35,400 bases of DNA, taken from the NCBI RefSeq assembly GCF_024708915.1, contig NZ_JANJXQ010000110.1, forward strand, positions 1 to 35,400. Reading direction: 5' to 3'. The notes under the pieces are model-generated. The model saw nothing but the letters and a program-made list of their open reading frames with translations, was not told where the DNA came from and ran no database searches. The position numbers were made by a program, and so were the translations under genes. Shown piece by piece: positions 1-35,400 of this stretch. The DNA comes from Thiobacillus sp. (GTDB taxonomy: Bacteria > Pseudomonadota > Gammaproteobacteria > Burkholderiales > Thiobacillaceae). Positions within the stretch are counted from its first letter, which is position 1, and each line of letters opens with the position of its first letter.

Positions 1-873
1 ATCCGCATCATCCAGCAGGTGCAGCCCGACGAAATCTACAACCTCGCCGCGCAGAGCCACGTCGCCGTCAGCTTCGAAGAACCCGAATACACCGCCAACT
101 CCGACGCCCTCGGCGCGCTGCGCATTCTGGAGGCCATCCGCATCCTCGGCCTGGAAAAGAAAACCCGCTTCTACCAGGCCAGCACCTCCGAACTCTTCGG
201 CCTGGTGCAGGAAATCCCCCAGAAGGAAACCACCCCGTTCTATCCGAGAAGCCCTTACGCCGTCGCCAAGCTGTATGCCTACTGGATCACCGTCAACTAC
301 CGCGAGGCCTACGGCATGTATGCCTGCAACGGCATCCTGTTCAACCACGAAAGCCCGATCCGCGGCGAAACCTTCGTCACCCGCAAGATCACCCGCGCGC
401 TGGCGCGCATCAAGCTCGGCCTGCAGGACTGCCTCTTCCTCGGCAACATGGATGCCAAGCGTGACTGGGGTCACGCCAAGGACTACATCGAAATGCAGTG
501 GCTGATGCTGCAGCAGGAGACGCCCGAGGATTTCGTCATCGCCACCGGCGTGCAGTACAGCGTGCGCGACTTCGTCAACGCCGCCGCCAAGGAGCTTGGC
601 ATGGCGATCCGCTGGGAAGGGCAGGGCGTCGACGAGAAGGGTTATGACGCCCACGGCAAATGCATCGTCGCTGTCGACCCCCGCTACTTCCGCCCCACCG
701 AAGTCGAAACCCTGCTCGGCGACCCCAGCAAGGCCAAGAACAAGCTCGGCTGGACGCCGAAGATCAGCTTCGATGAACTCGTCGCCGAAATGGTGCGCGA
801 AGATCTCAAAGCTGCAGAGCGCGACGAACTGGTGAAGAAGCACGGCTACAAGGCCATGGATTACCACGAATGA
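1..873 (+). CDS. gmd: GDP-mannose 4,6-dehydratase, 5' end missing
   Basis: This enzyme converts GDP-D-mannose to GDP-4-keto-6-deoxymannose, the precursor of GDP-rhamnose, GDP-fucose and related sugars, in the cytoplasm. The reading frame is open from base 1 (it reads [20 protein letters not shown]), so the gene starts upstream of the window and the GTG at 19 is internal. Visible family hallmarks are NLAAQSHV, the STSELFG segment with the catalytic Thr/Ser and Glu, the YAVAK Tyr-Lys pair, and [15 protein letters not shown]. One oddity is Ile in a segment ([10 protein letters not shown]) that usually reads HESPRRGETF. The gene is GC-rich like the far end of the operon and overlaps the next gene by ATGA. 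The second enzyme of a GDP-rhamnose or GDP-fucose pathway is not in the window and could lie upstream. Confidence 0.95.
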
Positions 874-1649
874 TGATCAAGCGATTTCTCAGGGGAGCGC
901 TCAAGCGCTTCGGTGTCGTCGCATTTAAGCGCTCAAGCCGCGTGTATATTCCGGAAGAAGAGACATATCGGATTGTTTCCGTGCTTGCCGGGTGTCCTGA
1001 TCCAGTAGTTATTGATGGAGGGACTCATCTCGGCGATATGGTAGAGAGGTTTGGGGCTTTATTACCGAGGTCCGAGTTTCATTGCTTCGAGCCTGACCCC
1101 ATGCTTGGGGAAATACTTGTGCGCAAATTCACGGGTAATTCCAAGATTAATATTGTGCATGCGGCGCTTGGGGACGTTGCGGGCAAAGCAACGTTCAACA
1201 TCAATGTCTCGCGTCCGACCAATTCGCTACTGCCGACTTCTGAATCCTTGCAACCAGACCTCAAACAGCTTTGTGAACTTGTAGAGCAGGTTGAAGTGGA
1301 AGTCGTCACCATTGACGATTATTGCCGGGCGAATTCAATTGATCGCGTAGATATAATCAAACTTGATTTGCAGGGCTATGACTATCTTGCCCTCAAGGGT
1401 GCATCGGGGATGCTCGAGAAGGCCAAGGTTGTGCTGGTGGAGGTATTGTTTAAGGAGTTCTATCAGGGGTGCCATCTCTTTCCTGATGTTCTGGGCTTCA
1501 TGCTTGATAACGGGTTCGAACTGCATACCTTGTGTGGCTTGCACTATGGACATCACGACGAACTGTTGTGGTCAGATGCCATTTTCGTAAAAAATGGCAA
1601 TGGCGCACCATCAGCGAAGCCCCAGCAGGGTGGCGGCCCATCGGTCTGA
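870..1649 (+). CDS. FkbM-family SAM-dependent methyltransferase
   Basis: This is a 259-residue class I methyltransferase of the FkbM type, a family that O-methylates sugar hydroxyls in polysaccharides and natural products. The SAM-binding motif [11 protein letters not shown] lies at residues 46-56, an acidic FEPDP motif II at about 73-77, and the family-typical [18 protein letters not shown] at 161-178. The ATG at 870 overlaps the gmd stop (ATGA), which fixes the start. The gene is clearly more AT-rich than gmd, which suggests that a separately acquired cassette begins here. The acceptor is unknown; a 6-deoxyhexose derived from the gmd product is one possibility (inference). Confidence 0.88.
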
Positions 1650-1661
1650 CCGAACTCGCAC

Positions 1662-3137
1662 ATGCTGTTTAGAAATGCATCCTGGAGCGCGGTTGCTTCG
1701 GCCTATCGTTCTGGGGTAGGCCTTGTGTCTGCATTTCTTGCCGTGCGACTTCTTGGGGCAGAAAACTATGGAAATATTGCTACCCTGATATCCGTATTTG
1801 CGCTCTATCTTTCTCTCATTTCCGGCGTGTTTATTGTGCTGGTCGCCAAATTGATGGCGTCAGATAACACCACCGGAACTTCTGACAAGACCATTTTATT
1901 CGTCGCAGCAAATGTCCTGACGATCCTGTCCGTTGTGGGTATTCTGGGTTTTGCATTGCTGCTGAGTATTTTGGCGCCGGGGTTTCAGGAATCCGGTGCG
2001 ATCAGCCGGGTTTTCTGGGACTACGCGCAATCGGGTTCGTTTTTCCTTGGCATATTGACGGCCTTGCAGATTTATTCAGCGTTGAATTCAGCGATGATTG
2101 AAAGCGCGGGGCGCCTGGATATGGCCATGAAGTCTCAGATGCTAGGGCCAACCGTTGTACTAATTGGGCTGCTTGTTTTGTTTTCAACGCAGAGTCAAGT
2201 TGCTGTCTCGATGTATTTGTTGCTGCTCTGCGCTGGTGCGGCCACAGACATGCTGATGTTATGGGCTACTCGACGGGCGCTGATACTTGAACGTCTTTCG
2301 CTGGATCGCTTACCGCAGGCCATGAAGCGCATCCCCGACTTGCTCAAGTCGGGAAGTGCAATCCAGTTCTCGGCCTTTATGAATATTTTTCTTGAGCCGC
2401 TCAATAAGCTGACTCTCAATCACTTTGCGGGCGGCATGGCTGTCACATCCTATGATCTGGCAATGAAGGTGATTTGGGGACTTCAGGGATTATTCAGTGC
2501 AGTCACGCGAGTGTTTCTTCATCTCGGTAGTCATGGCGCAGATGTCATTGTTCGGTCATATGTGCGTGTAATGACACTCATTGCTGTACCCGCACTCGCA
2601 GCACATGCGCTGGGCGCTTTGTTATTATCATTTGCAATACACCACTGGGTGAGTGTGGAGCAAGACCAGATGATGGCTTTTTTTGGGGTCGCAACGCTTT
2701 CAAATTTGGCCATGATTTACATTACGCCCCTTTACGTGAGCCTGATCGGTAAGGATGACCGCCGCTTCCTGTTCCAGAACCAGTTGCGGCTCACCATCAG
2801 CAATATTGCTGCCTCGCTATTATTGATCCCGATGTTTGGCCTGATTGGGGCAGCTGTCGGGCTTTTTTGTGCTGCTCTTTATAATTCCGCTGCAATTTAC
2901 ATGCGCTTCCAGAAGGTGATCGGCCCCGCAGGAAACATTCGACATGCATTGGCCGGTAGGTTGTGGGGCTTTTTCATGGCGGCCATGCTGCTGATTGCCT
3001 CGCTTTTTCTTGGAGCCACCCATGAGTTGAATATGCTTGCATTCGCTGCCATTGCGGGGGGGCTATTCCTGCTGGTCGCGAAGGAACCGATAACGGAAGA
3101 GTTGAGCCGGAGGCTGACAACTGGAGCAGGTCGATAA
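1662..3137 (+). CDS. Wzx-type polysaccharide flippase (MOP superfamily)
   Basis: This 491-residue, strongly hydrophobic protein has about 12-14 predicted membrane segments and almost no soluble domain, with the N-terminal pattern of Wzx/RfbX exporters (RNASWSAVASAYRSGVGLVS followed by a RLLGAENYG turn). Members flip undecaprenyl-diphosphate-linked repeat units across the inner membrane. It lies 12 bases after the FkbM gene and 3 bases before the sulfotransferase-like gene, in an operon that also encodes a Wzy/WaaL-type protein and a WbpL-type initiating transferase, so the assembly route is probably Wzx/Wzy-dependent. The substrate cannot be read from sequence. The gene is AT-rich relative to the flanks, as is usual for wzx genes. 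Confidence 0.85.
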   Translation: MLFRNASWSAVASAYRSGVGLVSAFLAVRLLGAENYGNIATLISVFALYLSLISGVFIVLVAKLMASDNTTGTSDKTILFVAANVLTILSVVGILGFALLLSILAPGFQESGAISRVFWDYAQSGSFFLGILTALQIYSALNSAMIESAGRLDMAMKSQMLGPTVVLIGLLVLFSTQSQVAVSMYLLLLCAGAATDMLMLWATRRALILERLSLDRLPQAMKRIPDLLKSGSAIQFSAFMNIFLEPLNKLTLNHFAGGMAVTSYDLAMKVIWGLQGLFSAVTRVFLHLGSHGADVIVRSYVRVMTLIAVPALAAHALGALLLSFAIHHWVSVEQDQMMAFFGVATLSNLAMIYITPLYVSLIGKDDRRFLFQNQLRLTISNIAASLLLIPMFGLIGAAVGLFCAALYNSAAIYMRFQKVIGPAGNIRHALAGRLWGFFMAAMLLIASLFLGATHELNMLAFAAIAGGLFLLVAKEPITEELSRRLTTGAGR

Positions 3138-3140
3138 GCT

Positions 3141-4310
3141 TTGAAGACATCCAAACTATATTTGATTTCACCGCGTGAGCCCTGTGGGGCGACTTGGCTT
3201 ATCAATTGCCTCCTGGTACTGGGAATCAAGACCTATCGCACTACCGTTGGTGATGGTATGTGGGTTAAGGAGGGGGGCAGTTGGGCACTGAATCCGATTG
3301 AGGAGCCCCTGAAGAAGTGGCTGCCGGCCTTGAGTGAAGCGCAGCACCTTTCCTTTCGGGACGACGTGGAAGTGGAATGGGCGCATATCTGGCCGACCGG
3401 CAAGACTGCCAAAACCAAGATCATCTACTTCATTCGTGACCCCCGTGATGCACTGTTCTCTCGCTATCGGCGGGAATCGCCAGATGTGACATTCAAAGCA
3501 TTCCTGGATTTTCCAGATGGTCAAACCCAGCTGGACAAAATTGAAACCTGGAACCTGTTTAACGAGTCATGGCTGGCTCAGCCTGATCTCATGGTTTTCA
3601 GATTTGAGGATTACAAACAGGATGCTTTGGCAACTTTGCGCTCGGTGCTGGAATTTTCAGGAATTGTCGTGAGTGAATCGGCGATGCTGGAAGCTGTTGA
3701 ACGGTCGGGTTTCGAGCAGGCTGTCGCCGCGGAGAAGCGCTACCGGGAGATTCACCCAGAAGACACGCAGGTTATTAATCGTGCGAGTCAGGTTGGATCC
3801 TGGAAAGATCCAGTTCTGTCGGTGGAAGCAGCAGAAATTGTCGGGCGGTGCGGTGGCTTGATGGCCCGTTTTGGCTATCTGGCCGCACAGGAGAACGACG
3901 AGAAACCTTCCTACCTTCCGCATTCCAGGCTGCTGCGTTTTTACCGCAACCTGAATGTTCCTGCTGGCTTCTGGGATCGACCGAATGATGGTCGTGAGCA
4001 AGATCGGGTGATGGCTACCGTCACGCTCGCGATGAGAATGGATGCGTCCGAATTGGTTAGGTATCGCCTGCAGACATATGAACGCTGGCAGTTGGTGAGT
4101 GGAATGCAGGAGTTTCTACGTGCATTGGGTGAGTGGACTGGCCGGCAGTTGAGCGAGATTCAGGCTCAATCCAGCGCAGTTCCGAATCTCGCTTGGCGAA
4201 TCAATGAGTTTCTCGCCGTGCGGGGTGTGCGGTTACCCCGTTATTTCAAAGCTTCCATTTGGAAGCTGGCGCGCTTAGGCAAGGTGATTGCGTTCAGGGA
4301 GCCACGATGA
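3141..4310 (+). CDS. Sulfotransferase-fold protein; candidate phosphoramidate transferase
   Basis: This is a 389-residue protein with a TTG start 3 bases after the flippase stop. The N-terminal half shows the two sulfotransferase nucleotide-binding elements. One is a 5'-phosphate loop, SPREPCGATWL (residues 10-20), followed by a hydrophobic helix. The other is the 3'-phosphate-binding motif RDPRDALFS (residues 99-107), with its conserved Arg and Ser. The loop departs from the usual P-K/R-x-G-T-T-W by two extra residues before the Gly and Ala for the first Thr. The C-terminal ~130 residues are not recognised. The gene overlaps the CysC-like kinase gene by ATGA. By family it would be called a PAPS sulfotransferase, but no sulfate adenylyltransferase is present. 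The neighbouring pathway makes 3'-phospho-CDP-amidate, a nucleotide also carrying a 3'-phosphate, so I infer that it may transfer phosphoramidate. Fold confidence is high; substrate is speculative. Confidence 0.75.
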   Translation: MKTSKLYLISPREPCGATWLINCLLVLGIKTYRTTVGDGMWVKEGGSWALNPIEEPLKKWLPALSEAQHLSFRDDVEVEWAHIWPTGKTAKTKIIYFIRDPRDALFSRYRRESPDVTFKAFLDFPDGQTQLDKIETWNLFNESWLAQPDLMVFRFEDYKQDALATLRSVLEFSGIVVSESAMLEAVERSGFEQAVAAEKRYREIHPEDTQVINRASQVGSWKDPVLSVEAAEIVGRCGGLMARFGYLAAQENDEKPSYLPHSRLLRFYRNLNVPAGFWDRPNDGREQDRVMATVTLAMRMDASELVRYRLQTYERWQLVSGMQEFLRALGEWTGRQLSEIQAQSSAVPNLAWRINEFLAVRGVRLPRYFKASIWKLARLGKVIAFREPR

Positions 4311-4831
4311 GCGCAGGGAAAGTAATCTGGATTACGGGTCTTTCCGGAGCTGGCAAATCCACTACCGCCCGCGAAGTGGTCAGGCGATTGCGTGAGCACG
4401 GCAGGCACGTGGTGATGCTCGATGGCGACGAGTTGCGGGAAGTGTTTGGTGCGGTATCGGCCAATACGGAAAATCATGGCCGCGAAGGGCGGCTGGCGCT
4501 GGCGATGCAATATGCTCACCTGTGCCGGGTGATTGCCGCGCAGGGGATGACGGTTGTGATTGCCACCATTTCGCTGTTCAAGGAAATTCATGCTTGGAAC
4601 CGGGCGAATTTGCCCGGCTACTTCGAGGTTTACCTCAAGGTGCCGGTGGACGAGTTGCGCCGCCGGGATCCGAAGGGAATCTATCGTCGCTTCGATGCCG
4701 GCGAGCTCTCCGATGTGGCCGGGCTGGATTTGCCCATCGATGAACCTGAAGCAGCGGACTGGGTGGCGGAGTTTGAGCCGGAGCGAGGCGTTGGAGCTCT
4801 GGCAGATGAATTGATGAAAATTTTAAATTGA
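4307..4831 (+). CDS. CysC-like kinase, probably cytidine diphosphoramidate 3'-kinase (Cj1415 type)
   Basis: This 174-residue P-loop kinase of the APS kinase family has a Walker A motif GLSGAGKST at residues 11-19, DGD at 39-41 and RDPKGIY at 120-126. The two segments that bind APS in true APS kinases are replaced. The expected DR-x-EN-x-RR reads SANTENHGREGR (51-62), and the expected ISPYR loop reads TISLFKE (87-93). In C. jejuni the CysC homologue Cj1415 phosphorylates the 3'-OH of cytidine diphosphoramidate. Finding this gene with homologues of Cj1416, Cj1417 and Cj1418 makes that role more likely than sulfate activation. The ATG at 4307 overlaps the preceding stop; an in-frame upstream start at 4259 would overlap that gene by 52 bases and is rejected. 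Confidence 0.85.
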   Translation: MSAGKVIWITGLSGAGKSTTAREVVRRLREHGRHVVMLDGDELREVFGAVSANTENHGREGRLALAMQYAHLCRVIAAQGMTVVIATISLFKEIHAWNRANLPGYFEVYLKVPVDELRRRDPKGIYRRFDAGELSDVAGLDLPIDEPEAADWVAEFEPERGVGALADELMKILN

Positions 4832-4840
4832 GGAAAAAGT

Positions 4841-5626
4841 ATGAGCCAAACAACGCTGAAGGCGGGAGATTTCACCGGTCTTGCCAAAGATTACTCACAA
4901 CACCGCCCGGATTACTGCCCTTCAGTACTAAACGGCCTGCTGGGGCTATTGAGCAGACCGGTGCAGGAAATCGATTTTGTCGATGTCGGTGCCGGCACGG
5001 GAATCTGGACACGGATGGTGTATGACAAAGGTGCCAAATCCGTTACGGCAATAGAACCTAATGATGATATGCGAGCGAATGGAATTGCCGACAGTGCAAG
5101 TACATCGATTCGCTGGTTGGCAGGCAATGCTGAACAGACAGGCTTGCCTGGTTCATCCTGCGACTGGCTGTCTATGGCCTCCTCGTTTCACTGGGCTAAC
5201 TTCGACGTTTCAACATGTGAATTCCACCGCGTATTGCGTCCCGGTGGTCGCTTTACGGCGCTATGGAATCCACGATTGATTGAGGTGAATCCATTGCTGG
5301 TAGAAATCGAGGCTCACCTGGACACCTTGCGTCCAAATATCAAACGGGTTTCCTCCGGGCGTTCCGGTATTACCGAGACCCTGCTCGAGCAACTATGGGC
5401 CTCCCCTCACTTTGAAGATGTGGTGTATCTGGAAGGTCGTCACATTATTCCCATGACGCCTGAGCGTTATCTGGGTGCGTGGCGCTCAGTCAATGACCTC
5501 CGTGTTCAGCTGGGTCCTGAGAAATTCGACGCTTTCCTGGCGTCTGTAGAACGGCGCATCAGTGAGTTGGATGTGATTGAAGCTACCTATCTAACCCGTG
5601 CTTGGTCTGCCCGGCGCAAGGATTGA
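4841..5626 (+). CDS. Class I SAM methyltransferase, possible phosphoramidate-pathway methyltransferase (Cj1419-like)
   Basis: This is a 261-residue Methyltransf_11/25-type enzyme. The SAM motif DVGAGTGIW is at residues 48-56, an acidic IEPND motif at 71-75, a WLAGNAEQTGLP segment at 92-103, a SFHW motif at 115-118, and VLRPGG at 131-136. The FTGLAKDYSQHRPDY start is typical of small-molecule methyltransferases of this group. It sits between the CDP-amidate kinase and glutamine kinase genes, with 9- and 4-base gaps. In C. jejuni the methyltransferase gene Cj1419 likewise directly precedes the glutamine kinase gene in transcription order, so O-methylation of a phosphoramidate intermediate is a reasonable inference. 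Methylation of a sugar is the alternative. An AGGAAAAAGT stretch just upstream gives a fair ribosome binding site. Confidence 0.8.
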   Translation: MSQTTLKAGDFTGLAKDYSQHRPDYCPSVLNGLLGLLSRPVQEIDFVDVGAGTGIWTRMVYDKGAKSVTAIEPNDDMRANGIADSASTSIRWLAGNAEQTGLPGSSCDWLSMASSFHWANFDVSTCEFHRVLRPGGRFTALWNPRLIEVNPLLVEIEAHLDTLRPNIKRVSSGRSGITETLLEQLWASPHFEDVVYLEGRHIIPMTPERYLGAWRSVNDLRVQLGPEKFDAFLASVERRISELDVIEATYLTRAWSARRKD

Positions 5627-5630
5627 GTCA

Positions 5631-7946
5631 ATGACCCTGGCGTTTTCCACCAAGGCCGGCACCCTGGCGCTACTGCAAGAGCCACTGCGGTCGGCCCGCA
5701 TCGCCCCCCTGGTGTCCTTCACGGTGGCTGCGTGGCAGGCCGACCCTGCCGGTTGTCTGGCTCGGATTCGCCCGGTGATCGGGAACGGTCCATGGATCGT
5801 GCGTTCCAGCTGCCAACGCGAAGACGGCGCTGGCGAATCCAACGCTGGGGCTTTTCTGTCGCTGACGGATGTTGCGGCCGAGGGCCTGGAAAATGCCATT
5901 GAGCAGGTGATTGCAGCCTACGGTGAAGCTGATGAAAATGACGAGGTGCTCATCCAGCCGATGCTGCAGAGCGTGTTGCGATCTGGCGTCGCCTTCTCCC
6001 ACGACCCCAATACCTGCACGCCTTACCGAGTGGTGAGTTGGTCGGAAGGGAGGGATACCTCCGTCGTGACGGGCGGCAAGGGCGGTCGGACTTGGCAACA
6101 GGCAGCCTGCTCGCCAATCGCCCCCCCCGTCGAATTGGCCTGTGTGGTTGCCTTGATAGATGAATTGCTTGTGCTGTTTGGTGGCGTGCCGGTGGACTGT
6201 GAGTTTGCCGTCACCTGCGAGGGCCAGGCTGAAGTGTTGTGGCTGTTGCAGGCCCGCCCGCTGGTCTTGACCGGGCCCTTGGAAGATGAAACGTCGCAGT
6301 CGGTGCGGTTGCAGCGCATTCACGACAAGGTGGCGCGAGGCATGCAGCCCCACCCCTTCCTGATGGGTCGCCGTACGGTCTATGGCGTAATGCCGGACTG
6401 GAACCCCGCCGAGATCATAGGCGTGCGGCCAAAACCACTGGCTTTGTCGCTTTACCGTGAGTTGGTGACTGATGCCATCTGGGCCTATCAGCGCCACAAC
6501 TACGGCTACCGCAATCTGCGCAGCTTTCCGCTGATGCCGCATTTTTTCGGACTGCCGTACATTGATGTGCGCTTGTCCTTCAATTCCTTCATCCCTGCCG
6601 ATCTGGATGATGGGCTGGCAGGCAGGCTGGTGGATCATTACATCGACCGCCTTCTGTCTGAACCCACGCTGCACGACAAGGTGGAGTTTGAAGTTGTCTT
6701 TTCATGCTACACCCTGGATTTGCCGCAGCGGCTGGAACGTTTGGCGGAAGCGGGCTTCTCGAAAGACGAGCGCGAGGCAATTGCCGACAGCCTGCGGCGC
6801 CTGACCAACCGCATCGTGCATCCCAAGGACGGCTTGTGGCGCGAAGATGCTGCCAAGCTGAGTACACTCAATGCACGGCGGGAGGAGCTTTTGGCCTCCA
6901 GCGCTGATCCACTGGAGCGGATTTACTGGTTGCTGGAAGACGCCAAGCGCTATGGGACGCTGCCTTTTGCCGGTTTGGCGCGTGCAGGGTTTGTAGCAGT
7001 GCAAATGCTCAAGTCATTGGTGGCAGTGGGTGTTTTCTCTGATGCGGATTACGACGCCTTCATGGGTGGTGTCTCCACCGTTAGTGGACAACTCGCAAGG
7101 GACAGGGCAACACTGGACAAGGCCACCTTCCTGTCTCGCTACGGCCATTTGCGCCCGGGTACTTATGACATTCTTTCGCCGCGTTACGACGAGGCGCCCG
7201 AACTCTATTTCGACTGGAGCCAGCGGCCACCGGCACCGGAGACGGTGAAGCCTTTTTCCCTGACGCTGCCGCAGATGCGCGAAGTGGTGAAGCTGCTCGA
7301 ATCGCACGGCCTGCAACCTGATCCGGTGGGGCTTTTCGATTTTTTGCAGGCGGGGATCGAATTGCGGGAGTCGGCGAAATTTCATTTCACCCGCAACCTG
7401 TCGGATGTGCTGGCACTGGTGGCGGAGTGTGGCGCGCAGTGGGGCTTCTCCAGGGAAGATTTGGCTTATTGCGACATTGCCGCCTTCAAGGAACTTCACG
7501 TGGCAGCGGCAGACCCAAAGGAGGCGCTCTCGCGCAGCATCGAACAAGGCATGGCGCGCTACCGGGACACTCTGGCCGTTGTGTTGCCACCACTCATCGC
7601 GCGCCCGGAGGACGTTTGGGTTTTTGAGTGGCCTGAGACCACGCCCAATTTCATTACCCAGAAACAGGTCACCGCACCCGTGACGGGGTGTGAGGAGCGT
7701 GAGCGGCTAGCCGGGGCGATTGTATGTATCCCGAACGCTGACCCAGGCTTTGACTGGTTGTTTGCCTATCCGATCGCGGGGCTGATTACTGTCTGGGGTG
7801 GTGCAAATTCTCACATGGCTATTCGTGCCGGAGAGTTGGGCTTGCCGGCGGTCATTGGGGCAGGAGAGGTTCTGTATCGACGTTGGTCAACTTCCCAAAG
7901 ATTACATCTTGACTGCGCCGGGCGCCGAGTAGAGGTGTTGGCGTGA
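5631..7946 (+). CDS. L-glutamine kinase (Cj1418 type), PEP synthase-like architecture
   Basis: This 771-residue enzyme would phosphorylate the side-chain amide of L-glutamine, the first committed step to phosphoramidates. Its N-terminal domain is the PPDK/PEP synthase ATP-grasp: IVRSSCQRED (56-65), NAGAF (71-75), SGVAFSHD (118-125), DCEFAV (189-194) and the closing LLQARP (205-210). The C-terminal swivelling phosphohistidine domain carries GGANSHMAIRAGELGLPAVIG, with the catalytic His at about 728. The PEP/pyruvate TIM barrel of real PEP synthase is missing, and a long central domain of about 450 residues lies between instead, which fits glutamine kinase. The ATG at 5631 follows the previous stop by 4 bases; the in-frame GTG at 5598 overlaps it and is less likely. 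The stop overlaps the hydrolase start (GTGA). The Cj1418-Cj1417-Cj1416 order is kept here. Confidence 0.88.
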   Translation: MTLAFSTKAGTLALLQEPLRSARIAPLVSFTVAAWQADPAGCLARIRPVIGNGPWIVRSSCQREDGAGESNAGAFLSLTDVAAEGLENAIEQVIAAYGEADENDEVLIQPMLQSVLRSGVAFSHDPNTCTPYRVVSWSEGRDTSVVTGGKGGRTWQQAACSPIAPPVELACVVALIDELLVLFGGVPVDCEFAVTCEGQAEVLWLLQARPLVLTGPLEDETSQSVRLQRIHDKVARGMQPHPFLMGRRTVYGVMPDWNPAEIIGVRPKPLALSLYRELVTDAIWAYQRHNYGYRNLRSFPLMPHFFGLPYIDVRLSFNSFIPADLDDGLAGRLVDHYIDRLLSEPTLHDKVEFEVVFSCYTLDLPQRLERLAEAGFSKDEREAIADSLRRLTNRIVHPKDGLWREDAAKLSTLNARREELLASSADPLERIYWLLEDAKRYGTLPFAGLARAGFVAVQMLKSLVAVGVFSDADYDAFMGGVSTVSGQLARDRATLDKATFLSRYGHLRPGTYDILSPRYDEAPELYFDWSQRPPAPETVKPFSLTLPQMREVVKLLESHGLQPDPVGLFDFLQAGIELRESAKFHFTRNLSDVLALVAECGAQWGFSREDLAYCDIAAFKELHVAAADPKEALSRSIEQGMARYRDTLAVVLPPLIARPEDVWVFEWPETTPNFITQKQVTAPVTGCEERERLAGAIVCIPNADPGFDWLFAYPIAGLITVWGGANSHMAIRAGELGLPAVIGAGEVLYRRWSTSQRLHLDCAGRRVEVLA

Positions 7947-8596
7947 GCGGGGCCGTCATTGTGGCGGTCAGCCAGCGGGTAGATATTGTTGCAGGGCGGG
8001 ATGAGCAGCGTGACGCATTGGATCAGCGGCTTATCGCTTTCCTGCTGCAGTCCGATGCCGTGCCCATCCCCGTGCCGAATGGCCTGTTCATGGAAACGTC
8101 GGCTGGACAGGAAAATCATCAGATCTTTGATGCCTGGCTTGGCCAGGTGAAACCTCATGCTGTGGTGTTATCAGGCGGCAATGATATTGGCGAGTGCCGT
8201 GATCGTGATCTGACCGAGGCTGCGTTGCTGGACTATGCGCAGAAACATGGTTTGCCCGTTTTGGGTATTTGCCGCGGGATGCAGATGATGGGGGTTTGGG
8301 CCGGCGGTCATTTGGCTAAGGTGGACGGGCATGTACGGAGCCATCATCGTTTGCAGATTTCTGATCAAACAGCGGCGTGGCCCCTAGAAGTGAATAGCTA
8401 TCACAACTGGTCTCTGACCGAATGTCCTGAGGGATTTGTGGTTGAGGCTCGCAGCGAGGACGGAGCAATCGAGGCTATTCGCCACGCGCACTTGCCATGG
8501 GAAGGCTGGATGTGGCACCCGGAAAGGGAGCCTGTCTTCTCTGCAGCAGATGTCGGACGTGTCAGAAAATTATTCCAGATGCGGGAGACGCGATGA
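7943..8596 (+). CDS. Gamma-glutamyl-CDP-amidate hydrolase (Cj1417 type), class I amidotransferase fold
   Basis: This 217-residue member of the peptidase C26/class I glutamine amidotransferase family has its nucleophile Cys110 in the elbow GICRGMQMM. The catalytic His192 and Glu194 lie in WMWHPERE, and an oxyanion-loop segment VVLSGGNDIG precedes them. The C. jejuni counterpart cleaves CDP-L-glutamine to cytidine diphosphoramidate and L-glutamate. A gamma-glutamyl-GABA hydrolase (PuuD) would be the automatic call, but no putrescine genes are near. The gene is translationally coupled on both sides: GTG 7943 overlaps the kinase stop, and its TGA overlaps the cytidylyltransferase ATG. It is somewhat shorter than PuuD-type enzymes, in keeping with Cj1417. 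Confidence 0.87.
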   Translation: MSGAVIVAVSQRVDIVAGRDEQRDALDQRLIAFLLQSDAVPIPVPNGLFMETSAGQENHQIFDAWLGQVKPHAVVLSGGNDIGECRDRDLTEAALLDYAQKHGLPVLGICRGMQMMGVWAGGHLAKVDGHVRSHHRLQISDQTAAWPLEVNSYHNWSLTECPEGFVVEARSEDGAIEAIRHAHLPWEGWMWHPEREPVFSAADVGRVRKLFQMRETR

Positions 8597-9312
8597 GGGC
8601 CATTATCCTTGCTGCAGGGCGCGGCAGTCGTATGAAAAACCTGACTGATGAACGTCCTAAGTGTCTGGTGGAACTGCGAGGCAGCCCCTTACTTGACTGG
8701 CAAATCAGGGCACTGCAAGCGGCTGGTGTTGCCGATATTGCTATCGTCACCGGCTACAGGCGTGAATTGCTGGCTGACCGTGGGTTTGTCGAATTCCATA
8801 ATCCACGATGGTCAGAAACGAACATGGTGTCTTCGCTGGCCTGTGCCGCCGCATGGCTGGAAAGTGGCCCATGCATTGTGAGTTATTCCGATATTTTTTA
8901 TGACGCCAGCGCTGTAGCCGCCTTAATTAAATCTTCGGCCCCGCTTGCTGTCACTTACGACCCCCACTGGCAGGAATTGTGGGAGAGTCGTTTCGGCGAT
9001 CCTCTCCTGGATGCGGAAACATTTCGTATAAATGCGGATGGGACGCTCGCCGAAATTGGCAACAAGCCCCAAACTGTTGATGAAGTGGAAGGCCAGTACA
9101 TGGGATTGTTGCGCTTTACGCCAGACGGATGGGGCGAGGTGCTGCGCATTCGTGCCGGGCTAACTCAAGACGAACGCGACAAGATGCATATGACTGGCAC
9201 GCTGCAAAAGATTATTGAAGCCGGGCGGTTGCCCATCGCAGCGCTGCCGTACACAGGGAAATGGGGCGAGGTGGATAGCCAGTCTGATCTGGAGCATTAC
9301 ACGAGTGCCTGA
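8593..9312 (+). CDS. CTP:phosphoglutamine cytidylyltransferase (Cj1416 type)
   Basis: This is a 239-residue single-domain nucleotidyltransferase. The nucleotide loop LAAGRGSRM is at residues 6-14 and PKCL at 22-25. A WSETNMVSSL segment at about 73-82 resembles LicC-type phosphocholine cytidylyltransferases. A metal-binding Asp lies in SYSD (D100), and the C-terminal WGEVDSQSDL supplies a second metal-ligand Asp (D228). In the C. jejuni pathway this family member joins CTP and phosphoglutamine to give CDP-L-glutamine and pyrophosphate. The choline or sugar alternatives are less likely given the adjacent hydrolase and glutamine kinase genes. The ATG at 8593 overlaps the hydrolase stop (ATGA); an in-frame start at 8497 lies deep in the previous gene and is rejected. 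Confidence 0.87.
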   Translation: MRAIILAAGRGSRMKNLTDERPKCLVELRGSPLLDWQIRALQAAGVADIAIVTGYRRELLADRGFVEFHNPRWSETNMVSSLACAAAWLESGPCIVSYSDIFYDASAVAALIKSSAPLAVTYDPHWQELWESRFGDPLLDAETFRINADGTLAEIGNKPQTVDEVEGQYMGLLRFTPDGWGEVLRIRAGLTQDERDKMHMTGTLQKIIEAGRLPIAALPYTGKWGEVDSQSDLEHYTSA

Positions 9313-10261
9313 TGTCCTTGCCACCGGTGTGGCCGGCACAGTCAGGTGTCCCAGTTGTGCTTCCTGGAATACGCATTCGCTTGGCGCGATTCCTCCGAGC
9401 AATACCTTTGCTGGACGTTTGCTAAAGCAAAAGCTTCCAGGAGGGTTCTTATGGCAGTGCTCTAACTGTCATTTACTCTTCCGCCACCCTAGACAGAGTG
9501 AGGCTGAACTCAACCGGCTTTACCAGTCAGGTGATGCGGAAAGCTGGCCAACTCCGGTGGAGCAGCGAACCGACTGGCGATTGATCCGAGAGTGGCTCAA
9601 AATAAAAAGAGAAGTTAAGCGGGTTATGGACGTAGGTTGTTTCGATGGCCGGCTGCTTGAATATCTTGGTGTTGATTACACATGGATCGGTGTGGAGATT
9701 CATGAGGAGGCAGCAAGGCGTGCACGTGCCCGAGGCGTGGATGTGCTGAGCAGCGACTTCGCCAAACTCTCCGAATTGAATATCGATGTGGACGTCGCGT
9801 TGGCAATCGATGTTATCGAACACAGTTTTGATCCCAAAATTTTTTTGGCTTCATTGGCCGCTTGTGTTCGCCCTGGAGGATATGTCCTGGTAACTACTGG
9901 CAACACCGCGGCGCCAAGCTGGCGCCTGATGAGAGGCCTTTACTGGTACTGCCATATTGCCGAGCACCTGTCTTTCATCAATCCAACTTGGGCTGAGAAT
10001 GTCGCACCACAGCTTGGGTTGGAGGTCCAATACATGCGCTTGTTCTCACACGCCGAAGGCAGGGCCTCTATTAAACAACGGGTTTACGAAACTACCGCCA
10101 ATTTGATTCTCCGATTCGCACCGAAGGTGTTTGCTCTGCTGCGGCGGTTCGGCGCGGGGGGGATTGATCTTGATCGTTATCCGGGCTTGGAACTTTCGCC
10201 TACCTATTGGATGAGTGCAAAGGATCACATGCTGGTGGTGTTTCGGAAAACCGATACGTGA
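9305..10261 (+). CDS. SAM methyltransferase with N-terminal zinc ribbon
   Basis: This 318-residue protein starts at GTG 9305, ten bases after GGAG (9291-9294) and overlapping the preceding stop by 8 bases. Cys15-x-x-Cys18 and Cys52-x-x-Cys55 form a probable zinc ribbon. A class I methyltransferase domain follows: RVMDVGCFDG at 106-115, then LAIDVIEHSFDP and VRPGGYVLVTTGN. The TGA overlaps the ATG of the next gene by one base. It is the second methyltransferase bracketing the phosphoramidate genes, as C. jejuni has two (Cj1419, Cj1420) next to its pathway. Whether it methylates the phosphoramidate or a sugar is not decidable from sequence; zinc-ribbon methyltransferases of this layout also act on nucleotide sugars. 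Confidence 0.8.
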   Translation: MPDVLATGVAGTVRCPSCASWNTHSLGAIPPSNTFAGRLLKQKLPGGFLWQCSNCHLLFRHPRQSEAELNRLYQSGDAESWPTPVEQRTDWRLIREWLKIKREVKRVMDVGCFDGRLLEYLGVDYTWIGVEIHEEAARRARARGVDVLSSDFAKLSELNIDVDVALAIDVIEHSFDPKIFLASLAACVRPGGYVLVTTGNTAAPSWRLMRGLYWYCHIAEHLSFINPTWAENVAPQLGLEVQYMRLFSHAEGRASIKQRVYETTANLILRFAPKVFALLRRFGAGGIDLDRYPGLELSPTYWMSAKDHMLVVFRKTDT

Positions 10262-11583
10262 TGAAGCTTACCCCTATTCTTTATTCACCAGCCTATCCGG
10301 CGGCATGGCTGCTTTTTGGCATGCCCTTCGCGCTGGCTATAGCGCATTTTGTGGCAATCCCATGGCCGCAGTTAGCGACCATCGCCGTCTATACAGTAGC
10401 GTTGGTGTGGGTGTCGGTATTGGCATGGCGGGGACAGCGGCATCTTTGGCCTGTCACCACGCTTGACGGGCTGTTTGTTGGTTTTGTTTCGCTGGTGTCT
10501 GTCTCGCTGGTATCCCAAGGTGGAATTTGGGGGGAGATGGGAAAGTTCGCACGTTACCTGCCTTTCATGGTGGTCGTTCCCTATCTCTGCGGACGATTGA
10601 TGCGAGTGTCGGATATTGTTCTCTTTATGCGCATTACCCTCGTTGCAGGCATAACCCTCCTGCCGCTCTTGTTGAGTGATCGCCTAACGTCGGCGGGGCG
10701 ACCGTTCGGGCGTTGGCCATTTTTTGGGCAAGATCATGGCGCGTTATTGGCAGGCGTTCTGCTGACAGCCGCATTGATCGCACTTTGCGTGCGCATGCTT
10801 GATTTCCGAAGCCTGGGCGAAAGAACGAACCGGTCTAGCCAAGTGTTCCTTAATGGCCTAGCCGGCCTGTTCACAGTCTTCCTGGTCTGGGTAACGGCAA
10901 GGGGCTGGCTGCTTTCTGCTTTGGTTGGGGTTGCAGTGACCTGCCTATTTGCACGGCAGCGTTCAATCTGGAGGCGGGTTGGGCTATGGACTGCAATAGT
11001 GGCTGTTGTGGGGCTGTCGTTGTCGGTGCTGCCTAAACTTGATCCCTATTTTGGGCGCTTTTATGCATTGCCCATGAATATGGATTCGCATATGGAATCT
11101 ATCGAACCTTTCCTTGGTGTGACTGTACCCATCCTTGGTGAGGCGAGTTGTCAGCCATTCAAGGACGGGGTCAATTCCATAGCCATGCGCTGGGTGCTGT
11201 ACCAGGAGGCGATGGCGATGTTCTCGGAAAATCCCGTCTTTGGCGTTGGCGCGGCAAGATTTGGCGAACAGTCCTGCACGGGGCCGATGGGGTTTCCCCA
11301 CAGCACGATTCTTCAGGGGGGCGCGGAATTGGGCCTGATTGGCGGCGGATTGCTGGTCGGGCTAATGATGCTTGCGGCTGTTACGCTGGCGCGGCCGTTT
11401 CTGTCAGTCTGGCAGGGGCCGAACTGGTCGGCGCATGCGTTTGTCCTGGCGCTGTTTGCGGCTTTCCAATTGGGAGACCAGATCTACGGCAATTACTTCA
11501 TGTCGGTGGGCACATGGCTGCTGCTGGGAATTGCCGCGAGCATGCGTGCCGTTGACAATCGGGGGCACGTAAATCGTGGCTGA
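10261..11583 (+). CDS. O-antigen ligase/polymerase (Wzy/WaaL-type membrane protein)
   Basis: This 440-residue membrane protein has about 11-12 hydrophobic segments. A large periplasmic loop between about residues 260 and 355 includes FSENPVFGVGAARFG and FPHSTILQGGAELGLIGG, the Wzy_C/O-antigen ligase signature with its functional His. Such proteins polymerise repeat units or join chains to lipid A-core at the periplasmic face of the inner membrane. With a Wzx-type flippase in the same operon I favour the polymerase role, but ligase cannot be excluded. The start ATG overlaps the previous TGA by one base (TGATG), and the end overlaps the next gene by 8 bases. Confidence 0.85.
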   Translation: MKLTPILYSPAYPAAWLLFGMPFALAIAHFVAIPWPQLATIAVYTVALVWVSVLAWRGQRHLWPVTTLDGLFVGFVSLVSVSLVSQGGIWGEMGKFARYLPFMVVVPYLCGRLMRVSDIVLFMRITLVAGITLLPLLLSDRLTSAGRPFGRWPFFGQDHGALLAGVLLTAALIALCVRMLDFRSLGERTNRSSQVFLNGLAGLFTVFLVWVTARGWLLSALVGVAVTCLFARQRSIWRRVGLWTAIVAVVGLSLSVLPKLDPYFGRFYALPMNMDSHMESIEPFLGVTVPILGEASCQPFKDGVNSIAMRWVLYQEAMAMFSENPVFGVGAARFGEQSCTGPMGFPHSTILQGGAELGLIGGGLLVGLMMLAAVTLARPFLSVWQGPNWSAHAFVLALFAAFQLGDQIYGNYFMSVGTWLLLGIAASMRAVDNRGHVNRG

Positions 11584-12385
11584 TTTTCCGCGCATTACCG
11601 TTGTTACGCCCAGTTTCAATCAGGCGGCCTATCTCGAGCGCACCATTTGCTCGGTGCTCGATCAGGGCTACCCCAACCTTGAATACATCATTGTCGACGG
11701 TGGCTCAACGGATGGAAGCGTAGACATCATCCGCCGCTATGCAGACCGCTTGTCCTGGTGGGTGAGTGAACCCGATCGCGGGCAGACGGACGCCCTCAAC
11801 AAGGGACTGCGACGGGCGACCGGCGAATGGGTAGCGTGGCAGAACTCGGACGACATCTACTATCCGGGCGCTTTCCATGATCTGAGCGCGGCTGCCGCAA
11901 AACATCCGTGGGCGGGCCTTGTCATCGGCGACATGATGCTGATTGACGAGCATGATCATCCGCTGCGCGATATTCGCTATGTGAAGCCCAGTTACAGGGC
12001 GCTCCTGGCGGAAGGCATGCTGCTTGCGAACCAGGCGGCATTCTGGCGTCGCAGTCTTCAGGAGAAGACAGGGTTACTGGACGAGAGGTATCACTGTTCG
12101 TTTGACTACGAATGGTTTCTTCGACTGGCGCAGCATGCCGAAGGGATACACGTAGATTGCATCTGGGGCGCACTCCGCCTGCATGGCGAAACCAAGACCA
12201 GCCTGATGGAGCATCTCTTTCAGGAAGAGAATCAGATGATCCTGGCAGGACGCGAAATACCCTCATGGCAAAAGAAAGTATACAAACTGCGTCGCCTTGC
12301 CTTGATGCTCGGCCAAGGACAGGTTGCTTATGTTCTTAGAGGACTGTCGCGTCATGCGCGTGGGCAGGGCGGAGCGATGTACTGA
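11576..12385 (+). CDS. Glycosyltransferase family 2
   Basis: This 269-residue GT-A fold glycosyltransferase is cytoplasmic and probably adds one sugar of the repeat unit to the lipid-linked intermediate. The N-terminal strand ITVVTPSFNQAAYLERTI, the IIVDGGSTDGS nucleotide-binding segment, SEPDRGQTDALNKGL and the metal-binding QNSDD (about residue 90) are standard GT2 features. The GTG at 11576 overlaps the end of the membrane protein gene, and the TGA overlaps the asnB ATG by one base. Donor and acceptor are unknown. It resembles the GT2 gene at 15910 in its N-terminal half, and the two may be ancient paralogues. Confidence 0.9.
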   Translation: MADFPRITVVTPSFNQAAYLERTICSVLDQGYPNLEYIIVDGGSTDGSVDIIRRYADRLSWWVSEPDRGQTDALNKGLRRATGEWVAWQNSDDIYYPGAFHDLSAAAAKHPWAGLVIGDMMLIDEHDHPLRDIRYVKPSYRALLAEGMLLANQAAFWRRSLQEKTGLLDERYHCSFDYEWFLRLAQHAEGIHVDCIWGALRLHGETKTSLMEHLFQEENQMILAGREIPSWQKKVYKLRRLALMLGQGQVAYVLRGLSRHARGQGGAMY

Positions 12386-14256
12386 TGTGCGGTATTCTCG
12401 GATGGTTCGGCCGCCACGAGGCGGTGGATGCTGGACGCTTCAGCGCCGCGCTGGATCTGCTCGCACACCGCGGCCCGGATGACCGTGGTGAATTTGCTGC
12501 GCCGGGTGTTTTGCTCGGTCATCGGCGCCTGTCCATCCTCGACCTATCTCCTGCCGGTCACCAGCCAATGGTGGAACCGGTAAGCGGTGCGGCAATTGTT
12601 TTCAACGGGGAGGTATACAACCACGTCGAATTGCGTGCCGAACTCGAAGGGCTTGGTCATCAGTTTTTCGGGCATTCAGACACCGAGGTGCTGCTGCATG
12701 CGCTGATCGAGTGGGGAGACCGGGCGCTGCCACGCCTCAACGGCATGTGGGCGTTCGCGTTCTGGCAACCCTCGAAGCAGCATTTGTTGCTGGCGCGTGA
12801 CCGGTTCGGGGTGAAACCGCTGTATTTCCGGAATGGCCACGATGGTCTGGCTTTCGCGTCCGAGCCCAAGGCGCTGCTGGCTTTGTTTCCTGGGCACCGG
12901 GCTGTGTCGGAAACGGCGCTATTGGATTTCCTGGGCAACAATCTGCTTTACGCCCGCGGCAATTCTTTCTACCAAGGTATCGATGTGATGCCGCCAGCGC
13001 ATTATGCGACCTATGAGGCCGCCACCGGCAAGCTGCGTCTGTCGCGTTACTGGGATTACCCGGCGAATACGGATGAGGCGCTCAGCGCCGATGGTGCGCG
13101 TGCTCAATTTGACGCGCTGTTTACCGACGCGGTGAGGGTGAGGCTGCGCAGCGATGTTCCGGTGGGCCTGACACTCTCCGGCGGTCTTGATTCGACCGGG
13201 GTGCTTGCCGCAGCCAGCCAGCATGTCGCCAAGCCTTTGGTCTGCTATACGTCCGTCTATGGCGAAGGCGAGTCGGGCGAACTGCCATGGGCGCAGCTCG
13301 CCAGCGATGCGGCGCATTCGCCGCTGACCGCGGTGTCCGCGCCGCAAGAGGATTGGCTTGATACCTTGCGCAAGGTGGCATGGCACATGGATGGGCCGGG
13401 CTACTCCCCTGCAGTCTATCCGCTCTGGCATCTCATGCAGCATGCACGTTCCGATGGGGTGCCGGTGCTCCTTGAGGGGCAGGGAGCTGACGAGGCTCTG
13501 GCCGGCTATCCACAATATGCGATTCTGGAACTGCTGAACTATTTTTCAGGGAAGTCGGACCAGCGGCGGAGCCTGGAAGGCGTGCGGGAGCGGTTGCGCG
13601 CCTTGCGCCACAGCTTCTCGCTGCGCTGGGCGCTGGCATGGTCGGCGCGTGAGGTCTCGCCCATGCTGTTGCGCTGGCATCGTCGGCGCGTAGGTTTCCA
13701 GTCGCTGATGCGTGACGGGGTTCAGTTGCCGCCGCTACTCGAACATCACGGGGGAATGGGTGCTGATCCGGTCCGACAAAGGCTGATGGAGGATCATTCG
13801 CTTACCATTCTGCCCGGGCTTTTGCACTATGGCGATGCCATCAGCATGGCGCATGGTGTGGAGGCACGAAATCCGTTCCTGGACTACCGGCTTGTCGAGT
13901 GGATGTTCAGCTTGCCTGCCAAACTAAGATTCAATCGGAATGAAACCAAATGGGTGCTGCGCGAGTATTTGCGTGCGCACGGCCAGCGATCGATAGGCAA
14001 TCGACCTGACAAAAAAGGTTATCCAACCCCGGTGGGGAAATGGCTGGCCTCTGAGCAGGGACGGGAAGTCGAACGATTGCTGCTTGACCGGCATAGCCTG
14101 CTCCACCAGTGGTGTGATCCGGGCAGGATCAAGCGCTTGATCGAACAGAACAGGAAAGGGGTAATGGCGGCGGAGCATCACGTCTACAAGCTCGTGACGA
14201 CGCAGCTTTGGTTGCGTGAATGCATTCAGGCTGGACAGCCGCTGTCTAGGGTCTGA
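12385..14256 (+). CDS. asnB: Asparagine synthetase-type glutamine-dependent amidotransferase
   Basis: This 623-residue two-domain enzyme has a class II glutaminase domain with nucleophile Cys2 (MCGILGWFG) and the RLSILD and FNGEVYN substrate-binding segments. The synthetase domain has the PP-loop SGGLDS at 265-270 and later GQGADEALAGYP. AsnB makes asparagine from aspartate, but AsnB homologues inside polysaccharide loci (for example WbpS in Pseudomonas O-antigen loci) are thought to amidate uronic acids. Its place between two glycosyltransferase genes supports a surface-sugar role. No UDP-sugar 6-dehydrogenase is in the window to supply a uronic acid, so the acceptor stays open. It starts with a one-base overlap and is followed after 4 bases by the next gene. 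Confidence 0.9.
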   Translation: MCGILGWFGRHEAVDAGRFSAALDLLAHRGPDDRGEFAAPGVLLGHRRLSILDLSPAGHQPMVEPVSGAAIVFNGEVYNHVELRAELEGLGHQFFGHSDTEVLLHALIEWGDRALPRLNGMWAFAFWQPSKQHLLLARDRFGVKPLYFRNGHDGLAFASEPKALLALFPGHRAVSETALLDFLGNNLLYARGNSFYQGIDVMPPAHYATYEAATGKLRLSRYWDYPANTDEALSADGARAQFDALFTDAVRVRLRSDVPVGLTLSGGLDSTGVLAAASQHVAKPLVCYTSVYGEGESGELPWAQLASDAAHSPLTAVSAPQEDWLDTLRKVAWHMDGPGYSPAVYPLWHLMQHARSDGVPVLLEGQGADEALAGYPQYAILELLNYFSGKSDQRRSLEGVRERLRALRHSFSLRWALAWSAREVSPMLLRWHRRRVGFQSLMRDGVQLPPLLEHHGGMGADPVRQRLMEDHSLTILPGLLHYGDAISMAHGVEARNPFLDYRLVEWMFSLPAKLRFNRNETKWVLREYLRAHGQRSIGNRPDKKGYPTPVGKWLASEQGREVERLLLDRHSLLHQWCDPGRIKRLIEQNRKGVMAAEHHVYKLVTTQLWLRECIQAGQPLSRV

Positions 14257-14260
14257 GGTT

Positions 14261-15193
14261 ATGGAACATACACAAAACTGCGCGCCGCTCGCGCTCTTTG
14301 TCTACAACCGTCCAGAACATACGCGCAAGACGGTCGAGGCGCTGCAGGCCAACCTGCTTGCGCCGCACACACCGCTGTTCGTGTTCTGCGATGCGGCGTG
14401 CGACGAGCTTGCGCGCGAGGGTGTGGAGCGTGTGCGTGATTATGTTGCGCGGATCAGCGGCTTTGCGTCGGTGACCATCATCAGCAGGGAGCGGAATCTT
14501 GGCCTGGCCAATTCGATCATCGATGGCGTCAGCATGTTGTGCGAGCGGTTTGGGCGTGCCATCGTCCTGGAGGACGATCTGCCGACATCGCCGCACTTTT
14601 TGACCTTCATGAATGATGGGCTTGACACCTATGCTTCGGATGAGCGCGTGCAGAGTGTCTGCGGCTACATGTATCCGGTCGGGCTTGATACCGATGCGCC
14701 ATCCTTCTTCCTCAGCATGCCGCACAGCTGGGGCTGGGCGACATGGTCGGACCGCTGGCGCATATTCGAGCGCGACGGACAGGCGCTGCTTGAGCAGATT
14801 CGGTCACGCGGGCTGCGGCGTGCTTTCAATGCGAACGGTCCGCACTCCAACATCAAGATGCTCAAGGATCAGATCGCAGGCCGCAACCATTCATGGTTCA
14901 TCCGCTGGCACGCGGCGGGCTTCCTTAGACATATGCTGACGCTGTATTCTGCCCACTCGCTGGTTCGCAATATCGGCATCGACGGCAGTGGCGTGCATTG
15001 CGCGGAATGGAAGATCGATCCTTACTGGGGCGAGGTGGCCGTCGAATCGATTCGCGTCGATCGAACGCCAATCATCGAACATGCCGCCAATCTGGCGCGG
15101 CTCAACAAATATTTTGTCCGGATCAGGGGTGCGCGATATATTAATTTTTTCCTTCGCAAGCTGGCACAGTTCCGGCGCAAGTTTGCGACTTGA
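14261..15193 (+). CDS. GT-A type glycosyltransferase (HlpA/sugar-transferase group)
   Basis: This 310-residue protein begins [21 protein letters not shown], then FVFCDAA, and carries the acidic metal motif [13 protein letters not shown] and a [11 protein letters not shown] motif. These are typical of a GNT-I-like group of bacterial sugar transferases that are sometimes mislabelled as hemolysin-related. It probably adds one residue of the repeat unit in the cytoplasm. The ATG at 14261 follows a GAGG ribosome-binding sequence and lies 4 bases after the asnB stop; the longer in-frame extension to 14216 overlaps asnB and is rejected. The stop overlaps the next start codon. Confidence 0.85.
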
Positions 15194-15891
15194 TCCGTGC
15201 ATCTCTTACCCGAACTCAACCTGTGATCGACGTACTCAACTGGGCCTTTTTCAGACGACTACTGCTCGCCCGCGGGCTGCCATCCTTCCGTGCCCCGCTG
15301 CTGAGCTACGTAGACGCGGGATCGTCGTTTGCGGGCTTCAACCGCCTTTCCATCGGAACTATAATCGTCGATTCGAACATTGGTCGCTGCACTTACATCG
15401 GCGGCGGGCGCGTGCAGTCCTGCGACATGGGTGGTTTCTGCAGCGTTGGTGCGCGCACGCGCATCGGCGGACTGGGCCGACATCCGACGAACTGGATCTC
15501 GACGCATCCGGCCTTCTATTCGCCGCTGGCGCAGGCGGGCATCACGTTCTGCGACAAGTCACATTTCGCCGAAAACTACCGCGTGAGTGTCGGTAATGAC
15601 GTTTGGATCGGCGCTGGCGTGATGGTGCTGGATGGCGTGCGGATCGGCGACGGCGCGATCATCGCAGCAGGTGCGGTAGTCACGCGTGATGTCGAACCCT
15701 ATGCAATTGTCGGCGGGGTTCCGGCACGCGTCATTCGTCATCGTTTTGACGCCGCGACAATATCGCTGTTGCTCGAACTGCGCTGGTGGGACTGGCCGCT
15801 AGATAAACTTCGCCGGGCGGCCCACCTTTTTCGTGATGATTCAGCCAGTGCCATACAGGCACTGGCTGCCTTTCATCACGGCTCTTCCTAA
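15190..15891 (+). CDS. Left-handed beta-helix (hexapeptide) O-acetyltransferase
   Basis: This 233-residue acyltransferase has hexapeptide repeats in two blocks (roughly 50-95 and 137-175), for example [25 protein letters not shown] and [13 protein letters not shown]. The closing [14 protein letters not shown] and a His in the loop GLGRHPTNW match CatB/Vat-related and polysaccharide O-acetyltransferases that use acetyl-CoA. It probably acetylates a sugar hydroxyl or amino group of the glycan. The TTG at 15190 overlaps the preceding stop; a GTG at 15223 is an alternative start, and neither has a clear ribosome binding site. Positions 15892-15909 are a short spacer. Confidence 0.87.
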
Positions 15892-15909
15892 CCGCCTGTC
15901 GGTCGCCTC

Positions 15910-16671
15910 ATGAAGATTTCCATCATTACTGTCTGTTTCAACTCCGCGCGAACGCTGGGCGACACTCTTCAATCGGTAGCTGCGCAGACGCATCCGGACA
16001 TTGAGCATATTGTGGTGGACGGAGGGTCGGAGGACGGCACGCTGGCTGTCATCAAGCGCTATCGCCAGCTCTTATCCAAGGTGATCTCCGAGCCAGATCG
16101 TGGTGTCTACGATGCGATGAACAAGGGTATCGGGATGGCGACAGGTGAGGTGATCGGCTTTATCAACTCCGATGATTTCTATGCCGGTAATACAGCGCTG
16201 TCGCACATCGCCGAAGCGTTTTCCGATCCGGCCATCGAGGCCTGTTTTGGCGATTTGGTGTATGTGGATCAGCAAGATCCCAGCAGGATCGTGCGTTACT
16301 GGAAATCGTGTACTTACCGGCTGGGCCGGTTTGAATATGGCTGGGTTCCGCCGCACCCGACATTTTTTGTACGACGATCGGTATATGAAAGATTGGGTGG
16401 CTTTAACTTGAATTTCCTGCTTGCCGCGGATATGGAACTGATGTTGCGCTTTCTGGAAGTGCACAGGATCTGTTCGGTGTATGTGCCGAGGACATTGATC
16501 AAGATGCGTCTGGGCGGCAAGACCAATCAGAGCCTTTCGAATGTAATCCAGCAAAATCGCGAAATTATGGCCGCGCTGAAGCAACATGGACTGCGGGCTT
16601 CGTGGTTCCGCTTGCTTGGCCACAAGTTATGGTCGCGCGGCAGGCAGTTCTTCGTACATCCCCGGACGTAA
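15910..16671 (+). CDS. Glycosyltransferase family 2 (WcaA-like)
   Basis: This 253-residue GT2 enzyme begins MKISIITVCFNSARTLGDTL and continues with HIVVDGGSEDGT, SEPDRGVYDAMNKGI and the metal-binding INSDD. The acceptor-side segment GWVPPHPTFFVRRS and the LLAADMELMLRF block are typical of transferases that act on lipid-linked oligosaccharides. It ends 2 bases before the wbpV-like gene, so it belongs to the same transcript. In related loci the glycosyltransferase next to the wbpV-wbpL-wbpM module often adds the second sugar; that is inference only. Confidence 0.9.
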   Translation: MKISIITVCFNSARTLGDTLQSVAAQTHPDIEHIVVDGGSEDGTLAVIKRYRQLLSKVISEPDRGVYDAMNKGIGMATGEVIGFINSDDFYAGNTALSHIAEAFSDPAIEACFGDLVYVDQQDPSRIVRYWKSCTYRLGRFEYGWVPPHPTFFVRRSVYERLGGFNLNFLLAADMELMLRFLEVHRICSVYVPRTLIKMRLGGKTNQSLSNVIQQNREIMAALKQHGLRASWFRLLGHKLWSRGRQFFVHPRT

Positions 16672-16673
16672 CA

Positions 16674-17615
16674 ATGGCCGCAAAAATTCTGGTCACCGGA
16701 GCATCGGGCTTCATAGGCAGGGCGCTGCTTGAACATTTGCGCAGTGAAGCTTACGACGTACTGGGTTCGGTGCGTGTGGTCGCGGCGCGGGAACGAGGTT
16801 TCATCCTGGCACCGGAGTTGTCTGCAACATCCGATTGGCGTGAGGTGCTCGTGGGTCGGGACGTCGTGGTGCATACAGCGGCGCGCGCCCATGTCCTGAA
16901 AGAAACTGAGCAGAACCCGCTTGCGGTTTTTCGCATGGTCAATACAGCAGGCACATTGAATCTGGCGCGCCAGGCAGCGGCAGTGGGCGTGCGCCGTTTT
17001 GTTTTTATCAGTTCGATAGGCGTACATGGCTTGTTCACCCGCGAAGGGGAATGTTTTACAGAGCAAAGCCCGCCCGCGCCGCACAACGACTATGCGCTAT
17101 CAAAGTGGGAGGCTGAACAAGGGCTGCAGGAAATTTCCTGCGAAACCGGGCTGGAAATCGTTATTGTGCGCCCGCCGCTGATTTATGGGCCGGGGGTGAA
17201 GGCGAATTTCCTGCATTTGCTGAAGCTAGTCGAGAGTGGCTGGCCGTTGTCCTTGGGGGGGATTCGCAACCGCCGCAGTTTTCTGTTTCTGGGTAATTTC
17301 GTCGATGCGATCCGGCTATGTGCGGAGCACCCTGACGCAGCTGGGCAGACTTTTCTGCTGGACGACGGCGAGCCGGTTTCGACGCCTGAGCTGATCCGTG
17401 CTGTGGCGCGTGCCATGGGCCGGCCGGCGCGCTTGCTTCCGGTGCCTGCCAGCATGCTGGAACTGGCGGGCAGTCTTCTGGGCAAGCGCGCAGCCGTCAC
17501 ACGGCTTACGAGCTCGCTTGTCGTGGACAGTTCGGCTATCCGGTCGCGCCTGGGCTGGGCCCCGCCGTTTTCGATGGAAGCGGGATTGGCAGCGACTGTG
17601 TCGGCTTCGGCATGA
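16674..17615 (+). CDS. SDR-family UDP-sugar 4-reductase/epimerase (WbpV-like)
   Basis: This 313-residue extended short-chain dehydrogenase has the Rossmann motif TGASGFIGRALLEHL near its N terminus, the catalytic SSIG and YALSKWEAE (Tyr-x3-Lys), and the conserved RPPLIYGPGVKANF. In Pseudomonas the order wbpV-wbpL-wbpM is found. There WbpM makes the UDP-4-keto-6-deoxy-GlcNAc intermediate and WbpV reduces it, giving UDP-QuiNAc or a close relative. The identical order here supports the same role, although a plain UDP-hexose 4-epimerase would look similar. The ATG at 16674 is chosen because upstream starts lie inside the preceding glycosyltransferase gene. The stop overlaps the next ATG. Confidence 0.82.
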   Translation: MAAKILVTGASGFIGRALLEHLRSEAYDVLGSVRVVAARERGFILAPELSATSDWREVLVGRDVVVHTAARAHVLKETEQNPLAVFRMVNTAGTLNLARQAAAVGVRRFVFISSIGVHGLFTREGECFTEQSPPAPHNDYALSKWEAEQGLQEISCETGLEIVIVRPPLIYGPGVKANFLHLLKLVESGWPLSLGGIRNRRSFLFLGNFVDAIRLCAEHPDAAGQTFLLDDGEPVSTPELIRAVARAMGRPARLLPVPASMLELAGSLLGKRAAVTRLTSSLVVDSSAIRSRLGWAPPFSMEAGLAATVSASA

Positions 17616-18568
17616 TGTGGCTTGCACCGTTTTCTGCTTTTGTCATCTGCTGGCTGACGTTGGCCTGGCTGCTGCGATGCGGCCGCCTGCCGATGGACCA
17701 TCCCAATGAGCGTTCGCTGCATGCGACACCAACGCCGCGCATCGGTGGGCTGGGCATCATGGCCGGGGTATTGGTGAGCAGTGTGTTTCTGAGTGGGGCA
17801 GGTCTGCTACCGGTTCTGCTGATGACGTTTGTGCTGGCTTCCATGTCGGTGCTGGATGATGTGCGTGGGTTGCCGGTCGCGCTACGCTTTTTTGTGCACT
17901 TCGCGGCAGCGCTGACGAGCTTGCTGGCACTTGGGCTGACCGGCTGGACATTGCTGCTGGGTACGCTGGCGGTGGTGTGGATGACCAATCTGTATAACTT
18001 CATGGATGGCTCGGATGGCTTGTCAGGCGGTATAGCCACAATCGGTTTTGGTTCGCTGGCGCTGGCCGCGTGGCTTGGCGATGCGCCAGCACTGGCCGCG
18101 CTTTGCGCGTCGATTGCGGCAGCGGCGCTGGCATTCCTGCGTTTTAATTTCCCGCCCGCGCAGGTGTTCATGGGCGATGCTGGGTCGATTCCACTGGGAT
18201 TCCTGGCCGCCGCACTCGGTATTCTGGGTGCCCGGCAGAACGTGTGGCCGTGGCTGTTCCCGCTTGTGGTGTTCTCGCCGTTCATCGTTGACGCCAGTGT
18301 GACCCTGGGGAGCCGTATGTTGCGTGGCGAAAAATTCTGGTTGGCGCATCGTTCGCATTATTATCAGCGCGTGGTGCTGCTGGGCGCATCGCATCGCCAA
18401 CTTGCGATGGCCGCTTATGGGCTGATGCTCGCGGGCGCCGCACTGGCATTCACGCTCTTGGCGCTGCCGCAGCATGCTGCGTGGCTGCTTGCACTGTGGA
18501 TCGTGGTTTATATGCTTATCTTCCTCGCCATCGACTGGCGCTGGTATCGCACTCGTAATGAACATTAA
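17612..18568 (+). CDS. wbpL: Undecaprenyl-phosphate HexNAc-1-phosphate transferase (WbpL/WecA family)
   Basis: This 318-residue polyprenyl-phosphate sugar-1-phosphate transferase has about 10-11 membrane segments and would start each repeat unit at the inner membrane. The family motifs are in order: DHPNERSLH with PTPRIGGLG near residue 30-50, the Mg-binding VLDDVRGLP, NLYNFMDGSDGLSGG, and GDAGSIPLGF. The cytoplasmic MLRGEKFWLAHRSHYYQR loop is the acceptor or sugar-recognition loop. It is probably loaded by the UDP-sugar made by the flanking WbpV- and WbpM-like enzymes. Two ATGs (17612 and 17615) are possible; the first overlaps the previous stop. The end overlaps wbpM by 11 bases. Confidence 0.9.
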   Translation: MMWLAPFSAFVICWLTLAWLLRCGRLPMDHPNERSLHATPTPRIGGLGIMAGVLVSSVFLSGAGLLPVLLMTFVLASMSVLDDVRGLPVALRFFVHFAAALTSLLALGLTGWTLLLGTLAVVWMTNLYNFMDGSDGLSGGIATIGFGSLALAAWLGDAPALAALCASIAAAALAFLRFNFPPAQVFMGDAGSIPLGFLAAALGILGARQNVWPWLFPLVVFSPFIVDASVTLGSRMLRGEKFWLAHRSHYYQRVVLLGASHRQLAMAAYGLMLAGAALAFTLLALPQHAAWLLALWIVVYMLIFLAIDWRWYRTRNEH

Positions 18569-20393
18569 CCCCCGTACCATCACGGTCATCCTGCACGACA
18601 TTCTGGCGGCGGCCTTCGCTTGGCTGGCTGCATACTGGTTGCGCTTCAATCTGGCGCTATCGCCCGAATTCCAGGCCGCCGCGCTGTCCACCTTGGCCTG
18701 GGTGGTGCCGCTGCAGGCCGCGGTGTTCTGGCGTTTCGGCCTCTATCGCGGGATCTGGCGGTTTGCCAGCCTGCCCGATCTCAAGCGCATCGTACTGGCC
18801 GTCGGGCTGGCGGCATTGCTGGTTCCATTGGTGTTGATCCTGTTCCGCGTCAGCGCGGTGGTGCCGCGTTCGGTGCTGATTCTCGATCCATTGCTGCTGG
18901 TGATGCTGATGGGTGGAAGCCGTCTGGCCTACCGCGCGTGGAGGGAGCATCGGCTGGCCAGCGTGCTGCACCCGGACAGCAAACCGGTGCTGGTGGCGGG
19001 GGCGGGCTCGGCGGCCGACTTTCTGCTGCGCGAACTGGCGCGTAATCCGGCTGGGTTTCATGTGGTTGGACTGCTGGACGACAGCCGCGACAAGCGCGGG
19101 CGGCTGGTGCAGGGGATTCCGGTGCTGGGGCCGCTGGATGAGGTCGCGGTCTGGGCACGCAAAATGGAGGTGGACGACATCGTGCTGGCGCTGCCGTCGG
19201 CGGCGCACGCGGTGCGCAAGCGCATCACCCAGACCTGCAGCGACGCCGGGCTGAATGTGCTGACCGTGCCGTCGCTGGAAGATTTGGTGGCAGGCCGGGT
19301 GTCGGTCTCCAGCCTGCGCCGTATCGAGCTCGACGATCTGCTGGGGCGCGACCCGGTGGCGCTCGACGACAGTGGCCTGCATCAGTTGCTGACCGGCCAG
19401 GTGGTGATGGTGACCGGCGCGGGGGGCTCGATCGGCTCGGAGCTGTGTCGCCAGATTGCGCGTTTTGCGCCGGCGAAACTGGTGTTGTTCGAGCAGTCGG
19501 AGCTGGCGCTGTACGCGATGGAGCAGGAATTGCCGCAGCGTTTTCCCGACTTGCAGATTGCACCGATGATCGGCGACGTGAAGAACGCCGTGTGGGTGAA
19601 CCAGGTGATGGCCGAGCAGCGTCCCACCGTGGTGTTCCATGCCGCCGCCTACAAGCATGTGCCGTTGATGGAGAACGACAATGCCTGGGAGGCGGTGCGC
19701 AACAACGTGCTGGGCACCCAGGTGGTCGCCGCCGCGGCGCAGGCCAACGGCGTCGGCAAGTTCGTGATGATCTCCACCGACAAGGCGGTCAATCCGACCA
19801 ACGTGATGGGGGCGACCAAGCGGCTGGCGGAGATGGCGTGCCAGGCGATGCAACAATCGACCGGCACGCGCTTCGTGTCGGTGCGCTTCGGCAACGTGCT
19901 CGGCTCGTCCGGCAGTGTGATTCCCAAGTTCCAGAAGCAGATCGAGGCGGGCGGGCCGGTGACGGTGACGCATCCCGAGATCACGCGCTTTTTCATGTCG
20001 ATCCCCGAAGCCGCGCAACTGGTGCTGCAGGCTGGCCTGATGGGCGAGGGCGGCGAGATTTTCGTGCTCGACATGGGCGAACCGGTCAGGATTGCCGAAC
20101 TGGCCCGGCTGATGATCCGCCTGTCGGGTGCGGACGAAGACCGCATCCGCATCGAATACAGCGGCCTGCGTCCCGGCGAGAAGCTGTATGAGGAATTGCT
20201 CGCCGACGACGAGTCGACGCTGCCCACTCCGCATCCCAAGCTACGGGTGGCTAAAGCGCGCGCCGCCGACGCCGGCTGGTATGCCGAGTGCCTGGCCTGG
20301 CTGGATCACTCTGAGACCCATGACGAAATGACGGTCAAGCGCCAGTTGAAAACCTGGGTGCCGGAATATCAGCCGGAGTCGTTCGCGGCATGA
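18558..20393 (+). CDS. wbpM: UDP-GlcNAc 4,6-dehydratase, membrane-bound WbpM/CapD/PglF family
   Basis: This 611-residue protein begins with four N-terminal membrane helices (to about residue 125) and a CoA/NAD-binding-like domain (VLVAGAGSAADFLLREL). The catalytic SDR domain follows, with VTGAGGSIGSE at about 285-295. The active-site segment STDKAVNPTNVMGATK has Met (about 417) where most SDR enzymes have Tyr, and Lys at about 421. This Ser-Met-Lys arrangement is known for large WbpM-type C6 dehydratases, so it is not a defect. The product, UDP-2-acetamido-4-keto-2,6-dideoxyglucose, feeds QuiNAc, FucNAc or bacillosamine-like sugars. It is the last gene of the operon, and the ATG at 18558 is chosen over longer forms that run further into wbpL. 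Confidence 0.93.
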   Translation: MNINPRTITVILHDILAAAFAWLAAYWLRFNLALSPEFQAAALSTLAWVVPLQAAVFWRFGLYRGIWRFASLPDLKRIVLAVGLAALLVPLVLILFRVSAVVPRSVLILDPLLLVMLMGGSRLAYRAWREHRLASVLHPDSKPVLVAGAGSAADFLLRELARNPAGFHVVGLLDDSRDKRGRLVQGIPVLGPLDEVAVWARKMEVDDIVLALPSAAHAVRKRITQTCSDAGLNVLTVPSLEDLVAGRVSVSSLRRIELDDLLGRDPVALDDSGLHQLLTGQVVMVTGAGGSIGSELCRQIARFAPAKLVLFEQSELALYAMEQELPQRFPDLQIAPMIGDVKNAVWVNQVMAEQRPTVVFHAAAYKHVPLMENDNAWEAVRNNVLGTQVVAAAAQANGVGKFVMISTDKAVNPTNVMGATKRLAEMACQAMQQSTGTRFVSVRFGNVLGSSGSVIPKFQKQIEAGGPVTVTHPEITRFFMSIPEAAQLVLQAGLMGEGGEIFVLDMGEPVRIAELARLMIRLSGADEDRIRIEYSGLRPGEKLYEELLADDESTLPTPHPKLRVAKARAADAGWYAECLAWLDHSETHDEMTVKRQLKTWVPEYQPESFAA

Positions 20394-20517
20394 ATGCCGT
20401 GCAACGCGCCAGGCCCCTCCGCATCCTCGTCATCGGGTAGGGCGAGTTGGGCGAGTAGCGTTTGTCTACGCTGTGACGCGCGCGATGACAACCGGCTGCG
20501 ACGACAGGACACAGGCA
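20390..20517 (+). other. Short convergent intergenic stretch with a possible gene-start remnant
   Basis: An ATG at 20390 overlapping the wbpM stop opens a frame reading MNAVQRARPLRILVIG, then a TAG, then GELGE, another TAG, and RLSTL. It has the look of the beginning of a Rossmann-type or glycosyltransferase protein broken by stops. It may be the decayed start of a former next gene in the operon, or chance. The stretch separates two convergent genes; no clear hairpin followed by a T run was seen, so no terminator is called. Confidence 0.2.
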
Positions 20518-21648
20518 TCAGCGACGCGGTGCGCGCGCCAGCTGCTCATATAGCGCCAGCGTCTGATCCAGCATCGCTTGCAGCGGGAAAAAATCGCCCG
20601 CCGGAACCGCTTCTGGATGTTGCAGCAGTTGGGCGATGTGCTGGCAGGTTTCGTCGAGCCGGTCGAGCGGCAGCAGTCCGGCAGGATAGACGGTGCGCAG
20701 GATTTCGCCGACGCCGCCGTGGTCGTAGCCTGCCGTCGGCACGCCCAGCCGCAGCGCCTCCAGCGTGGTGCGGCCGAAGGACTCGGGCTGGGTTGATAGC
20801 GACAGCACCAGGCTGGAAATCGCCAGGATGTTTTTCAGGTCGTCGCGCTGGCCGGTGAAGCTGAGGTCGGTTTCCAGACCCAGGCTGCGCACGCGGTAGC
20901 GCAGCTTCTGCAGATAGCGCTGCTTGGATGACGACGCGCCGCCGACGATGATTCCATGAATGGGCAGTCCGCGCCGCTTCAGCCGGGCAATCGATTCGAT
21001 AAAGTCTTCATGCCCCTTGAGCCGGGTGATGCGGCCGGGCAGGGTGAGCAACTGCTTGCCGGCGGCGTTCGGAAACTGCGCAAAGAATGCCTGCTGCCAG
21101 CCGGGGTCGGGCTTCCAGCCGTGCGGGTAGGCTTCGCCGTCGACCCCGCGATGGATGACCTGGATGCGCCAGGGCAGGGTGTCGGGGTATTCGCGCAGGA
21201 TGTAGTCGCGCACGGTTTTGGACACTGCAATCACCCGTTCGCCCTGCGTCATGATGCGGCTGTAGCGATTGACGCCATACATGCCGTGCACCGTGGTGAC
21301 GAAACGCGGGCGGGTGGATGGATCCATGCCGCGCCAGGCAAGCCAGGCAATCCACGCCGGCACGCGCGAACGCGCATGGATGATGTCGACCTTTTGTTCC
21401 AGCAGAAACTTGCGCAGCCTGCCGACGAGCCGCAGCGTTTTGAGCGATTTTTTGCCGATCGGCCAGGCGAAGTGTTCGGCGCCGGATGCAACCAGCGGCG
21501 CGACCTGCCGCCCGCCCGCCGACATCACCAGCGCGCGGTGGCCGTGCTCGACAAGCGCTTGCGCCACTTCGAGCGTGCCGCGTTCCACTCCGCCGGATTC
21601 CAGCGCGGGCAACAGTTGCAGGACGGTCAGTTTGCGGGCGGCGGTCAT
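20518..21648 (-). CDS. Glycosyltransferase family 4 (GT-B)
   Basis: This 376-residue protein has an N-terminal acceptor domain with LQLLPALESGGVERGTLEVA and a central HARSRVPAW. The C-terminal donor domain has LLTLPGRITRLKGHEDFIE, VGGASSSKQRYLQKL and QPESFGRTTLEALRLGVP, where the Glu pair of the E-x7-E motif reads as PESFGRTTLEA. It probably adds a sugar to LPS core or another lipid-linked glycan. It lies 37 bases downstream of the PIN-domain gene on the same strand and could be cotranscribed with it. It is convergent with the polysaccharide operon and GC-rich like the rest of the chromosome. Confidence 0.9.
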   Translation of the reverse strand: MTAARKLTVLQLLPALESGGVERGTLEVAQALVEHGHRALVMSAGGRQVAPLVASGAEHFAWPIGKKSLKTLRLVGRLRKFLLEQKVDIIHARSRVPAWIAWLAWRGMDPSTRPRFVTTVHGMYGVNRYSRIMTQGERVIAVSKTVRDYILREYPDTLPWRIQVIHRGVDGEAYPHGWKPDPGWQQAFFAQFPNAAGKQLLTLPGRITRLKGHEDFIESIARLKRRGLPIHGIIVGGASSSKQRYLQKLRYRVRSLGLETDLSFTGQRDDLKNILAISSLVLSLSTQPESFGRTTLEALRLGVPTAGYDHGGVGEILRTVYPAGLLPLDRLDETCQHIAQLLQHPEAVPAGDFFPLQAMLDQTLALYEQLARAPRR

Positions 21649-21685
21649 GCGAAATTTGCGAGATAGATGATATGCAATGCCGGCT

Positions 21686-22102
21686 TTATTTGATGCCGAC
21701 CAGAAAGGCTGCTGGCGGGAGGATGGGGATTCCGCGCCAGGGATGCATGTTCGTTAAATGCGGATCGCTGGAGATGATCAGCTCGGCTACGGCTGCTTCG
21801 GCCAGCGCCAGAAATATGTTGTCTTTTGGATCAGGGCAGTCGGTCACGATGATCGATACATCAATCATCGTTGCGCGTTCCCGAAAGCCGGCGATAAAAG
21901 CCTCGCGCTGAGTTTTGGGCGCATAGCGGTCGAACTTTGACCGGCCTAATACCAACTCCAGTTCCGCCAGCGTTTCGTGGCTGACGCATACATCGAAATC
22001 CAGCAAGGATTTTTCCAGGGCCAGGGCGGGAATGGAGTCCGGGCGGATTGCAGCGCTGACCAGAATGCCCGTATCCAGAACCACCCACCTAGCGAAGCTC
22101 AT
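21686..22102 (-). CDS. PIN-domain toxin (VapC-like, PIN_3 family)
   Basis: This 138-residue protein has the PIN-domain acidic residues: Asp in VVLDTGILVSA near the N terminus, Glu in HETLAELELVL, and Asp residues in DCPDPKDNIFLALAEA and ISSDPHL. The family cleaves RNA. One oddity is Gly in the usual D-T-N motif (DTG), so activity may be altered. It overlaps the upstream Phd-type antitoxin gene by 14 bases, the usual coupling of a toxin-antitoxin pair. Confidence 0.82.
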   Translation of the reverse strand: MSFARWVVLDTGILVSAAIRPDSIPALALEKSLLDFDVCVSHETLAELELVLGRSKFDRYAPKTQREAFIAGFRERATMIDVSIIVTDCPDPKDNIFLALAEAAVAELIISSDPHLTNMHPWRGIPILPPAAFLVGIK

Positions 22103-22358
22103 GGACCAGGCGGTCGATATCGTCGTCGGTCAGCGAGGCCGCATCGGGCAGGGGAGCGGAGTGCTGTTTGTAGCTCGAATACCAGCGGACGGCATCCTCG
22201 CGGCGCTTGCGGATATCCTGCAGTTCCTTGAGGTCGTGCTCGGAAACCACATAGGCAACCGTGCGGCCGCGGCGCGTGATTTCGATCGGTTCGCGTTGCG
22301 CTCGATCAATCAGTTCGCCAAATCGGCTCTGCGCCTCAACTGAAGTTACGGCAATCAT
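22089..22358 (-). CDS. Phd/YefM-family antitoxin
   Basis: This 89-residue protein starts MIAVTSVEAQSRFGELIDRA and continues with EPIEITRRGRTVAYVVSEHD, the DNA-binding Phd/YefM fold. The charged C-terminal half (KRREDAVRWYSSYK and onward) would bind and neutralise the toxin. Members repress their own promoter by binding repeated operator sites. Three tandem 9-mers lie 15-41 bases upstream of the start codon. It pairs with the PIN-domain gene, which it overlaps. Confidence 0.85.
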   Translation of the reverse strand: MIAVTSVEAQSRFGELIDRAQREPIEITRRGRTVAYVVSEHDLKELQDIRKRREDAVRWYSSYKQHSAPLPDAASLTDDDIDRLVHELR

Positions 22359-22369
22359 GGTTTCACCCT

Positions 22370-22398
22370 GTAATGGCCAATGTGGCTAATATGGTCAA
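22370..22398 (-). promoter_or_regulatory. Possible sigma70 promoter for the Phd/PIN pair
   Basis: On the - strand TTGACC (22398-22393) is followed after 17 bases by CATTAC (22375-22370). The -35 box is good and the -10 box poor, and transcription would begin only a few bases before the antitoxin ATG. It overlaps the 9-bp repeats. Confidence 0.25.
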
Positions 22399-22399
22399 T
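22373..22399. repeat. Three tandem 9-bp repeats, probable antitoxin operator
   Basis: On the + strand the sequence reads ATGGCCAAT, GTGGCTAAT, ATGGTCAAT without gaps (consensus RTGGYYAAT). The array sits just upstream of the divergent-reading antitoxin start at 22358 and overlaps a weak promoter-like pair, so an operator for Phd autoregulation is the likely use. The repeat is seen directly; the function is inferred. Confidence 0.5.
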
Positions 22400-22421
22400 A
22401 TACAGGGTCGGCTGGCGCGTG

Positions 22422-23393
22422 TCATCGTCTGGGTGCAGCCTTGGCTTGATGCGCATCAAACCAGCGTTGCATGATGTTTTGTGCACAGCGGTCTGCCTCG
22501 GCCAGCGGGTGCAGGTTGGGGTGCAGTTCGCCGTGCGCGCACCAGTGCACAAAGCGGGTGATGCGCTGCGCGTCGGCGAGCTGCGCGATCGCCGGGCCGA
22601 CACGGCTTTTCGGGTTGACCGGCAGATCGAACACGCCGACATCCGCACCTGCCGTCAGCGCTTCGAACACCATCGATACGCTGTCGGGCGTCACCCACAC
22701 GGTGCTGCTGCGCGCAAGCTGAGCGGGCAGCCAGTCGGGCGGCGTGGCGGTGTGGGGAATGACGGTCAGGTTGGGAAATGCCGGCAGTGCGCCCACAAAA
22801 TCCGCCGGCGTGCGGCGCGAGGTGGTGAGCGTCCAGCGGGTGTCCGGCGTGCGCGCGAGAATGCTCTTGATCTGCAGCTGCACGGCGTCGCTGTCCCATT
22901 CGAAATGCGGCGAGACGCCGCCAATCAGGATCAAGCCGTGGCCCGCATCGCGTGCCGCTGCGGGCTGGATGCGGTTGAGCGCTCCGGCAGTCGCCAGCGT
23001 GCGCGCATCTTCCGCAACGCCATCGTGGCGGGGAAGAATGCACAGATCGAAGCAGCGACGCGGCAGGCTCGGCTTCATCAGCACCACGCTGCGCCCGCCG
23101 CGTGCGCGCCGCGCCGCCAGCAGCGTCAGGTGGGTGGCGTGTCCCGCGCCGACGATCAGGTCGGGCCTGGGCAGTATGTCGCCGGGAAGACGTTTCAGCA
23201 GCAGCGCCAGCCAGGCCCGCCAGGCTGGCAGGGCGCGAAGGATATGGATTTCGGCGGGGACGGCACGTGCCAGCGCCTCGCCCAGCCCCAGCGACTGGTT
23301 GACGTGGCCCGGTTTGCCATCGCTGACGATCCAGACGATCAGCGGCAGGCTATTTCGGCCGTTCGAGGAGGCGGCAGACCGGACTTCAAGCAA
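22422..23393 (-). CDS. ELM1/GtrOC1 family protein (Mito_fiss_Elm1), putative glycosyltransferase-like
   Basis: About 323 residues. It carries the family-typical IVWIVSDGKPGHVNQSLGL, the RPDLIVGAGHATHL loop, VLMKPSLPRRCFDLCILPRHD, LILIGGVSPHFEWD, and the C-terminal VTPDSVSMVFEALTAG with DLPVNPKSR. The family is widespread near LPS genes and has a GT-B-like look, but its bacterial reaction is not established to my knowledge. The start is uncertain. I choose TTG 23393, which follows a GGAAG sequence and overlaps the toxin stop by 8 bases; GTG 23420 and TTG 23444 are in-frame alternatives with larger overlaps. Its coupling to a toxin-antitoxin pair is unusual. Confidence 0.82.
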   Translation of the reverse strand: MLEVRSAASSNGRNSLPLIVWIVSDGKPGHVNQSLGLGEALARAVPAEIHILRALPAWRAWLALLLKRLPGDILPRPDLIVGAGHATHLTLLAARRARGGRSVVLMKPSLPRRCFDLCILPRHDGVAEDARTLATAGALNRIQPAAARDAGHGLILIGGVSPHFEWDSDAVQLQIKSILARTPDTRWTLTTSRRTPADFVGALPAFPNLTVIPHTATPPDWLPAQLARSSTVWVTPDSVSMVFEALTAGADVGVFDLPVNPKSRVGPAIAQLADAQRITRFVHWCAHGELHPNLHPLAEADRCAQNIMQRWFDAHQAKAAPRR

Positions 23394-23679
23394 GACGCTT
23401 CCGCCAATATCCAGGTTCACGGTGGCTGTGCATGACCGCGACAATCAGAATATGGTCAGGCTCGACGGTGTACAGGATGGCATAGGGGAAAATACGTGTT
23501 AAACACCGCCGAATATCTTCTTCAAATATGCCCCATGTATCGGGCGCGTCGAGAATCAGATGGATGGCATGCTCCACTGCGCCGATAAATCGCAGTTCCA
23601 GTCCGGCTTGGCAGGCGGCGTAATGCCGGGCGGCTTCTTCGTATTCGGCCAGCGCATCCGGATGGAACTCAAATCGCAC
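23386..23679 (-). CDS. RelE/ParE-family toxin
   Basis: This 97-residue protein has the small ParE fold: MRFEFHPDALAEYEEAARHY, a central FIGAVEHAIHLI helix, and the C-terminal FPYAILYTVEPDHILIVAVMHSHREPGYW strands. ParE-type toxins act on gyrase, RelE-type ones on mRNA at the ribosome; this sequence looks more like ParE. Start and antitoxin stop overlap by one base. It is the second gene of a three-gene unit: antitoxin, toxin, ELM1. Confidence 0.85.
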   Translation of the reverse strand: MRFEFHPDALAEYEEAARHYAACQAGLELRFIGAVEHAIHLILDAPDTWGIFEEDIRRCLTRIFPYAILYTVEPDHILIVAVMHSHREPGYWRKRLA

Positions 23680-23909
23680 TACGGGAACATCCGGCGAATA
23701 CGGGACAGTGCCTCATCTCCCGGGATCGTCTGGACAGACCCGCTACGGACGTCGTTGCGTCGGCGCAGCGCCTCGTTTACCCAAAGTTCGTGGGCATAAC
23801 CGTCTTCCAGTGGATCGAGGCTCTCGGCCAGGCGGTCGGCCAGAAGCGCACGCGCTTCGCTCGGCAGGGCAAGCGCCTCTTCTGCGATCTGTTCAACGGT
23901 CAGGTTCAT
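23679..23909 (-). CDS. Addiction-module antitoxin (Unstab_antitox family)
   Basis: This 76-residue acidic protein begins MNLTVEQIAEEALALPSEAR and continues ALLADRLAESLDPLED, the standard pattern of the short putative addiction-module component usually paired with ParE/RelE toxins. A strong ribosome binding site (AGGAG, complement of 23918-23922) lies 8 bases upstream. The toxin gene begins on the last base of its stop codon. Upstream to 23998 I see only AT-rich leader sequence with no confident promoter. Confidence 0.8.
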   Translation of the reverse strand: MNLTVEQIAEEALALPSEARALLADRLAESLDPLEDGYAHELWVNEALRRRNDVRSGSVQTIPGDEALSRIRRMFP

Positions 23910-23998
23910 GAGATGTACTCCTTTTATATGCGTTCAAATTGTAGCCATGAACATCACTTTTCCCTACTTGCGGTCGACGCAAATATTCATATAGCGTC

Positions 23999-24574
23999 TC
24001 AGACAACGAGCAGCCCCGTATCCTCGTACAAATCGTCCAGCGACAGGGCGAGGCGGGCGTCGCCGCACGCCACATCCAGCCGGTCTTCGGGCGAGAGTTC
24101 CTGTTCGAACCAGGCGCCGTGTTCATCGCGAAAATATACCTTGGCCCACAGCCGCTCCGAATCGACCAGCAGGTAATAGCGCAGGCTTGCCAGCCCGCGA
24201 TAGGCCGCTAATTTCTCGCGCACATCAATGCTGGCAGTGGCGGGGGACAGCACTTCTGCGATGAGGCAGGGTAACTGTTTGTAGATCGGATGATCGTCAG
24301 CCGGATCGCACACCAGCATCGCGTCGGGGTAGTAATACGTCGAGCCGCTGGCAAGCCGCAGCTTCATGTCGGCCATGAACGCACGGCAGGCTTTGCCGCG
24401 GGTGGCGCTGCGCAGATGGAAAGCAATATTGAGCGCAATGCGGTTGTGCCGCTCGTTCGCACCCGCCATCGCGAAAATTTCGCCGTCTACCAACTCATGT
24501 TTGCTGGTCGCGGCTTCCTCGCGGTGCAGGTAGTCGGCTTCATCAATCGGCGAATGGACGCGGGCTTGTGACAT
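23999..24574 (-). CDS. Uma2-family (DUF820) restriction endonuclease-like protein
   Basis: This 191-residue protein has the PD-(D/E)xK-like core of the Uma2 family: ELVDGEIFAMAGANERHNRI, YYYPDAMLVCDP with the metal-binding Asp, and LIAEVLSPATASIDVREKL with the Glu-x-x-Ser-x-x-Thr pattern, then LRYYLLVDSE. The family is abundant in cyanobacteria and some Proteobacteria, and its biological role is unknown. It stands alone between thiO and the toxin-antitoxin-ELM1 unit. The 175 bases between it and thiO (24575-24749) hold no gene I can support. Confidence 0.87.
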   Translation of the reverse strand: MSQARVHSPIDEADYLHREEAATSKHELVDGEIFAMAGANERHNRIALNIAFHLRSATRGKACRAFMADMKLRLASGSTYYYPDAMLVCDPADDHPIYKQLPCLIAEVLSPATASIDVREKLAAYRGLASLRYYLLVDSERLWAKVYFRDEHGAWFEQELSPEDRLDVACGDARLALSLDDLYEDTGLLVV

Positions 24575-24749
24575 GGCAAGTGACCAGATCGGGTGGGCGA
24601 GACGATTATCCTATTGATTCGGTGCGAATTGAAACCCGCCGGCTTGGTAGCGATAAAACCGCTGGCGCCACATTCAAGCCGCAGGGTGCTTGCATTCGCA
24701 GTGAGGGCGCCACCTCCACAACGGTGTTCGGCCTGCAATGGATTCCGGG

Positions 24750-25856
24750 CTAAAAACAACCAGACCATGCCCGCTCAAGCGCCGCCTGCCAGCGATACGG
24801 CGCGGGATCGAGCGTCGGCGTCCTGCCTTCCATCAGATCGAGCAGCAGTTCCGCCGCGGCGGGCGCCATCGTCACCCCGTAGCGGTAATGCCCGGCGTTG
24901 ACGAATACATTGTCGAAATCGGGATGGCGGTCGATGACCGGGATGTTGCCGGGCGAGCCGGGGCGCAGTCCGGCCCAGTGCTGAACCGGCTGCATTCCGG
25001 CCAGGATGGGCAGCAATTCGGCGGCGTCGCTGTGCAGGCGCCGGAGCGTGGCCGCGTCGGTCGACTTGTCGAAGCCGGCGTCTTCCAGCGTGCTGCCCGC
25101 CAGAATATGACCGTCGCGGCGCGGAATCAGATACAGCCCGTTGTGATAGAGAATCGTGTCGAGCACGCCCGGTTCAAGCTTGAACAGCAGCATCTGGCCG
25201 CGGATCGGGCGAATTTGCGGCATGGCCCCCAGTTCGGCCAGTCCCATGCCGGACCATGCCCCGGTGGCCAGCACCACGCTGTCGGCCGGGAAGGTGTCCG
25301 TTGCCGTTTGTACTGCAGTTACCCGTCCGCTCTGCGTCAACACCCCCGTGGCCGGGCAATGTTCATGAATCACACCACCCAAACTGAGCACCGCCGCGCG
25401 CAATGCCGCCACCAGGCGCGGGTTTCGCACCTGCGCCACCTCGGGCAGCCAGATACAGTTTTGTTTGCGGGTATCGGGTGCCAGGTTCAGCGTACGCCGG
25501 CAATCGATATACGCGGCCATTCCGTGGGTTGCGCACCAGGCCTGCGCCTGATCTGGCTCGGCCACATCCAATGCCAGCATCCCGCAGCGCCAGAACTCCG
25601 CATTCTGCCGCGATATCGCCTCGATGTCCGCTACCCAGTCCGCATAGCCTGCCATCGAACGCAAGGCCAGCGCGGAAACCGGCCCCGCATAGTCCCATGG
25701 CAATAGCGGTGAGAGGATTCCGCCCCCTGCCCACGACGATTCGCCGCCCGTGGCGCCGCGATCCAGCAGCGTGACGTGTGAGCCACGCTGCAAAATAGCC
25801 AGCGCAGCGCTCAAGCCCGAGATGCCGGCGCCGATAATGATGACGTTGTGAGTCAA
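24750..25856 (-). CDS. thiO: Glycine oxidase, FAD-dependent (thiamine biosynthesis)
   Basis: This 368-residue DAO-family flavoenzyme oxidises glycine to iminoacetate, which feeds the thiazole moiety of thiamine. The FAD-binding VIIIGAGISGLSAALAI is at the N terminus, followed by LLDRGATGGESSWAGGGILSPLL, a typical ThiO segment. The substrate-side PIRGQMLLF, YLIPRRDGHILAGST and the closing GLRPGSPGNIPVI and GHYRYGVTMAP complete the fold. It starts with TTG at 25856; no ATG lies near. No thi genes are adjacent. It is divergent from the minor pilin operon, and the 106 bases between them (25857-25962) must contain both promoters, although none is clear. Confidence 0.9.
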   Translation of the reverse strand: MTHNVIIIGAGISGLSAALAILQRGSHVTLLDRGATGGESSWAGGGILSPLLPWDYAGPVSALALRSMAGYADWVADIEAISRQNAEFWRCGMLALDVAEPDQAQAWCATHGMAAYIDCRRTLNLAPDTRKQNCIWLPEVAQVRNPRLVAALRAAVLSLGGVIHEHCPATGVLTQSGRVTAVQTATDTFPADSVVLATGAWSGMGLAELGAMPQIRPIRGQMLLFKLEPGVLDTILYHNGLYLIPRRDGHILAGSTLEDAGFDKSTDAATLRRLHSDAAELLPILAGMQPVQHWAGLRPGSPGNIPVIDRHPDFDNVFVNAGHYRYGVTMAPAAAELLLDLMEGRTPTLDPAPYRWQAALERAWSGCF

Positions 25857-25962
25857 TGAAAAAGCCCGAAATTGCCGTTCATTCTAGCAAAGCGGCCATT
25901 GGTCCGTAGTGACTTGTTCGGAGGGTTCGTGATGATTAGGGTGCAGATCGGACGGGTGAAAA

Positions 25963-26490
25963 ATGAAAATCAGGTCATACGGATTCACGTTGGTAGAGCT
26001 CATGGTGACGGTAGCTGTCATCGGCATCCTATTGACGATTGCACTGCCCAATTTTCGGATATTCGTTTTGAATTCCCGGATGACTGCCCAGGCAAACGAG
26101 TTTCTGACCATGGTGAGCTTTGCGCGCGCAGAGGCAATTAAACGCAATGCCCGTGTCACGATGTGTGCCAGCAGTAATGGCACCAGCTGTACGGGCGGGT
26201 GGGCACAGGGCTGGATTGTATTTGTTGATGCTGGTGTGGCAGCAGATGCCTCGGGGGACGAAATACTGCGGGTTCATCCCGCACTTGATGGCGGCAGCAC
26301 CCTCGTGGGGAACGGGAATGTGGCGAGCTACATTTCTTATGTTTCGAATGGCCAATCGAGGCTTGCGAACAATGCAATGCAAGGCGGGACTCTGAACTTG
26401 TGCAGCCCGGATACCACCGTGTCCGGCAAGGATATTGTGCTGACTCTGGGTACAGGCCGGGCACGCATAAATACGGTGTCGTGTAGCTAG
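25963..26490 (+). CDS. fimT: Type IV minor pilin, FimT/FimU (GspH) type
   Basis: This 175-residue pseudopilin has a short leader MKIRSYG, then the prepilin peptidase site G-FTLVELMVTVAVIGILL with Glu at +5 of the mature protein. The N-terminal hydrophobic helix is followed by a GspH-like globular domain (MTAQANEFLTMVSFARAEAI). Minor pilins of this kind form the tip complex that primes type IV pilus assembly in the inner membrane. It is the first gene of the run fimT-pilV-pilW-pilX-pilY1-pilE. Confidence 0.92.
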   Translation: MKIRSYGFTLVELMVTVAVIGILLTIALPNFRIFVLNSRMTAQANEFLTMVSFARAEAIKRNARVTMCASSNGTSCTGGWAQGWIVFVDAGVAADASGDEILRVHPALDGGSTLVGNGNVASYISYVSNGQSRLANNAMQGGTLNLCSPDTTVSGKDIVLTLGTGRARINTVSCS

Positions 26491-26503
26491 CTAAAGCGAG
26501 ATC

Positions 26504-26941
26504 ATGCATAAACAGAATGGCTTTACTCTTCTTGAGGTGCTGGTTACCCTGCTGATCGTCAGCTTGGGGTTGCTGGGTATTGCCGGCATTATTGCCAACA
26601 GCCTCAAAGTCAATCAGGGCGCCTATATACGTTCGCAGGCAAGCTTGCTGGCCAATGACATCATCGACCGCATGCGTGCCAACAGAACCACGGCCGAGAC
26701 ATCCCCCTCGCCTTATGCGCTCGCCAGTTGCGCTGCCGCTCCAGGTGGTGCCACCGTTGCGCAAACGGATCTCAAGCAATGGTGTGATGCATTGATCGCC
26801 ACCATGCCTTCCGGATCGGGTACAGGGTCGGTAACTGTGGGCGCTGCGCCGGCCTGGAAAATCACCGTTGTCGTGCAGTGGAATGACTCGCGTGCGGGTG
26901 GGTCGAGCGCCCAGCAATTCACGGTTGAAACGCGTTTATGA
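26504..26941 (+). CDS. pilV: Type IV minor pilin PilV
   Basis: This 145-residue protein has a 6-residue leader MHKQNG and the processing site G-FTLLEVLVTLLIVSLGLLG, the PilV-typical helix, followed by NDIIDRMRANRT. It lies 13 bases after fimT and overlaps pilW by ATGA. It is part of the minor pilin initiation complex with FimT, PilW and PilX. Confidence 0.92.
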   Translation: MHKQNGFTLLEVLVTLLIVSLGLLGIAGIIANSLKVNQGAYIRSQASLLANDIIDRMRANRTTAETSPSPYALASCAAAPGGATVAQTDLKQWCDALIATMPSGSGTGSVTVGAAPAWKITVVVQWNDSRAGGSSAQQFTVETRL

Positions 26942-27633
26942 AACACATTAATTCAGCTCCTTGTTTGATCCGGCAACTTGGTATGAGCCTGATTGAGCTT
27001 ATGGTCGCGATGACCGCGGGTCTCGTGCTCTTGATTGCTCTGGCCTATTTCTTTTTGGGCAGCCGCCAGATCAATCGAACCCATGACGACGTATCACGCA
27101 TGCAGGAAAGTGGGCGTTATGCGCTGGAGATATTAGGCAAGGCCATCCGTCAGGCAGGTTACCGGACAGATGCGGACAGCCCTTTTTCGGGCGTCGCTTT
27201 GACCGGTGCCGATGGGGCGAAAGACACGATTACAGTCCAATACGATCCACAAGAAGGCGGCGAGGCGGACTGTACCGGTGCCAATGTCGCTGCGGGGACA
27301 TTGGTGACCTACGCTTTTGCGGTAAATGGCTCACGAGAGCTTACCTGCAATAACGTTGTAGTGGCTGACAACATCGAAGACATGCAGATTGCCTACGGGA
27401 TTGATGCTAACAAGGATGGGGTGATCGAGTCTTACCAAGCGGCAGGTGGGGTGGCCAGCTTCGGACAGGTGGCAGCCGTACAGGTGAGCCTACTGGTTCG
27501 GGGGGGCACCAGCAATGTTGCAGCAAATGGCAGTCAGACCTTCACATACAACGGCGCCCCCACGACTAGGACGGACGGATTCTTGCGTCAAGTCTATACC
27601 GCCACCTACACAGTCAGAAACCAGGCCAAGTGA
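26938..27633 (+). CDS. pilW: Type IV minor pilin PilW
   Basis: This 231-residue protein has a leader of 15 residues ending in Gly, then MSLIELMVAMTAGLVLLIALAYFF, with Met instead of Phe at +1, which is accepted in minor pilins. The segment GRYALEILGKAIRQAGYR is diagnostic of PilW. It overlaps both neighbours by four bases (ATGA and GTGA). Confidence 0.92.
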   Translation: MKHINSAPCLIRQLGMSLIELMVAMTAGLVLLIALAYFFLGSRQINRTHDDVSRMQESGRYALEILGKAIRQAGYRTDADSPFSGVALTGADGAKDTITVQYDPQEGGEADCTGANVAAGTLVTYAFAVNGSRELTCNNVVVADNIEDMQIAYGIDANKDGVIESYQAAGGVASFGQVAAVQVSLLVRGGTSNVAANGSQTFTYNGAPTTRTDGFLRQVYTATYTVRNQAK

Positions 27634-28190
27634 GAATCATGTCAACCCGCCGCCTTAAGTATGTCCTTCACAAGGAATCCGGTGCGGTATTGATTACCGG
27701 GCTGATCTTCATGGTGGTGCTGACCATCATTGTCATTTCGGCCTTGCGCAGCGCCACGCTCGAGGAACGCATGGCTGCCAACGCACGCAACCGGCAGCTG
27801 GCACTGCAAGCAGCGGAGGCTGTATTGCGCGACGCTGAAACCGCCTTGTTCGCGGCTGCCCCATTTGATCCGTTTACTCCCGCCAGCTTTACGCCTGGCT
27901 GTACGAATGGCTTGTGCAGGAAGCCTGTTGCTGGCGATCCACCGAGATGGCAAACCATAGACTGGAATGATGCTGGTGTGACCCGCTCGTTTGCGTCGGG
28001 GACATCCAATCTGTCCGGTGTAGCTGGCCAGCCCAGATACTTTGTCGAGATTATGAATACTCCGGTTTTGGGCGGTGGCGGTGGCATCTGTCCAAAAATC
28101 CTATTCAGAATCACTGCGCGTGGCGTAGGCATGGATAACTCCACCGTATTTGTCCAGACTATGTTCCGGCATCTGCCGGCCAGTTGTTGA
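27630..28190 (+). CDS. pilX: Type IV minor pilin PilX
   Basis: This 186-residue protein has the PilX N-terminal pattern ESGAVLITGLIFMVVLTII, lacking the Glu at +5 as is usual for PilX, and the block TLEERMAANARNRQLALQAAEAVLRDAE. The GTG at 27630 overlaps the pilW stop; the ATG at 27639 is an equally possible start that would shorten the leader by three residues. It is followed after 29 bases by pilY1, which has its own ribosome binding site. Confidence 0.9.
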   Translation: MRIMSTRRLKYVLHKESGAVLITGLIFMVVLTIIVISALRSATLEERMAANARNRQLALQAAEAVLRDAETALFAAAPFDPFTPASFTPGCTNGLCRKPVAGDPPRWQTIDWNDAGVTRSFASGTSNLSGVAGQPRYFVEIMNTPVLGGGGGICPKILFRITARGVGMDNSTVFVQTMFRHLPASC

Positions 28191-28219
28191 GTCGCGATTT
28201 GTCGCATTGGAGAAACAGC

Positions 28220-31200
28220 ATGAGTGCACATAAGGGATATTGCGTAACTGGGCTCTTCTTATTGGTCTTTCTGGGCCAGAGCTCGGCGCAGGCTGCTGCC
28301 AGTTTTGATCCTGACACCCAGCCCGTAGGCTACGTGGGCCAACCAGAAGTCACCAATAATATTGTGACCTCCGGCACGCAACAGCTCTTTTCCATTGATT
28401 ACAGCTCGCAGGACTGGAGTGGAAATATGCATTCCTACCCCATCAATGCGACAGGTTCCATTACTCCGATTGATAACTGGACAGGAGGGGCTGCGGCGAA
28501 GATTGATGCGCAGGATTATGATGCCGGCCGCTATATTGCCACCATGGACGGCGCCACTAAAATGCCGTTCCGTTGGTCGAGTTTGTCCAGCAGCCAAAAA
28601 AGCGTCTTGGATTCCGGCACCTCCGGTTCAGCCACAAGCTCCCCTGTTCTGGATTACATCCGGGGCGACCGCAGCAATGAGAAACCGCTGGGTCTGAACT
28701 TCCGTGCACGCTCGACTGTGCTGGGGGACATCATCCACTCAACTCCGGTCTACTGGGATGACGGTACTCACAAGACTGTGTTCGTGGGCGCCAATGATGG
28801 CATGTTGCATGCCATCGACGCCGCAACCGGAACGGAGCGTTTTGCCTATATCCCCTCCGTATTGATCCCTAAGTTGGCTGATCTGAAAGTCGATCCCTAT
28901 ATCCACAAGTATTTTGTGGATGGCCGGATGGATATCCGCAAGTTTGGCAGCACCACCATCCTTGTTGGGTCATTGGGGTCGGGTGGCCAGGGTTTGTTTG
29001 CTTTGAACGTTACCAATGCTGCCGCGACAGATGAAGCGGATGCCGCCTCCAAAATTCTCTGGGAAGTCACCAATACGTCTTCCACCGATTATTCCAACTT
29101 GGGGTATACGTATGGGCAGCCTGTTCTGGCAACCTTGCCGAGCGGAGCGGCTGCGGTCATCGTGGGTAATGGCTATAACAATACGGGTAATGGCCATGCT
29201 TCGTTGTTTTTGATCAATGCGACTACCGGTACGCGAATTGCTGAGATTGACACCGGATCGGGCTCTGCGGGAAGCCCGAACGGGCTGTCCTCCCCCACGG
29301 TCATTGATATGGATGTCGATGGCAAGGCAGATTATGCCTACGCTGGTGATATCGACGGTAATTTGTGGAAATTCGATCTGTCCACTAACACGGCCACCTT
29401 GCTCTATACCACCAGCCCAGCGCAGGCCATTACCATGGCACCAGGTGTCAAGTCGCATCCCAATGGTGGTTTCATGGTTACCTTTGTCACGGGCCGTATG
29501 TTTACGACAGCGGATGAAGCCGATGCGGCTGTCCATTATGCCTATGGAATATGGGACGGCGCACCGGTCACCAATACTAACCTGGTGTCGCAGACCTTGA
29601 CCGAAGGCAGCTACAGTTCGGTTACGCCGTCTATTCGTGTGCGCACGGCAAGCAACACGGCCCCGGACTGGACAGCAGGCAATCACAAGGGCTGGAAAAC
29701 CGCGCTTCCAATAGGGGGCGAGCGTGTGGTGGGGGATGGCGCTTATGTGACGGGTTCGGTCTTCCTGTTCATGAGCACTAATCCCACTATTTCGCCCACG
29801 GCAACCCCCCCAGGCGAAAACTGGTGGATGCAGCTGAATGCGTTGACCGGCGGCGACAATGGAGCCATTCGTTTTGACTTGGATGGAGACAGCGCCTTCA
29901 CTGTGGCTGACCAGTTGAGCGGCGGTGAAAACCCGGTGGGGCGTCATATGGGTGGTGGCGTACGTTCCCAGCTGACGGCGCTTTCTGCCTCGGGTTTTGA
30001 CGTTTACCAGTCCAATTACGACAAGAATGGCGATCCGCCAGTACCGGCGCCGGTCAGCGGGGAGCGCGGAGTGTCCGGCGGACATTTCGACTTCGACATG
30101 TATTGCTACTCAGCGTTTTGCAATAACTGGGTGCAACCCAGCGATGGTAAAAGTTACACTGGATCAAATTCGGGCGTTAATTCCGGGCTGAAATATTTCC
30201 ACGTCCATGAATACGACGACATCTATGATGTGACTGGCGTCAACATGCTCAATGCCAGCCAAGCCAAGTTTAACCTTGGAACGCTTGGCACGACGACATC
30301 CACCTCATCCTATACGGATGCGCTTGGCTGGAATTCCAAGCCTACCACCACTACCCAAACCGTTACCCAGCCTACCGCCACGACGACCGAGATAAAGACG
30401 GTCACGGTTTCAACCAAGAAAGTAAACAAAAGCGGTAAGGCCTATACACGAACCACGACGACGACCGAGGTCACCACAATCGATTCCGATCTCGGCTTCA
30501 AGGTGCTCGTGGCTAACCAGGCTTATTCGCCTGCAGCCAAGATTACTGTGGGTGGGGCACCCTACGTCGAAGTCACCAGCTATGGGACTGATGCTGGTTT
30601 AACCGTGGCATCGCTCCCAACTTATAGCTTGTCGACGATTGGTTCACTGGCAGTCAATCTTCCCCTGGATGCGTTCAAGGCCAAGGATTGGGGGACAGGC
30701 GTGGTCAGAGCAGGCTTGCACCCGATCAAGTGGTCATGTGCTGTGAGCAGTCCAACCAATGGGCCGAATGGTGAGCGCCGCAATGGGGCTCTGTTAATTC
30801 AGATCGTCAAGTCCTCGACGGCAGATACCGATATTCAGTTGAACGTCGCTGACCACCCCGAGTTGGGGTACAGATTGAAAGACACCAGTCTTGGCAGCAA
30901 GCTGCTAGCTGAATACAACATGTTCTGGCACCACCCGTCTGACACATGCATGGCAAATTCCAGCTGGAGCAAGGCGCCGCCAGAGGACCATGCAAGCGAC
31001 GCCATCACTGCCACCCCTGCGACAGGTTCCGATGATCCGGCAGACGGAATATTCAGCGTGGGATCATCTGGGACAGACACCGGCACTGGAACTGGAACCG
31101 GAACCGGAACCGGAACCGGAACCGGAACCGGAACCGGAACCGGAACCGGAACCGGAACCGGAACCGGCGTTGCTGAAGGGGTTGAGACGGGTGGGGTTGT

Positions 31201-31288
31201 CGGTTCGACCGGGGCGATCAGCCTGGGTGGGGTGACCACGCCGCCTGAGGTGTTGGGTCGGGTCAACTGGAGGGAGTTGCAGCAATGA
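28220..31288 (+). CDS. pilY1: Type IV pilus tip/adhesion protein PilY1, short form
   Basis: This 1022-residue secreted protein has a signal peptide of about 25 residues ([14 protein letters not shown]) and the PilY1 beta-propeller, beginning [20 protein letters not shown]. Calcium-loop residues are D363, D365, D367 and D371 in the [15 protein letters not shown] segment, and an EF-hand-like loop D553-D564 is a second candidate site. No von Willebrand A domain precedes the propeller, unlike Pseudomonas PilY1. After the propeller come a Thr-rich segment (about 710-770) and a Gly-Thr tail. The ATG at 28220 follows GGAG at 28209-28212 by 7 bases and gives a proper signal peptide. The stop overlaps the pilE start. 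Confidence 0.9.
31085..31168 (+). repeat. In-frame hexanucleotide array encoding (Thr-Gly)14 in PilY1
   Basis: Fourteen tandem 6-base units are present: two ACTGGA, eleven identical ACCGGA and a final ACCGGC. They encode residues 956-983 of PilY1 as alternating Thr-Gly. Because the unit is a multiple of three, slippage would change tail length by two residues without frameshift. Confidence 0.95.
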
Positions 31289-31716
31289 ACGCCACTAATG
31301 TGGATGCACGTTCGGGAATTCGCCAGCCACGAGGATTCTCCTTAATCGAGTTGATGATCGCCGTGGCTGTCATCGGCATACTCGCTGCGATTGCCTACCC
31401 GTCGTATCAGCAATATGTGCTACGGGCAAACCGCGCCGATGCCAAAGCCATCCTGATGGAAAACGTGCAGTTCATGGAGCGATACTTCACGACGAACAAC
31501 GCTTATGCTGGTGCTACCCTGCCGTCGGCGGTGTCACCCAAGGGAGCGAGCGGGTCAGCAGTTAAATACAACATTACTCCCGCAACAGTAACAACAGCTA
31601 CGACTTTCACGCTTACGGCAACGCCCGCAAATAGCCAAACCGCCGATACGACGTGTGGCACACTGACCTTGTCCAATACGGGAGTGCAGACCCCCTCTAC
31701 GGTTGGGTGTTGGTGA
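31285..31716 (+). CDS. pilE: Type IV pilin-like protein PilE
   Basis: This 143-residue protein has a 17-residue leader ending RQPRG, cleaved before [27 protein letters not shown], and the PilE segment [22 protein letters not shown]. Two C-terminal Cys (TTCGTL and the penultimate Cys) could form the disulfide loop. In this operon position it is a minor pilin of the PilE class rather than the main pilus subunit. The ATG overlaps the pilY1 stop. The 43 bases to ispH show no convincing terminator. Confidence 0.92.
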
Positions 31717-31759
31717 CGCTCAGAACTATCCATTTACGCGCGGTGAGGCAGGAATAAAG

Positions 31760-32686
31760 TCATCCCAGGCCTTTCGGCAAGGCGAACGCGATCCTCTCTT
31801 GAGCGCCATCAAGGTTCGTTATGGTGCCGATGCCCAATTGATTCAGCCGATCGATAACCGCGCGCACCAGAATTTCCGGTGCCGAGGCGCCGGCGGTGAG
31901 TCCAACCCTGTTCTTTCCGGCCACCCACTGCGGATCGATTTCCGATGCGTTGTCCACCATATACGCCGGCACCCCCAGGTGCTCGGCGACTTCCCTTAGC
32001 CGGTTGGAGTTGGAACTGGTCGGCGACCCCACCACGATCACCACGTCGCATTGCGGCGCCAAGGCCTTGACCGCATCCTGGCGGTTCTGTGTGGCGTAGC
32101 AGATGTCGTCCTTCTTCGGCCCGGTGATGTTGGGGAAACGTGCGCGCAGGGCGTCGACCACGCGCGCGGCATCGTCGACCGACAGCGTGGTCTGGGTGAC
32201 GTAGGCGAGTTTGTCGGGGTCGGTCACCTGCAGGCTGGCGGCGTCTTCCGGCGTTTCCACCAGATACATGCCGCTTTTCGACTGCCCCAGGGTGCCCTCG
32301 ACTTCGGGGTGCCCCTTGTGCCCGATCATTACGATTTCCAGACCCTTGTCGCGCATCTTGCTGACTTCGACGTGGACCTTGGTGACCAGCGGGCAGGTGG
32401 CGTCGAACACATTGAGTCCGCGTGACTCGGCCTCCAGGCGCACCGCCTGCGACACGCCGTGGGCGCTGAAGATGACGGTGGCCCCGGCAGGCACTTCGTC
32501 GAGTTCTTCGACGAAGATCGCGCCCTTGGCCTTGAGGTCGTTGACGACGAATGTGTTGTGGACGACTTCGTGGCGCACGTAGATCGGCGCGCCGAATTTT
32601 TCCAGCGCGCGCTCGACGATGGCGATGGCGCGGTCGACCCCGGCGCAGAAGCCGCGCGGGTTGGCGAGAAGAATGGTGGGCGTCAT
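31760..32686 (-). CDS. ispH: 4-hydroxy-3-methylbut-2-enyl diphosphate reductase
   Basis: This 308-residue iron-sulfur enzyme carries out the last step of the MEP isoprenoid pathway, giving IPP and DMAPP. The three cluster Cys are in [12 protein letters not shown] (Cys14), [11 protein letters not shown] and [11 protein letters not shown]; other family motifs are [28 protein letters not shown] and GVTAGASAP-like [10 protein letters not shown]. The ATG at 32686 is chosen; the frame stays open to 32938 but runs through repeat-like and toxin-gene sequence. In many Betaproteobacteria ispH directly follows fkpB; here a toxin-antitoxin pair separates them. Confidence 0.95.
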
Positions 32687-32726
32687 GGCGGGATTGATCC
32701 GGGATTGTTCTTGCACATAAATGGCT

Positions 32727-32757
32727 GGGTCATTTCGGCCTTCGCCGGGACGACGGG
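32727..32757. repeat. REP-like palindromic fragment
   Basis: The stretch contains CGGC-CTTC-GCCG (32736-32747) within GGTCATTTCGGCCTTCGCCG. It resembles the dispersed repeat found between genes of many Proteobacteria (of the type CCGGCGAAGGCCGGAAT). It lies in the 88-base gap between ispH and the ParE-like gene. Only one copy is in the window, so the repeat nature is inferred. Confidence 0.4.
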
Positions 32758-32774
32758 CTATTGGATTATCGAGT

Positions 32775-33065
32775 TTAAAAAGAAACTTCTTTCTGGTGCC
32801 GCAGTGCAAGCACGGTGACGAGTTCACCATCTTGGCGGTACAGCACGACGTAGCCGCTGTCGCCAAAGCCGATCGGCCACTCCCGGCACTCCGGTTCAAG
32901 GTCCTCGGCGGGCCGCCCGATTTCCGGGTGCCGCGCAATGATCTTGACGCCGGCGCGAATTGCTTTCACGGCCTGACTGGCAGCATCCATATTCTTGCTG
33001 GCCAGAAAACGGTAGACACGCTGAACATCAAGCAGGGCGGAAGGCGCCCAAATCAGACGTGGCAT
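32775..33065 (-). CDS. RelE/ParE-family toxin
   Basis: This 96-residue ParE-like protein reads [20 protein letters not shown], then [22 protein letters not shown] and the C-terminal [31 protein letters not shown], the pattern of ParE with its terminal His-x-x-Glu. It overlaps the upstream ribbon-helix-helix antitoxin gene by 13 bases. It stands between ispH and fkpB, genes that are adjacent in many relatives. Confidence 0.87.
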
Positions 33066-33343
33066 TCAGGCGGTTCCACGTCTTTACCTGCTTCAAGCTG
33101 GGCAAGCCAGGCATCCGCTTCTTCCAGGCTTACGTGCAGACCGGTTTTCTGATATTCATTCCACGCGTTGATGCCGTCCTGCCGGAAGGCCTCGCGCTTT
33201 TCTTCACGTTCGACATACTGGCGGATGGCTTCCAGCATCAACCAGTGCGAACTGCGTTGGCGTGCGTCGGCAAGGCGCTTGACGCGATTTCGGGTGTCTT
33301 CGTCGATTTTGATCGCTACGGGGCGAATGGATGTCGCAGTCAT
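33053..33343 (-). CDS. Ribbon-helix-helix antitoxin (CopG/ParD-like)
   Basis: This 96-residue protein begins MTATSIRPVAIKIDEDTRNRVKRLADARQ, a ribbon strand followed by two helices (RSSHWLMLEAIRQYVEREEKR). The C-terminal acidic segment (VSLEEADAWLAQLEAG) would bind the toxin. A TGGAG sequence precedes the ATG. A partly palindromic stretch around 33358-33375 (GTATGTACAAGTATTAC) is a possible autoregulatory operator, seen but untested. The 105 bases from 33344 to 33448 hold no gene. Confidence 0.87.
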   Translation of the reverse strand: MTATSIRPVAIKIDEDTRNRVKRLADARQRSSHWLMLEAIRQYVEREEKREAFRQDGINAWNEYQKTGLHVSLEEADAWLAQLEAGKDVEPPECHV

Positions 33344-33448
33344 GGTGCGCTCCAGTGGGTATGTACAAGTATTACCTTAGCATAAGTCAGTGCCCCGAGC
33401 CTGACTCGTTTCAGTCATGGCACAGGCACGGGTTCTCGCGGACAGACG

Positions 33449-33886
33449 TTACAGAATGCGTACGATTTCCACTTCAAACTCAACCGACAGATCGGCGAGT
33501 GGATGGTTGAAGTCGACCTTCACCGCCTCGCCGCCGATTTCCAGGATATGCCCGGCCAGGGTCTGGCCGTTGGGCATGGCGAATTCGACCAGTTGATCGA
33601 CTTCGAATGCCGTATCCGCCGGCAGATCGGTTTTGGGCAGGGTCTGGATCAGCTCGGGCTGGCTTTCGCCGAAGGCCTGCCAGGGATCGAGCAGGAACAC
33701 GTGGCGCTCGCCGGGAACCAGGTCGATCAGCCATTGCTCCAGCATCGGCGCCAGAGTGCCGTCGCCGAGCGTCACGGTGTCCGCTTCGGCATCGTCGAAG
33801 TTGGAGATGAGATCGTCGCCGCCGCGCGGGCGCAGCGCGTAGCGGAGCTGGAGGGTGTCGCCGGGGGCGACGCTGCGCACGGTCAT
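33449..33886 (-). CDS. fkpB: FKBP-type peptidyl-prolyl isomerase, SlpA/FkpB type
   Basis: This 145-residue protein has an FKBP core interrupted by an insert-in-flap domain: [58 protein letters not shown] and MPNGQTLAGHILEI with VDFNHPLADLSVEFEVEI. It assists protein folding in the cytoplasm. The ATG at 33886 overlaps the lspA stop by four bases. The conserved order ileS-lspA-fkpB-ispH supports the call. Confidence 0.93.
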   Translation of the reverse strand: MTVRSVAPGDTLQLRYALRPRGGDDLISNFDDAEADTVTLGDGTLAPMLEQWLIDLVPGERHVFLLDPWQAFGESQPELIQTLPKTDLPADTAFEVDQLVEFAMPNGQTLAGHILEIGGEAVKVDFNHPLADLSVEFEVEIVRIL

Positions 33887-34380
33887 GGCTGGCCTGCTGC
33901 GGCTGGCTTGCCGCGCAGGCTGTCCCATATCAGCAGGGCGGCGCCGACGCTGATGGCGGAATCCGCCACGTTGAACGCCGGCCAGGCAAAGCCGCGATAA
34001 TGGAAATACAGGAAATCCACCACATGCCCCAGCACCACGCGGTCGATCACATTGCCGAGCGCGCCGCCGAGCACCAGTGCCAGGGAAAATGCCAGCCGCG
34101 GTTCGTGCGCGTGGCGCTTCAGCAGGCGCACGATGATCACGGTGGCGACGACGCCCACCGCGATGAAGAACCAGCGCTGCCAGCCGCCGGCGTCGGCCAG
34201 GAAGCTGAACGCCGCGCCGGTGTTGTGCACCAGCACCAGCGAAAAGAATGGCAGCACCGGTATCAATTCCTGATAGTCGAGGGTGGACGACACCCACCAT
34301 TTGGTGAGGTGGTCGGCGACGATGACGGCGAAGGCGATGCCCAGCCATTTGCGCATTGCAGGGTTCAGCAGGTCAAGCAT
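33883..34380 (-). CDS. lspA: Lipoprotein signal peptidase (signal peptidase II)
   Basis: This 165-residue inner-membrane aspartyl protease cleaves prolipoprotein signal peptides. It has four hydrophobic segments and the conserved [28 protein letters not shown] with the first catalytic Asp, VVDFLYFHY, and FNVADSAIS with the second Asp. The ATG at 34380 overlaps the ileS stop by 8 bases and gives the usual length; in-frame ATGs at 34404 and 34356 are possible. Confidence 0.93.
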
Positions 34381-35400
34381 GGTTGCGCGCCTCGCCTGCG
34401 CCATGAAGATTGCTCACGCAGCGCCCGCACAGGCCGGGGTGGTCGGCATGCGCGTCGACGTCGTCGCGGTAGTGCCAGCAGCGCTCGCATTTCTTCGCTG
34501 CGCTCGGCGCGACGACGATACGTTCTTCTTCCGCCGCGACGACGCCGGCTTGCGAGGTGATCAACACGAAGCGCAGGTCGTCGCCCAGCGGCGCCAGCAG
34601 GGCCTGGGTTTCGGGACGGGCGTGCAGGATGACTTCGGCCTGCAGCGAGGAGCCGATGGCGCCGGCGACGCGCACGGTTTCGAGCGCCTTCTGCACCTCG
34701 GCGCGCACTGCGCGGATGCGGGTCCAGCGTTCGAGCAGGTCGGCCTCGTTGATCGGTTTGGGCCCAGCGTTCGTCCCCTCGCCCGCAGGCGGGAGATAAG
34801 CAGCGACTTGCCCGCTTGCGGGCTTAGTCGATTGCTTAGTGGTCTCATCAGGGTTGGGGTGAGGGCAGGGGTCCGGAAGTTCGTGCCAGGTATGCAGGAA
34901 CACCGAACTGTCCTCGCCCGCCAGTTGCGTCCACACTTCCTCGCCAGTGAACGACAGGATCGGCGCCATCCAGCGTACCAGCGCATGCGTCAGGTGATGG
35001 AGCGCATTCTGCGCCGCGCGCCGCGCGCGGCTGTCGGCGCCGCTGGTGTAGAGGCGGTCCTTGAGGATGTCGAGGTAGAAACCGCCGAGGTCTTCCGAGC
35101 AGAAGCTCTGCAGCTTTTGCACGATGAAGTGGAACTCGTAGGCGTCGTAGTGCGCCTGCAGTTCGCCCTGCAGCTGGCGCGTCATCGCCAGCGCGTAGCG
35201 GTCGATTTCCAGCCATTGGTCGACCGGCAGCATGTCGGCGGCGGCGTCGAAGTCGGAAACGTTGGCGAGCAGGAAGCGCAAGGTGTTGCGCACGCGGCGA
35301 TAGACCTCGACCACGCGGTCGAGGATCTCCTTGGAGATCGACAGTTCGCCCGAGTAATCGGTGGACGCCACCCACAGGCGCAGGATCTCGGCGCCGAGCT
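34373..35400 (-). CDS. ileS: Isoleucyl-tRNA synthetase, C-terminal part
   Basis: The frame runs off the right edge of the window ([20 protein letters not shown] at the border), so the N-terminal two thirds are missing. What remains is the end of the catalytic core and the anticodon-binding domain ([61 protein letters not shown]). The C-terminal zinc-finger KCERCWHY and LCGRCVSNL follows, with its four Cys. Between HTWHELPD and [10 protein letters not shown] lies an unusual Pro/Thr-rich insert of about 33 residues, encoded by a palindromic repeat-like element. Confidence 0.95.
34773..34871. repeat. Palindromic repeat-like element inserted in frame within ileS
   Basis: The segment contains CCCGC-AG-GCGGG (34782-34793), a perfect 6-bp stem GCCCGC-TT-GCGGGC (34810-34823) and GGGTTGGGGTGAGGGC (34851-34866). 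On the - strand this last piece reads CCCTCACCCCAACCC, and with CTCCCGC it recalls a widespread intergenic palindromic repeat of Proteobacteria. About 99 bases fit in frame and add about 33 residues to the synthetase. Confidence 0.6.

What the first reader, a model, noticed from the sequence alone, without database searches (positions are those of the whole stretch)
4307..9312. Complete cytidine diphosphoramidate pathway in a betaproteobacterial O-antigen/EPS locus
Four enzymes of the C. jejuni O-methyl phosphoramidate pathway are recognisable side by side: L-glutamine kinase (5631-7946), CTP:phosphoglutamine cytidylyltransferase (8593-9312), gamma-glutamyl-CDP-amidate hydrolase (7943-8596) and a CysC-like CDP-amidate kinase (4307-4831). 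The kinase-hydrolase-cytidylyltransferase order and translational coupling match Cj1418-Cj1417-Cj1416. Each gene alone would be misnamed (PEP synthase, GABA hydrolase, sugar nucleotidyltransferase, APS kinase). The locus therefore predicts a phosphoramidate-decorated glycan outside Campylobacter. Motifs are seen in the sequence, the pathway is established knowledge, and its operation here is inference.
Basis: partly seen in the sequence, partly recalled or inferred. Interest (0 to 1): 0.95.

Follow-up and report, generated by a model that had tools for sequence, protein, structure and literature searches.

The report
Phosphoramidate sugar-decoration operon outside Campylobacter
A bacterial surface-sugar gene cluster carries a full set of enzymes predicted to make and attach a rare phosphorus-nitrogen tag best known from Campylobacter, and the same gene set turns up in many unrelated bacteria, sometimes with one methylating enzyme swapped for another.

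Summary
The four enzymes named are real, intact and translationally coupled, and none scores as its ordinary namesake. The kinase belongs to NF004508, not to PEP synthase. The amidotransferase's best NCBIfam model is gamma-glutamyl-CDP-amidate hydrolase, though below that model's cut-off. The CysC-like kinase groups apart from ordinary APS kinases and has a changed substrate pocket.

The operon is larger: flippase-like, sulfotransferase-fold, CysC-like, methyltransferase, glutamine kinase, hydrolase, cytidylyltransferase. The last five form a cassette complete in 67 of 81 loci, in five phyla. Of 398 Pseudomonadota genomes 15 have the kinase; a strong CysC-like match occurs in 10 of those 15 and 0 of 383 others.

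New here: (1) the methyltransferase has two subfamilies that replace one another, once as a clean 0.9-kb swap in 22 kb of 90-92% identity; (2) 13 of 81 loci (not the window) hold a CysQ-like bisphosphate nucleotidase between hydrolase and cytidylyltransferase, as a 3'-phosphorylated donor would need; (3) sulfotransferase-fold genes are enriched just upstream and are candidate transferases.

Phosphoramidate on glycans outside Campylobacter is already reported chemically. My searches reached no Campylobacter sequence, so direct comparison with Cj1415-Cj1418 is undone. Activity is inferred.

The parts
1662..3137 (+). Flippase-like (Wzx-like) protein; name from position and my reading of its hydrophobic sequence
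   Evidence: ORF; no family hit; homologue in the same place in Nitrospira loci L016 and L018
3141..4310 (+). Sulfotransferase-fold protein; proposed phosphoramidate transferase using a 3'-phosphonucleotide donor
4307..4831 (+). CysC-like kinase, predicted CDP-amidate 3'-kinase
   Evidence: NF004041 214.6 bits; TIGR00455 apsK 97.4, under its cut-off 138.7; tree; changed pocket
4841..5626 (+). SAM-dependent methyltransferase, subfamily A; predicted to methylate the phosphoramidate
   Evidence: Methyltransf_11 E 1.9e-13; homologue in 73 of 81 loci; two exchanging subfamilies
5631..7946 (+). L-glutamine kinase family protein
   Evidence: NF004508 983.9 bits, cut-off 501; H728 in GGANSHMAIR near-invariant in 81 rows
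7943..8596 (+). Class-I amidotransferase-fold hydrolase, predicted gamma-glutamyl-CDP-amidate hydrolase
   Evidence: NF045546 best at 95.1 bits, under cut-off 250; C110, H192, E194 near-invariant in 76 rows
8593..9312 (+). Nucleotidyltransferase, predicted CTP:phosphoglutamine cytidylyltransferase
   Evidence: NTP_transf_3 E 4.6e-20; nearest solved sequence CTP:phosphocholine cytidylyltransferase 1jyk, E 6.9e-11
9275..10261 (+). Methyltransf_23 protein, outside the conserved cassette
   Evidence: phmmer matches in 4 loci, the window included
10261..11583 (+). Wzy/O-antigen ligase family membrane protein
   Evidence: Wzy_C E 1.3e-14
11576..20393 (+). Rest of the glycan locus: two GT2 glycosyltransferases, asparagine-synthase-like protein, hexapeptide protein, epimerase, Glycos_transf_4, Polysacc_synt_2 protein, one protein without a hit
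   Evidence: Pfam

Best explanation
The run 1662-9312 is a cassette in an O-antigen-type locus that makes an activated phosphoramidate and attaches it to the glycan. The glutamine kinase puts a phosphate on the amide nitrogen of glutamine. The cytidylyltransferase joins this to CMP. The hydrolase removes glutamate and leaves CDP-amidate. The CysC-like kinase adds a 3'-phosphate, giving a donor built like PAPS but with cytidine and phosphoramidate. The methyltransferase methylates the phosphoramidate. The sulfotransferase-fold protein, which keeps the 3'-phosphate-binding motif, moves it onto a sugar hydroxyl; a bisphosphate nucleotidase (in the cassette in some loci, presumably elsewhere in the genome here) would recycle the spent 3'-phospho-CMP. 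Shown: gene content, order, families, conserved residues, predicted fold, genome co-occurrence. Inferred: every reaction in this organism. Separate estimates: donor synthesis about 0.85, methyltransferase acting on the phosphoramidate about 0.65, sulfotransferase-fold protein as the transferase about 0.5.
For: All five cassette genes in 67 of 81 loci, in one order and strand in 56 of 81; 62 of 68 when 13 loci near a contig end are set aside. NF004041 match of 146 bits or more in 10 of 15 kinase-positive and 0 of 383 kinase-negative Pseudomonadota genomes, Fisher p 1.2e-16; in 3 of the 10 the two genes are on different contigs, so the link is not only neighbourhood. CysC-like rows apart from ordinary APS kinases, with P-loop and DGD kept but DGDNVR, GF, ENIRR and FTG replaced. 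CysQ-like gene between hydrolase and cytidylyltransferase in 13 of 81 loci; in 8 of 8 scanned, TIGR01331 CysQ is the best model, over its cut-off in 2. In 7 of 50 genomes with a kinase locus neither CysD nor Sat was found. Hydrolase best model GCDPHdlase. A listed relative 83% identical to the kinase is named 'glutamine kinase' by JGI. Sulfotransferase families in at least 11 of 55 upstream genes, at most 2 of 110 distal genes, p about 1e-4. Fold.
Against: No comparison with Campylobacter proteins. The hydrolase misses its equivalog cut-off. No NCBIfam equivalog names the cytidylyltransferase. NF004041's own cut-off is not specific: Bacillus subtilis and 7 kinase-negative genomes pass it, the 7 at 126.7-137 bits. 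Of 15 kinase-positive genomes 4 (G012, G164, G344, G367) show no match at 1e-33 and one (G395) only 124 bits. Two Magnetococcales loci (L026, L046) hold the kinase with none of the other four within 10 kb. In the tree the module label needs 3 changes, not 1. The window's sulfotransferase family is found in 9 of 81 loci; most Pseudomonas loci have a GT-B protein there. The sulfotransferase could use PAPS, and CysQ also clears PAP, so the nucleotidase supports a 3'-phosphorylated donor but does not settle the base. The 7 genomes without ATP sulfurylase are all MAGs or a single-cell assembly by title and may be incomplete.
Confidence: 0.72

Rival explanations
1. Ordinary glycan sulfation: the CysC-like gene is an APS kinase making PAPS, and the sulfotransferase-fold protein sulfates the glycan; the kinase/hydrolase/cytidylyltransferase trio does something separate.
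For: Sulfotransferase fold with PAPS-type 3'-phosphate motif; CysC-like protein matches Pfam APS_kinase at 4.8e-29; CysQ-like gene in 13 of 81 loci would also fit PAP recycling.
Against: CysC-like rows apart with substituted pocket; strong match in 10 of 15 kinase-positive against 0 of 383 negative genomes; the CysQ-like gene sits inside the trio, between hydrolase and cytidylyltransferase; neither CysD nor Sat found in 7 of 50 genomes.
Confidence: 0.1
2. Donor synthesis as proposed, but the transferase is a different gene (for example a GT-B protein as in Pseudomonas loci), and the window's sulfotransferase-fold protein does true sulfation with PAPS made elsewhere.
For: 17 loci, 16 of them Pseudomonas, carry one protein family just upstream; the one member modelled is a GT-B protein whose Foldseek matches include a CMP-bound capsule polymerase, TagF and TarL. 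Glyphos_transf proteins are upstream in 4 of 55 loci.
Against: Pfam found no Glyphos_transf protein among the 19 window proteins scanned from 19 to 20390; the sulfotransferase gene overlaps the CysC-like start codon. GT-B is very common and UDP-sugar enzymes lead the VIA list.
Confidence: 0.25
3. The cassette makes an unmethylated phosphoramidate or another phosphorus-nitrogen compound, and the methyltransferase acts on a sugar.
For: Phosphoramidate without methyl is cited for Xanthomonas and Shewanella; in C. jejuni it occurs with and without methyl (PMC9561416 passage).
Against: Methyltransferase homologue in 73 of 81 loci in very different settings, including flagellin genes and eight Pseudomonas loci beside a ComM-like gene, which fits a donor-level target better than one sugar.
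Confidence: 0.25

Closest known systems
Campylobacter jejuni O-methyl phosphoramidate (MeOPN) capsule pathway, Cj1415-Cj1418 with transferases Cj1421/Cj1422
   Different: CysC-like gene first instead of last; one methyltransferase between it and the kinase (Cj1419/Cj1420 recalled as methyltransferases); sulfotransferase-fold gene as candidate transferase; O-antigen-type locus; relation to Cj1421/Cj1422 untested
Phosphoramidate on Xanthomonas campestris and Shewanella LPS
   Same: Phosphoramidate on a glycan outside Campylobacter (passages of PMC3907429 and PMC8042644)
   Different: Reported as chemistry; the passages seen name no genes
PAPS system: APS kinase (CysC), PAPS sulfotransferases, CysQ
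   Same: Folds, P-loop, 3'-phosphate logic, and in 13 loci a CysQ-like nucleotidase
   Different: Changed CysC pocket and separate group; gene set built around a cytidylyltransferase and glutamine kinase
PEP synthase / PPDK
   Same: ATP-binding and phosphohistidine domains
   Different: PEP/pyruvate-binding barrel not found by Pfam; own family NF004508

Membership tests
C. jejuni CDP-amidate pathway (MeOPN biosynthesis) | Glutamine kinase family, not PpsA | tested here: met
   NF004508 983.9 against cut-off 501; PEP_synth 28.4; H728 conserved. That NF004508 holds Cj1418 was not verified
C. jejuni CDP-amidate pathway (MeOPN biosynthesis) | Gamma-glutamyl-CDP-amidate hydrolase | tested here: inconclusive
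   Best of 18,950 models but 95.1 bits against cut-off 250; C110-H192-E194 conserved
C. jejuni CDP-amidate pathway (MeOPN biosynthesis) | CTP:phosphoglutamine cytidylyltransferase | tested here: inconclusive
   NTP_transf_3 family; nearest solved sequence a cytidylyltransferase; no equivalog model over cut-off
C. jejuni CDP-amidate pathway (MeOPN biosynthesis) | CysC-like kinase distinct from APS kinase | tested here: met
   Tree and residues; co-occurrence
C. jejuni CDP-amidate pathway (MeOPN biosynthesis) | Sequence clustering with Cj1415-Cj1418 themselves | not tested
   No Campylobacter sequence in the rows listed
C. jejuni CDP-amidate pathway (MeOPN biosynthesis) | Enzyme activities and phosphoramidate on the glycan | not testable with these tools
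   Needs assays and 31P NMR
APS kinase (CysC) | apsK equivalog score over cut-off and place among APS kinases | tested here: not met
   TIGR00455 97.4 against 138.7; window outside the 24-row APS kinase clade
PEP synthase (PpsA) | PEP_synth equivalog score over cut-off | tested here: not met
   28.4 against 739.75 bits
Sulfotransferase superfamily (3141-4310) | Fold and 3'-phosphate-binding motif | tested here: met
   the motif's role is recalled
Sulfotransferase superfamily (3141-4310) | PAPS as donor | not testable with these tools
   Donor cannot be read from sequence; the recalled canonical loop PKSGTTW reads PREPSGATW in the family consensus and PREPCGATW in the window

The most novel reading that the evidence does not exclude
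A mobile phosphoramidate-donor cassette is spread over at least five phyla and used on O-antigens and flagellin glycans. Its methyltransferase gene is repeatedly exchanged between two types that are not equivalent (for example O-methyl against N-methyl, or unlike sites), so bacteria switch the chemical form of the tag. Diverse 3'-phosphonucleotide (sulfotransferase-fold) or CDP-type (GT-B) enzymes act as phosphoramidate transferases, and a dedicated CysQ-like enzyme recycles 3'-phospho-CMP. This would be a new donor class for the sulfotransferase fold and a cytidine counterpart of the PAPS cycle.
Probability: 0.3. Interest if true: 0.85.

Novelty: new member of a known kind. Interest (0 to 1): 0.6.

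Why it matters
A 2022 review still speaks of a 'C. jejuni-specific glutamine kinase' (PMC9561416, passage). Here that family is over its curated cut-off in 15 of 398 sampled Pseudomonadota genomes and sits in a conserved cassette in five phyla. The neighbours give concrete, testable candidates for methylation, for transfer (assigned genetically to Cj1421/Cj1422 in C. jejuni, PMC3907429 passage) and for recycling of the spent nucleotide. A paper title in a reference list seen says that phage F336 recognises the Campylobacter phosphoramidate, so an exchangeable tag elsewhere could bear on phage resistance and surface variation; that is inference.

Tried and rejected
Viral contigs gave no relative. 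Plasmids: 96 records, 14 with 80% or more of the query covered. Phages: one unverified faecal contig that looks bacterial. NF004041 over its cut-off was dropped as a marker because B. subtilis and 7 kinase-negative genomes pass it; the gap between 137 and 146 bits was used instead, chosen after seeing the data. For the Pseudomonas upstream protein VIA-align was led by UDP-GlcNAc 2-epimerases, so only 'GT-B fold' is claimed. HvrF, nearest solved relative of the window's methyltransferase, comes from a phosphonate cluster, but the mBio paper PMC7858074 likens it to trans-aconitate methyltransferase (passages); not used. Promoter-like sites were no more than in shuffles (4 against 5.2) and terminator-like sites a little more (18 against 12.4, sd 4.0).

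Limits of the counts. The 80 public loci are the best 80 of 196 confirmed and had to hold YGVMPDW or IWAYQRHN, so they are the closer relatives; many are MAGs. Upstream slot: 55 of the 59 genes were scanned; L026, L028, L046 and L052 (long proteins) were left out, and L026 is itself a sulfotransferase-TPR protein. The upstream set held short ORFs, the control only ORFs of 250 residues or more, 110 of 521 drawn at random. Residue comparison: 5 module rows and 2 other rows dropped, L039_6095 (an ordinary CysC lying in a module locus) moved to the other side. Tree: 3 of 81 module rows fall on the other side (L076, L134, L039_6095) and one other row, L143, on the module side; the label needs 3 changes, and the bootstrap had not settled. 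Kinase tree: quick method, SH-aLRT support only, 69 typed rows; 14 changes against a shuffled mean of 17.6, so the type is only weakly clustered; L009 is counted as B although its slot holds a remnant nearer to A, and L003 (both types) is not counted. ATP sulfurylase searches: 50 of 80 loci, my choice, with most Pseudomonas and several short contigs left out.
Full report
What is there. The stated coordinates hold four intact genes in one direction, with 4-base overlaps between kinase and hydrolase and between hydrolase and cytidylyltransferase. They are part of a longer tight run, 1662-9312: flippase-like protein, sulfotransferase-fold protein, CysC-like kinase, methyltransferase, glutamine kinase, hydrolase, cytidylyltransferase. 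Around it lie a GDP-mannose-dehydratase-like gene and an FkbM methyltransferase on the left and a Wzy_C protein, glycosyltransferases, an asparagine-synthase-like protein, an epimerase and a Polysacc_synt_2 protein on the right; further right are type IV pilus genes.

Identity of the enzymes. The kinase scores 983.9 bits against NF004508 (cut-off 501), 42.8 against the best PEP synthase model and 28.4 against PEP_synth (cut-off 739.75); Pfam shows ATP-binding and phosphohistidine domains only. The hydrolase's best NCBIfam model is gamma-glutamyl-CDP-amidate hydrolase, 95.1 bits, far under its cut-off of 250, with GMP synthase next at 61.5. C110, H192 and E194 are near-invariant in 76 rows, and H728 of the kinase in 81 rows. 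The cytidylyltransferase is an NTP_transf_3 protein whose nearest solved sequence is CTP:phosphocholine cytidylyltransferase. The reactions assigned follow the C. jejuni pathway: the kinase step and the 3'-phospho-CDP-amidate intermediate were seen in passages of PMC6429109; the steps of the cytidylyltransferase and hydrolase are recalled, apart from the hydrolase model's name.

CysC-like kinase. It exceeds the loose NF004041 cut-off (214.6 against 127) but not that of apsK (97.4 against 138.7). In a tree of 106 rows, 78 of 81 module-linked rows lie on one side of a branch supported 100/97, and a 24-row clade of ordinary APS kinases, on a branch of length 2.86, lies on the other. P-loop and DGD are shared; the APS kinase motifs DGDNVR, GF, ENIRR and FTG are replaced (that these contact APS is recalled). 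In 10 of 10 genomes carrying the module the only over-cut-off NF004041 match lies at the kinase locus. In 398 Pseudomonadota genomes, 15 have the kinase over cut-off; NF004041 matches of 146 bits or more occur in 10 of these and in 0 of 383 others, whose best is 137 (Fisher p 1.2e-16). Of the 10, six have the two genes within about 4 kb, one about 20 kb apart and three on different contigs. One further positive genome (G395) has a 124-bit match next to the kinase; four (G012, G164, G344, G367) have none at 1e-33.

Spread. A scan of species genomes gave 196 confirmed relatives, best 80 kept. With the window, 81 loci: CysC-like in 72, methyltransferase in 73, hydrolase in 76, cytidylyltransferase in 75 (phmmer E 1e-5). 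At 60 bits or more all five genes are present in 67 of 81, in one order and strand in 56 of 81, and in 62 of 68 when 13 loci near a contig end are set aside. Complete sets occur in Pseudomonadota, Nitrospirota, Verrucomicrobiota, Bacteroidota and Cyanobacteriota (Prochlorococcus); the one Balneolota locus lacks the methyltransferase. Contexts differ: O-antigen-type genes (window), flagellin genes next to the kinase in Pseudomonas L071-L073, and, in eight other Pseudomonas loci, a ComM-like gene upstream. The kinase tree mixes phyla, which suggests transfer.

Methyltransferase exchange. The gene, usually between the CysC-like gene and the kinase, comes in two subfamilies: A, 50-100% identical to the window's (21 loci), and B, about 28-40% (53 loci); only L003 has full genes of both. 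On the kinase tree the type changes at least 8 times on well-supported branches, 14 by parsimony, over 69 typed loci. In L071 against L072, 22 kb align at 92.4% and 89.8% except for a gap of 0.86 and 0.94 kb that is the methyltransferase gene, B in one and A in the other. L005 against L007 (81-84%) is similar, but the replaced stretch in L007 is 1.9 kb and holds a further ORF. Whether the two types give different products is unknown.

CysQ-like gene. In 13 of 81 loci (L001, L002, L003, L030, L031, L036, L037, L038, L065, L068, L069, L070, L077; split in L003) an inositol-monophosphatase-family gene lies between hydrolase and cytidylyltransferase. Of 8 scanned, all have TIGR01331 CysQ, 3'(2'),5'-bisphosphate nucleotidase, as best NCBIfam model, 196-234 bits, over the cut-off of 228.8 in L001 and L065 only; the nearest solved sequence of the L036 protein is CysQ 3b8b. 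Transfer from a 3'-phospho-CDP-amidate donor would leave 3'-phospho-CMP, as sulfation leaves PAP; a CysQ-like enzyme inside the cassette fits that. The window has no such gene by this search.

Against sulfation. CysD was not found at 1e-20 in 13 of 50 genomes with a kinase locus, and 7 of these 13 also lack Sat at 1e-10; those 7 are MAGs or a single-cell assembly, so absence is weak evidence.

Literature. Phosphoramidate without methyl is cited for Xanthomonas campestris and Shewanella LPS (PMC3907429 passage), and a phosphoramide group is described for X. campestris (PMC8042644 passage). PMC9561416 calls the glutamine kinase C. jejuni-specific (passage). PMC11924219 assigns seven HS:1 genes to synthesis and transfer of the group (passage). 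PMC12409886 says its oligosaccharides will enable elucidation of the phosphoramidate decoration (passage). Searches listed no paper that by title or abstract start describes this cassette outside Campylobacter; one search listed no paper with both MeOPN and sulfotransferase. The library lacks most subscription journals, and three primary papers on the C. jejuni enzymes were not held.

Verdict. The pathway is known; its breadth, the exchanging methyltransferases, the CysQ-like gene and the transferase candidates are what is new.

Noticed in passing
L081:652-3687 (MT837632.1, labelled phage, human faeces): Glutamine-kinase-like and hydrolase-like domains fused in one 1011-residue protein; I saw no cytidylyltransferase- or CysC-like ORF among the nine listed on the 9.5-kb contig. 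1319 proteins matched the search; nearly all of the 120 listed are about 1000 residues and the few named are Lachnospiraceae, Clostridia, Eubacteriales or Butyrivibrio. Might release free phosphoramidate or another product.
   Followed up: partly
L026 and L046 (Magnetococcales): Glutamine kinase family gene without the other four genes within 10 kb; just upstream lies one shared protein family, a sulfotransferase-TPR protein by Pfam in L026.
   Followed up: no
L009:9711-9992 (Rhodobacteraceae SB2): The slot holds only a short methyltransferase remnant with both ends, nearer to subfamily A; two subfamily-B methyltransferases lie about 4 and 8 kb away.
   Followed up: no
L011 and L053 (Pseudomonas sp. 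CFII64): Two kinase loci on one contig, one complete and one with only the upstream gene, methyltransferase and kinase.
   Followed up: no
window:12385-14256: Asparagine-synthase-like protein in the glycan locus, possibly forming a sugar amide.
   Followed up: no
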